From positions 1 through 37,931 of IMG/VR virus record IMGVR_UViG_3300024356_000335: a stretch of 37,931 bases of DNA, one strand, 5' to 3'. The notes below the pieces were generated by a model that saw nothing but the letters and a program-made list of their open reading frames with translations, did no database searches and was not told the origin of the DNA. Source of the stretch: a virus. The position numbers and the translations under genes were made by a program. Shown here in pieces: positions 1 through 37,931 of this stretch. How positions within the stretch are numbered: the stretch's first letter is position 1; each line of letters begins with the position of its first letter.

Positions 1-783
1 AAACACTTTCGAATGACTGGTGGCGAGCCCTTGATGGATAAAAACACATACCGTGTATTCGACTATGTGTTAGAGCATCCTAGTCCTGATTTGCATCTTG
101 ATGTTACTAGTAATTTCAGTGTCGAGCCTGAACTGTTTGAGCGATATCTAGACTATGTGAAAAAACTTACAACAAACGAGCCAAAAAGACTGCAACATTT
201 TATGCAATACGTGAGTCTGGATTGTGTGGGGCCTAGAGCTGAATATGGCAGACACGGACTTAACTTTAACAGACTCTGGGATAACGTTAATAGATTCCTT
301 AATGAAGTCCCAAATAGAAGTAGCTTGACGTTCATTATTACAATGAACGCTCTTAATGTGACTGGTGTCCGAGAACTGTTTAATGCTATATTAGGACTAA
401 GAGAGATATACAGCAAGACCTATCAGAGAGTATGGTTTGATACTCCTATACTAAGACAACCCACGCATCAAAGTTTGCAGATATTGCCCGAGATGTATTC
501 TGATTTACTGGAGGAAAGTTGGGTATTCATAATGAAAAATCTGGAAACCGTAGAAAAGCCGTTTAAAGGATTTAAGGATTACGAGTTACAAAGATTGCAA
601 AGAGTTATAGATTGGATGAATGAAGGTCGTAATTTAGACCCAAAATATGTTACAATGCAACAAGCTGACTTTTATAGATTTTTTAACGAGCACGATAAAC
701 GGCGCAGTACGGACTTTCTAAAAACATTTCCAGAAATGTCTGAATTTTGGCGCCAATGTGAGTACTATGCCAAAACACAATAA
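1..783 (+). CDS. Radical SAM protein, twitch type, 5'-truncated
   Basis: The reading frame is open from base 1, and its first in-window residues lead straight into an internal radical SAM motif (RMTGGEPLM). The ATG at 13 is therefore not the real start: the N-terminal half, with the CX3CX2C cluster site, lies outside the window. The GGEP motif contacts the methionine amino group of SAM in this superfamily. The C-terminus carries the DKRRSTDFLKTFPEM signature, which recurs in most of the following paralogues. It is the first of seven consecutive radical SAM genes, and gene 2 overlaps its 3' end. The substrate is unknown. Confidence 0.88.
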   Translation, partial: KHFRMTGGEPLMDKNTYRVFDYVLEHPSPDLHLDVTSNFSVEPELFERYLDYVKKLTTNEPKRLQHFMQYVSLDCVGPRAEYGRHGLNFNRLWDNVNRFLNEVPNRSSLTFIITMNALNVTGVRELFNAILGLREIYSKTYQRVWFDTPILRQPTHQSLQILPEMYSDLLEESWVFIMKNLETVEKPFKGFKDYELQRLQRVIDWMNEGRNLDPKYVTMQQADFYRFFNEHDKRRSTDFLKTFPEMSEFWRQCEYYAKTQ

Positions 784-2122
784 CGAATCCTATCTAGATT
801 ATAAACAACGTGTCATTGATATAAAGAGTGAGAGTTGGTGCGCCGCTAAATGGTATAATGCTACTATTTGGTTAGGTAGTGGCCAAACTACAAGCTGCCA
901 CCATCCATTACCACATCACGTTTCTGTTGAGGATGTAAAAGCCAATCCCAGGGCACTGCATAACACTACTCAAAAGAAGCTAGAACGTAGTCAAATGCAA
1001 CGTGGAGAACGGCCTTCAGGTTGTGAATATTGCTGGAAAATAGAGGATGCTGACAGTAACAACATAAGTGATAGGGTGTACAAAACAATCATATATGATG
1101 ATAAGGATCTAGACTATGCATTTAATTTACCGTCGGATAGTGACGTTAACCTACAAACTCTTGAAATATCTTTTGACCGCACTTGCCAATTTGCTTGTTC
1201 TTATTGTAATCCTGCCTTTAGTAGTACCTGGGTTAGAGACATTAAAAACAATGGACCCTACATCAATCTGGTTAGTGACGGCAGGAACCACTTTACTCAT
1301 ACTCACGATCATAGTCAACTTTATAAGTTCGGCGAGGAAAACCCTTACGTTACTGCATTTTTTAACTGGTGGGAGACAGATCTACACAAGAGCTTAAAGG
1401 AGTTAAGAATAACTGGCGGCGAGCCTCTTATGTCAGGATACACCTGGAAGCTTATTGATTGGTTTAAGGAAAATAAAAACAAGAGTAATACTCAACTTGC
1501 TATTAATAGTAATCTTGGATTTGATAGAGAAAAATTACAGGACTTTCTAGATAGAATCAAGGATCTACCACACGTAGAGTTGTATACTAGTAACGAAAGC
1601 GTGGGTGTTCAGGCTGAGTATATAAGAGATGGGCTTGACTATAAACAATGGTTGGATAATATAGAATTACTTTTAAAAAGCGATTCCATAAAAGCACTGC
1701 ACGTTATGTGTACTATTAATGCATTATGCTTAGATTCACTACCAGAATTCTTAACCAAGCTCCTTGAATTTAAAAGTAACTTTGGTCGAGATAGGATTAA
1801 TTTTACATTAAATATATTAAGATTTCCAAGTTTTCAAAGTCCTCTAGTTTTGCCATCTGATATAAAAACTTATTATAGAAATAGGTTATCCAGATGGCTT
1901 GATGTCTGGCAAAATCACATAGGTTTGCACGAGCACGAAATAGCTCATATAAACCGTTTGATAAACTATCTTGACGTAGTGGAAACTCCACACAGCGAAG
2001 CTTTCGATATAACTAAACTTAGAAACGACTTCAAGTATTTTTATCAACAATATGACCAACGACGAAATAAAAATTTTGAAAATAGTTTTCCTTATCTAGC
2101 AGAATGGTATAAAACCATATGA
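767..2122 (+). CDS. Radical SAM protein, twitch type (array member 2)
   Basis: Counting from a GTG at 758, the 4Fe-4S site CX3CX2C (CQFACSYC) lies at about residues 143-150 and TGGEP at 219-223. Before it, Cys pairs at about 28/47 and 89/92 look like an N-terminal twitch domain that would hold a second Fe-S cluster. The C-terminus has the motif DQRRNKNFENSFPYL. I chose the ATG at 767, but the GTG at 758 adds only three residues and cannot be excluded. It overlaps the previous gene and joins the next by ATGA, which suggests translational coupling. It is closest to array member 3, with a shared unusual N-terminus (WC...SC, then C-x2-CW). The chemistry is SAM-dependent radical formation; the substrate is unknown. 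Confidence 0.93.
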   Translation: MPKHNNESYLDYKQRVIDIKSESWCAAKWYNATIWLGSGQTTSCHHPLPHHVSVEDVKANPRALHNTTQKKLERSQMQRGERPSGCEYCWKIEDADSNNISDRVYKTIIYDDKDLDYAFNLPSDSDVNLQTLEISFDRTCQFACSYCNPAFSSTWVRDIKNNGPYINLVSDGRNHFTHTHDHSQLYKFGEENPYVTAFFNWWETDLHKSLKELRITGGEPLMSGYTWKLIDWFKENKNKSNTQLAINSNLGFDREKLQDFLDRIKDLPHVELYTSNESVGVQAEYIRDGLDYKQWLDNIELLLKSDSIKALHVMCTINALCLDSLPEFLTKLLEFKSNFGRDRINFTLNILRFPSFQSPLVLPSDIKTYYRNRLSRWLDVWQNHIGLHEHEIAHINRLINYLDVVETPHSEAFDITKLRNDFKYFYQQYDQRRNKNFENSFPYLAEWYKTI

Positions 2123-3525
2123 AAGAACAAGAAATAAAGTTTTTTAAGAAAAAACATCTAGATACCAAGTCATCCAGCTTCTGTGGCCACAAGTGGTATT
2201 ATGCCACTGTGCAGTTATGGATGGGTGGCACACAAAGTTGTTTTCATAATCCCGGACATCAAATTGATGCAGAAGAAATTAAACTTAATCCGTCGGCTAT
2301 CCATAATACAAAATTTAAAAAGGCTGAACGTGCTCAAATGTTGCGCGGAGAACGTCCAATTAATTGTCAGTTTTGTTGGGTAATTGAAGAGTCAGATCCT
2401 GAAGCAATATCAGACAGGATGAGATACAGTACATTATATAGTCCTGAAGAACTTGACCTAGCCTTCAATGCAGACCCCAATTCCGATGTCCAACTAAGAG
2501 AACTGGAAATAGCTTTTGATAGAACTTGTCAGCTAGCCTGTAGCTATTGCAGTCCGTATATTAGTAGCAGCTGGGCTCGCGATGTTAGGCAAAATGGCCC
2601 TTATGTAAATTTAACTACCAACGGCAGCGATCAATATTCCAACACACAGGATCATACAGTAAAATATGATTATAATGATCGCAATAACAATCCCTACATA
2701 GAAGCATTTTTTAAATGGTGGGAAACTGACCTGCATAAGCATCTAAGATCAATTCACTTCACTGGTGGTGAGCCCACGATGGGCGGATATTTGTGGAGAT
2801 TTCTGGATTGGTGTGGAGAGCAAAAAGGCACCGCATTAGAGAATATTGGCATAATTACCAATCTATCCTATGATGACGATGTTTTGGATAAATTAATTGA
2901 TCATATTAATCGAGCTAAAAGAAACATCAAGCATATTATGGTTCTAGTTAGCATTGAAAATATTGGTGACAAAGCAGAGTATGTTAGAGATGGTTTGGAT
3001 AGTAAACAGTTTGAAAAAAACTTAAAACGTCTAATTTCTGAAAGTAGTGTTGATACTGTTTACTTACAATCGACAATTAATGCAATTAGTATTGATGGGT
3101 ACTTGGAGTATTTGCACTGGATTAGGGATTTTAGAAAAGAAAATAATTGCAAGGGTAAACTTGGTACCTATATTAATTTTGTGAGATTTCCGGCATTTCA
3201 AAATATTTTTATTTTGCCAATGGAGAAACGAATTCAATATAGTGATGAACTAATTCAGTTTTTATCTAACACAGAAAATACACGATATTTTAAAGAAGAT
3301 GATCTACTTTTAATTAAGAGACTTGCTGATTATTTAAAAACTGTTGAAGTTCCACATAAAGGAATTATTTTTGAAGAGCAGGATTATGACAATCAAGAAG
3401 TCGTTTATATAAAGCCAGATCTTGTTAAAGATTTTAAAAGCTTTTTTGTTCAATACGATCAAAGACGAAATAGGAATTTTGAAAAAACTTTCCCTAACTT
3501 AGCTGAATGGTATAGGTCATTATAA
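2119..3525 (+). CDS. Radical SAM protein, twitch type (array member 3)
   Basis: The 468-residue protein has CX3CX2C at residues 137-144 (CQLACSYC), FTGGEP at 214-219 and N-terminal cysteines at 22, 41, 83 and 86 for a probable auxiliary cluster. Long stretches match array member 2, including RGERP, the DRTCQ region, FF-WWETDLHKHL and the C-terminal DQRRNRNFEKTFPNLAEWY. The two therefore look like a duplication. The start overlaps the previous stop as ATGA, and its own stop overlaps the next start as TAATG. Function beyond radical SAM chemistry cannot be read from the sequence. Confidence 0.93.
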   Translation: MKEQEIKFFKKKHLDTKSSSFCGHKWYYATVQLWMGGTQSCFHNPGHQIDAEEIKLNPSAIHNTKFKKAERAQMLRGERPINCQFCWVIEESDPEAISDRMRYSTLYSPEELDLAFNADPNSDVQLRELEIAFDRTCQLACSYCSPYISSSWARDVRQNGPYVNLTTNGSDQYSNTQDHTVKYDYNDRNNNPYIEAFFKWWETDLHKHLRSIHFTGGEPTMGGYLWRFLDWCGEQKGTALENIGIITNLSYDDDVLDKLIDHINRAKRNIKHIMVLVSIENIGDKAEYVRDGLDSKQFEKNLKRLISESSVDTVYLQSTINAISIDGYLEYLHWIRDFRKENNCKGKLGTYINFVRFPAFQNIFILPMEKRIQYSDELIQFLSNTENTRYFKEDDLLLIKRLADYLKTVEVPHKGIIFEEQDYDNQEVVYIKPDLVKDFKSFFVQYDQRRNRNFEKTFPNLAEWYRSL

Positions 3526-4871
3526 TGAGCGATGATACAAACGATATCAAGGGATTTTACAATAAAGGGTACAAGTATAATGACAGGAAACCCTTTTTTA
3601 TTAATGACCAAGATCTTACTGACAAACAAAAGCACTTACTAACAGAAAGTGATACTTTCTGTATGTTACCCTGGGTTCATATGCACGCCTTCCCTGATGG
3701 CAGGGCCTATCCGTGTTGCCTAGCAGACTATTGGCACCCAGTGGGTGATCTCAGACAACACACAATGGAGGAAATCTGGAATCAACGCCCTTTAAGAAAA
3801 ATGCGTAAAAATATGCTTGAAGGTCAACCCAGTGTCCAGTGTACTAAATGTTATGAACAGGAAAAAAATGGACTGTTCAGTATGAGATTTGACAGCAATA
3901 GGAACTATGGACATCATATAGCACAAGCTGAAGCAACTAATCTAGACGGGTCAGTGGACGACTTTAAAATCAGATACTGGGACGTAAGATTTAGTAATTT
4001 GTGTAATTTTAGTTGCCGTACCTGCGGTCCAATTTTTAGCAGTAACTGGTATAATGAACACGTAAAACTCTACGGCAAAAAGCCTGATGTTTTGGGTAGA
4101 GAAATGATGCGTATAGAATACGCAGCGGGCGATGAGCAATCTATGTTGCAACAGATGGAACCGCATATCCCCTATCTAGAACAGGTTTACTTTGCTGGTG
4201 GGGAGCCACTGATAATGAAAGAGCATTATTTTATGCTAGAGAAATTATTAGAACAGGGTAAAACAGATATAAGAATACAGTACAATACAAATTTTAGTGA
4301 ATTGGCATTTAAAGACAAACACGTATTTGAATACTGGCGTCATTTTAAAAATATCAGTGTAGGCGCCAGTCTAGATGCCAGTGGTAGTCGAGCAGAGCTA
4401 ATGAGAAAAGGTACAAAATGGAGTCAAACAGTAGACAATAGAATGCGTATGCTCCAGGAAGTGCCGCACGTAGATTTTTATATTGCTGCCACTGTAAGCT
4501 CAATGAATGCTTTGCACGTTCCTGATTTCCATAGAGAATGGGTAGAGCTTGGTCTAATCAAGGCTAAAGATTTTAATATAAATGTCTGCCAAGGCCCTGA
4601 ATGGTATAGAGCAGACATTTTACCTAGCAGCATAAAGAATCAGATAAATTCCAAGTATGAGAAACATTTAGAGTGGCTAGAACCACAGGACTCTCTCAAA
4701 CGAGCCACCTTGGGCTACAGGGGATTGTTAAACTTTATAAACAGTAAAAATTCTGAAAATCTTATACCAAGATTTCTTAAAGAAGTTTCTCTGCTAGATC
4801 AAACTAGAAGTGAAGATTTTTTCCAAGTATTTCCCGAATTATTAGAATTAAAAAATTATGAATCTACCTGA
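3525..4871 (+). CDS. Radical SAM protein, twitch type (array member 4)
   Basis: This is a 448-residue radical SAM protein. The N-terminal region carries the motif CMLPWVHMHAFPDG followed by PCC and CTKC (cysteines at about 46, 64/65, 106 and 109), the form usual for N-terminal twitch radical SAM proteins. CX3CX2C is at 160-167 (CNFSCRTC) and AGGEP at 224-228. The C-terminus has DQTRSEDFFQVFPEL. It shares one base with the previous stop (TAATG), so it is probably coupled. About 40 residues precede the first cysteine motif, longer than in its neighbours. The substrate is unknown. Confidence 0.94.
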   Translation: MSDDTNDIKGFYNKGYKYNDRKPFFINDQDLTDKQKHLLTESDTFCMLPWVHMHAFPDGRAYPCCLADYWHPVGDLRQHTMEEIWNQRPLRKMRKNMLEGQPSVQCTKCYEQEKNGLFSMRFDSNRNYGHHIAQAEATNLDGSVDDFKIRYWDVRFSNLCNFSCRTCGPIFSSNWYNEHVKLYGKKPDVLGREMMRIEYAAGDEQSMLQQMEPHIPYLEQVYFAGGEPLIMKEHYFMLEKLLEQGKTDIRIQYNTNFSELAFKDKHVFEYWRHFKNISVGASLDASGSRAELMRKGTKWSQTVDNRMRMLQEVPHVDFYIAATVSSMNALHVPDFHREWVELGLIKAKDFNINVCQGPEWYRADILPSSIKNQINSKYEKHLEWLEPQDSLKRATLGYRGLLNFINSKNSENLIPRFLKEVSLLDQTRSEDFFQVFPELLELKNYEST

Positions 4872-6066
4872 AACCATATGTATGTTACCTTGGGTTAGTA
4901 TAGAAACCAGTCCTATGGGTACTGTACGTCCTTGTTGTCTTGCTCGAGATGAAATACCCGATGAATCAGGTAAAAAAATTAATCTAAGAGAATCAAATCT
5001 TGTTACCGCTTATAAAAGTGTTTATATGCAAGATCTACGTAAACAAATGCTAGCTGGTGAGAAGCCCAAAACCTGCCAATTATGTTGGGAAGAGGAAGCA
5101 GCAGGCAGAACTAGTAAACGAATAAACAGTAGAATAAGATTGAAAGAGTTGTACAAAAAAGTCGACTGGCAAAACTTAACTCCTGATCAACTTTGGTTCG
5201 TAGACTTAAAATTAGGAAATATTTGTAATTTAAAATGTAGAATCTGCGGAAGCTGGAGTAGTAGTAAGTGGGCTGATGAAGAACTAAAATATACACCCAA
5301 CGTAAAAAAAGAAAATCACGTAGCCTATCAATGGTTGAAACAGGGTTCTTGGCCTAGGCAAAGCCCTGGTTTTTGGGAAAACTTAATAGAGTTACTGCCA
5401 GATATTAAGTACTTCGAGTTCACTGGCGGGGAGCCTTTTCTGATTCAGGAACATTTTGATCTTTTAAAAGTAGCTGTAGATAAAGGATATAGTAAAAATA
5501 TTGATATCCATTATAATACTAATGGTACAGTTGATCCTGATCAGTCCTGGATATGGCAGCACTTTGGTAGAGTAGACATAGCTTTTAGCATAGATAACGT
5601 TGGTGATAGATTTGAGTATGAACGATATGGTGCTAAATGGCAGGATGTAAATGATAACATATCCTGGATAAGTTCTTACAAACAGCACGACGGCGTTAAT
5701 CTTACTACACAACTTTGTTTTACTGTTAATATTCAAAACGTTTACTATCTAGATGAATTATTAGCCTGGGCTGATAAGAAGGGATTCGATAACATTTATT
5801 TTAATATGTTACATAGTCCTGATCATATGAGCATACAAAAAATGACTCCTGCTGCTAGAGATTTAGTCTTAAATAAACTTAAGACTACATTTTGGACTAC
5901 TAAGTTTTATCAACGTGAAATAGATAATATTATTAAATTTATTGAAAATGGCACTGGTAGTGATGGCACAGAGTTTGTTCGACGTATGAAACAAACAGAT
6001 CAATATAGAAATCAAAATTTTAAAGACACGCATTTAGAGATAGCCACGGCAATGGGATATGAATAA
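4858..6066 (+). CDS. Radical SAM protein, twitch type (array member 5)
   Basis: The 402-residue protein begins almost directly with the twitch motif ICMLPWVSIETSPMG, followed by RPCCLA and CQLC (cysteines 8, 26/27, 73 and 76). The radical SAM site CX3CX2C is at 123-130 (CNLKCRIC) and FTGGEP at 188-193. The C-terminal signature is slightly diverged (DQYRNQNFKDTHLEI). The ATG lies 14 bases inside the previous gene, which supports operon coupling. This is the most compact and canonical of the early members. No substrate can be assigned. Confidence 0.94.
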   Translation: MNLPETICMLPWVSIETSPMGTVRPCCLARDEIPDESGKKINLRESNLVTAYKSVYMQDLRKQMLAGEKPKTCQLCWEEEAAGRTSKRINSRIRLKELYKKVDWQNLTPDQLWFVDLKLGNICNLKCRICGSWSSSKWADEELKYTPNVKKENHVAYQWLKQGSWPRQSPGFWENLIELLPDIKYFEFTGGEPFLIQEHFDLLKVAVDKGYSKNIDIHYNTNGTVDPDQSWIWQHFGRVDIAFSIDNVGDRFEYERYGAKWQDVNDNISWISSYKQHDGVNLTTQLCFTVNIQNVYYLDELLAWADKKGFDNIYFNMLHSPDHMSIQKMTPAARDLVLNKLKTTFWTTKFYQREIDNIIKFIENGTGSDGTEFVRRMKQTDQYRNQNFKDTHLEIATAMGYE

Positions 6067-7177
6067 GAAACCACTTTGTGTAAACCCTTTTGAAGGAATA
6101 ATTATAGATGAATTTGGCGGCGCTAAACCCTGCCCTCCCTACCTAGCAAACTCCAACAACATTAATGTATTAAATTACTATCAACATCCAGAAATACTAG
6201 AACTACAACGAGCTCATCTAGAGGATAACGAACTACCCAGTGTATGCAGAACTTGTAAAACAAACGAAGAAAAGTATGGAAGCAGTCTTAGATTTAGCAA
6301 AACTGCAAGAGACATAGAATACAAGGTGGGGCAGTTTGATCAAGGCACTATTTTAATTTCCACTAGCAATGCGTGTAATTTAAAATGCTTGCCCTGTAGT
6401 TACAGTAGTTTCCCCAGGATCAAAGAATTAATAGAAATTAAGGTACTCCAACCCTATCAGGATATAGGGCTAATAGATTTATCTGATAATAAAATGGAAC
6501 GTATTTTAGAAATAATAGAAAAATATAATTATACTACAGTGAGTTTATTAGGTGGAGAACCTTTTTACGATAAAGTTACCTTTAGAATGATTGATCAATT
6601 AATCAACCGTGGATTATCTAAAAAGTTAAAATTATATTTTACCACAAACACAACTAATATTAATCCAGCCAAAATAGAAAAAATACAGAATAATTTTAAA
6701 GATTTTGAAATAGATTGCAGTATAGATGGTGTTGGAGAAGTTAATGATTATCTAAGATACCCCTCTCGTTGGGATCAAATTTTAAATGGTATTTCTATTC
6801 TTAGAAATCTCAATCAACCTTTTAATATAAGAACAGCGTTCAGTAATCTTGCGTTACTGAGATATCCTGACTTAATATTGTGGTGTTTGGAAAATAACAT
6901 AAAAAATATTTACCTTTGCTCAGTGGACGATCCTGAAATTATGAATCCCCAACGGCTACCATTGGGCCTAGCAGAAAGTTTGCGCAAAAAATATGAAGTT
7001 TTAGCCAAGCTAGATGTCAACAACACTACGAAAATGTCTATCCAAGCCGCCACTGGGTATGCCACAAATCTAGACGAAACTGGATTTAGTAAAAGCCTAG
7101 AGTTTTTTAGAAAACACGACCAACATCGTGGAAATAATCTAGTAGAAGTATTTCCTGAACTAAAGCCCTATGTCTGA
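6059..7177 (+). CDS. Radical SAM protein, twitch type (array member 6)
   Basis: At 372 residues this is the shortest complete member of the array. CX3CX2C is at 106-113 (CNLKCLPC) and LGGEP at 164-168. The N-terminal twitch motif is altered to CVNPFEGIIIDEFGG with KPCPP and CRTC (cysteines 7, 25, 63 and 66), and PWV is replaced by NPF. The C-terminus is DQHRGNNLVEVFPEL. It overlaps both neighbours by 8 bases. It is the most divergent member and may act on a different position or substrate from its neighbours; that is inference. Confidence 0.93.
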   Translation: MNKKPLCVNPFEGIIIDEFGGAKPCPPYLANSNNINVLNYYQHPEILELQRAHLEDNELPSVCRTCKTNEEKYGSSLRFSKTARDIEYKVGQFDQGTILISTSNACNLKCLPCSYSSFPRIKELIEIKVLQPYQDIGLIDLSDNKMERILEIIEKYNYTTVSLLGGEPFYDKVTFRMIDQLINRGLSKKLKLYFTTNTTNINPAKIEKIQNNFKDFEIDCSIDGVGEVNDYLRYPSRWDQILNGISILRNLNQPFNIRTAFSNLALLRYPDLILWCLENNIKNIYLCSVDDPEIMNPQRLPLGLAESLRKKYEVLAKLDVNNTTKMSIQAATGYATNLDETGFSKSLEFFRKHDQHRGNNLVEVFPELKPYV

Positions 7178-8462
7178 AAAGCCTAAAAATTTATGTATGG
7201 CTCCCTGGGTTCATACTTATCTTAGCCCTCAAACTGAAAGAAGAATGTGTTGTGCAAGCAGGGAACCCGCGCAAAATTTTGAGCAATATATTGACACCGC
7301 TTCGGGTTCGGGAGAATATAAACCACTTACGCTAGAGCAACATTGGAACAGTGATCATATGAAATCTGTACGTAGGCGTATGATGGCTGGTGAAACCCTT
7401 CCTGAGTGTGAAGTTTGCAATAATAAGTTACTTAATACTGACGTTTACCGTAGCTATTTTAATAGATTGTTTGATCATAAGTATTTAGAGGCAATGGCTA
7501 ATACAGACGAAACCGGGCACACTTCACTACAACCTGTCAGTTGGGATTATAGGTTCAGTAATTTGTGCAATTTCAAATGTCGTATGTGTGGCGATATGCT
7601 TAGTAGTAGTTGGGAAACAGAACGCCGACAGTTTAACGATATAGATTGGTCTAATACAAAAAACAACTGGATGAAATCTGAAAACAAAATTAAGATAGAA
7701 AGTTTTCAGAACACACAAATCGAAGAAGAATTCAGAAAAGCTGTGGAAGAGCACCGAGTAGAAGAAGTCTACTGGGTAGGTGGAGAACCACTAATGTATG
7801 AACAACATTGGCGTTATATGGCAAGAATAATAGAACTAGGAGATGGCCAGAATGTTTATGCAAGGTACAACACAAATTTATCTAGAATTAATTATAGGGG
7901 TATCAATCTTTATAACGACATTCTTACTAGGCTTCGCGATTGGCAGATTTGCGCGAGCCTTGACGGTACAGGAACAATTGGGGAATACATTAGATCAGGT
8001 CTTAATTACGACCAGTGGCTTGAGAACTTCCGTGAAGGAATTAAAATCAGAACTCACTCACGTCAGCTCAGAATTGACTTTACGCTCACTCTGCCCGGAA
8101 TGTTTGAAGTTAACAAAATACAACAACTCGCAGACTCGCTAGGAGTAGATGTGTTGGCCAAGGTAATTTTTAGTTTCAGTCCAGATATTATACTATCTCC
8201 GCTGGCATTACCTAGAAACATTTTAAATAACTGGGTAGATGAGCTACTACCCAATGTAACAGGATCTTTACGAGATATCCTAGTGCAATTAAAAAATCGC
8301 CCAACATTTCAAGAACAATATGGGGATAATTACCTTGATCATCTAGCGATTGGTAAACAACAAACTCTTAAAATAGAATCTAGACGAAAAGCTGACACCT
8401 GTCTAGAAGAAATATTATCGCAAAGAAAAGAAGTGTATGACTGGTATAAATCAATTAGTTAA
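7170..8462 (+). CDS. Radical SAM protein, twitch type (array member 7)
   Basis: The 430-residue protein has the N-terminal motif CMAPWVHTYLSPQ with MCC and CEVC (cysteines 9, 27/28, 80 and 83), CX3CX2C at 133-140 (CNFKCRMC) and VGGEP at 203-207. Unlike members 1-6 it does not end in the D-x2-R...FPEL signature; its tail is Arg/Lys-rich with two short acidic patches. The start overlaps the previous gene by 8 bases. It closes the radical SAM array and its 3' end overlaps the next, unrelated gene by 26 bases. The substrate is unknown. Confidence 0.94.
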   Translation: MSEKPKNLCMAPWVHTYLSPQTERRMCCASREPAQNFEQYIDTASGSGEYKPLTLEQHWNSDHMKSVRRRMMAGETLPECEVCNNKLLNTDVYRSYFNRLFDHKYLEAMANTDETGHTSLQPVSWDYRFSNLCNFKCRMCGDMLSSSWETERRQFNDIDWSNTKNNWMKSENKIKIESFQNTQIEEEFRKAVEEHRVEEVYWVGGEPLMYEQHWRYMARIIELGDGQNVYARYNTNLSRINYRGINLYNDILTRLRDWQICASLDGTGTIGEYIRSGLNYDQWLENFREGIKIRTHSRQLRIDFTLTLPGMFEVNKIQQLADSLGVDVLAKVIFSFSPDIILSPLALPRNILNNWVDELLPNVTGSLRDILVQLKNRPTFQEQYGDNYLDHLAIGKQQTLKIESRRKADTCLEEILSQRKEVYDWYKSIS

Positions 8463-9537
8463 AGTAATACTATCCAATCCCTTGAATAAAAAGGACACAG
8501 TCGACTATAATATAGTTGTGGCTGATAATGTTTTGGCTCGAGACTGGGTATTTGCACTCAAAGAAATTTTACACAATAAAAAACATCTTGAGAAAAATTA
8601 CTGCTTTATGGGTTTTCCTTACACAGCCAGAGATCTAAATTTTTTAACAAACAGTTTAAACAATCATATTGCAACAATCAATAACTTTTTTGGTAGCGAA
8701 TACACCATTGAAGAAAACTACACACAGGAATGCTGGACAGATAATAGCGATCTAGGGCCCAATCACGAAATGTTTAACTTATTACACAATCATTTCGAAG
8801 TGTTACAGGGCACAGTTTGGGATTTAAGTGATTATTATAAAAAAGCAAATTACAAAACTAAGTACGCTATTCGTCAACTTAATAATATCTGTCACGAACT
8901 AGAGTCATATGTTCTAAGTCAGAGAAAACTTCAAACTGTGCCCTTCTGGATACGGCCAAGTCAGATAACAACATTTTTGCAAGCAGGTAGATATATTCTA
9001 ACAGACGAACACAGGAAACTTTTTACAGTTAATGGTTATGATCGTGTGCTAGGTGGTGTTTATATGCACTGGACTCAAATAGGAAAAACATTATTTGAGG
9101 TTTTTAGAGATGAGGGGGCTCCTGATCTAAACGACACAATTTGTGAAGCTATAACAGAATTAAAATTCTACAGTGGAGAATTTGATGTAGAATGGGGTAA
9201 TGATGTAGTCTACGGTGGTGCTGCCTACTGGCACACAGAGCAACAAGATAAATTTAGAGAATGGCTAACACGCAATGGTAAAGATTATAATGATCCTAAA
9301 TTAAGTCTTGGATATCTGCCTATAGGTCAGGTGGATTTACAAAATAGCTTTGGCACTGTAGATGCACAGGAAATCTGGAAAATACTAGGAGACCATCTTA
9401 ACATTCAGGCTATTGAGGTCGACGGTATAAGACAAGAATATGATTATTGTTGGTCAGATCCCAATTATCAAAGTCAGCAAATAGATATGATGAAACCTGG
9501 TTACGACTATAGCAGTAAATACTCTGTTGGGAAATAA
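8437..9537 (+). CDS. Conserved phage-type protein of unknown function
   Basis: The 366-residue protein is soluble, with no signal peptide or membrane segment and no radical SAM cysteine motif. It is rich in Trp, Tyr and acidic residues. Notable patches are FMGFPYTARDLNFL near residue 55, and WGNDVVYGGAAYWHTEQQ plus LSLGYLPIGQVDL in the second half. I do not recognise an enzyme family. The position directly after seven radical SAM genes, with a 26-base overlap, suggests it acts with them as a partner, carrier or substrate protein. The next gene starts one base after its stop. Confidence 0.82.
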   Translation: MTGINQLVKVILSNPLNKKDTVDYNIVVADNVLARDWVFALKEILHNKKHLEKNYCFMGFPYTARDLNFLTNSLNNHIATINNFFGSEYTIEENYTQECWTDNSDLGPNHEMFNLLHNHFEVLQGTVWDLSDYYKKANYKTKYAIRQLNNICHELESYVLSQRKLQTVPFWIRPSQITTFLQAGRYILTDEHRKLFTVNGYDRVLGGVYMHWTQIGKTLFEVFRDEGAPDLNDTICEAITELKFYSGEFDVEWGNDVVYGGAAYWHTEQQDKFREWLTRNGKDYNDPKLSLGYLPIGQVDLQNSFGTVDAQEIWKILGDHLNIQAIEVDGIRQEYDYCWSDPNYQSQQIDMMKPGYDYSSKYSVGK

Positions 9538-9538
9538 G

Positions 9539-9637
9539 ATGAGATGGCTTATTAATTTATATTATAGAATTAGATTAGAAATAAAGTACAGACGCAGACT
9601 TAAGGAAATAAGGAAGCGAGATCCTTTTATCTATTAA
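9539..9637 (+). CDS. 32-residue basic mini-protein
   Basis: A short frame starts at an ATG one base after the previous stop and ends two bases before the start of the next gene, so it fills the gap between two genes exactly. The product has 32 residues, begins MRWLINLYYRIRLE, is strongly basic with an Arg/Lys-rich amphipathic middle (KYRRRLKEIRKR), and ends in KRDPFIY. No signal peptide or cysteine is present. From memory, mini-proteins with a similar basic stretch and DPFIY-type end occur in other marine phages; this was not checked here. The function is unknown. A role as a substrate or adaptor of the neighbouring enzymes is speculation. Confidence 0.62.
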   Translation: MRWLINLYYRIRLEIKYRRRLKEIRKRDPFIY

Positions 9638-9639
9638 TT

Positions 9640-10284
9640 ATGATTTACACTATAGGATGTAGTTTTACATATGGTGCTGAACTCCCTGACAGATCAGACG
9701 CCTGGCCCAGTGTGTTGGGTACTTTGCTTAACAAGGACGTGACTAACCTGGGTAAAGAAGCTACAGGTAATACCCGTATTGTAAAAAGAGCGTTGGATGC
9801 TATATTAGAAAATCCTGAACTTGTAGTGATTAGCTGGACTAATCCTGGCAGGCTAGAACTAGCAGATAACTTTGGGATATATGATGTATGGGGCGGAAGA
9901 ATTATAAATTGGAACAATGATGAGAGCCTCAAGCATAGAGCAGAGATGGTTAAATATACTGTACTCAATGATCAACCAGAGTACTATTATACTGCCTGGT
10001 TAAGGCAAATAATTTTAGTACAAAGTATTTGTAAATTAAAAAAAGTCCCCTGTGTAATGTTTATAAGTCATTATGCCAATAAAATGCACAGACAGTTTTC
10101 TAATAATCATAAAAAATTGGTAGAAAATATAGATTTGTCTATGTTTGTAGATCAAACAATGTTAGAAAGCACAGATGAATGGACAAGAGATATTACTAAA
10201 ATGCCTCGAGGACATCCTAGTCCTCAAGGACATAAATTAATAGCAGACAAAGTATATGAACATATTAGGCGTTTCAGCTGGTGA
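9640..10284 (+). CDS. SGNH/GDSL-type hydrolase-like protein
   Basis: The 214-residue protein opens with IGCSFTYGAELP, which matches SGNH block I with Ser8 as candidate nucleophile. It continues with a GKEATGNTRI segment supplying the block Asn, and ends with GHPSPQGHKLIADKVYEH, where His192 or His198 would be catalytic. The SGNH superfamily includes esterases, lipases and carbohydrate acetyl-hydrolases. Within this operon, de-acylation of a glycan or modified metabolite is plausible but inferred. No signal peptide is seen, so it is probably cytoplasmic. Its 3' end overlaps the carbamoyltransferase gene by 29 bases. Confidence 0.85.
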   Translation: MIYTIGCSFTYGAELPDRSDAWPSVLGTLLNKDVTNLGKEATGNTRIVKRALDAILENPELVVISWTNPGRLELADNFGIYDVWGGRIINWNNDESLKHRAEMVKYTVLNDQPEYYYTAWLRQIILVQSICKLKKVPCVMFISHYANKMHRQFSNNHKKLVENIDLSMFVDQTMLESTDEWTRDITKMPRGHPSPQGHKLIADKVYEHIRRFSW

Positions 10285-11734
10285 TCACGACGCAGCTCTT
10301 AGTGTAGTTAGCCCCCAGGGCGAAATTCTATTTGCTGGGCATAGTGAACGTTATAGTAAAATTAAAAATGACTCTAATATTCACAAGTCACTAGTAAGTG
10401 ACGCATTTGCCTATCCTATAAGTACAATTGCATTTTACGAACGACCTTGGTTAAAACAAATTAGACGCTTGTATGCAGGACAAAGCTTTGAATTTGATAA
10501 ATTCTCTACTAGACAAATATTAAAGAAACAGATACCTCTAAAGTTAGATAACTATAAAATTAAAACTTATGGCCATCATTTAAGTCACGCGGCTGCAGGA
10601 TTCCAAACAAGTAATTTTGATAATGCAACTGTGGTTGTAATAGATGCCATTGGAGAATTTGATACTATTTCTATTTGGAGTGCTTATTATAAAGATAAAA
10701 AAGCCAAATATAAAAAGCTTTGGTCTAAAAAGTACCCACACAGTATAGGATTATTTTATAGTGCGATGACAAACAGTGTAGGTCTTAAACCTAACGAAGA
10801 AGAGTATATCTTGATGGGAATGAGCGCCTATGCTCGCACAAACAATTATAGTATCCTGGAACATAAATTAGTTCAGGATATTGGGGAATGCTCTTTTAAA
10901 CAAAACTTACACATAGGGTTGCCCTATGAACACTTAGATTTAGCTTCTAATGAAGAAGTAGCAGCTTGCACCCAAAAAGTTACAGAACGGTTATTAGCTA
11001 AGGTCTGGCAAAAAGCCAAAAAAATTGGGAATAGTAAAAATTTAGTCTATATGGGTGGCGTTGCTCTTAATTGTCTGGCAAATAAAAACCTAGGAGAATA
11101 TTTTGATAATATCTGGATTATGCCTAATCCCGGAGATGCTGGTAGCAGTTTGGGCGCAGCAGCGTTAGCCTATGGCCAACGTATTGACTGGCATAATGCT
11201 TTTCTTGGACATAATATACCTGGAGCATACCCAGTTAACTCTATTATTGATGCTTTATTGGTTGATGGCATCGTGGGTGTTGCAAGCGGTCGCGCAGAAT
11301 TTGGGCCACGGGCATTAGGTAATAGGAGTTTATTGGCAGATCCTCGAGGACTAGATATAAAGGATCGTGTAAATGAAATTAAACGTAGACAAAAATTCAG
11401 ACCCTTTGCACCAGTAATACTAGAAGAATTAGTTGACGAATATTTTGATATGCCTAGTGGTTGGAAATCTAGTCCCTATATGCAGGTGGTAGCTAAATGT
11501 AAATTTCCCAATCACTTTCCTGCCATAACACATTACGACGGCACAAGCAGAGTACAAACAGTAAATAAACAATCTGGTGGTGGTATAAGACAATTACTTG
11601 AACAGTGGTACAACATAACTAATTGTCCTATGCTATTAAATACCAGTCTTAATGTACGTGGTGAACCTATGGTAAATGATAGGCAAGATGCGATTAGATT
11701 TCAACAGATATATGGTATTAAGGTGTTTAGTTAG
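10256..11734 (+). CDS. Carbamoyltransferase, NodU/CmcH/TobZ family
   Basis: The protein transfers a carbamoyl group from carbamoyl phosphate, through carbamoyl-AMP, to a hydroxyl on a small molecule or sugar. Evidence: an N-terminal ASKHA/Kae1-like start (ILGVSAGDHDAAL), HHLSHA at 107-112, MGGVALNC at 266-273, NPGDAGSSLGAA at 291-302, the conserved GRAEFGPRALGNRSLLADPR at 345-364, FRPFAPVI at 381-388 and LNTSLNVRGEPMV at 461-473. At 492 residues it is shorter than many bacterial relatives (about 570), but all core motifs are present. The acceptor is unknown; the neighbouring glycosyltransferase-like and SGNH genes point to a glycan or modified nucleotide (inference). Confidence 0.94.
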   Translation: MNILGVSAGDHDAALSVVSPQGEILFAGHSERYSKIKNDSNIHKSLVSDAFAYPISTIAFYERPWLKQIRRLYAGQSFEFDKFSTRQILKKQIPLKLDNYKIKTYGHHLSHAAAGFQTSNFDNATVVVIDAIGEFDTISIWSAYYKDKKAKYKKLWSKKYPHSIGLFYSAMTNSVGLKPNEEEYILMGMSAYARTNNYSILEHKLVQDIGECSFKQNLHIGLPYEHLDLASNEEVAACTQKVTERLLAKVWQKAKKIGNSKNLVYMGGVALNCLANKNLGEYFDNIWIMPNPGDAGSSLGAAALAYGQRIDWHNAFLGHNIPGAYPVNSIIDALLVDGIVGVASGRAEFGPRALGNRSLLADPRGLDIKDRVNEIKRRQKFRPFAPVILEELVDEYFDMPSGWKSSPYMQVVAKCKFPNHFPAITHYDGTSRVQTVNKQSGGGIRQLLEQWYNITNCPMLLNTSLNVRGEPMVNDRQDAIRFQQIYGIKVFS

Positions 11735-11767
11735 TTTTATTAATTTTTTATAGGGCGGTGCTATACT

Positions 11768-11989
11768 ATGAGTGAAAATGACGGCAGTCCAGATTTGGAT
11801 TCTTTACGTAAAAAGTTTAAACCTAAAAAACCTAAAATGGCAGTACCTACAGAATTTTTAGACAATGCTAAAAGCTATGAGGACAAACAAGCATTAATGC
11901 AAATATTGGCTGATAAAGAAAAAAATAAAATGATTTTATTAGTCAAGGCTATGCTCAAGGATGCGGTAGCCAATAGAGACAAAAAATGA
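11768..11989 (+). CDS. Small lysine-rich hypothetical protein
   Basis: The 73-residue, highly charged protein contains FKPKKPKMAVPTEFLDNAKSY near the N-terminus, then a predicted helix ending KAMLKDAVANRDKK. No cysteines, signal or membrane segment are seen. A short gap of 33 bases upstream carries a purine-rich AGGGCGG about 10 bases before the ATG, a possible ribosome binding site. The stop overlaps the next start as ATGA. The family is not recognised; a scaffold, substrate or nucleic-acid-binding role is possible but unsupported. Confidence 0.72.
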   Translation: MSENDGSPDLDSLRKKFKPKKPKMAVPTEFLDNAKSYEDKQALMQILADKEKNKMILLVKAMLKDAVANRDKK

Positions 11990-13095
11990 AAAAAACAATA
12001 GTTTTACTTGATTGGGAACAAGAGGATAAATGGTTTTCCCGTAGAACAGTGGACGATCCGTTTAGCTCAGCATATTTTGGATTAAATATTCCTGCCTATT
12101 TTAAAACATTTTTTAATCTCGAACTTTATCAAAAAGATAAAACTTATAATAAACAACAACACGTCTTTGTGCTTTGTGATATTTACCATAAAAACAATTT
12201 TATACAAAATTCAAAGTTATACGAACATTTACGAGATCAAGGTTTTAAAGTTATTCTATTACACTTTGTTGAATATTTTCCAGAACATCATCCAGATGTT
12301 TACTGTACATTTCCAATATTTTATATAGATAATTGGTTCTGGTTTAACGAAGTTCTTAGACATATGAATGGTTGGGCTAGTTTTAAAGATAATAAACGTT
12401 TAATTTTATGTCCTGTGCAGTATCCAAGAGTTTCCAATAGGAATAAGCTAGCACTTATGCCTGTGGGGAAATTACGAAGACATAGAGTAGATCTTCTTTC
12501 TAAAATAAATCCTCTTTTAAAAAATATGGTCTGGAGTTGCAAATCTCAAAATATTCTTCTTCCTAGAAATAAAGATTTTGAACATCAATATAACTCTTGG
12601 GAATACGAACATCTTGGGATCATAAACGATAGGTATTTTAATCCTGATTGGTACAACGATACTTATTTTAGTCTTGTTTCAGAAACTTGTGTTACTAGGC
12701 AGATTTTTAAATATAACAAGAACAGAGAAGATGCTCCTCCGTTTATAACAGAGAAAACCTATAAACCCATAATGTACAGGCATCCTTTTCTTATACAAGG
12801 ACAACCAGGAATTCTAAAGCATTTACGAACTCTAGGTTTTGAAACTTTTGAAAATTTATTTGACGAAAGTTATGACACTATCGATGACAACGACTTAAGA
12901 CTAGATAAGATAGTAGATAATGCACAAAGTCTGTCAAAACACTTATACAGTAAAAAAACTAAAAGTATATACACTTACGATAAATTAACTGAAGAAAAAA
13001 TAACACATAATTGGAATCATTTTTTTAATGGTCAACTAGTTGAACAACGTATCTATCAAGACATTGTATTACCTTTTCTAGAAATGTGTGAATAA
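11986..13095 (+). CDS. Glycosyltransferase-like protein, copy 1
   Basis: The 369-residue protein begins MKKTIVLLDWEQEDKWF. Its most conserved part is TEKTYKPIMYRHPFLIQG at about 255-272, followed by GFETFENLFDESYD. The TEKxxKPI pattern with a following hydrophobic strand resembles the C-terminal donor-binding part of GT10 (fucosyltransferase-like) enzymes, where (S/T)EK is typical. This is a motif-level resemblance only. INDRYFNPDWYNDTYFSLVSET lies just before it in two parts. The gene is a tandem paralogue of the next one and starts in an ATGA overlap. Expected role: adding a sugar to a surface or phage glycan (inference). Confidence 0.7.
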   Translation: MKKTIVLLDWEQEDKWFSRRTVDDPFSSAYFGLNIPAYFKTFFNLELYQKDKTYNKQQHVFVLCDIYHKNNFIQNSKLYEHLRDQGFKVILLHFVEYFPEHHPDVYCTFPIFYIDNWFWFNEVLRHMNGWASFKDNKRLILCPVQYPRVSNRNKLALMPVGKLRRHRVDLLSKINPLLKNMVWSCKSQNILLPRNKDFEHQYNSWEYEHLGIINDRYFNPDWYNDTYFSLVSETCVTRQIFKYNKNREDAPPFITEKTYKPIMYRHPFLIQGQPGILKHLRTLGFETFENLFDESYDTIDDNDLRLDKIVDNAQSLSKHLYSKKTKSIYTYDKLTEEKITHNWNHFFNGQLVEQRIYQDIVLPFLEMCE

Positions 13096-14218
13096 AAATT
13101 TAAACGTGTCTAAAAAAACATTAGTGCTAATGGATTTTAACTACGAAGATGCAATATCGTGGTACACTTCAGATAACTTAAAATTTAAATATTTTGGATT
13201 ATGTTTTAATAATTTTTTTGAAAAATACTTTGACTTTGAATTATACGACAACCAAAAAATATACAATAAAGATTGTATTTTTGTAATTCTTGATATCTAC
13301 AACAAGAAAAAGTTCTCTGAAAGATACCCAACGTATATAAAACTACACGAACAAGGATATAAAATAATTTTGTGGATGCTTTCAGAATTTCCTGGGCATC
13401 AGTTTCATAAATTTTTTAACCCACGGGATTTTCCTATACCAGTGTTTTATGTACCCCATTGGTTTTGGTTTCAGGAGCTGGGATCTGCAATTAATCATTT
13501 GGCTTCAACACCAGAAAGAATTATTTTAAGACCACACCAATACCCAAAAAATAAAACTTGTAAGTTTTTAGCTTTGGTACCAATGAATAAACACAGGGTG
13601 CATAGAGATAAACTGTTTGACAAACTTAGTAGTTTTAAAAATGACATACTCCTAAGCTATGTTTCTCGAGGAATAACACTACCAAGAGATATAACTTACG
13701 AGAACGATATTAATCCCTATTACATTAAGATATTTGACCCACAGATAGATCCTGGTGTGGATATAATTAACGATAGATATTTTAACCCTGAATGGTACGA
13801 TGACACTTACTTTAGCCTAGTAGTGGAAACCTGGATAGAAAAATACCAATATCCAGTTTTTTTAACAGAAAAAACCTGGAAGCCTATTATGTATAAACAT
13901 CCTTTTATGATCTGGGGGCAACAGGGTTCACTAGCTTATCTTAAAGAATTAGGTTTCGAAACTTATGAAAATTTATTTGATGAGAGTTATGATTTAGAGG
14001 AAAATTCAAATAAAAGACTACAGGCTATTATTACAAACGTAAGGAATTTACGTAATCAAAGATCTAGATTAAATATAAGTCAAAAGCGTAACTACGATAA
14101 AATAACTCAAGAAAAAATAGAACATAACTATAATTTGTTCTTTAATAGTGACACATTGACTGAAAGGTTGTATACTGACATAGTTATACCAATGTACGAA
14201 TTTTCAGAGTCAAATTGA
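13088..14218 (+). CDS. Glycosyltransferase-like protein, copy 2
   Basis: The 376-residue paralogue of the preceding gene shares the same layout: an N-terminal KTLVLMDFNYED strand, HWFWFQELGSAINHLAS in the middle, INDRYFNPEWYDDTYFSLV, then TEKTWKPIMYKHPFMIWGQ at about 260-278 and GFETYENLFDESYD. The chosen start is GTG at 13088, overlapping the previous stop; a second GTG at 13106 is possible. Differences outside the core suggest the two copies have diverged for different acceptors or donors. GT10-like assignment rests on the TEK motif and is tentative. Confidence 0.7.
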   Translation: MNKNLNVSKKTLVLMDFNYEDAISWYTSDNLKFKYFGLCFNNFFEKYFDFELYDNQKIYNKDCIFVILDIYNKKKFSERYPTYIKLHEQGYKIILWMLSEFPGHQFHKFFNPRDFPIPVFYVPHWFWFQELGSAINHLASTPERIILRPHQYPKNKTCKFLALVPMNKHRVHRDKLFDKLSSFKNDILLSYVSRGITLPRDITYENDINPYYIKIFDPQIDPGVDIINDRYFNPEWYDDTYFSLVVETWIEKYQYPVFLTEKTWKPIMYKHPFMIWGQQGSLAYLKELGFETYENLFDESYDLEENSNKRLQAIITNVRNLRNQRSRLNISQKRNYDKITQEKIEHNYNLFFNSDTLTERLYTDIVIPMYEFSESN

Positions 14219-14229
14219 AGGAAAAATCA

Positions 14230-14745
14230 ATGAAAGATAAGTTCAAACGTGCTTATATGGCCACAGCTAAAACATTTGCAGATTTAAGCACTGCTAAAAG
14301 ATTACAGGTGGGTGCCATAGTGGTCAAGGATGATAGAATTATAAGCATAGGATACAATGGTATGCCTGCTGGCTGGGATAACACCTGTGAAGTCAGGGAA
14401 TGGATGAATCCCGAAGCTGGTGGCTGGCTTGACCCGGATGAGATTAATACACAGTGGCCCTACGAGGAATTTACAGAAGGTCAGTCTGTGGGCAGATATA
14501 AATTAGTAACTAAACCCGAAGTGTTACACGCAGAAAGCAATGCAATATCAAAGTTAGCAAGATCCAGTGAAAGCGGCGAGGGTGCAGCTATTTTTATCAC
14601 GCATAGTCCCTGTATGGATTGTGCGAAATTAATCTACCAATCAGGTATAACGTCAGTGTTTTATGGGTCTAGTTATCGAGATGACTCGGGAATACGTTTT
14701 TTACAATCAAGTGGTATAAAAGTAGAACAAATACAGGATGTTTGA
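14230..14745 (+). CDS. Deoxycytidylate deaminase
   Basis: The enzyme deaminates dCMP to dUMP, feeding thymidylate synthase (encoded at 19254-20168). The 171-residue protein has the zinc-binding HAE at 100-102 with the catalytic Glu, and PCMDC at 127-131. QVGAIVVKDDRIISIGYNGMP is typical of ComEB/T4 Cd-type deaminases. An upstream TTG at 14215 extends the frame, but the ATG at 14230 has an AAGGAAAA ribosome binding site at ideal distance, so I use that. Unlike the other nucleotide genes it sits on the + strand inside the modification operon. Confidence 0.95.
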   Translation: MKDKFKRAYMATAKTFADLSTAKRLQVGAIVVKDDRIISIGYNGMPAGWDNTCEVREWMNPEAGGWLDPDEINTQWPYEEFTEGQSVGRYKLVTKPEVLHAESNAISKLARSSESGEGAAIFITHSPCMDCAKLIYQSGITSVFYGSSYRDDSGIRFLQSSGIKVEQIQDV

Positions 14746-16933
14746 TGTTTTTTATAAAAATAAACCCACTGGTTTATTTGCCTTTGAACAACCAGCGGAT
14801 AGTTTAGTACAGGCCGCTGCTCTCTCTAGAACAGAATTTTTCTGGTTCCTAGATGGGCATAATGATTATTCGGGCTTTAATTTTTACTGGCAGTGTCCTC
14901 CCTGGGAACAAGATCAGGTTCACGTTTTTGCAAGTCAGCATCAACGTAATAGTGGAACTTATTTTGCTAGAAAACATACTGCAAAATTATTGCAATATAA
15001 TTTTAGAACCGAACAACGAGTTCACAGACCAGCCAATTTAGAACTTTGGTCTATACCCAACTACATTGATATTACAAATTTCGATTTCAGCTGGCATCCA
15101 GACTTCACTGAGCCAGACTATGAATATCATTTTCCTACACAATGGCAATCAGCAGGTGGACCTGTTTATCTAGGCACTCAGGGTATTAAACTTGTAAATT
15201 CACAAACAGCACAGTCATTACCAGACAAATCACGGTGGCTAATACCTGATAATATTGATCAGACTAGTTTTGACTTTAGTTGGCATCCTGACCCACGTGA
15301 TCCTGCCTATGAATATCATTTTGGTACACAATGGCAGACAACTGGTGGTCCTGTGTATCAGGGACACAAGGGAGTTAAGATTGTCTATAGTCCCACAGCC
15401 ACGGCCCTTGAAGATAAATCTCGCTGGATTATACCAGACAATGCTGATATTACTGATTTTGATTTCAGCTGGCATCCTCCTAGATTTGAACCAGATTATG
15501 AATATAGATTTCCCACACAATGGCAACGTGAGGGTGGTCCCATATACAAAGGTACAGCTGGTGTAAAATTTGTAGCAGGGCAGCGCATACGAACTAACGC
15601 CACACAGATTTTTTATATGGATTTTCTAAATAAAGAAAGTCCAAAACAATTAGAATGCTTAAAGAAAAAATTTCCTGACATCAAGAGTACACGCTATGTT
15701 GATACACATTTAAATGTGTTCAAACGTATAGTAAACTTAGCAGAAACAGAGTTTGTCTGGGTCATTAGTAGTATATGTGATTATAGTAAGTTTGATTTTA
15801 CTTGGCACCCAGACTCTAGTCAGCGAGAAATGATACATTGTTTCCCTACAGGAACACTGAAACGTGGTGATACTTTTTACATACACGTTCCTAGCTTTAA
15901 ACAACAAATGTACGATCTAGAACTTCTAGATTGGTTTAATATCATTAACTATTGTGATGATCAATCTGTAACAAGATTCCCACAGGATACAGTTAATTAT
16001 GATGGTGATAATCTAATAGATGTAGTTAAGGAACATCAATGGACTACTCCCTATGCGTTGTTTACTAATAAATCACACGTTGCAATTATTAATAATAACT
16101 GTCTATGGTCACATAAAGATAGAGAGGTTGTAAGTATTTGTTCAAGCAATAGTGTATGTTTTGTACCACGAGAAGCTAAAAGTCATATCAAGGAACAGAT
16201 CTACGACTATCCCTATATAAACAAATTAACTAATATAGTTACACTAGACACACCCTTGGATATTATCTATATTAGCAATGGGGAGCCTGATGCTGAATAT
16301 TGGTATGAACACCTAGTAAAGCTGGCTAGTAAAAAAGTAAAACGAGTACAAAATGTAAATGGTAGAACTGCCGCCTATCAAGCTGCGGCTAAACTTAGTA
16401 GTACTCCCTGGTTTTTTGCAGTATTTGCCAAGCTAGAAGTAGATTCGGAATTTAATTTTTACTGGCAACCTGATTATTTCCAACAGCCCAAACACTATAT
16501 CTTTAATAGTAAAAACATATTAAACGGACTAGAATATGGACATCAAGGACTAATAGCCTATAATAAAAACCTTGTATTAGAAAATAATCAGCCGGGGCTA
16601 GACTTTACGCTAAGTCAGGCACACGAGAGTGTACCCATACTATCAGGAGTGGCTCATTTTAATCAGAACCCCTGGATGACTTGGCGTACTGCTTTTCGCG
16701 AAGTCCTTAAATTAAAACATTTTAATAGTTTAGTGGAAACAGTCGAGACGACTCATAGACTTAAAGTCTGGACCACAAGAGCGCAGGGAGAAAATTCAGA
16801 GTGGTGTCTACGAGGCGCACAGGACGCTATAGACTATTACAATCGAGTTGAGGGTGATTACGAAAAGATAAAACTTAGTTTTGACTGGGCGTGGTTGGCG
16901 GATTATGCTAGTCTCTTGAAGCACCATTTTTAA
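14738..16933 (+). CDS. 731-residue repeat protein, possibly glycosyltransferase-related
   Basis: The protein is built from copies of a module of the form W-x-I-P-D-N...FDFSWHPD...Y-FPTQWQ-GGPVY-G-GVK. Three close copies at residues 104-166, 167-229 and 230-288 have an exact 63-residue period. Looser versions occur near residues 35-80 (FFWFLDGHNDY, FNFYWQ), about 343-385 (FVWVISS, FDFTWHPD) and about 555-600 (WFFAVFAK, FNFYWQPD). The C-terminal part has a LSQAHE...PILSGVAHFNQNPWMTWRTAFREV region that looks like a separate conserved domain. A WxxDxD-like strand per module hints at a GT-A-type nucleotide-sugar fold, but this is inference. It ends the + strand operon and overlaps the convergent DegT gene. 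Confidence 0.8.
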   Translation: MFDVFYKNKPTGLFAFEQPADSLVQAAALSRTEFFWFLDGHNDYSGFNFYWQCPPWEQDQVHVFASQHQRNSGTYFARKHTAKLLQYNFRTEQRVHRPANLELWSIPNYIDITNFDFSWHPDFTEPDYEYHFPTQWQSAGGPVYLGTQGIKLVNSQTAQSLPDKSRWLIPDNIDQTSFDFSWHPDPRDPAYEYHFGTQWQTTGGPVYQGHKGVKIVYSPTATALEDKSRWIIPDNADITDFDFSWHPPRFEPDYEYRFPTQWQREGGPIYKGTAGVKFVAGQRIRTNATQIFYMDFLNKESPKQLECLKKKFPDIKSTRYVDTHLNVFKRIVNLAETEFVWVISSICDYSKFDFTWHPDSSQREMIHCFPTGTLKRGDTFYIHVPSFKQQMYDLELLDWFNIINYCDDQSVTRFPQDTVNYDGDNLIDVVKEHQWTTPYALFTNKSHVAIINNNCLWSHKDREVVSICSSNSVCFVPREAKSHIKEQIYDYPYINKLTNIVTLDTPLDIIYISNGEPDAEYWYEHLVKLASKKVKRVQNVNGRTAAYQAAAKLSSTPWFFAVFAKLEVDSEFNFYWQPDYFQQPKHYIFNSKNILNGLEYGHQGLIAYNKNLVLENNQPGLDFTLSQAHESVPILSGVAHFNQNPWMTWRTAFREVLKLKHFNSLVETVETTHRLKVWTTRAQGENSEWCLRGAQDAIDYYNRVEGDYEKIKLSFDWAWLADYASLLKHHF
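15047..15604 (+). repeat. Three tandem 189-bp coding repeats
   Basis: Three in-frame copies start at bases 15047, 15236 and 15425, giving an exact 189-bp (63-residue) period for the first two; the third is slightly shorter. Each encodes FDFSWHPD-like, Y-FxTQWQ and GGPxY cores. Copies 1 and 3 still share the identical stretch gatttcagctggcatcc at the DNA level, while copy 2 has diverged at synonymous sites. Confidence 0.85.
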
Positions 16934-18056
16934 CTGCTAGTACTATTTTTTCAACTTCCAGATCTGAAAGTTCAGGATATATAGGTAAACTTAGACAGGT
17001 ACGGCTGAATAGTGTGGCGTTACCGTAGTGCGATGATTTAAAATCAGCATAAGAAAACCCTAGAGGATAATCAAATAACGGTGTATCGTAATGAATTTTT
17101 GTTTCGATATTATTTGACGTCAGAAAAGATCTTAAGTTACTTCTGTTATGATCTTTAATAACATATTTGTGCCAGCTGGGCTCACAGTCACGTGTTATCT
17201 CAGGTACTTTAACATATTCTGCAAGTTCCTGTGTATAGTAGTTTGCTATATCAGTTCTACGACGTTGCCATTTAGCAAAATGATTTAGTTTAACTAGCAT
17301 TACGGCAGCATCAAGTTCACTCATTTTACTATTTGTGCCTGTGTTAGAATGATCATCATACTTACCATTGTCGCGCATATCCCTTAACATAGAATATTCC
17401 TTGGCATCATCCGTAAGTATCATACCACCACTGCCATAGTTAGGTAAATTCTTAGTGGGATCAAAACTTAAAATACTTATATCCCCCAACTTACCACTAG
17501 GTATACCTTTATACTTTGCCCCTAGGCTTTGTGCAGCATCTTCTATTATGGGGATTTCATCACCACCAAAAAACTTTACGCTAGTATAAAATTTTTCGTA
17601 GTTAACTGTATTACCAAATATGTTTACATACATTACTGCATCTAATAGGCGTTCGCGTGAGCTAAAGTTAAAAGGCTGATTAAGACTATCAACATTAATT
17701 AGAGCTTCGCTATCAACGTCACAGAACACAGGATTATTATGAGTTTCCAGAACGGAATTAAGTGTAGCTACAAAACTAATACTTGGTATTAATATTTTAT
17801 TACGAACATTTTTAAGTTTATTATTTGCTTCTAGGGCTCGTATAGCAAACATCAAGGCCTGTGTACCCGAGTTAACCGCCACTGCATATTTGCGATTAGT
17901 TAACTGAGCAATAGCCAATTCAAATGCTTCTATCTTGGCGCCATCCAGCACCTTACCGCTAGACAAAACTGTGTCTATTACTTCCAATACCTCTTCTCTA
18001 ATACTTAGATATTGTCTTTTTAGATTTATAAATTGTATTAGATTAGTTTTTTCCAA
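16908..18056 (-). CDS. DegT/DnrJ/EryC1 sugar aminotransferase
   Basis: This PLP-dependent enzyme aminates keto-sugars linked to nucleotides. The 382-residue protein has AVAVNSGTQALMFAI at 58-72, IEDAAQSLGAKY at 171-182 and SFDPTKNLPNYGSGGM at 197-212, where Lys202 is the expected Schiff-base lysine. No ATG exists near the N-terminus. The TTG at 18056 is preceded by AGGAG nine bases upstream, so it is the likely start and overlaps the epimerase gene end by 19 bases. It pairs with the upstream epimerase as a small amino-sugar module. Its 3' end overlaps the convergent + strand gene by 26 bases. Confidence 0.93.
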   Translation of the reverse strand: MEKTNLIQFINLKRQYLSIREEVLEVIDTVLSSGKVLDGAKIEAFELAIAQLTNRKYAVAVNSGTQALMFAIRALEANNKLKNVRNKILIPSISFVATLNSVLETHNNPVFCDVDSEALINVDSLNQPFNFSSRERLLDAVMYVNIFGNTVNYEKFYTSVKFFGGDEIPIIEDAAQSLGAKYKGIPSGKLGDISILSFDPTKNLPNYGSGGMILTDDAKEYSMLRDMRDNGKYDDHSNTGTNSKMSELDAAVMLVKLNHFAKWQRRRTDIANYYTQELAEYVKVPEITRDCEPSWHKYVIKDHNRSNLRSFLTSNNIETKIHYDTPLFDYPLGFSYADFKSSHYGNATLFSRTCLSLPIYPELSDLEVEKIVLAVKNGASRD

Positions 18057-19006
18057 TATGGACTACTCCTAAACCAGTCTGCATATCTCTGAAAACCTTC
18101 TCTAACATCTACTTTGGGATCAAAATTTAAATCTCTACGGGCTGCATCTATGTTTAATGCTCCACGGCTAGGAAAGTCTAGATCTCTATCGCGTACTTCT
18201 ATATCACCGCAACCAGCAATTTCAACAGCAATTTGTGCTGCATCTAATAGACTATGGCTGTGACTTTTAGTGATATTATACGTATTATTGTTTGCCTGTT
18301 TTTTTGTTGCTGCTGCTACTATACCACTTGCAGCATCTTCTACGTAGGTAAAATCCAGTGTTTCTCCTGCGCCATTGACCTTTAAAGTTTCTCCTCGTAG
18401 CGCACTAAGCATAAACTTACTTACCACTCTATCCTCTACGTCAAATTCACCATAGACTGCACTGGGTCGTATGATAACGTGATCAAAGAATCCTTGACGA
18501 GTATAGTCTCTTACTAAATGTTCTCCCATCAATTTCATAATTCCGTACTGTCCCTGTGGGCGGCAAATAGCATCTTCACGCACATCGTCTTTAAAGTCTC
18601 CATAGACCATACTAGAGCTAATATAGACAAACTTAGCTATATTATATTTCTTAGTTAGCTCTAGCAAATTAATTAGTGCTGTGCTCATTACTTCACTACC
18701 CCAGATAGGATTTTTACCAACTACTTTTTGTCTAGGAAAACTGGCAAGATGTATCACTGCATCGCAATCCATACCAAATGTTCCAAAAAAATCTTTAAGG
18801 AGGTTATAGTTTCTAATGTCTATATGATGTGTACCTGCTCTAGTCCTGGCAGATCTTGCTTTATAAAGATATTCCAGTTCTTCCTTGTTTAAAAAACCAT
18901 AATCAGTTATATTATCGATAATAAAACAGGTATGACCCAATGCTTCTAACTGTCGCACAACATTATGTCCAATAAAACCAGATCCACCTGTAACTATGTA
19001 TTTCAT
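18038..19006 (-). CDS. NAD-dependent nucleotide-sugar epimerase/dehydratase
   Basis: The protein is an extended short-chain dehydrogenase of 322 residues. It starts MKYIVTGGSGFIG (Rossmann GxxGxxG) and has YISSSMVYG and QYGIMKLMGEH, giving the Ser...YxxxK catalytic set. An open frame continues 26 residues upstream, but the ATG at 19006 has a GGGGAAG ribosome binding site and matches the family start. It overlaps the preceding small gene by ATGA. With the downstream DegT aminotransferase it would make or modify an NDP-linked amino sugar; the exact sugar cannot be told from the sequence. Confidence 0.94.
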   Translation of the reverse strand: MKYIVTGGSGFIGHNVVRQLEALGHTCFIIDNITDYGFLNKEELEYLYKARSARTRAGTHHIDIRNYNLLKDFFGTFGMDCDAVIHLASFPRQKVVGKNPIWGSEVMSTALINLLELTKKYNIAKFVYISSSMVYGDFKDDVREDAICRPQGQYGIMKLMGEHLVRDYTRQGFFDHVIIRPSAVYGEFDVEDRVVSKFMLSALRGETLKVNGAGETLDFTYVEDAASGIVAAATKKQANNNTYNITKSHSHSLLDAAQIAVEIAGCGDIEVRDRDLDFPSRGALNIDAARRDLNFDPKVDVREGFQRYADWFRSSPYWKKLI

Positions 19007-19257
19007 TGACTTCCCCAGCGTAATGTAAAATACGTATAATCTTTTTCCATTAATTCTCCAGTAATCTTTACAATGTATCCCCAACTATTATAATCCTGCG
19101 TAACACTATAATAGGGATCGCTAATGGAATTTTCCAAGCACCATTGGCCTTTTTCAGAATCCTGCCATTCCATTAAAGGCCCAGCAGCATAGATTTCAGG
19201 ATCTTCCACATCACCTAGTCTAAAACTTCCCATTATAACTTTTACAGTTTTACTCAT
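19003..19257 (-). CDS. Small conserved hypothetical protein
   Basis: The 84-residue protein has MSKTVKVIMGSFRLGDVEDPEIY-type N-terminal strands, an EWQDSEKGQW segment and a C-terminal KDYTYFTLRWG. It has no signal or membrane segment. It is joined by ATGA overlaps to thyA upstream and to the epimerase downstream, so it is part of the same translated unit. The family is not recognised by name; the role is unknown. Confidence 0.8.
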   Translation of the reverse strand: MSKTVKVIMGSFRLGDVEDPEIYAAGPLMEWQDSEKGQWCLENSISDPYYSVTQDYNSWGYIVKITGELMEKDYTYFTLRWGSQ

Positions 19258-20168
19258 ACTGCCATTTGTGCCTTGAGTGGTGGATGAGATTTATAGTTGC
19301 CTAACTTGATGTCAGCCATTGTAAATTTAGTTATGTCTTTGATGTCAGGATTTAGTCTTAACAACGGTAAAGGTAGTGGTTCTCTAGTTAACTGTTCCTT
19401 GACCTGTTCAATGTGATTATTATATATGTGCGCATCGCCAAGAGTGTGAATAAACTCACCTACGTCTAGATCACATACTTGTGCAATCATATGTGTTAAT
19501 AAACTATAACTCGCTATGTTAAAGGGAACCCCCAAAAACATATCACAGGATCTTTGATACATCTGACAGGACAATTTTCCATCTGCCACATAAAACTGCG
19601 CAAAGCAATGACAGGGAGGAAGAGCCATAGCATCTAATTCTCCAGGATTCCACGCTGTTAGGATATGTCGTCGTCCGTAGGGGTCTGTTTTTATTCCTTC
19701 AATAAGGGTCTTGATTTGATCGACTTCTTTTACTTCAACATCGTTACCCTGCCTACGATAAGAAACTCCAAAGTCGTCCCGGAACGCACCACCTCCCTCT
19801 CTGGGCTTAATAGTGCGCCAGTGTCGCCACTGTACACCATAGACGCGACCTAGATCACCTTCATATTTGGCCTTAGGTCGCCAATAAGGCGCTAGAGCAT
19901 TAGGAGTCCATATAGTAACAACTCCCTCTCTTGTGCCGTGTGTGAGTTCTGCTAGCCTACGTTCATCACCTGACCCTTCGATAAACCAAAGTAGTTCCCC
20001 CACACAGGCGTTCCAGGCTAATTTTTTTGTAGTAACCGCGGGAAATCCTTTAGAAAGATCATAGCGATGTTGCATACCAAAAACGCCAATAGTGCCTACG
20101 CCTGTTCTATCAGTTCGTGGCTGTCCGTTCTCTAGCACATACCTTAGAGCATTTAAGTAAGTATCCAT
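19254..20168 (-). CDS. thyA: Thymidylate synthase (ThyA type)
   Basis: The enzyme methylates dUMP to dTMP using methylene-tetrahydrofolate. The 304-residue protein has RTDRTGVGT at 18-26, the active-site PPCHCFAQFYV with Cys186, YQRSCDMFLGVPFN at 204-217, and HIYNNH. Length and motif order are normal for ThyA with the usual phage/bacterial insert. No clear ribosome binding site is seen: the bases before the ATG are only A and T. It lies directly downstream of DHFR, which recycles its folate product, and works with the dCMP deaminase encoded at 14230. Confidence 0.98.
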   Translation of the reverse strand: MDTYLNALRYVLENGQPRTDRTGVGTIGVFGMQHRYDLSKGFPAVTTKKLAWNACVGELLWFIEGSGDERRLAELTHGTREGVVTIWTPNALAPYWRPKAKYEGDLGRVYGVQWRHWRTIKPREGGGAFRDDFGVSYRRQGNDVEVKEVDQIKTLIEGIKTDPYGRRHILTAWNPGELDAMALPPCHCFAQFYVADGKLSCQMYQRSCDMFLGVPFNIASYSLLTHMIAQVCDLDVGEFIHTLGDAHIYNNHIEQVKEQLTREPLPLPLLRLNPDIKDITKFTMADIKLGNYKSHPPLKAQMAV

Positions 20169-20177
20169 TATATTATT

Positions 20178-20687
20178 TTAAAGTGCCGATCTAAAAATGT
20201 CAATGTTTTTATAGGTCATCCAGGTACACTTTCTATCCACGCTGGGCTTGGCACTGGTAACACGGAATAAACTTAGATATTTTTTAAGATCTATACTACA
20301 GTCTGTTCTATATTGAGACTTAAAGTGTGTTATGTGTACTTCGTCCGTGATTGACCTTGTTTCCATTAGTATATCAGGACCACCTATTATCCAGATTGTT
20401 TTATCTGGGTTGTTGTTGGCTAATTGTTGTACTACAGGGCATAGATCTCCTGATATTGCATTGGCTGGTTCGCCTACTAGAGATCTATTTGTTGCTACAT
20501 AGACTATCCTGCCATTTAATGGCTTGGGCATTTTTGTATCGTCCCAGGTACGCCTTCCCATAACTACAATATTGTTCATTGTATTATCCTGGAAATATTT
20601 CATATCTTCTTTATGATGAGGCCAAGGGAGATGGCCCTGATAGCCCATACCTCCCCAGACATCAACAGCAAATATTGCTTTGATCAT
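20178..20687 (-). CDS. folA: Dihydrofolate reductase
   Basis: The enzyme reduces dihydrofolate, produced by ThyA, back to tetrahydrofolate with NADPH. The 169-residue protein has IFAVDVWGGMGYQGHLPWP at the N-terminus, the acidic substrate-binding patch KEDMKYF at 26-32, VVMGRRTWDD at 41-50, and IWIIGGPDI in the nucleotide region. Length is standard. It is co-directional with thyA, ten bases apart. Confidence 0.97.
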   Translation of the reverse strand: MIKAIFAVDVWGGMGYQGHLPWPHHKEDMKYFQDNTMNNIVVMGRRTWDDTKMPKPLNGRIVYVATNRSLVGEPANAISGDLCPVVQQLANNNPDKTIWIIGGPDILMETRSITDEVHITHFKSQYRTDCSIDLKKYLSLFRVTSAKPSVDRKCTWMTYKNIDIFRSAL

Positions 20688-20691
20688 TTTG

Positions 20692-21027
20692 TTACAATTT
20701 ACCTAGAATTTTGTCGGTGACAGGTTGCACAGTTGCTTCTACTAGACCAATGTCGACAAAAAAGTCTACATTGTCTATGTAATTGTCCAACTCCTTCAAC
20801 TTTTGATTTACTTCTTGTTCTACTTCATCAGGATCTGCACCCTCGGACAATAAACGCTTAATATCTACTACTACCCTGCTGCCGTCTTTGAGATGGACAG
20901 TTAAACTTTCCAGTATATGTATGGGAACTTCTCTTTTGTCAACATCTTTAAGAATAGCTCTCCATTGATTTTTACTACTAAGATTTAACTTTGTCTGCTT
21001 TGGTTTTTTTGGTTTTTGTTGTGACAT
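20692..21027 (-). CDS. Small hypothetical protein with Lys-rich N-terminus
   Basis: The 111-residue protein has a Lys/Gln-rich start (MSQQKPKKPKQTKLNL), then a likely folded domain with VPIHILESLTVHLKDGSR and an acidic helix. Its first 50 bases overlap the end of the preceding gene in another frame, and that gene also ends Lys-rich. No later Met offers an alternative start before the conserved part. The family is not recognised. Confidence 0.75.
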   Translation of the reverse strand: MSQQKPKKPKQTKLNLSSKNQWRAILKDVDKREVPIHILESLTVHLKDGSRVVVDIKRLLSEGADPDEVEQEVNQKLKELDNYIDNVDFFVDIGLVEATVQPVTDKILGKL

Positions 21028-21658
21028 TTTCTTGTGTAGCCCCTTGTAATTCCTCTGCCTCTTTTTGCAATCTTGCTGCTTCTGCTAAAAGTTGTTTTGC
21101 CTCAATAGTCATTTTTTGTGCCTGAGCTAGCCGTTGACTTGCTAGTTGTTCATCAGTAAGCACATCACTAATACTTATGTTATTTTCAACTACTGCTGGC
21201 TGACTACTACCTTGAGGGGCTCGTACTTCGCCTAGGTCTCTTGATTGTGATTTAGGATCTCTAAATCCTGCACCTTTATCTAGTTCAGCTAATTTTTTTA
21301 TAGCCTCGTCACCTTGTTCCATAGTGTTAAGGATATTATTAAGCTCATCTAGTCTTACGTTGCTTTTGGCGTTGGGGGTAACTATTACCTGATTTGCTGC
21401 TACCTTTTTAATCCAACCCTCGCTGTGCAATTTTGTTAGAGCATTGGTACCATCCACTAGTGTAACACGGAATAAGTAATCACTAAACTGTTTAGATTGC
21501 TGTCCTGATTCACTTTCCAATGCCTTCATAACATCATCGTGGACATTTTGAGGTAACATATCGGGATAAAATACCAGGCACATATGGTCTTCACCAGGTA
21601 CCTGTCTGAATAAAATCACACAACGGCGATTGCCGTGTCTTCCTACGTGCTTGATCAT
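20978..21658 (-). CDS. Conserved phage hypothetical protein with coiled coil
   Basis: From the ATG at 21658 the protein has about 226 residues: a folded N-terminal half (MIKHVGRHGNRRCVILFRQV, FYPDMLPQ, VIVTPNAKSNVRLDELN), then a low-complexity linker, then a long Ala/Gln/Glu-rich coiled coil and a Lys-rich tail. The longer frame from 21700 overlaps the upstream gene; the later ATG has an AGGAAGGG ribosome binding site and is preferred. From memory, proteins of this layout occur in marine T4-like phages without known function. A structural or complex-assembly role would fit the coiled coil but is inference. Confidence 0.82.
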   Translation of the reverse strand: MIKHVGRHGNRRCVILFRQVPGEDHMCLVFYPDMLPQNVHDDVMKALESESGQQSKQFSDYLFRVTLVDGTNALTKLHSEGWIKKVAANQVIVTPNAKSNVRLDELNNILNTMEQGDEAIKKLAELDKGAGFRDPKSQSRDLGEVRAPQGSSQPAVVENNISISDVLTDEQLASQRLAQAQKMTIEAKQLLAEAARLQKEAEELQGATQENVTTKTKKTKADKVKS

Positions 21659-21659
21659 A

Positions 21660-21965
21660 TTATTGCCCTTCCTGGCTTGATGTGGCTTGTTCTTGATCAC
21701 TCTCAGCTATACTAGAGTCATCAGTATTGCGTTCTTGAATTACACCTGTGTTTTTTAAGAATGCAAAGATACGGCTGTACACACCACCAACAACTTCAAA
21801 TTCGTCAGCCTTGATAGCTCCACGTTTACTTACTACGTCAAGTATTTCTAAAACTTTTACTAGATCGTTTATCTGTAAGCTCACTGGAGGGGTGGCAGCT
21901 GGTTGTTCTTGGTTCTGAGTGCTAGGATCGTTATCGTTGCTTTCATACATTTTTTCGTACACCAT
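21660..21965 (-). CDS. Small hypothetical protein
   Basis: The 101-residue protein has disordered Gln/Ser/Asp-rich ends around a helical core, LQINDLVKVLEILDVVSKRG followed by an EVVGGVYSRIFAFLKNTGVI-like segment. An AAGGAAA ribosome binding site precedes the ATG. It ends one base before the next gene's preferred start. The pair probably forms one translation unit. The function is unknown. Confidence 0.78.
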   Translation of the reverse strand: MVYEKMYESNDNDPSTQNQEQPAATPPVSLQINDLVKVLEILDVVSKRGAIKADEFEVVGGVYSRIFAFLKNTGVIQERNTDDSSIAESDQEQATSSQEGQ

Positions 21966-22021
21966 AGTATTTCCTTGATTATGTACTATTATTTAACTAG
22001 GATCAATAGCTGAAAATTTTT

Positions 22022-22315
22022 TTATAACAGACCTTTATAATCATTAATTTGGTCCAGTAATAGAGCAAAAAAGCTAGCTTCAGCGTGAGATTCGAATGCC
22101 ACACACTTTTTTAATTCTATTCTATTTGTGTCAGCGTCCACAGTATAGAGATCGCCCAGCCAAAATCTTTCACTTAGGTTTTCGTAGATCCAGTCCCGTA
22201 TTTGTTTGTCAGCAACCTTGCTGTCAAACACTATCTGTTGGAAGTGCGGTGGGCAGTGTTCGGTCTCTCTTAGACCGAAAAGATTTAGGGGGTTTATTTC
22301 TCCGTGTTTTAACAA
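22022..22315 (-). CDS. Small hypothetical protein, TTG start
   Basis: The 97-residue protein has NPLNLFGLRETEHCPPHFQQ near the N-terminus and WIYENLSERFWLGDLY in the middle. No ATG is available; the TTG at 22315 follows the upstream stop by one base and has GGAG five bases before it, which supports it as the start. The C-terminus has FFALLLDQINDYKGLL. The family is not recognised. A 56-base gap follows before the next gene and holds nothing I can name. Confidence 0.78.
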   Translation of the reverse strand: MLKHGEINPLNLFGLRETEHCPPHFQQIVFDSKVADKQIRDWIYENLSERFWLGDLYTVDADTNRIELKKCVAFESHAEASFFALLLDQINDYKGLL

Positions 22316-22316
22316 T

Positions 22317-22673
22317 TTAACTCCAGGTCCTGTGTTTTTCTGCTACCCATTCTCTGCCATCGTATTCATCAACATACCAGTCTACATCAGCAGGAATTTC
22401 TACAATCTTAAGATTAGCATAGTGGCCATTGGCATCCTCGCCTAGCTCTCTTACTACACTTACTAGGTAGGCATCGTCTCTGGCCAAATCGTACATAGAC
22501 CAGTCTTCGGTTTCCTGAACACCAGCTAGATGTTTATAACGTATTATAGCTTCATCACTCAAACTAAATCCACCATATCTGGTGTTGATAACTACGTGGC
22601 GTATGCCACGTAGATGTTCTATCAACCTTTCTTGTTCTTGTAAATCAGCTAGCGAGTTCTTTTGCTCGTTCAT
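22317..22673 (-). CDS. Small conserved hypothetical protein
   Basis: The product begins MNEQKNSLADLQEQERLIEH and contains VVINTRYGGFSLSDEAIIRY, a pattern I associate with conserved phage proteins of unknown role. I chose ATG 22673, which overlaps the VWA gene by 29 bases. A longer form from ATG 22706 has a better-placed AAGGG ribosome binding site and a 62-base overlap, so it remains possible. A perfect 9-bp hairpin lies inside the coding region at 22592-22613. Confidence 0.78.
   Translation of the reverse strand: MNEQKNSLADLQEQERLIEHLRGIRHVVINTRYGGFSLSDEAIIRYKHLAGVQETEDWSMYDLARDDAYLVSVVRELGEDANGHYANLKIVEIPADVDWYVDEYDGREWVAEKHRTWS
22592..22613 (-). other. Perfect 9-bp hairpin inside a coding region
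   Basis: The arms ctacgtggc (22592-22600) and gccacgtag (22605-22613) are exact reverse complements around a four-base loop. In the mRNA this forms a GC-rich hairpin about 60 bases after the preferred start codon of the gene it lies in. It could be chance, a pause or processing site, or a protein-binding site. Confidence 0.55.
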
Positions 22674-23940
22674 AGATAGCCCAGACACCAAAGGGAGGTT
22701 CTGCATTTTCATTACCCTTGATCACAAACACCGTATCGCAGTAATCAGGATCACCCCAATCACCAAAGGGCATACCGTCTGTAAACATAATGAACTTTTT
22801 AGGCTCAATATTGTTTTCTTTCATATAATGCCAGTTAGCCATAAAGTCAGTGCCACCACCACCCTGCGGTTGGTAGTTAGTAATGTCTTCCATATTATCT
22901 GAGCTAAAGACCTGATGGTTATAGATAGCAGTGTCAAAACTCCAGACCTGGATATGATATTCGTCGTAGGATTCCATAATACCCTTGATCTCGCTCATAA
23001 AGGCCTTGATGTCTGCCTCACCAATACTTCCCGAGGTATCAATACCAATGCAAATATCAATCTGTGTGCCAGGTTTCATACCAGGCATAACCGCATCCAT
23101 ATGCCAACCTCGGCGATTGGGTTTCATCCAGCTGAAGTCATCCTTGATAGTACTCTGGATCTGCTGTTCTAAAAGTTCACGCCAGTTAACTACGGGCTTA
23201 GTAAGGTCCTTGATTAGACGTTTAATACCAGCAGGTAAGTTACCAGCACCCACTGCCTGTGCTGCCTGAAGTAGAGCTTCTCTAATTTCATCTCGAATGG
23301 CGTCGCGATCCTTTTGACTAATCTTGGGACGACCCTTGCCATCTTCGTCGTCGTCACCTTCAGAGCCTGGCCCATCGCCATCTAGATGTTCATCTAGCAT
23401 TTGTTCTACTAGTTGGCTAATATCAATTTTTTCTGCTTTTTCATACAGATCATCATATACTTCTTCAGCACTCCAGCCGCGATATTTTGGATCGTATAGG
23501 CAGGGATTAATTCTATCACCGATACGTTGATCCACTAGATCACTGTTAACACAATAATCTGCTGCGCAATTAAATAGCATAGGATCGCGATTAAGGCCAA
23601 CACGACCAAGATGGTCATAGACGTTATGCAATACCTCGTGGCCAAAGAGGAATTCAACTTCCTTGGCCTTGAGTTTATTAATAAAGTCTGTATTATAGTA
23701 AAAATTACGGCCGTCAGTTGCCGCTGTGGTCAACCAACTATCGCCATTTACTAGATGTAGGCGTGTGGCAAGATTACCAAAAAATGGAGCCCTTAGCAGC
23801 AAACCAATTCGAGCTGTTACTAGTTTTTCTCTTACTATTGCATCTAGTTTAGCATCAATAGTATCACTTAGTTTACCCCCGTTCTTGGGCTTGGTCTTTT
23901 TAGTAGAGCCCTTGCTAGCTGTGGTTCCCTGTGCGGTCAT
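22645..23940 (-). CDS. VWA-domain protein with metallopeptidase-like N-terminus (DUF2201 type)
   Basis: The 431-residue protein combines an N-terminal putative metallopeptidase-like region, with FGHEVLHNVYDH at 99-110 (HExxH at 101-105), an acidic linker around 187-203, and a C-terminal von Willebrand A domain. That domain has DTSGSIG at 301-307, GGGTDF at 361-366 and FTDGMPFG near 387-394, completing a MIDAS metal site. This matches the DUF2201 family, usually encoded beside a MoxR-type AAA ATPase, as here. Such pairs are thought to remodel or insert cofactors into protein complexes; the client is unknown. AAGGAG precedes the ATG and a consensus promoter lies 28 bases upstream. Confidence 0.93.
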   Translation of the reverse strand: MTAQGTTASKGSTKKTKPKNGGKLSDTIDAKLDAIVREKLVTARIGLLLRAPFFGNLATRLHLVNGDSWLTTAATDGRNFYYNTDFINKLKAKEVEFLFGHEVLHNVYDHLGRVGLNRDPMLFNCAADYCVNSDLVDQRIGDRINPCLYDPKYRGWSAEEVYDDLYEKAEKIDISQLVEQMLDEHLDGDGPGSEGDDDEDGKGRPKISQKDRDAIRDEIREALLQAAQAVGAGNLPAGIKRLIKDLTKPVVNWRELLEQQIQSTIKDDFSWMKPNRRGWHMDAVMPGMKPGTQIDICIGIDTSGSIGEADIKAFMSEIKGIMESYDEYHIQVWSFDTAIYNHQVFSSDNMEDITNYQPQGGGGTDFMANWHYMKENNIEPKKFIMFTDGMPFGDWGDPDYCDTVFVIKGNENAEPPFGVWAIYERAKELAS

Positions 23941-23967
23941 AATTTACTCCTTGTATGGTATATAGTT

Positions 23968-23996
23968 ATTATATAACAATCTAGTATTTTTGTCAA
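23968..23996 (-). promoter_or_regulatory. Consensus sigma70 promoter for the VWA gene
   Basis: Read on the minus strand there is TTGACA (23996-23991), a 17-bp spacer, and TATAAT (23973-23968): both hexamers are perfect consensus at ideal spacing. It lies 28 bases before the VWA start and its AAGGAG site. A short AT-rich inverted repeat (GTTAT...ATAAC) spans the -10. It probably drives the whole run down to the DegT gene. Confidence 0.9.
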
Positions 23997-24019
23997 GATC
24001 ATTTAGGCTAAAGGTGAGT

Positions 24020-24037
24020 TGGGGGCTTACGCCCCCA
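24020..24037 (-). terminator. Stable hairpin after the MoxR gene
   Basis: On the minus strand the sequence is TGGGGGC, loop GTAA, GCCCCCA: a perfect 7-bp GC-rich stem with a GNRA-type tetraloop, starting three bases after the MoxR stop codon. No T-run follows on this strand, so it is more likely an mRNA stabiliser, processing site or weak terminator than a classical intrinsic terminator. On the plus strand a T-rich tract follows, but no plus-strand gene ends here. Confidence 0.65.
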
Positions 24038-24040
24038 TTT

Positions 24041-25150
24041 TTATTTCTGGCTTGCGGCCACGATGTACTTACCAAATCGTTTGTGGAACTCATCAAAGTT
24101 CTTGAGCTTACCAGGCACGAAGGGTAGGTTGTAGGTAGTTAGTGCCACTCGAGCACCCATAACTGTTAGCTCGGTGCTAAAGTTATCCATCATAAACTTA
24201 AAGAAGTTATCAGCCATATTGTGCCAATTGGCGTCAGGTTTGTTCTCCAATTTAAGAGCAGCTTCTTGCAGCTCATAACACATAGCAATGGTTAGAGAAT
24301 ACATTGCACTGATTTCCTTGACCTTTAGTTCAGTGACTTCTCCCTTGAGAATTTCGCTGGGTTTGGGCATACTACCTGCTACTTTGCGATGCGCCATAAA
24401 TTTAACAGCAACACCTTCACCCACAGCACCAGCCACTAGGTCAGTCATATCACTGTCGCCCAGTTTTTCTTCTAGTAGTTCACTGACGAAAGTCCAGCTA
24501 CGTGGTGTAGCAAAACTACGTGAGCTTGAACGTGGATCAAAGTCATAAAGGTCTTGTTTGGCAAAACCAATGTAACCAACTACATCCTTGTGGATCTTGT
24601 TAATCACAGCCCAGTTTTGCCAGGCTTCGTGGTCCACACGCATCTCCAAGTGAACAAAACGATTCGCCAGAGGAGCAGGCATACGATAGGTAACGCCCTT
24701 ATCTGACTCACGGTTACCCGCGGCAATTACGACCACGTTATCAGGCAATACATATTTACCAATACGACGGTTAAGCACCAGCTGATAGGCGGCAGCCTGG
24801 ATACTAGGTGCTGCTGAGTTCATTTCATCAAGGAATAGACACACAATAGGATGCTGGCTGGCAAATTCTTCATCGGGAAGGTCAATGGGAGGAGCCCAGT
24901 CCATCAAGCCTGTGTCTTTATTGTAGTAGGGGATACCACGAAGGTCAGTTGGTTCCATCTGCGCAAGGCGCAGGTCAATCATAGCACCACCAAGCTCTTG
25001 AGCAATACTTGCTACCAATTCGGACTTGCCAATACCAGGAGGCCCCCAGAGAAAGACCGGACGTTTGCGTTTAAAGCAAGTAATGATACTACGACGTGCT
25101 GATTCTGATGTTACTGTACGGCGTTCAGTAACTGCTGATTCTTTAGCCAT
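24041..25150 (-). CDS. MoxR-like AAA+ ATPase
   Basis: The 369-residue ATPase has Walker A GPPGIGKS at 36-43, Walker B CLFLDEMN at 104-111, and the sensor region VVVIAAGNRESD. Within the MoxR/CbbQ type it precedes a VWA-domain partner gene, as in many bacterial MoxR operons, where the two act together as a chaperone-like complex. TAGGAG lies eight bases before the ATG. A near-consensus promoter with an operator-like palindrome is just upstream. Its role in the phage cycle is unknown. Confidence 0.94.
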   Translation of the reverse strand: MAKESAVTERRTVTSESARRSIITCFKRKRPVFLWGPPGIGKSELVASIAQELGGAMIDLRLAQMEPTDLRGIPYYNKDTGLMDWAPPIDLPDEEFASQHPIVCLFLDEMNSAAPSIQAAAYQLVLNRRIGKYVLPDNVVVIAAGNRESDKGVTYRMPAPLANRFVHLEMRVDHEAWQNWAVINKIHKDVVGYIGFAKQDLYDFDPRSSSRSFATPRSWTFVSELLEEKLGDSDMTDLVAGAVGEGVAVKFMAHRKVAGSMPKPSEILKGEVTELKVKEISAMYSLTIAMCYELQEAALKLENKPDANWHNMADNFFKFMMDNFSTELTVMGARVALTTYNLPFVPGKLKNFDEFHKRFGKYIVAASQK

Positions 25151-25185
25151 TAAGCTCTCCTAAAATTCTTTGAATAAGTTGTTTG

Positions 25186-25202
25186 TAATACAGTCTGTAT
25201 TA
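25186..25202. promoter_or_regulatory. 17-bp palindrome over the MoxR -10/start, operator candidate
   Basis: The sequence taatacag-t-ctgtatta is an 8-bp perfect inverted repeat with a one-base centre. It overlaps the -10 element and the expected transcription start of the MoxR promoter, where a repressor dimer would block RNA polymerase. It shares the GTAATA...CAGT pattern with the inverted repeat at the 37.8-kb promoter. Confidence 0.55.
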
Positions 25203-25227
25203 TATTAAAGACCACGGATATAGTCAA
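25199..25227 (-). promoter_or_regulatory. Sigma70 promoter for the MoxR gene
   Basis: The minus strand carries TTGACT (25227-25222, one mismatch), 17 bp, and TATAAT (25204-25199). The -35 and spacer lie inside the 3' end of the preceding small gene. The distance to the MoxR ATG is about 48 bases, enough for a leader with the TAGGAG site. Confidence 0.85.
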
Positions 25228-25372
25228 TTACTTCTTTGGCCTGTTCTAGGTTACTGTATTCAACTGCCTGGTCAATCATATCAAGTTGAATTTGGTGCAA
25301 TTCATTGACCATTGAGTCAATGATCTGCCGTTTACGATTAACAGAATAATAAGGTCTAGGTGCGTAGTTCAT
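25205..25372 (-). CDS. 55-residue hypothetical protein
   Basis: A small frame starts at an ATG with CGGAG seven bases upstream and overlaps the previous stop as ATGA. The product begins MNYAPRPYYSVNRKRQIID and is otherwise helical and acidic, ending EVIDYIRGL. It has no signal or membrane segment. The MoxR promoter lies at its 3' end. The family is unknown. Confidence 0.7.
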   Translation of the reverse strand: MNYAPRPYYSVNRKRQIIDSMVNELHQIQLDMIDQAVEYSNLEQAKEVIDYIRGL

Positions 25373-25635
25373 TCTTCTACTCCGAAAAATGTTTTATGTA
25401 ATGCTTCAAGATAATTGTCGGTGCCTAGGTGATCGTTGCCATTATCAATCTTGCTGTAGATGCTTGCACATTCCCGAACAATGGACTCAGCGAACTTACG
25501 TGCAGTGCCGCGCCAAATATCACTATGATAGATGTTAAAATTAGCCTCCGCAGCCAAAGCTTCAAATTTATCATTAGGATCTTTGACCAGAACAGTTTTA
25601 TATGCACGGTCAAATTCAGGAAAATCACTCTCCAT
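25369..25635 (-). CDS. IVRECA-motif small phage protein, copy 3
   Basis: From the ATG at 25635, preceded by GGGAG, the product has 88 residues and contains KFAESIVRECASIY and ends FFGVEE. It is a diverged paralogue of the two genes upstream, which have AELIVRECA and a similar GVE/GVD end. The upstream extension of the frame runs through another gene and is not used. Proteins with this motif are, from memory, common small phage proteins of unknown function. It ends in an ATGA overlap with the next gene. Confidence 0.8.
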   Translation of the reverse strand: MESDFPEFDRAYKTVLVKDPNDKFEALAAEANFNIYHSDIWRGTARKFAESIVRECASIYSKIDNGNDHLGTDNYLEALHKTFFGVEE

Positions 25636-25888
25636 TATCAACTCCCAAATGTTCTTCAATGTCACTTGCAGCCACAAGCATAGCGTCTGAAATACTAGGA
25701 TCACACATACCATCTTCAACAAACATCAATTCGTAATCAGTTTCACGTAACCTGTTAGCACATTCCCTAACAATCAACTCGGCGAACTTTTCCAACAACT
25801 TTGGAATGTATTGTTCCTGATCCTGCGTAGCAAACTCAATGGCATATTCAGCCGCTTGTTTTGCTAATTCTTCAGTTCGTTCGTTCAT
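25625..25888 (-). CDS. IVRECA-motif small phage protein, copy 2
   Basis: The 87-residue product starts MNERTEELAKQAAEYAIEF, with GGAG seven bases upstream of the ATG at 25888, and carries EKFAELIVRECANRL. It ends in IEEHLGVDNGE. It is closely related to the copy at 26016-26237. The start codon overlaps the upstream stop as ATGA, and the stop overlaps the next gene by 11 bases. The function is unknown. Confidence 0.82.
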   Translation of the reverse strand: MNERTEELAKQAAEYAIEFATQDQEQYIPKLLEKFAELIVRECANRLRETDYELMFVEDGMCDPSISDAMLVAASDIEEHLGVDNGE

Positions 25889-26019
25889 TCTATGCTCCAA
25901 ATGTATGCAGGTGGCAACCCAGCAAGACTGTTTCTAACCTGCTCGTAGGTACCATATCGTTGAAATTCCTTAGTAGAATAACAGTCCCACACCCGTACAG
26001 TCCAGTTTCGTTCGCTCAT
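25885..26019 (-). CDS. 44-residue hypothetical protein
   Basis: A very short frame fits exactly between two IVRECA-motif genes, with ATGA overlaps at both ends and GGAG seven bases before its ATG. The product starts MSERNWTVRVWDCYSTKEF and ends PPAYIWSIE. It is Trp- and Tyr-rich and has no membrane segment. The exact fit and ribosome binding site support it as a real gene; the function is unknown. Confidence 0.7.
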   Translation of the reverse strand: MSERNWTVRVWDCYSTKEFQRYGTYEQVRNSLAGLPPAYIWSIE

Positions 26020-26237
26020 TTTTCAACTCCGAAATGTTTTTCAATCTGTTCACCTGCGGCTCGCAATACAGCACTATCGCCACCTTCGACATCTTCCAAA
26101 TCTGTATTACGGGCAATTCGAGCACATTCCCTGACTATCAACTCGGCTAACTTTTCATTGTATCGTGCCATTGAAAAAGCATTACCACTTACATCATTAT
26201 TAGCCTGTTCAGCAAGTTTGTGAATTAACGTGTTCAT
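26016..26237 (-). CDS. IVRECA-motif small phage protein, copy 1
   Basis: The 73-residue product starts MNTLIHKLAEQANNDVSG, has EKLAELIVRECARIA in the middle, and ends IEKHFGVEK. It belongs to the same small family as the two downstream genes and is the most typical of the three. Both ends join neighbours by ATGA overlap. The function is unknown; the helical, charged sequence suggests a small soluble protein. Confidence 0.83.
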   Translation of the reverse strand: MNTLIHKLAEQANNDVSGNAFSMARYNEKLAELIVRECARIARNTDLEDVEGGDSAVLRAAGEQIEKHFGVEK

Positions 26238-26461
26238 TTTTCTATAGTTACTGAAGTCCGGGAATATTTACCACCTTTATAAGCGGTTGTGGAACTATTG
26301 GGACATCTAACTACAATAATCTCCCCAAGACCATTTGATATTGAATAAATCTTACAGTCACTTAGGCCCTCGGGTAGAACAGTAAAATCGTTACGTTCCT
26401 TGGCGCTTGGACTACAACCAGCCAACAAAATTATAAAAGTTAACAGGCATATTGTTTTCAT
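26234..26461 (-). CDS. Small lipoprotein
   Basis: The 75-residue product has a short signal sequence ending in the lipobox LLAGC at residues 12-16, so Cys16 should be lipidated after export. The mature part is about 60 residues with further cysteines (DCKIY, VRCPNSS), a candidate disulfide, and ends TSVTIEK. AAGGA precedes the ATG. Small phage lipoproteins can act as outer-membrane spanins or in superinfection exclusion, but there is no paired inner-membrane spanin here, so the role is open. Confidence 0.82.
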   Translation of the reverse strand: MKTICLLTFIILLAGCSPSAKERNDFTVLPEGLSDCKIYSISNGLGEIIVVRCPNSSTTAYKGGKYSRTSVTIEK

Positions 26462-26478
26462 TTTAGTAAGTTCCTTTT

Positions 26479-26682
26479 TTATCTAGAAAGAACTCTAGTA
26501 AGTTCTGCGTGAAGCTCGTCCACTTCGTCTTGTGGCACATAAAAATCCGTAGTGGAATCATAATATTGCCCAACCTTGGGATCATAGTATAGCACACGGC
26601 CGTTTGCAAAGTAAAACGGCCCTTCGAGACCTTTACGGGGTTGAAAGCGAGCATCACGCTCGCCTAGTACAGTATAACCCAT
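26479..26682 (-). CDS. 67-residue hypothetical protein
   Basis: The frame is open further upstream, but the ATG at 26682 begins the natural protein MGYTVLGERDARFQPRKG and has GGAG about seven bases before it, inside the preceding gene. The product is Tyr-rich (VLYYDPKVGQYYD) and ends in a charged helix. It has no signal peptide. It is probably co-translated with the small membrane protein upstream. The function is unknown. Confidence 0.72.
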   Translation of the reverse strand: MGYTVLGERDARFQPRKGLEGPFYFANGRVLYYDPKVGQYYDSTTDFYVPQDEVDELHAELTRVLSR

Positions 26683-26683
26683 A

Positions 26684-26815
26684 TTAAACTCCAAAAACCA
26701 GTATTGCGAATATAAATCCTGCAACAAAGGCCAGCATAAGACTTACTGCACGATCACCTTGTTCGGGAGTAGGGGTGGGTATGCTATCTATAATTTTAAC
26801 CAGATTATTTTTCAT
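26684..26815 (-). CDS. 43-residue single-span membrane protein
   Basis: The frame starts at an ATG with AAGGAG at good distance and stops one base before the next gene's start. The product begins MKNNLVKIIDSIPTPTPEQG and ends in one hydrophobic helix (SLMLAFVAGFIFAILVFGV). The orientation is probably N-in. Such short membrane peptides in phages can affect host membranes or lysis, but no specific role can be assigned. Confidence 0.72.
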   Translation of the reverse strand: MKNNLVKIIDSIPTPTPEQGDRAVSLMLAFVAGFIFAILVFGV

Positions 26816-26825
26816 TATCCGCTCC

Positions 26826-27251
26826 TTATTTTACCAGTGCGTAGGGTTTATTCCAGCGACCAATGTTAACGTCAATATACCAGCCCACGTTAAAGTAATC
26901 GCTCTGGATATCGCTCTTATCCCAGTTGCCGTCGTTCATTGCGGGTATAACTTCCTGCAGGAACTCCAGAGCGCGACCGCTAAAGTGTTCTTTGTACCAG
27001 TAGGGGTTTACATCTAGAATATTTCTTTTGCGCAAGTAATCAATCTCATCCTGCGCCATATACTTTGCATAAGACTTATTTTTGTCTGTCTCAATATAGT
27101 TTTCAATAAAGTCGATTTCGCCCTGCTTGATATTAAGGCACAAGGTGCTGTGATTGCGAACTGCAAGGCTAGCTTTAATGTTGTATTTTTTGCAAATAGC
27201 TTTAATAGTGGGTGCCAGCTTTGCTTTGAGTTCCTGGGATACGTATGCCAT
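26826..27251 (-). CDS. Conserved phage hypothetical protein
   Basis: From the ATG at 27251 the product has 141 residues: MAYVSQELKAKLAPTIKAIC, SLAVRNHSTLCLNIKQG, VNPYWYKEHFSG and a C-terminal SDYFNVGWYIDVNIGRWNKPY. I recognise this layout as a widespread phage and plasmid hypothetical protein. The frame continues upstream to 27314, but that part contains the promoter, and AAGGAG sits seven bases before the 27251 ATG. No active site is evident. It is the first gene of the transcript from the promoter at 27282-27310. Confidence 0.87.
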   Translation of the reverse strand: MAYVSQELKAKLAPTIKAICKKYNIKASLAVRNHSTLCLNIKQGEIDFIENYIETDKNKSYAKYMAQDEIDYLRKRNILDVNPYWYKEHFSGRALEFLQEVIPAMNDGNWDKSDIQSDYFNVGWYIDVNIGRWNKPYALVK

Positions 27252-27281
27252 TTGTTGCTCCTTATTAATTACTATAACCAC

Positions 27282-27310
27282 ATTATAGCAATCCAGGGGG
27301 TTATTGTCAA
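27282..27310 (-). promoter_or_regulatory. Consensus sigma70 promoter
   Basis: The minus strand reads TTGACA (27310-27305), 17 bp, TATAAT (27287-27282), all perfect consensus. A 6-bp inverted repeat ctataa/ttatag with a 5-bp centre (27272-27288) overlaps the -10. The first gene starts about 30 bases downstream. The rest of the gap to 27367 holds an AT-rich stretch with the 10-bp palindrome gcatatatgc but no clear terminator. Confidence 0.9.
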
Positions 27311-27367
27311 CCAAATTATTTGTTGCAAAATAACTAACAAAAAGGTTGCATATATGCTAACTGTTGT

Positions 27368-27757
27368 TTAATTGTTAACTTCTAGATTTTTTAAGTAGGT
27401 TTTAAGATCGCCGTCTAGCAAGGCCAGCATACTGGCATCGCTCTCGTCAAAAACAATAATAAGTTCGTTTTGATGAAGGAAATAAACTCCGGGAAAATAA
27501 CGTTCCAGTTGAATTAGATTTTTGTTGGCTAGGCGTTGTTTGAGAGTGAAACTATAATGTTTTATATTTAAAATTTTAACTAGGAATCTAAAACCAAATG
27601 CAGTAAGTCTTAAACTGTTATCATCTGTAAAGTTCCACCATACCGCTTTTCTAAAATCTTGATAGTTAAGATCTGTTTGAGTGCCAGCTAACTCAAGATA
27701 TTTTTTAGTTAGCTGTGACTGCGAATGGGATTTAGGGGTAGATACGATTGCCGGCAC
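27368..27757 (-). CDS. Hypothetical protein, GTG start
   Basis: The 129-residue product begins with GTG at 27757, overlapping the upstream gene by 26 bases. It contains WWNFTDDNSLRLTAFGFRFL and YFPGVYFLHQNELIIVFDES, with a C-terminal LLDGDLKTYLKNLE. This looks like a small winged-helix or mixed alpha/beta domain, but I do not recognise the family. It is the last gene of the long operon from 37.8 kb. Confidence 0.78.
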   Translation of the reverse strand: MPAIVSTPKSHSQSQLTKKYLELAGTQTDLNYQDFRKAVWWNFTDDNSLRLTAFGFRFLVKILNIKHYSFTLKQRLANKNLIQLERYFPGVYFLHQNELIIVFDESDASMLALLDGDLKTYLKNLEVNN

Positions 27758-28019
27758 TTAGCAGTACCACGGTAAATTTATCTGTCTTAAAGAGCGCATT
27801 TAGTTTTTTGCACAGATTGACTGCGTGACCAGGATTACTAAAACTAGTCTTTTTGTATTTGGGGCCAGGATAGCTGACCAACATATTACTACTTTTTAAG
27901 TTAATGGGACGATCTTCGTAGAACACCGCCCAGATACCTTCACTGCTCAGAATCTGCTCGCTCTTGAAAGTTACTTTATCAGTGTGCTCTATTAGGACAG
28001 TTGGTTTAGGTCTAGACAT
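27732..28019 (-). CDS. Small conserved phage protein
   Basis: The 95-residue product has a compact alpha/beta pattern: MSRPKPTVLIEHTD, WAVFYEDRPINLK, YPGPKYKKTSFSNPGHAVNL and DKFTVVLL. The PGPKYKKxSF pattern is, from memory, typical of conserved marine phage proteins of unknown role. AGAGGAA lies about eight bases before the ATG. No catalytic motif is seen. Confidence 0.82.
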   Translation of the reverse strand: MSRPKPTVLIEHTDKVTFKSEQILSSEGIWAVFYEDRPINLKSSNMLVSYPGPKYKKTSFSNPGHAVNLCKKLNALFKTDKFTVVLLSAGNRIYP

Positions 28020-28070
28020 TTTAATTCCTCTACGTTTATTTATCCTAGAAAAAGGTATAATCTACGTATA

Positions 28071-28292
28071 TTAAAAACCGCCCCCATCCATAGCTACAGT
28101 AATTATTTCATCAGGTTTTTTTGAGGTTTCTATTCTACCCACGGTGGCAAAGTGATTGAGTAAATCAAAGATTTCAGTGTGTAGGTTTTTTGCTTCCTGG
28201 GCAGTAAGAATAAGTTGTTTGCTATTATTTTGACTTAGTATTTTTATTTTATCATTAAAAGATTTAAGATTGGGGCTTAGATAATGTTCCAT
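28071..28292 (-). CDS. Small conserved phage protein ending MDGGGF
   Basis: The 73-residue product is a helical protein with QLILTAQEAKNLHTEIFDLL and a distinct C-terminal tail, EIITVAMDGGGF. The MDGGGF end recurs, from memory, in small proteins of other T4-like marine phages. It starts two bases after the upstream stop. The function is unknown. The 51-base gap after it has an AT-rich stretch without a clear terminator. Confidence 0.8.
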   Translation of the reverse strand: MEHYLSPNLKSFNDKIKILSQNNSKQLILTAQEAKNLHTEIFDLLNHFATVGRIETSKKPDEIITVAMDGGGF

Positions 28293-28294
28293 TT

Positions 28295-28774
28295 TTATTG
28301 TTCCTTGATAGCGTTATGGGCTTCGAGTTTTGTGGCAAATGGTCCTAGAAAACTATGCCTGTTTACTGTGATTAATTTAGGACAAAACTCTACTAGCCAT
28401 TCTGTTTTTTCTTTTATTGCAAAATAACCTGCGCAGAAATAACTTTTACTTTTTTTAGTCTTGGTATATACACTTACACCTAGTCTGACTTCTCGCATTG
28501 CATTTTGTGGTATTACATCTGTAGGGAATCCATCAAGAACTTTATTAGTCTTAATAGAATTAGTTTCTTTTTTTACTGGGCTAGTATAAGTCTCAAATTT
28601 TATATTATGCGACTGCCCTAGAGTTTTAATAGTGGGGTATTTGTTTCTATTATGTTCTTGGACATAGACATAGCCACCATCTTCCACTGCCTGCACAGTG
28701 CCAATTTTGTTGCCATTATTTTCTACTATCCAGTATTTGTTTTTTACAACTGGTCGGGCTACAAGTTTAATCAT
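28295..28774 (-). CDS. Hypothetical protein with basic linker
   Basis: From the ATG at 28774 the product has 159 residues. It has two small beta-rich halves (KLVARPVVKNKYWIVENNG, and VRLGVSVYTKTKKSKSYF to the end) joined by a Lys/Thr-rich linker. The frame also has a TTG three codons earlier, but the ATG is preferred; it overlaps the previous stop. It ends FATKLEAHNAIKEQ. The family is not recognised. Confidence 0.75.
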   Translation of the reverse strand: MIKLVARPVVKNKYWIVENNGNKIGTVQAVEDGGYVYVQEHNRNKYPTIKTLGQSHNIKFETYTSPVKKETNSIKTNKVLDGFPTDVIPQNAMREVRLGVSVYTKTKKSKSYFCAGYFAIKEKTEWLVEFCPKLITVNRHSFLGPFATKLEAHNAIKEQ

Positions 28775-28949
28775 TTTGTTCAAGATTGAAGTATTCCTTT
28801 AGATAAGAAATATCATCGCCGCGGCGATGCGCCTCGTCAATACACTCTTGTAGGAGTAATCGGGCAAAGGAAATTTGTAAGTTTGTGTTAATTACAGGAT
28901 AATGAGATCCTCCTGCTGCAAGACTAATTTTGTAAATTTTTTCGTTCAT
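28767..28949 (-). CDS. Small hypothetical protein related to the IVRECA type
   Basis: From the ATG at 28949 the product has 60 residues: MNEKIYKISLAAGGSHYPVI, then SFARLLLQECIDEAHRRGDD. The FARLLLQEC segment resembles FAELIVREC of the paralogues near 26 kb, so it may be a distant member. It overlaps the previous stop as ATGA. A 16-bp perfect GC-rich palindrome (28814-28829) lies in the codons for HRRGDD. Confidence 0.75.
   Translation of the reverse strand: MNEKIYKISLAAGGSHYPVINTNLQISFARLLLQECIDEAHRRGDDISYLKEYFNLEQND
28814..28829. repeat. 16-bp perfect palindrome inside a gene
   Basis: The sequence catcgccgcggcgatg equals its own reverse complement and is far more GC-rich than its surroundings. 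It lies in the coding region of a small gene. It may be a restriction or protein-binding site, or only a by-product of an Arg-Arg-Gly-Asp-Asp codon string. Confidence 0.6.
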
Positions 28950-29446
28950 TTTTTCCATTTCAGAGTATTCTCTAACCAAGTTTTGCATTCAGCCCATTCT
29001 CTATACTGAAAGGATTGGCCGCCGTGATTGGTCCAATCCTGACAATTAGATTCTCTATCGTCTATTAATATATCTCCAGGCTGACAATGCTGCCATTTGT
29101 CTTTACTGTATGGACCAAAAAACACTGGGATTCCGGGGAAATTGTCTGCAGCCCAGCGAACTTTGTCATAAAATGCAAAGGGTAAATCATTGTCTCTGGG
29201 TATAGCAGTTAAAAAAGCAATGAATATGTCTTTATCAAAATTACTAAACCTGTAGTACTCTATCCAATCAACAAGATCTTTGCCACCGGGCTTTACTTTA
29301 AGATCACGATACAATCTTGAATTTTGAGCAAGCTTGTTCCAGATGTCATCAGGATATTCACCAGTACTGGGTGGCGCACCTACTGTTCGTTCCGCATACT
29401 CATTGAAGTCTGCCACGACTCCGTCCATATCTATAAAGATATTCAT
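28946..29446 (-). CDS. 5'(3')-deoxyribonucleotidase, HAD family (NT5C)
   Basis: The 166-residue protein has the HAD motif I DMDGVVADF at 6-14 (nucleophile Asp6, acid Asp8), motif II LTAIPR, a Lys in the SKDKW segment, and motif IV ILIDDRESNC. This pattern matches 5'-nucleotidase, deoxy (NT5C), which dephosphorylates dNMPs, probably helping balance pools with the dCMP deaminase and ThyA. ATGA overlaps join it to the genes on both sides. Confidence 0.9.
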   Translation of the reverse strand: MNIFIDMDGVVADFNEYAERTVGAPPSTGEYPDDIWNKLAQNSRLYRDLKVKPGGKDLVDWIEYYRFSNFDKDIFIAFLTAIPRDNDLPFAFYDKVRWAADNFPGIPVFFGPYSKDKWQHCQPGDILIDDRESNCQDWTNHGGQSFQYREWAECKTWLENTLKWKK

Positions 29447-29622
29447 TCTATTAACTTCCTTATTTCCTGTTGCATTTTTAAAAATCTAGTATTGCTGCTT
29501 TCGGGAGGAGCATTTTTAAAAAAATAAAAAAGCCAGACAACAACCAAAACAGCAACTAAATAGGTTGCATAACTCCAAAATTTTTCTAGGATTTTAATCC
29601 AGTTTAGCGGTAGGTCCTTCAT
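29443..29622 (-). CDS. 59-residue single-span membrane protein
   Basis: The frame fits exactly between two genes with ATGA overlaps at each end. The product begins MKDLPLNWIKILEKFW, has one hydrophobic helix at about residues 19-35 (YATYLVAVLVVVWLFYFF), and ends in a charged cytoplasmic or periplasmic tail with LKMQQEIRKLIE. No signal peptidase site is evident. It is short and easily missed, but the junctions support it. The function is unknown. Confidence 0.72.
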   Translation of the reverse strand: MKDLPLNWIKILEKFWSYATYLVAVLVVVWLFYFFKNAPPESSNTRFLKMQQEIRKLIE

Positions 29623-29849
29623 TCTTGTAATTTCCCCCAGGTATATTCAGTGTCTTTAATGTGAGCCACTGATTTAATCCAACCTTTATCCACAGCCGTT
29701 TTTATCATTGTTCTATATTCCTGCGGACAATCAGGGCTAATGTACATCATAGCACGAGGATAGACAGCCCAGCCATCGGTTATCTGAAATCCCGGCTCTG
29801 ACTCAACAATCCTAATTATATTGTTTTTATGTGAAGCGTACTCAATCAT
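29619..29849 (-). CDS. Small conserved phage protein
   Basis: From the ATG at 29849 the product has 76 residues. It starts MIEYASHKNNIIRIVES, has YISPDCPQEYRTMIKTAVDKG in two parts, and ends YTWGKLQE. The upstream part of the frame covers the end of another gene and is not used; ATGA at 29846-29849 fixes the start. The family is not recognised. The compact size suggests a single small domain. Confidence 0.76.
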   Translation of the reverse strand: MIEYASHKNNIIRIVESEPGFQITDGWAVYPRAMMYISPDCPQEYRTMIKTAVDKGWIKSVAHIKDTEYTWGKLQE

Positions 29850-30073
29850 ACTTCGCCTTCTTCTACCACTCGAGTCTGACAAGTAGTGCCACGGACATAA
29901 AGCTGAGCTTCTTCTAGTGTATCGAAAGTCTTGGGTCTGTCGTACATACTTTTACTGCTAGTGCCTTCAGTGAGAGTCCTCCAGAACTTAATCCACATCC
30001 AACTAAACTGGAATTGTACGACGTAGAACTTCTTTGCATCATCGTTAGTGTACTCGACAATTCTATATTTCAT
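29846..30073 (-). CDS. Small hypothetical protein
   Basis: The 75-residue product starts MKYRIVEYTNDDAKKFYVVQ, has an aromatic stretch FQFSWMWIKFWRTL, and ends in FDTLEEAQLYVRG plus an acidic tail. The pattern resembles small DUF-type phage proteins with a beta-strand pair and a helix, but no family is certain. It joins neighbours by ATGA at both ends, directly after the exonuclease gene. Confidence 0.77.
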   Translation of the reverse strand: MKYRIVEYTNDDAKKFYVVQFQFSWMWIKFWRTLTEGTSSKSMYDRPKTFDTLEEAQLYVRGTTCQTRVVEEGEV

Positions 30074-31059
30074 TGGTATTCAGCCCCTAGCATTTCAGCA
30101 TATTGTGTGGCACTCTCGCTGAGTTTTACTAGATCATAACGTCCACAGAATTTTAAAAACTGCGCACCTATCATCTTGGTCTGCTTGGATACACTATTAC
30201 TAGTGATAGTTTCTGTAATCTTGGCACGAATATTTTCCGGCTGTGCGCTAAGATCCACTAGTATACGATTGCGATTATAGTCATCTAGTACACGATGTTC
30301 TACGCCCTCGTGGTCCACCCATTTTTGTAACATTAGGTTATTCCAGGAGTATCCGCGACTTTCGCGATCAGCATAAGCTTCAATTAGGCCTATTTTATTT
30401 TTACTCCCCTTGGTACGCACTCCCGGATAAGCTGAAAAGATATTATCGCTGGAATCTCCACGCATACATTTTTCAAATAATATCCATTGTGGATCTGGAA
30501 TAGTCTTGGGCTGTTTTGTTTTTTTATCTATAACAAGATTGCCCTTCTTATCTAGTATGCCATCTAGAGTGTGCAGTTCGTCCTGAATGCCATTGTATTG
30601 CACCACGTTGTTGGCAAGAAGTTGATGAAAGTCTGTATCACTACTTACTATTATGTGAGAATCATTGGGATGCGCCTGTATCCAACCTGCAACCAGATCG
30701 TCACCTTCTAGTTCAGAATGTTGCAGTACTGTGCAATTGGTCTTTTCTATTAGAAACTTTTGTAATGTATCAAAGGTTTCCCAGAACATACGATCTTCTT
30801 CTTGTTCACGTTCTGTTAGGGCAGCTCGTGCCACAGCTCGGTTTGCCTTATAGGGTTTATAGTAGTCCTTGCGCCAGCTGCGACCCTCTAGTGCGAACAC
30901 CACGTGGTCAGCTTTTTGATCACGCCAGGCCTTAAACACACTACCCAGAGTTACGTGTAGAGCAAAACCAACTCGTTCTTCGGCCGTGCTGGCTCTATGT
31001 GCGGCGTGTCTGGCACGGAAAAAGGTATTAGCAGTGTCAACAATCAGATATTTTTTCAT
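30070..31059 (-). CDS. 5'-3' exonuclease / flap nuclease (T4 RNase H type)
   Basis: The 329-residue nuclease has acidic metal-binding motifs in the order of the FEN/T4 RNase H family: LIVDTANTFF at 5-14 (Asp8), ELEGDDLVAGW, SSDTDFHQLL, and RGDSSDNI before a helix-hairpin-helix-like KIGLIEAY region. The family removes RNA primers and 5' flaps from lagging-strand DNA, and T4 RNase H works with the gp32 and clamp proteins. The RYKPYKANR-type basic arch segment is present as YYKPYKANR. The ATG has no ribosome binding site and may be read from a leaderless transcript as well as from the operon mRNA. Confidence 0.93.
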   Translation of the reverse strand: MKKYLIVDTANTFFRARHAAHRASTAEERVGFALHVTLGSVFKAWRDQKADHVVFALEGRSWRKDYYKPYKANRAVARAALTEREQEEDRMFWETFDTLQKFLIEKTNCTVLQHSELEGDDLVAGWIQAHPNDSHIIVSSDTDFHQLLANNVVQYNGIQDELHTLDGILDKKGNLVIDKKTKQPKTIPDPQWILFEKCMRGDSSDNIFSAYPGVRTKGSKNKIGLIEAYADRESRGYSWNNLMLQKWVDHEGVEHRVLDDYNRNRILVDLSAQPENIRAKITETITSNSVSKQTKMIGAQFLKFCGRYDLVKLSESATQYAEMLGAEYQ

Positions 31060-31065
31060 AGTATA

Positions 31066-31094
31066 ATAGTAGCTTATTACACTAATTTTGTCAA
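31066..31094 (-). promoter_or_regulatory. Possible leaderless promoter for the exonuclease
   Basis: The minus strand has a perfect TTGACA (31094-31089), 17 bp, then TACTAT (31071-31066, four of six matches). The ATG starts six bases after it, so the transcript would begin at the start codon. The exonuclease lacks a ribosome binding site, which fits leaderless translation. The weak -10 keeps this tentative. Confidence 0.4.
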
Positions 31095-31559
31095 ATGTTC
31101 CGAAATATAAGTTGCCCAGATTCTATGAGCCTGGCCATTAAAATAACCATTTTGATTAGGTTTATGCCCACGTTTGGTAAGATAACTTATGTAATCTGAA
31201 GTGGGATAAAAAATATGACGCACTTCCCTATCTTTAAGATAGTTACTCAATTGTCTGAATTTTTCCAGATCCCTAAAGGGAAACCCCAGTACAACTTTAA
31301 GCGCACCACGTTGCCAGTTTCTATCAACATAGTTTTTGGTATGATACAAAACATCCATTTCGGTATTTCGTATATCAGCCTCGACCTTGATTTCCGCTTT
31401 AAAAACGTCTGCTAATAGACAGGGCCAGCTTGTGGCATAATTTGTTGGATGCGGAACACGGCCTTGATACCAAAGATCAAAATCTTCCTCTGCAACAGCG
31501 TAGGGTACTTGTGCGTAGGCACCTGCACAATGTCCGTCACCGTTAACATAGATTATCAC
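31077..31559 (-). CDS. Degenerate SGNH-hydrolase-like protein
   Basis: The 160-residue product begins with GTG in a GTGA overlap. The N-terminus YVNGDGHCAGAYA matches block I of a marine-phage SGNH family (GDSHxAGA), but the catalytic Ser is replaced by Gly. GRVPHPTNYATSW and FNGQAHRIWATYI at the end match the other family landmarks. The region between is short compared with an active hydrolase. It is probably a non-catalytic relative, or a binding protein. Fold assignment is by motif only. Confidence 0.72.
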   Translation of the reverse strand: MIIYVNGDGHCAGAYAQVPYAVAEEDFDLWYQGRVPHPTNYATSWPCLLADVFKAEIKVEADIRNTEMDVLYHTKNYVDRNWQRGALKVVLGFPFRDLEKFRQLSNYLKDREVRHIFYPTSDYISYLTKRGHKPNQNGYFNGQAHRIWATYISEHLTKLV

Positions 31560-31939
31560 GACACTTCAGTCCTTCCGTTTCCTAGATTTTTTCTATTAAC
31601 GGATAGTCTATCAGTGTCATTAGCTTCATATTGTTCGTAGGTCTCCATAACCACATTGCGGCAGATTGTCTGAAACCATTGTTCAACAATCTGGCTATCG
31701 TCCTTGCCCTGATAACCTGCTCTAACAAGTTTGCTAACAAATTGATCGTTCCAGTCCAGTTCAAAGGCACCATTGCCTATATTATCCGGATCAAGGTCTA
31801 CACTTAATATGCCCACCCAGGGCTCACCACGCTCCGTGGCTAGGTCCTTGGGAGATTTAGACTTGGCGCTTACTCTAGTCTTACCCTTGGTTTCTTTACT
31901 AGTTGTTGTGGCAGTAGTTGTTGTTTTCTTAGTAACCAT
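31556..31939 (-). CDS. Conserved T4-like phage protein
   Basis: The 127-residue product has a Thr/Lys-rich disordered N-terminus, then ERGEPWVGILSVDLDPDN, GAFELDWNDQFVSKLVRAGY and QIVEQWFQTICRNV. The GEPWVGI/ELDWND pattern is, from memory, conserved in cyanophage genomes without known function. It overlaps the DUF1289 gene by 11 bases at its start. It has no membrane segment. Confidence 0.82.
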   Translation of the reverse strand: MVTKKTTTTATTTSKETKGKTRVSAKSKSPKDLATERGEPWVGILSVDLDPDNIGNGAFELDWNDQFVSKLVRAGYQGKDDSQIVEQWFQTICRNVVMETYEQYEANDTDRLSVNRKNLGNGRTEVS

Positions 31940-32327
31940 TCTTTAAGGTCCTTAAAATAAATTCTTCGCTGTCATAATATCTATCCTCATAATAAACCTT
32001 GCCATCTTGAGGAAAATAAACTATTCTAGCTCGCATTGCAGGAGTCAACCAGAGCATTTTGTCAGTATATCTACATTTTTTTGGCCACCAGACAAATACT
32101 TCACTGACTATGGCATTGTCTAAAAATGTAGGCTCGTTAATCCAGTCTTCGCCCATCAAGTACTCCTTTTGTTTTTTTCTAATTTTTATTAGATTTAACG
32201 TTAATCTTTTTTCCTGATCAGTGTAGCTTGTCCAGTTACTTATTTCTTCAATAGATCGGAAACAGCCCTGGCAGACATCGTCCTGCATCTTACAAATATT
32301 AACACAGGGACTAGCTATTTGACTCAT
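31929..32327 (-). CDS. DUF1289 domain fused to a phage-type C-terminal domain
   Basis: The first 32 residues, with SPCVNICKMQDD and CQGCFRSIEEISNW, carry the four cysteines of DUF1289 (at about 8, 12, 19 and 22), likely binding an Fe-S cluster or zinc. The remaining 100 residues have EVFVWWPKKCRYTDKMLWL and a Tyr-rich KVYYEDRYYDSEEFI end, not part of usual stand-alone DUF1289 proteins. The function is unknown; the neighbouring DUF2061 and QueE genes give no clear link. Confidence 0.85.
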   Translation of the reverse strand: MSQIASPCVNICKMQDDVCQGCFRSIEEISNWTSYTDQEKRLTLNLIKIRKKQKEYLMGEDWINEPTFLDNAIVSEVFVWWPKKCRYTDKMLWLTPAMRARIVYFPQDGKVYYEDRYYDSEEFILRTLKNGY

Positions 32328-32505
32328 CTAGGTTAGTGCCCCATTTAAACTTTAGCCATAGGCGTTCGTGAATGTAATGTGCTAGTGTCATCCATATATT
32401 AATTATAATTGCCCCGCCAAGTCCAGTATAGGCAGCGGTGATCAACGTAGCTACAATTCTCCAACAAATTGCTCGTACTATAGTTCTTTTATGTGTTTCA
32501 GTCAT
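32311..32505 (-). CDS. DUF2061 membrane protein
   Basis: The 64-residue protein has KRTIVRAICWRIVATLITAAY near the start and a hydrophobic core leading to AHYIHERLWLKFKWG. This matches DUF2061, small bacterial inner-membrane proteins with a K-R/S-x-K/R-A-x-x-W-R start and a Y-x-HERxW motif. Two hydrophobic segments are likely. It is unusual in a phage. It starts one base inside the queE stop and overlaps the DUF1289 gene by 17 bases. Confidence 0.87.
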   Translation of the reverse strand: MTETHKRTIVRAICWRIVATLITAAYTGLGGAIIINIWMTLAHYIHERLWLKFKWGTNLDESNS

Positions 32506-33353
32506 TAGGTTCCCCAGGCATTTTTGAATAGGGGAACTTGCAATCGGTCACTATATCTTAGACCGTGTTGCATTGCTAACTCCGCTACTGTTCGATTGTT
32601 TAATGAGTAGACGCTTTCTACTCCTCCCACAGGCATTAGATATATATGCCCGCTAAATCCTTCTTTTTTGTACAACTCTATTACTTCCAGTGCTTCTTCT
32701 ACATCTTGGTTGGATGCTACTACAAATTTTAAGTATGTATGACCTAAGTCCTCATACTCCCTAACTATGTCTGGACGAATGGCATCTTCTCTCTTTTCTC
32801 CGCTTACACTTAGTTTAGGACTTACACTAAATGTTAGATTATGATACCCATTTTTATGTGCCCACTTATATAGATATAGTTTAAATTCTCTAGTTATCTC
32901 TTGTGTGCCGTTAGTTTCAAAAGTAATATCTTTTAGTTTTTTTAATTTATCGTGGCTTAATAGATCAGGATAGCTACGTTGCCAGCCCAGCAAGGGCTCA
33001 CCACCAGTAATGACTAAATGTACATTACCCCATTTATTTTCAGGCAAAAGTTCCATTATTCTGTCTGCAATGGCATCCACTGTTAGCACAGGACTTAGAT
33101 CTTTAAATCTAGCGTCCCAGCTAGCATAACTATCACAACCTGTTTCCACTATGGGAAGATCTTCATATCGGGAATAGGAACCGATGTTTAATGCCACTTG
33201 GTCATTGGCTGTGCTACGTTCACCACGTGGCATACCAAATCCTGCACAGGTAAAGTTGCAACCAAATGTACGTAAGAAAACAGAAGGCACACCCATAAAG
33301 CGTCCTTCCCCCTGTATGCTATAGAATAATTCTGCGATTTTTATTTTGCTCAT
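32505..33353 (-). CDS. queE: 7-carboxy-7-deazaguanine synthase QueE
   Basis: The enzyme is a radical SAM protein of the preQ0/queuosine pathway, converting carboxy-tetrahydropterin to carboxy-deazaguanine. Evidence: FYSIQGEGRFMGVPSVFLR at 10-28, cluster cysteines CNFTC at 32-36 and a third at 73 (GCDSYASW), VITGGEP at 114-120, FETNGTQ and SVSPKLS. The third Cys is separated by 36 residues, unlike the usual CX3CX2C or CX14CX2C, because of an insertion of about 34 residues. With QueD it supplies deazaguanine for tRNA or DNA modification. At 282 residues it is longer than minimal QueE. Confidence 0.94.
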   Translation of the reverse strand: MSKIKIAELFYSIQGEGRFMGVPSVFLRTFGCNFTCAGFGMPRGERSTANDQVALNIGSYSRYEDLPIVETGCDSYASWDARFKDLSPVLTVDAIADRIMELLPENKWGNVHLVITGGEPLLGWQRSYPDLLSHDKLKKLKDITFETNGTQEITREFKLYLYKWAHKNGYHNLTFSVSPKLSVSGEKREDAIRPDIVREYEDLGHTYLKFVVASNQDVEEALEVIELYKKEGFSGHIYLMPVGGVESVYSLNNRTVAELAMQHGLRYSDRLQVPLFKNAWGT

Positions 33354-33356
33354 AGT

Positions 33357-33518
33357 TTACCAATGTCGAATGATACCTGCTATAATAAACAGGTTAGTTA
33401 TAATGTATATTAGCACAATAGCGGTACGTATACAAGCAATTTTATTTGCTTCAGAATCAGTTGTTCCTGATTTCTCGCCTAGTGCCTTTGCCCATAATCG
33501 CCAAAATTCATCTTTCAT
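33357..33518 (-). CDS. 53-residue membrane protein between queD and queE
   Basis: From the ATG at 33518, one base after the queD stop, the product begins MKDEFWRLWAKALGEKSG, continues through a charged helix, and ends in one membrane span (TAIVLIYIITNLFIIAGIIRHW in two parts). I recall related small proteins near nucleotide-metabolism genes in marine phages. The longer frame from 33659 overlaps queD and is not used. The function is unknown. Confidence 0.78.
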   Translation of the reverse strand: MKDEFWRLWAKALGEKSGTTDSEANKIACIRTAIVLIYIITNLFIIAGIIRHW

Positions 33519-33519
33519 T

Positions 33520-34038
33520 TTAATTGAAGAGATCTTCGTCCCATTCTCGGTGCCCTTCACGAAAGGCCATATTGCTTTGTGTCTCTCTAACTTCCACTCT
33601 GTAACACCAGAGTCGTTCTGCTTCGCCAGGACCCCACATATCAGGAATATACACACCATTGACGTATTTGTAAAGCATATCGGCTAAACCTTCACAACCT
33701 AGTCTTGGTAGTATGGTCAATTTAGCAAGTTTTTTCTCTTGTAGCAATTTAAATGTTTCTAATTCAGGATCATCTTGTGCTACAAGTAATGTGTGATCAA
33801 ATTGATCTTCCAGTATCTTTTTAAGTTCTTTAAGGCCACCATAGTCAGCGGCCCAATTACGCACATCTAAATTATCTGTGCCAAAATAGAACTTCATACT
33901 AAATGAATAACCGTGGATTAGATTACAATGACTATCAGCACGCCACTGACGATAGGCGCAGGGGAAAGCATCGTGATATTCCTTGGTGCTTACGTATTTG
34001 TAAGTTCTTGGTGGTTGTACGTCGTTAAGGTAAAGCAT
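33520..34038 (-). CDS. queD: 6-carboxy-tetrahydropterin synthase QueD-like
   Basis: The enzyme belongs to the 6-pyruvoyl-tetrahydropterin synthase family and makes 6-carboxy-tetrahydropterin from dihydroneopterin triphosphate. The 172-residue protein has FPCAYRQWRADSHCNLIHGY at 25-44 with zinc His residues and the catalytic Cys, DYGGLKELK at 65-73, FDHTLL at 80-85, and LWCYRVEVRET near the end. AGGAG precedes the ATG. It feeds QueE downstream. The other pathway genes (folE, queC) are not in the window, so the host or the rest of the phage must supply them. Confidence 0.93.
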   Translation of the reverse strand: MLYLNDVQPPRTYKYVSTKEYHDAFPCAYRQWRADSHCNLIHGYSFSMKFYFGTDNLDVRNWAADYGGLKELKKILEDQFDHTLLVAQDDPELETFKLLQEKKLAKLTILPRLGCEGLADMLYKYVNGVYIPDMWGPGEAERLWCYRVEVRETQSNMAFREGHREWDEDLFN

Positions 34039-34122
34039 TAGATTCTCCTATAAGTTAATATAGGCCTGCAGAATTTGTAAAGCGGGATGAAGAGCCAGGA
34101 AGGCCGCTGTGTAGAATATTAT

Positions 34123-34413
34123 TTATTGCAATAACATTCTTGTTAAACCAATTGTGTCTATAGTTACTAGTAGCAGGTAGTTAGCCAACATCCCAAACGA
34201 TTTCCTAGTATAAGCAGCCCAGCCATAGATTGCGCAACCAGTAATCCAGATAGGATATAGTACAAGTAGGGGAGGTTGAGGAACAGTGAGCGCCATAGTG
34301 ATACTACACCCAATACTAATAGCCCAAGCAGTAAGCTCAGCAATGAACCTAATAGGATGGGACTTGAAATCATCGTTAATCCATTTAAAAATACCAGCTA
34401 GTATGTTATTCAA
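34123..34413 (-). CDS. Conserved phage membrane protein
   Basis: The 96-residue product starts with TTG at 34413 in a TTGA overlap. It has three hydrophobic segments: FIAELTAWAISIGCSITMAL, LLVLYPIWITGCAIYGWAAY and MLANYLLLVTIDTIGL, after a DFKSHPIR start. From memory, similar proteins occur in cyanophages. No transporter motif can be named with confidence. The 84-base gap after it has an AT-rich imperfect hairpin and an AGGAG site for queD. Confidence 0.82.
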   Translation of the reverse strand: MNNILAGIFKWINDDFKSHPIRFIAELTAWAISIGCSITMALTVPQPPLLVLYPIWITGCAIYGWAAYTRKSFGMLANYLLLVTIDTIGLTRMLLQ

Positions 34414-34754
34414 ATATTTTCACCGTGTTGTTGTTCATATAGTTCCATTTGTTTCTGTAAATTAGTGTTTATAATTAAATCGAGGTATTTTAAAACAAAT
34501 AAACTAGCAATAGATGCATCTTCGCCATTAAAATGTAGTTTAACCTGTGGGCCACTAGTATATTTATAACTACGTTTACCTCGACCGTATCTCACGTAGG
34601 TTGTGTCTACTTTCCTACCACGTACATCATAGTATGTGTCTAGTATAACTTCACCACCCACTAGCCTGTACCACTCAATCATATCATCAGTCAAGCGTTC
34701 TACATCTATACTGATACTAAAATTAACTCGGCAACCAGGAGGCAGGGGTATCAT
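34410..34754 (-). CDS. Conserved T4-like phage hypothetical protein
   Basis: The 114-residue product begins MIPLPPGCRVNFSISIDVER, has LTDDMIEWYRLVGGE, and KLHFNGEDASIASLFVLKYL. The MIPLPPG start and HFxGEDAS motif are, from memory, typical of a family conserved in marine T4-like phages without known function. ATGA overlaps the phosphoribosyltransferase stop. It has no membrane segment. Confidence 0.85.
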   Translation of the reverse strand: MIPLPPGCRVNFSISIDVERLTDDMIEWYRLVGGEVILDTYYDVRGRKVDTTYVRYGRGKRSYKYTSGPQVKLHFNGEDASIASLFVLKYLDLIINTNLQKQMELYEQQHGENI

Positions 34755-35308
34755 TTATGCCACCAGGTCTCATAGGGAAAGTCTACCCAGATATCTTCTT
34801 TAGCTTTGTCAATTTCCATACCAAAATAATTCATTGCAGCGTCACAATTACTACTTGCATTGTCCACTACTACGGCAAATTTAACATTGTTGCCCCAGAT
34901 ACTATTCCAGGCTGCATCATTAGGCATACAGCCTGATTGCCAGTCCTTGATGATCCAGTTAAATGTAGCACCAGTGTCATTAATATCGTCAACTATCAAG
35001 ATATTTTTTCTCAAGGAAGGATCAGATGCAGGCATATCCTTGGGTCTTGGTATTTCCTCAGTGTTCAAATATCCGAGTGCATCTTCAGCCATCCAGAGAT
35101 TACTTTCCTGATCGCTACCATCACGTAGACTTACTTTGAGAGTTTCACAAGGTACTTCAAAATAATGACTAAGCATAACTGCGGGCAGCAATCCTCCCCG
35201 CGTTATACCAACAATATAATCAGGACGCCATCCAGACATACTTATTTGCCTAGCTAGCTCTGAAACTAGTTGTTTAAACTTTTTATTGTCTATAGTTAAT
35301 TTTTTCAT
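34751..35308 (-). CDS. Purine-type phosphoribosyltransferase
   Basis: The 185-residue protein has the PRPP-binding motif ILIVDDINDTGAT at 103-115, IVGITRGGLLPAVMLSHYF at 32-50 and KVSLRD. This places it in the type I phosphoribosyltransferases, closest in layout to xanthine/guanine salvage enzymes (Gpt/Hpt). Base specificity cannot be told. It would salvage purines for phage DNA synthesis. The start shares one base with the preceding stop (TAATG). Confidence 0.9.
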   Translation of the reverse strand: MKKLTIDNKKFKQLVSELARQISMSGWRPDYIVGITRGGLLPAVMLSHYFEVPCETLKVSLRDGSDQESNLWMAEDALGYLNTEEIPRPKDMPASDPSLRKNILIVDDINDTGATFNWIIKDWQSGCMPNDAAWNSIWGNNVKFAVVVDNASSNCDAAMNYFGMEIDKAKEDIWVDFPYETWWHK

Positions 35309-37821
35309 TAGAACGCATAGTTAATGGTTGCGCGACCAGCTGGAACACCTTGATTTGTTACTAGTCCAGTAAAACTATAGGTCACGTTTTTATAGTTTTC
35401 AAAATTTCCACTGTAATCAAATCTAGCATAGCTACGCACAGTGTCTTTGATATTGGAATTTGTGTTAGTATATGCGAACTGACCTTGGTTGTCAATACCA
35501 GTAGGCAATGTCATACTCACTGAACCTGCAAAAGCATAGGGTAATACACCAGTAGCAACTTTCAGGTTATCATTGACAGTGTATTCTATGTCTGCCCAGC
35601 CAGCATAAATTGGTTTCACTGAAGTAACGAGACCTGGTGTATATTGGCTAGTTACCTGCATCAGTCCACCACGATAGGACCAAGGACCCTTGGTGTGTAT
35701 AACACTGCTTTCCAAGATTGCACTGTCACGTATTTGTCCCCAGGTTCCCGACATACTAAACCAGGGATTAAATGGTACTCTACTGAGACTCATTGACAGA
35801 CTCGTGTTATCATTAAGTGGTACTCCACCTATAGCCATAGCCCAGGATTTGGCACCTTCCATAGGATCATTTGTACTGTTAAATTTAAAATTTCCTATTT
35901 CCACAATGGAAGTGTTTTGCAATTGCAGACTGGCTAGGCCGTGTTGAATAGCCTGATAGCTTCTCTGACTCCAATAGTCTGTAGTTATAAGTTTTTGGCC
36001 ATAGTCAATGCTAAAGTTACGATTGTAATAATCTATGCCAGTGAAACTCTTTATGGCTGAATTAGTGTCAATACCGGAAATTGAGCCTTGTAATGGTGTC
36101 ATTTTACCATTCAAAGGGAACCAGAGACCACCCACAGGCTGCATTGCTGCATTAATATCTATTACAGTGCCGTCAGCCCATCTAGATCCAGTTACTTTTA
36201 GAATCTGCGCTGCCTGAGCCTCGGTTATGTTCCATTGCGACATAAGTGTCTGTATAGCACCATTTAAAGTAAGTGTACCTGCACTTCCGATCTGGCTAAA
36301 ATATACGTGACTGTACTGTGTACCGTCCATACTAGTTTCATTTCTTACACCAACTATGTAATTTTTACCTTTAGGGCCACGCACAATATTTGATGCACCC
36401 ATACACCAGGTAATGTCCCCTGTACACTCCCAACTTTGTGATCGTATATTATCATCAAATGCCTTGATGGTACTAGCACCAGCTTCTACATATATTATAT
36501 CGCCATTTTTTTGTGGCTTGGCTAGCAGGATACTGGTATTACCATTTTGTGATGCCATAATTATATCAGGCTGTTTATCACCATTAACATCACGTAGGTC
36601 TATATTATAGACCAAACTATTACTTTTACTCCAATGACCAGCCACGGTAAAATTACCATTACCATTATTTTTATAGAAGGTAACATACGTGTCACCACGT
36701 ACTGATGCCCAGTTATTGTCAGTCGCATTAGGACGACTTATCACAGCAATATCAGGAAGGGCATCTTTATTAACTCTTAGTGTCACTACACGCACGTCGT
36801 GACTAGCATTGCTATCACCACGTTTCATATAATCTAAATCTGATAAGCCTAAATTACTGGCCTGCTGCGCTTCTAAATAGGGTAGGGGTAAGATTTTAGC
36901 TGTGGAAGGTACAACACCAATAATCTGGTTATTTGTTTTAACTCCGTTTTCATAATTAAACCCGTTATAAACTTCCATCATTACCACACGGCCAAAACTA
37001 CCCTGTACACCATCAATACTGGGTCCATCTACCACAATAGCATATACTTTGCCGTCGTTGTTAAATTTACCTAGAGTAAGACCAGAACCAAAAATTCCAG
37101 TAACTGTTCTTCCCTGAGAATCTATACCTGAATTATTATTATTTTGGCTACTGAAAACCTTGGGAGTAGCTCCACCAAGTACAGTAAAAGAATTATTGTT
37201 ATAACTAACAGCCATAATATCTAGTTTGCCATCACCGTTAATATCAAATGTAGCTGAACCGTGAGACCAACTATCAGTACCAGGTAGTTCTATTCTTTCT
37301 AATTTATTTTTTCCTGTATTCCGGAAAATAATTGCTGGCCCTGTGTTATTAGTGTCAGTACTAGGGCTAACAAAAATATCAGTGTTTTTTGACCCAGTAA
37401 AATTACCAAATAAAAGGCTAGGTTCTGTGCCATTAATGATGTTTGCGCCGGGAGCGAACCAAGTAGAGGTTTGATTAGTTAATTTGCCTTTATTGTCCCA
37501 ACTAAAAATAAACATATTAGATTGTTCAAATTTCGCGCCAGGATAATTTGTAGTACGACCTGCGTAGATAATTTCATCTACGTTGTCTCTGTTAAGATCT
37601 CGTGCAAATAAATCGTGAGTAACGTAAGTGCTATTATTACTATTAAGCGGGTTTACACTAAAAGCAAAATTATAAGTAGGTGTAAAAGTTGCTGGGGCAC
37701 TATTACTAGCTCCGGCCTGATTAGTAACTTTTATACCAGTGCCCCCTGCGCAGGCTGCGCTGGAAAAAGCCACTGCTAATAGATAAGGAATTAGACGTAG
37801 TCTAGCTTTATTGGTTTTCAT
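35308..37821 (-). CDS. Secreted FG-GAP/VCBS-repeat protein with beta-barrel-like C-terminus
   Basis: From the ATG at 37821 (GGGAGGG site just upstream) the product has 837 residues. A Sec signal peptide covers about 1-25, ending SSAACAGG. Residues about 50-440 hold repeats with Ca-binding-like loops: DLNRDNVDEIIYAG, DINGDGKLDIMAVSY, RVNKDALPDIAVIS and DVNGDKQPDIIMAS, the FG-GAP/VCBS type that forms beta-propellers. The last 250 or so residues alternate polar and apolar strands and end in Phe (INYAF), typical of outer-membrane barrels and autotransporters. A phage-encoded protein of this kind would sit on the infected cell surface. A role in adhesion, receptor masking or exclusion is inference. 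Confidence 0.85.
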   Translation of the reverse strand: MKTNKARLRLIPYLLAVAFSSAACAGGTGIKVTNQAGASNSAPATFTPTYNFAFSVNPLNSNNSTYVTHDLFARDLNRDNVDEIIYAGRTTNYPGAKFEQSNMFIFSWDNKGKLTNQTSTWFAPGANIINGTEPSLLFGNFTGSKNTDIFVSPSTDTNNTGPAIIFRNTGKNKLERIELPGTDSWSHGSATFDINGDGKLDIMAVSYNNNSFTVLGGATPKVFSSQNNNNSGIDSQGRTVTGIFGSGLTLGKFNNDGKVYAIVVDGPSIDGVQGSFGRVVMMEVYNGFNYENGVKTNNQIIGVVPSTAKILPLPYLEAQQASNLGLSDLDYMKRGDSNASHDVRVVTLRVNKDALPDIAVISRPNATDNNWASVRGDTYVTFYKNNGNGNFTVAGHWSKSNSLVYNIDLRDVNGDKQPDIIMASQNGNTSILLAKPQKNGDIIYVEAGASTIKAFDDNIRSQSWECTGDITWCMGASNIVRGPKGKNYIVGVRNETSMDGTQYSHVYFSQIGSAGTLTLNGAIQTLMSQWNITEAQAAQILKVTGSRWADGTVIDINAAMQPVGGLWFPLNGKMTPLQGSISGIDTNSAIKSFTGIDYYNRNFSIDYGQKLITTDYWSQRSYQAIQHGLASLQLQNTSIVEIGNFKFNSTNDPMEGAKSWAMAIGGVPLNDNTSLSMSLSRVPFNPWFSMSGTWGQIRDSAILESSVIHTKGPWSYRGGLMQVTSQYTPGLVTSVKPIYAGWADIEYTVNDNLKVATGVLPYAFAGSVSMTLPTGIDNQGQFAYTNTNSNIKDTVRSYARFDYSGNFENYKNVTYSFTGLVTNQGVPAGRATINYAF

Positions 37822-37837
37822 AACCCTCCCAAGAAAA

Positions 37838-37875
37838 AAGTAATATACAGTGCCCATTATAGCAGTATATTACTT
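37838..37875. promoter_or_regulatory. 11-bp inverted repeat across the promoter, operator candidate
   Basis: The arms aagtaatatac (37838-37848) and gtatattactt (37865-37875) are perfect reverse complements, 16 bp apart, and flank the -10 element. One arm lies in the -35/-10 spacer and the other lies downstream of the expected start, so it cannot form a full mRNA hairpin. This is the layout of a repressor or activator binding site. Confidence 0.65.
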
Positions 37876-37884
37876 TAGGGTCAA
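37856..37884 (-). promoter_or_regulatory. Strong sigma70 promoter of the 37.8-kb operon
   Basis: The minus strand has TTGACC (37884-37879, one mismatch), 17 bp, and a perfect TATAAT (37861-37856). The first gene starts 35 bases downstream. Bases 37885-37931 upstream are AT-rich, with nothing further that I can name. Confidence 0.88.
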
Positions 37885-37931
37885 GCGATTTTTAATTATT
37901 GCTTTTTTAGTAACTCTAGTGTTATTATTTT

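Follow-up and report, generated by a model that had tools for sequence, protein, structure and literature searches.

A fixed set of twitch-type radical SAM genes in large T4-like phages, with counterparts in a Bacteriovoracaceae chromosome

Introduction

Why should a virus carry seven consecutive radical SAM genes with nothing else between them? The question is raised by a virus fragment of 37,931 bases, which is a whole IMG/VR record and is called the window below. A first-pass annotation of the window proposed that the seven genes are catalytic rather than decaying, that they form a seven-part unit, and that this unit carries out a multistep modification of one product. Here we describe the array, its relatives in phages and bacteria, and the pathway to which it probably belongs.

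Results

The array in the window

The basic description of the locus is confirmed. Seven radical SAM genes, designated R1 to R7, follow one another in the same direction on the + strand (positions 1-8462); their ends overlap or abut, and no other gene intervenes. All seven proteins match the NCBIfam entry NF033640 (N_Twi_rSAM, for N-terminal-twitch radical SAM), and the six complete proteins score between 206 and 405 bits, which exceeds the curated whole-protein cut-off of 170 bits. R1 (1..783) is open at its 5′ end, where the contig ends, and matches only profile positions 174-397, or half of the profile, with 156.5 bits. It is followed by R2 (758..2122; 304 bits), which has a GTG start, R3 (2119..3525; 263 bits), R4 (3525..4871; 405 bits), R5 (4858..6066; 349 bits), R6 (6059..7177; 206 bits) and R7 (7170..8462; 287 bits). 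The N-terminus of R4 additionally matches Pfam SPASM (6e-12). The paralogues share 20-42% identity, and the closest pair is R2 and R3 (42%).

All six complete copies have the CX3CX2C motif. GGEP is found in all seven, including the first copy that is cut at its 5′ end. This truncation reflects the contig end rather than decay, because the window is the whole record and a near relative (L009+L089) carries a full-length R1 orthologue of 464 amino acids that is 91% identical to R1 of the window. Overall, the array proteins are 76-92% identical to their orthologues in this relative. Synonymous sites are saturated in most of these comparisons, and where dS is computable (R1, R2, R6, R7 and the neighbouring gene X8) dN/dS is 0.02-0.09. 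For R3, R4 and R5, dS is not computable and dN is 0.09-0.15. The computable ratios and the retained motifs rule out decay or pseudogenes. A DNA search with a piece of the L009 contig returned no match and adds little.

The co-directional block had been thought to end at 8462, which is wrong. The gene X8 (8437..9537, + strand) overlaps R7 and is conserved as well as the enzymes are. There are 141 relatives of X8 in IMG/VR, and the protein has no matches in Pfam, NCBIfam or PHROGs. Its predicted fold (pLDDT 91.7) may comprise a cyclophilin-like barrel with a helical insert, and the best matches to the model are cyclophilins (147 residues, rmsd 3.6). However, the Z score of 8.7 is middling and the Foldseek E value is above 1, such that this resemblance does not establish a function. 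Sequence searches of the PDB with X8, R4 and a downstream family termed fam2 gave no credible relative.

A core of five enzymes and X8 in phage relatives

Relatives of the locus were collected from IMG/VR by pattern scans, which gave 80 loci with X8 as the query and 66 loci with R4. After overlapping loci were merged and near-duplicates were dropped, there were 107 non-redundant contigs, including the window and one Vibrio phage. This set is biased toward relatives of R4 and X8. However, the contigs were chosen by X8 or R4 only, and therefore selection does not explain why R1, R2, R5 and R7 are linked.

Across the 107 contigs, the core consists of five enzymes (R1, R2, R4, R5 and R7) and X8. 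The order R1-R2-R4-R5-R7-X8 is found in every one of the 66 contigs with a complete core, and all genes are on a single strand in 64 of these. Neighbouring genes overlap in 421 of 452 pairs. Partial contigs mostly fit the same order, and R7 precedes R5 in four divergent contigs. In four contigs, a single polypeptide combines R4 with R5, which is a strong hint that the two proteins act jointly.

R3 occurs in only 4 of the 107 contigs, always between R2 and R4, and R6 orthologues occur in only 2. R3 and R6 are thus rare, lineage-specific additions rather than core members, and seven equal orthologous positions can be ruled out. Most intervals within the core are usually empty: among the 66 complete-core contigs, there is no additional gene between R2 and R4 in 56, between R4 and R5 in 61, and between R7 and X8 in 60. 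The R1-R2 and R5-R7 slots are variable, and R6 occupies the latter in the window. Among their occupants are additional radical SAM enzymes, SGNH hydrolases, fam2 members and an epimerase-like family.

A FastTree analysis of 527 full-length proteins, read from support values with no formal tests, was compared with group membership defined as at least 40% identity to the copy in the window. The R1, R2, R3, R5, R6 and R7 groups each form one clade without foreign members (92 copies for R2, 93 for R5 and 93 for R7), and the best R4 clade contains 95 R4 proteins and four others. Copies in the core groups retain CX3CX2C in 97-100% of cases, GGEP in 99-100%, and the N-terminal four-cysteine pattern in 88-100%. 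The motifs are kept less well by 68 variable radical SAM proteins, of which 52 have GGEP. The N-terminal cysteine pattern, together with the SPASM match in R4, fits a predicted SPASM/twitch auxiliary Fe-S cluster.

These results bear on several of the original proposals. Whether each position is an orthologous group in a fixed order had been posed as a question for a tree of the seven proteins, and the answer is yes for the five core positions; R3 and R6 are rare accessories. Similarly, the gene set appears to act together as proposed, but the unit comprises five enzymes and X8 instead of seven enzymes. Random copy number and frequent loss of cluster cysteines, the pattern named beforehand as counting against a catalytic set, are absent from the relatives, in which the enzymes are kept in fixed order. 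Judged from their retained cluster motifs, the enzymes look catalytic and seem to function as a set.

Phage identity and genomic context

Gp23 was detected, with E values down to 1e-120, in 14 of 21 large records, of which 20 are from IMG/VR and one is Vibrio phage K566. It is not found in the window itself, which is a fragment. The isolate Gp23 proteins nearest to that of one such record are 70-74% identical and come from large phages such as PA5oct. Every phage record tested carries 6-16 N_Twi_rSAM genes, several of them outside the array. The array phages are large, aquatic, T4-like (gp23) viruses. Searches of INPHARED isolates with R2, X8 and fam1 gave no matches at the thresholds used.

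Upstream of the array are a giant virion structural protein (phrog_10938) and several tail-fibre proteins recognized by PHROG matches. The giant protein was not identified as VrlC, and a search for the gp14 neck protein matched nowhere and is hence uninformative on a VrlC-gp14 island boundary. After the fibre genes come fam11, fam10, two fam3 genes, fam8 and fam1, and then R1. Two of these, fam10 (~105 amino acids) and fam8 (~121 amino acids), are small conserved genes. The gene fam1 precedes R1 by at most four genes in 60 of 75 contigs, and a model of a single-domain fam1 protein (pLDDT 87.7) matches GT-A glycosyltransferases in its fold. The fam3 protein matches glycogenin (7e-4). Tail-fibre PHROGs, fam1 and fam3 lie together, as do tail fibres and glycosyltransferases in the single variable island of pelagimyophages.

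Downstream of X8 in the window, and on the same strand, a conserved companion gene (9640..10284) encodes an SGNH/GDSL-type hydrolase, whose Pfam Lipase_GDSL_2 match (8e-5) is below the curated cut-off and whose family profile matches PDB GDSL proteins at 1.5e-5. Next is a NodU/Nol-like carbamoyltransferase (10256..11734, + strand), which follows X8 by at most seven genes in 74 of 82 contigs. Two related fam2 proteins (11986..14218, + strand) are glycosyltransferase-like by motif only, with no match in Pfam, PHROG or PDB profile searches, and members of this family also occupy variable slots of the array. A multi-repeat protein (14738..16933, + strand), which family clustering relates to the GT-A-like fam1, has three copies of a 63-amino-acid repeat. 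On the opposite strand, and convergent to the array, Pfam matches identify a DegT/DnrJ aminotransferase and an NAD-dependent sugar epimerase/dehydratase (16908..19084, - strand), which occur in the same order in the near relative. The window also carries QueE-like, QueD-like, dCMP deaminase, thymidylate synthase and DHFR genes.

A bacterial counterpart

A profile scan of a genome collection with R4 gave 20 loci. Five of these (L159-L163) were excluded because they are probably phage contigs that had been binned as bacterial: in L160-L163 the genes that precede the array match in size and order, and L159 is a short contig. A different situation is presented by L164, a contig from the Bacteriovoracaceae metagenome-assembled genome (MAG) UBA6144, where an array is embedded in chromosomal sequence. 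By reading of the flanking sequences, rplU-rpmA-obgE was assigned to one side and lgt to the other. There are eight N_Twi_rSAM genes at this location, which correspond to R2 (two copies, 51 and 52% identity), R7 (43%), R4 (41%), R5 (37.5%), R1 (50%) and two others. The presence of orthologues of all five core groups in this chromosome rules out a phage-only system.

A joint FastTree analysis, again read from support values, places an L164 protein in the lineage that is sister to each of the phage groups R1, R5 and R7 (support 1.0). Others from L164 are nested inside the R2 clade (0.91) and the R4 clade (0.98). From these positions, the five groups probably diverged before the phage and bacterial versions parted.

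Components of the system are more widely distributed in this bacterial order, for which several of the genomes are MAGs. Strong N_Twi_rSAM matches are found in 63 of 129 Bacteriovoracales genomes. Relatives of X8 escaped an initial genome scan but were recovered in 18 of the 129 genomes by a whole-genome profile search, such that the initial null result reflects a limit of sensitivity. At one locus (L224), an X8 relative adjoins an R1-type gene. At a threshold of 1e-90, the R7 profile matches 10 of 369 genomes of the phylum, several of which have R2- or R5-like genes alongside.

The upstream families also recur. Nine of the 129 genomes have fam1, and N_Twi_rSAM genes are present in all nine; the best fam1 locations are mostly within ~5 kb of an N_Twi_rSAM gene as read by eye, for which a rough p value is 7e-11 for 8 of 12. 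The only Bacteriovoracales genome among the 129 with fam3 is G085, where the series fam11-fam10-fam3-fam3-(163 amino acids)-fam1-N_Twi-N_Twi begins shortly after pheS-pheT. None of fam1, fam3, a tail fibre or X8 is directly beside the UBA6144 array. Given that fam1 and fam3 are missing from this position, the core may not need glycosyltransferases.

Discussion

A probable multistep pathway and what it might make

The fixed gene order, the non-redundant groups, the kept motifs, the R4-R5 fusions and the set of five groups in a bacterium are best read as a single multistep pathway. We infer that the five enzyme groups and X8 probably belong to one such pathway that is common to phage and bacterium. 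Thus, the earlier proposal that the array modifies one product in several steps agrees with the five-enzyme set and its order, but the pathway is not phage-specific and has five enzymes plus X8 rather than seven. In the mechanism we envisage, five non-redundant twitch-type radical SAM enzymes would each contribute their own step and act successively on one substrate, with X8 assisting. Strain-specific tailoring steps could then come from R3, R6 and whichever genes fill the R1-R2 and R5-R7 slots.

For the substrate and its destination we can only offer a guess. The likeliest candidate is an unusual sugar or glycan modified by radical chemistry, which would be displayed on receptor-binding fibres or on the surface of the infected cell, a combined reading to which we assign somewhat less than an even chance. 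A glycan is favoured by the linkage to GT-A-like genes in both phages and bacteria and by the nearby SGNH hydrolase and carbamoyltransferase genes, and the position beside the tail fibres points to display on the virion or cell surface. The same context makes modification of a surface glycan or a fibre more likely than a modified base. Modification of nucleotides or DNA, by analogy with what may be 7-deazaguanine pathway genes in another part of the window, strikes us as very improbable: although the QueE-like, QueD-like, dCMP deaminase, thymidylate synthase and DHFR genes share the window, most of them are encoded on the other strand and at a distance from the array, N_Twi_rSAM and QueE belong to separate families, and the core has no linked partner for DNA modification.

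The main and serious rival to a glycan product is modification of a protein, which we nevertheless consider somewhat unlikely. The enzymes might act on fam8, on fam10 or on a fibre protein, namely fam11 or one of its neighbours, by introducing crosslinks, epimers or methylations, and the glycosyltransferases might decorate the same protein. SPASM/twitch radical SAM enzymes are well-known peptide and protein maturases (PMC11002830), and R4 has a SPASM match. In addition, fam8 and fam10 are situated between the fibre genes and R1, where they remain candidate substrates, and fam11 and fam10 accompany fam3, fam1 and N_Twi genes in one bacterial chromosome. However, no short precursor gene of the type expected for a RiPP was seen within the overlapping-gene array, a typical precursor or leader was not recognized, and neither fam8, fam10 nor fam11 was recognized beside the UBA6144 array. 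It is also conceivable, but distinctly improbable, that there is no single pathway, and that independent auxiliary enzymes with separate host targets are held together by co-transcription only. Single-member relatives do stand alone in Paenibacillus, Synechococcus and Cytophagales, and several of the N_Twi_rSAM genes in the phage records are found beyond the array. This arrangement would not readily account for the invariant order of five groups, the scarcity of cluster-cysteine loss, the four fusions, or the co-occurrence of all five groups in a bacterium.

A bolder version of the single-pathway proposal appears unlikely to us, albeit worth stating. The array might be a five-step assembly line whose product, a modified glycan or glycoprotein of an undescribed class, would serve large T4-like phages and Bdellovibrio-like predators alike in recognizing cells, and this chemistry might have moved between them as a unit that includes the type of fibre, glycosyltransferase and radical SAM module seen in G085.

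Relation to known systems

An abundance of radical SAM genes in T4-like phages is already known; what is new here is the fixed five-enzyme core and its bacterial counterpart. In 2020, radical SAM cassettes were described in the host recognition cluster of pelagimyophages together with tail fibres and glycosyltransferases, and the latter were read as altering the host O-chain (PMC7029224). Like the array phages, pelagimyophages are T4-like and aquatic and have radical SAM and glycosyltransferase genes in the tail-fibre region. However, their radical SAM genes form variable cassettes, whereas the genes described here have a fixed order and composition, reside in larger gp23 phages and have bacterial orthologues. 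Fibres and glycosyltransferases also co-occupy this region in other T4-like phages for which no such array has been described (PMC7029224), and therefore co-location alone is no proof of common function.

A T4-like environmental genome reported in 2017, TARA_ERS488813_N000010, is credited with 12 radical SAM genes (PMC5332604), a high count comparable to those of our phage records. The passage that gives this count describes no array, orthology or pathway. The only INPHARED records that match most of R4 are Vibrio phages K566 and K567 (OZ196521, OZ196593), which are only ~24% identical to R4 and do not have the R1-R2-R4-R5-R7-X8 core. K566 has six N_Twi_rSAM matches, and three annotated radical SAM genes are close together among hypothetical genes.

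Our searches of the open-licence literature turned up no earlier description of the five-enzyme core, of X8 or of the bacterial counterpart, and nothing on Bdellovibrio radical SAM arrays. No characterized N_Twi_rSAM protein was found. The NF033640 entry names single proteins, whereas five orthologous groups are seen here in a fixed set with a partner protein. In this way, scattered reports of radical SAM abundance in phages become a defined unit whose composition can be tested. Radical SAM enzymes carry out hard chemistry, and five distinct, order-locked members suggest that the product would be difficult to obtain with ordinary enzymes. The bacterial counterpart suggests that this chemistry is common to phages and predatory-type bacteria, and the chromosomal array can be expressed and studied without phage culture.

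Array relatives in other phages and in bacteria

In some phages (L019:6940-7725 and nine further contigs), the variable position between R5 and R7 is occupied by a fam22 protein. Its motifs are similar to those of the core partner protein X8, and fam22 is possibly an X8 paralogue. In a divergent phage, R1-like and R4-like enzymes are fused into a single 862-aa protein (L147:8603-11191).

Contigs L159-L163, which carry the array, are assigned to bacterial MAGs of Flavobacterium, Pelagibacter, Verrucomicrobia and others, and are likely phage contigs that binning placed there. In the chromosome of G085, a genome from the order of Bacteriovoracaceae, pheS-pheT is followed shortly after by a phage-type module with the order fam11-fam10-fam3-fam3-(163 aa)-fam1-N_Twi_rSAM (L210, L232). 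A cluster of acyl carrier and ketosynthase-like genes in Paenibacillus sp. 1001270B_150601_E10 (L165) includes an R4-like enzyme and represents a further biosynthetic setting for this enzyme's family.

Other genes in the window

A QueE-like radical SAM gene (32505-33353) and a QueD-like gene (33520-34038), together with genes for thymidylate synthase (at 19254), DHFR (20178) and dCMP deaminase (14215), suggest possible 7-deazaguanine DNA modification.

A relative of the GT-A family fam1 contains 63-aa tandem repeats (FDFSWHPD...YEYHFGTQWQ...GGP.Y.G; 15047-15574), and the window's near relative (L009 and L089) apparently has one repeat more. An 849-aa protein of a kind uncommon in phages, with FG-GAP repeats and a signal-like N-terminus, is encoded at 35308-37857.
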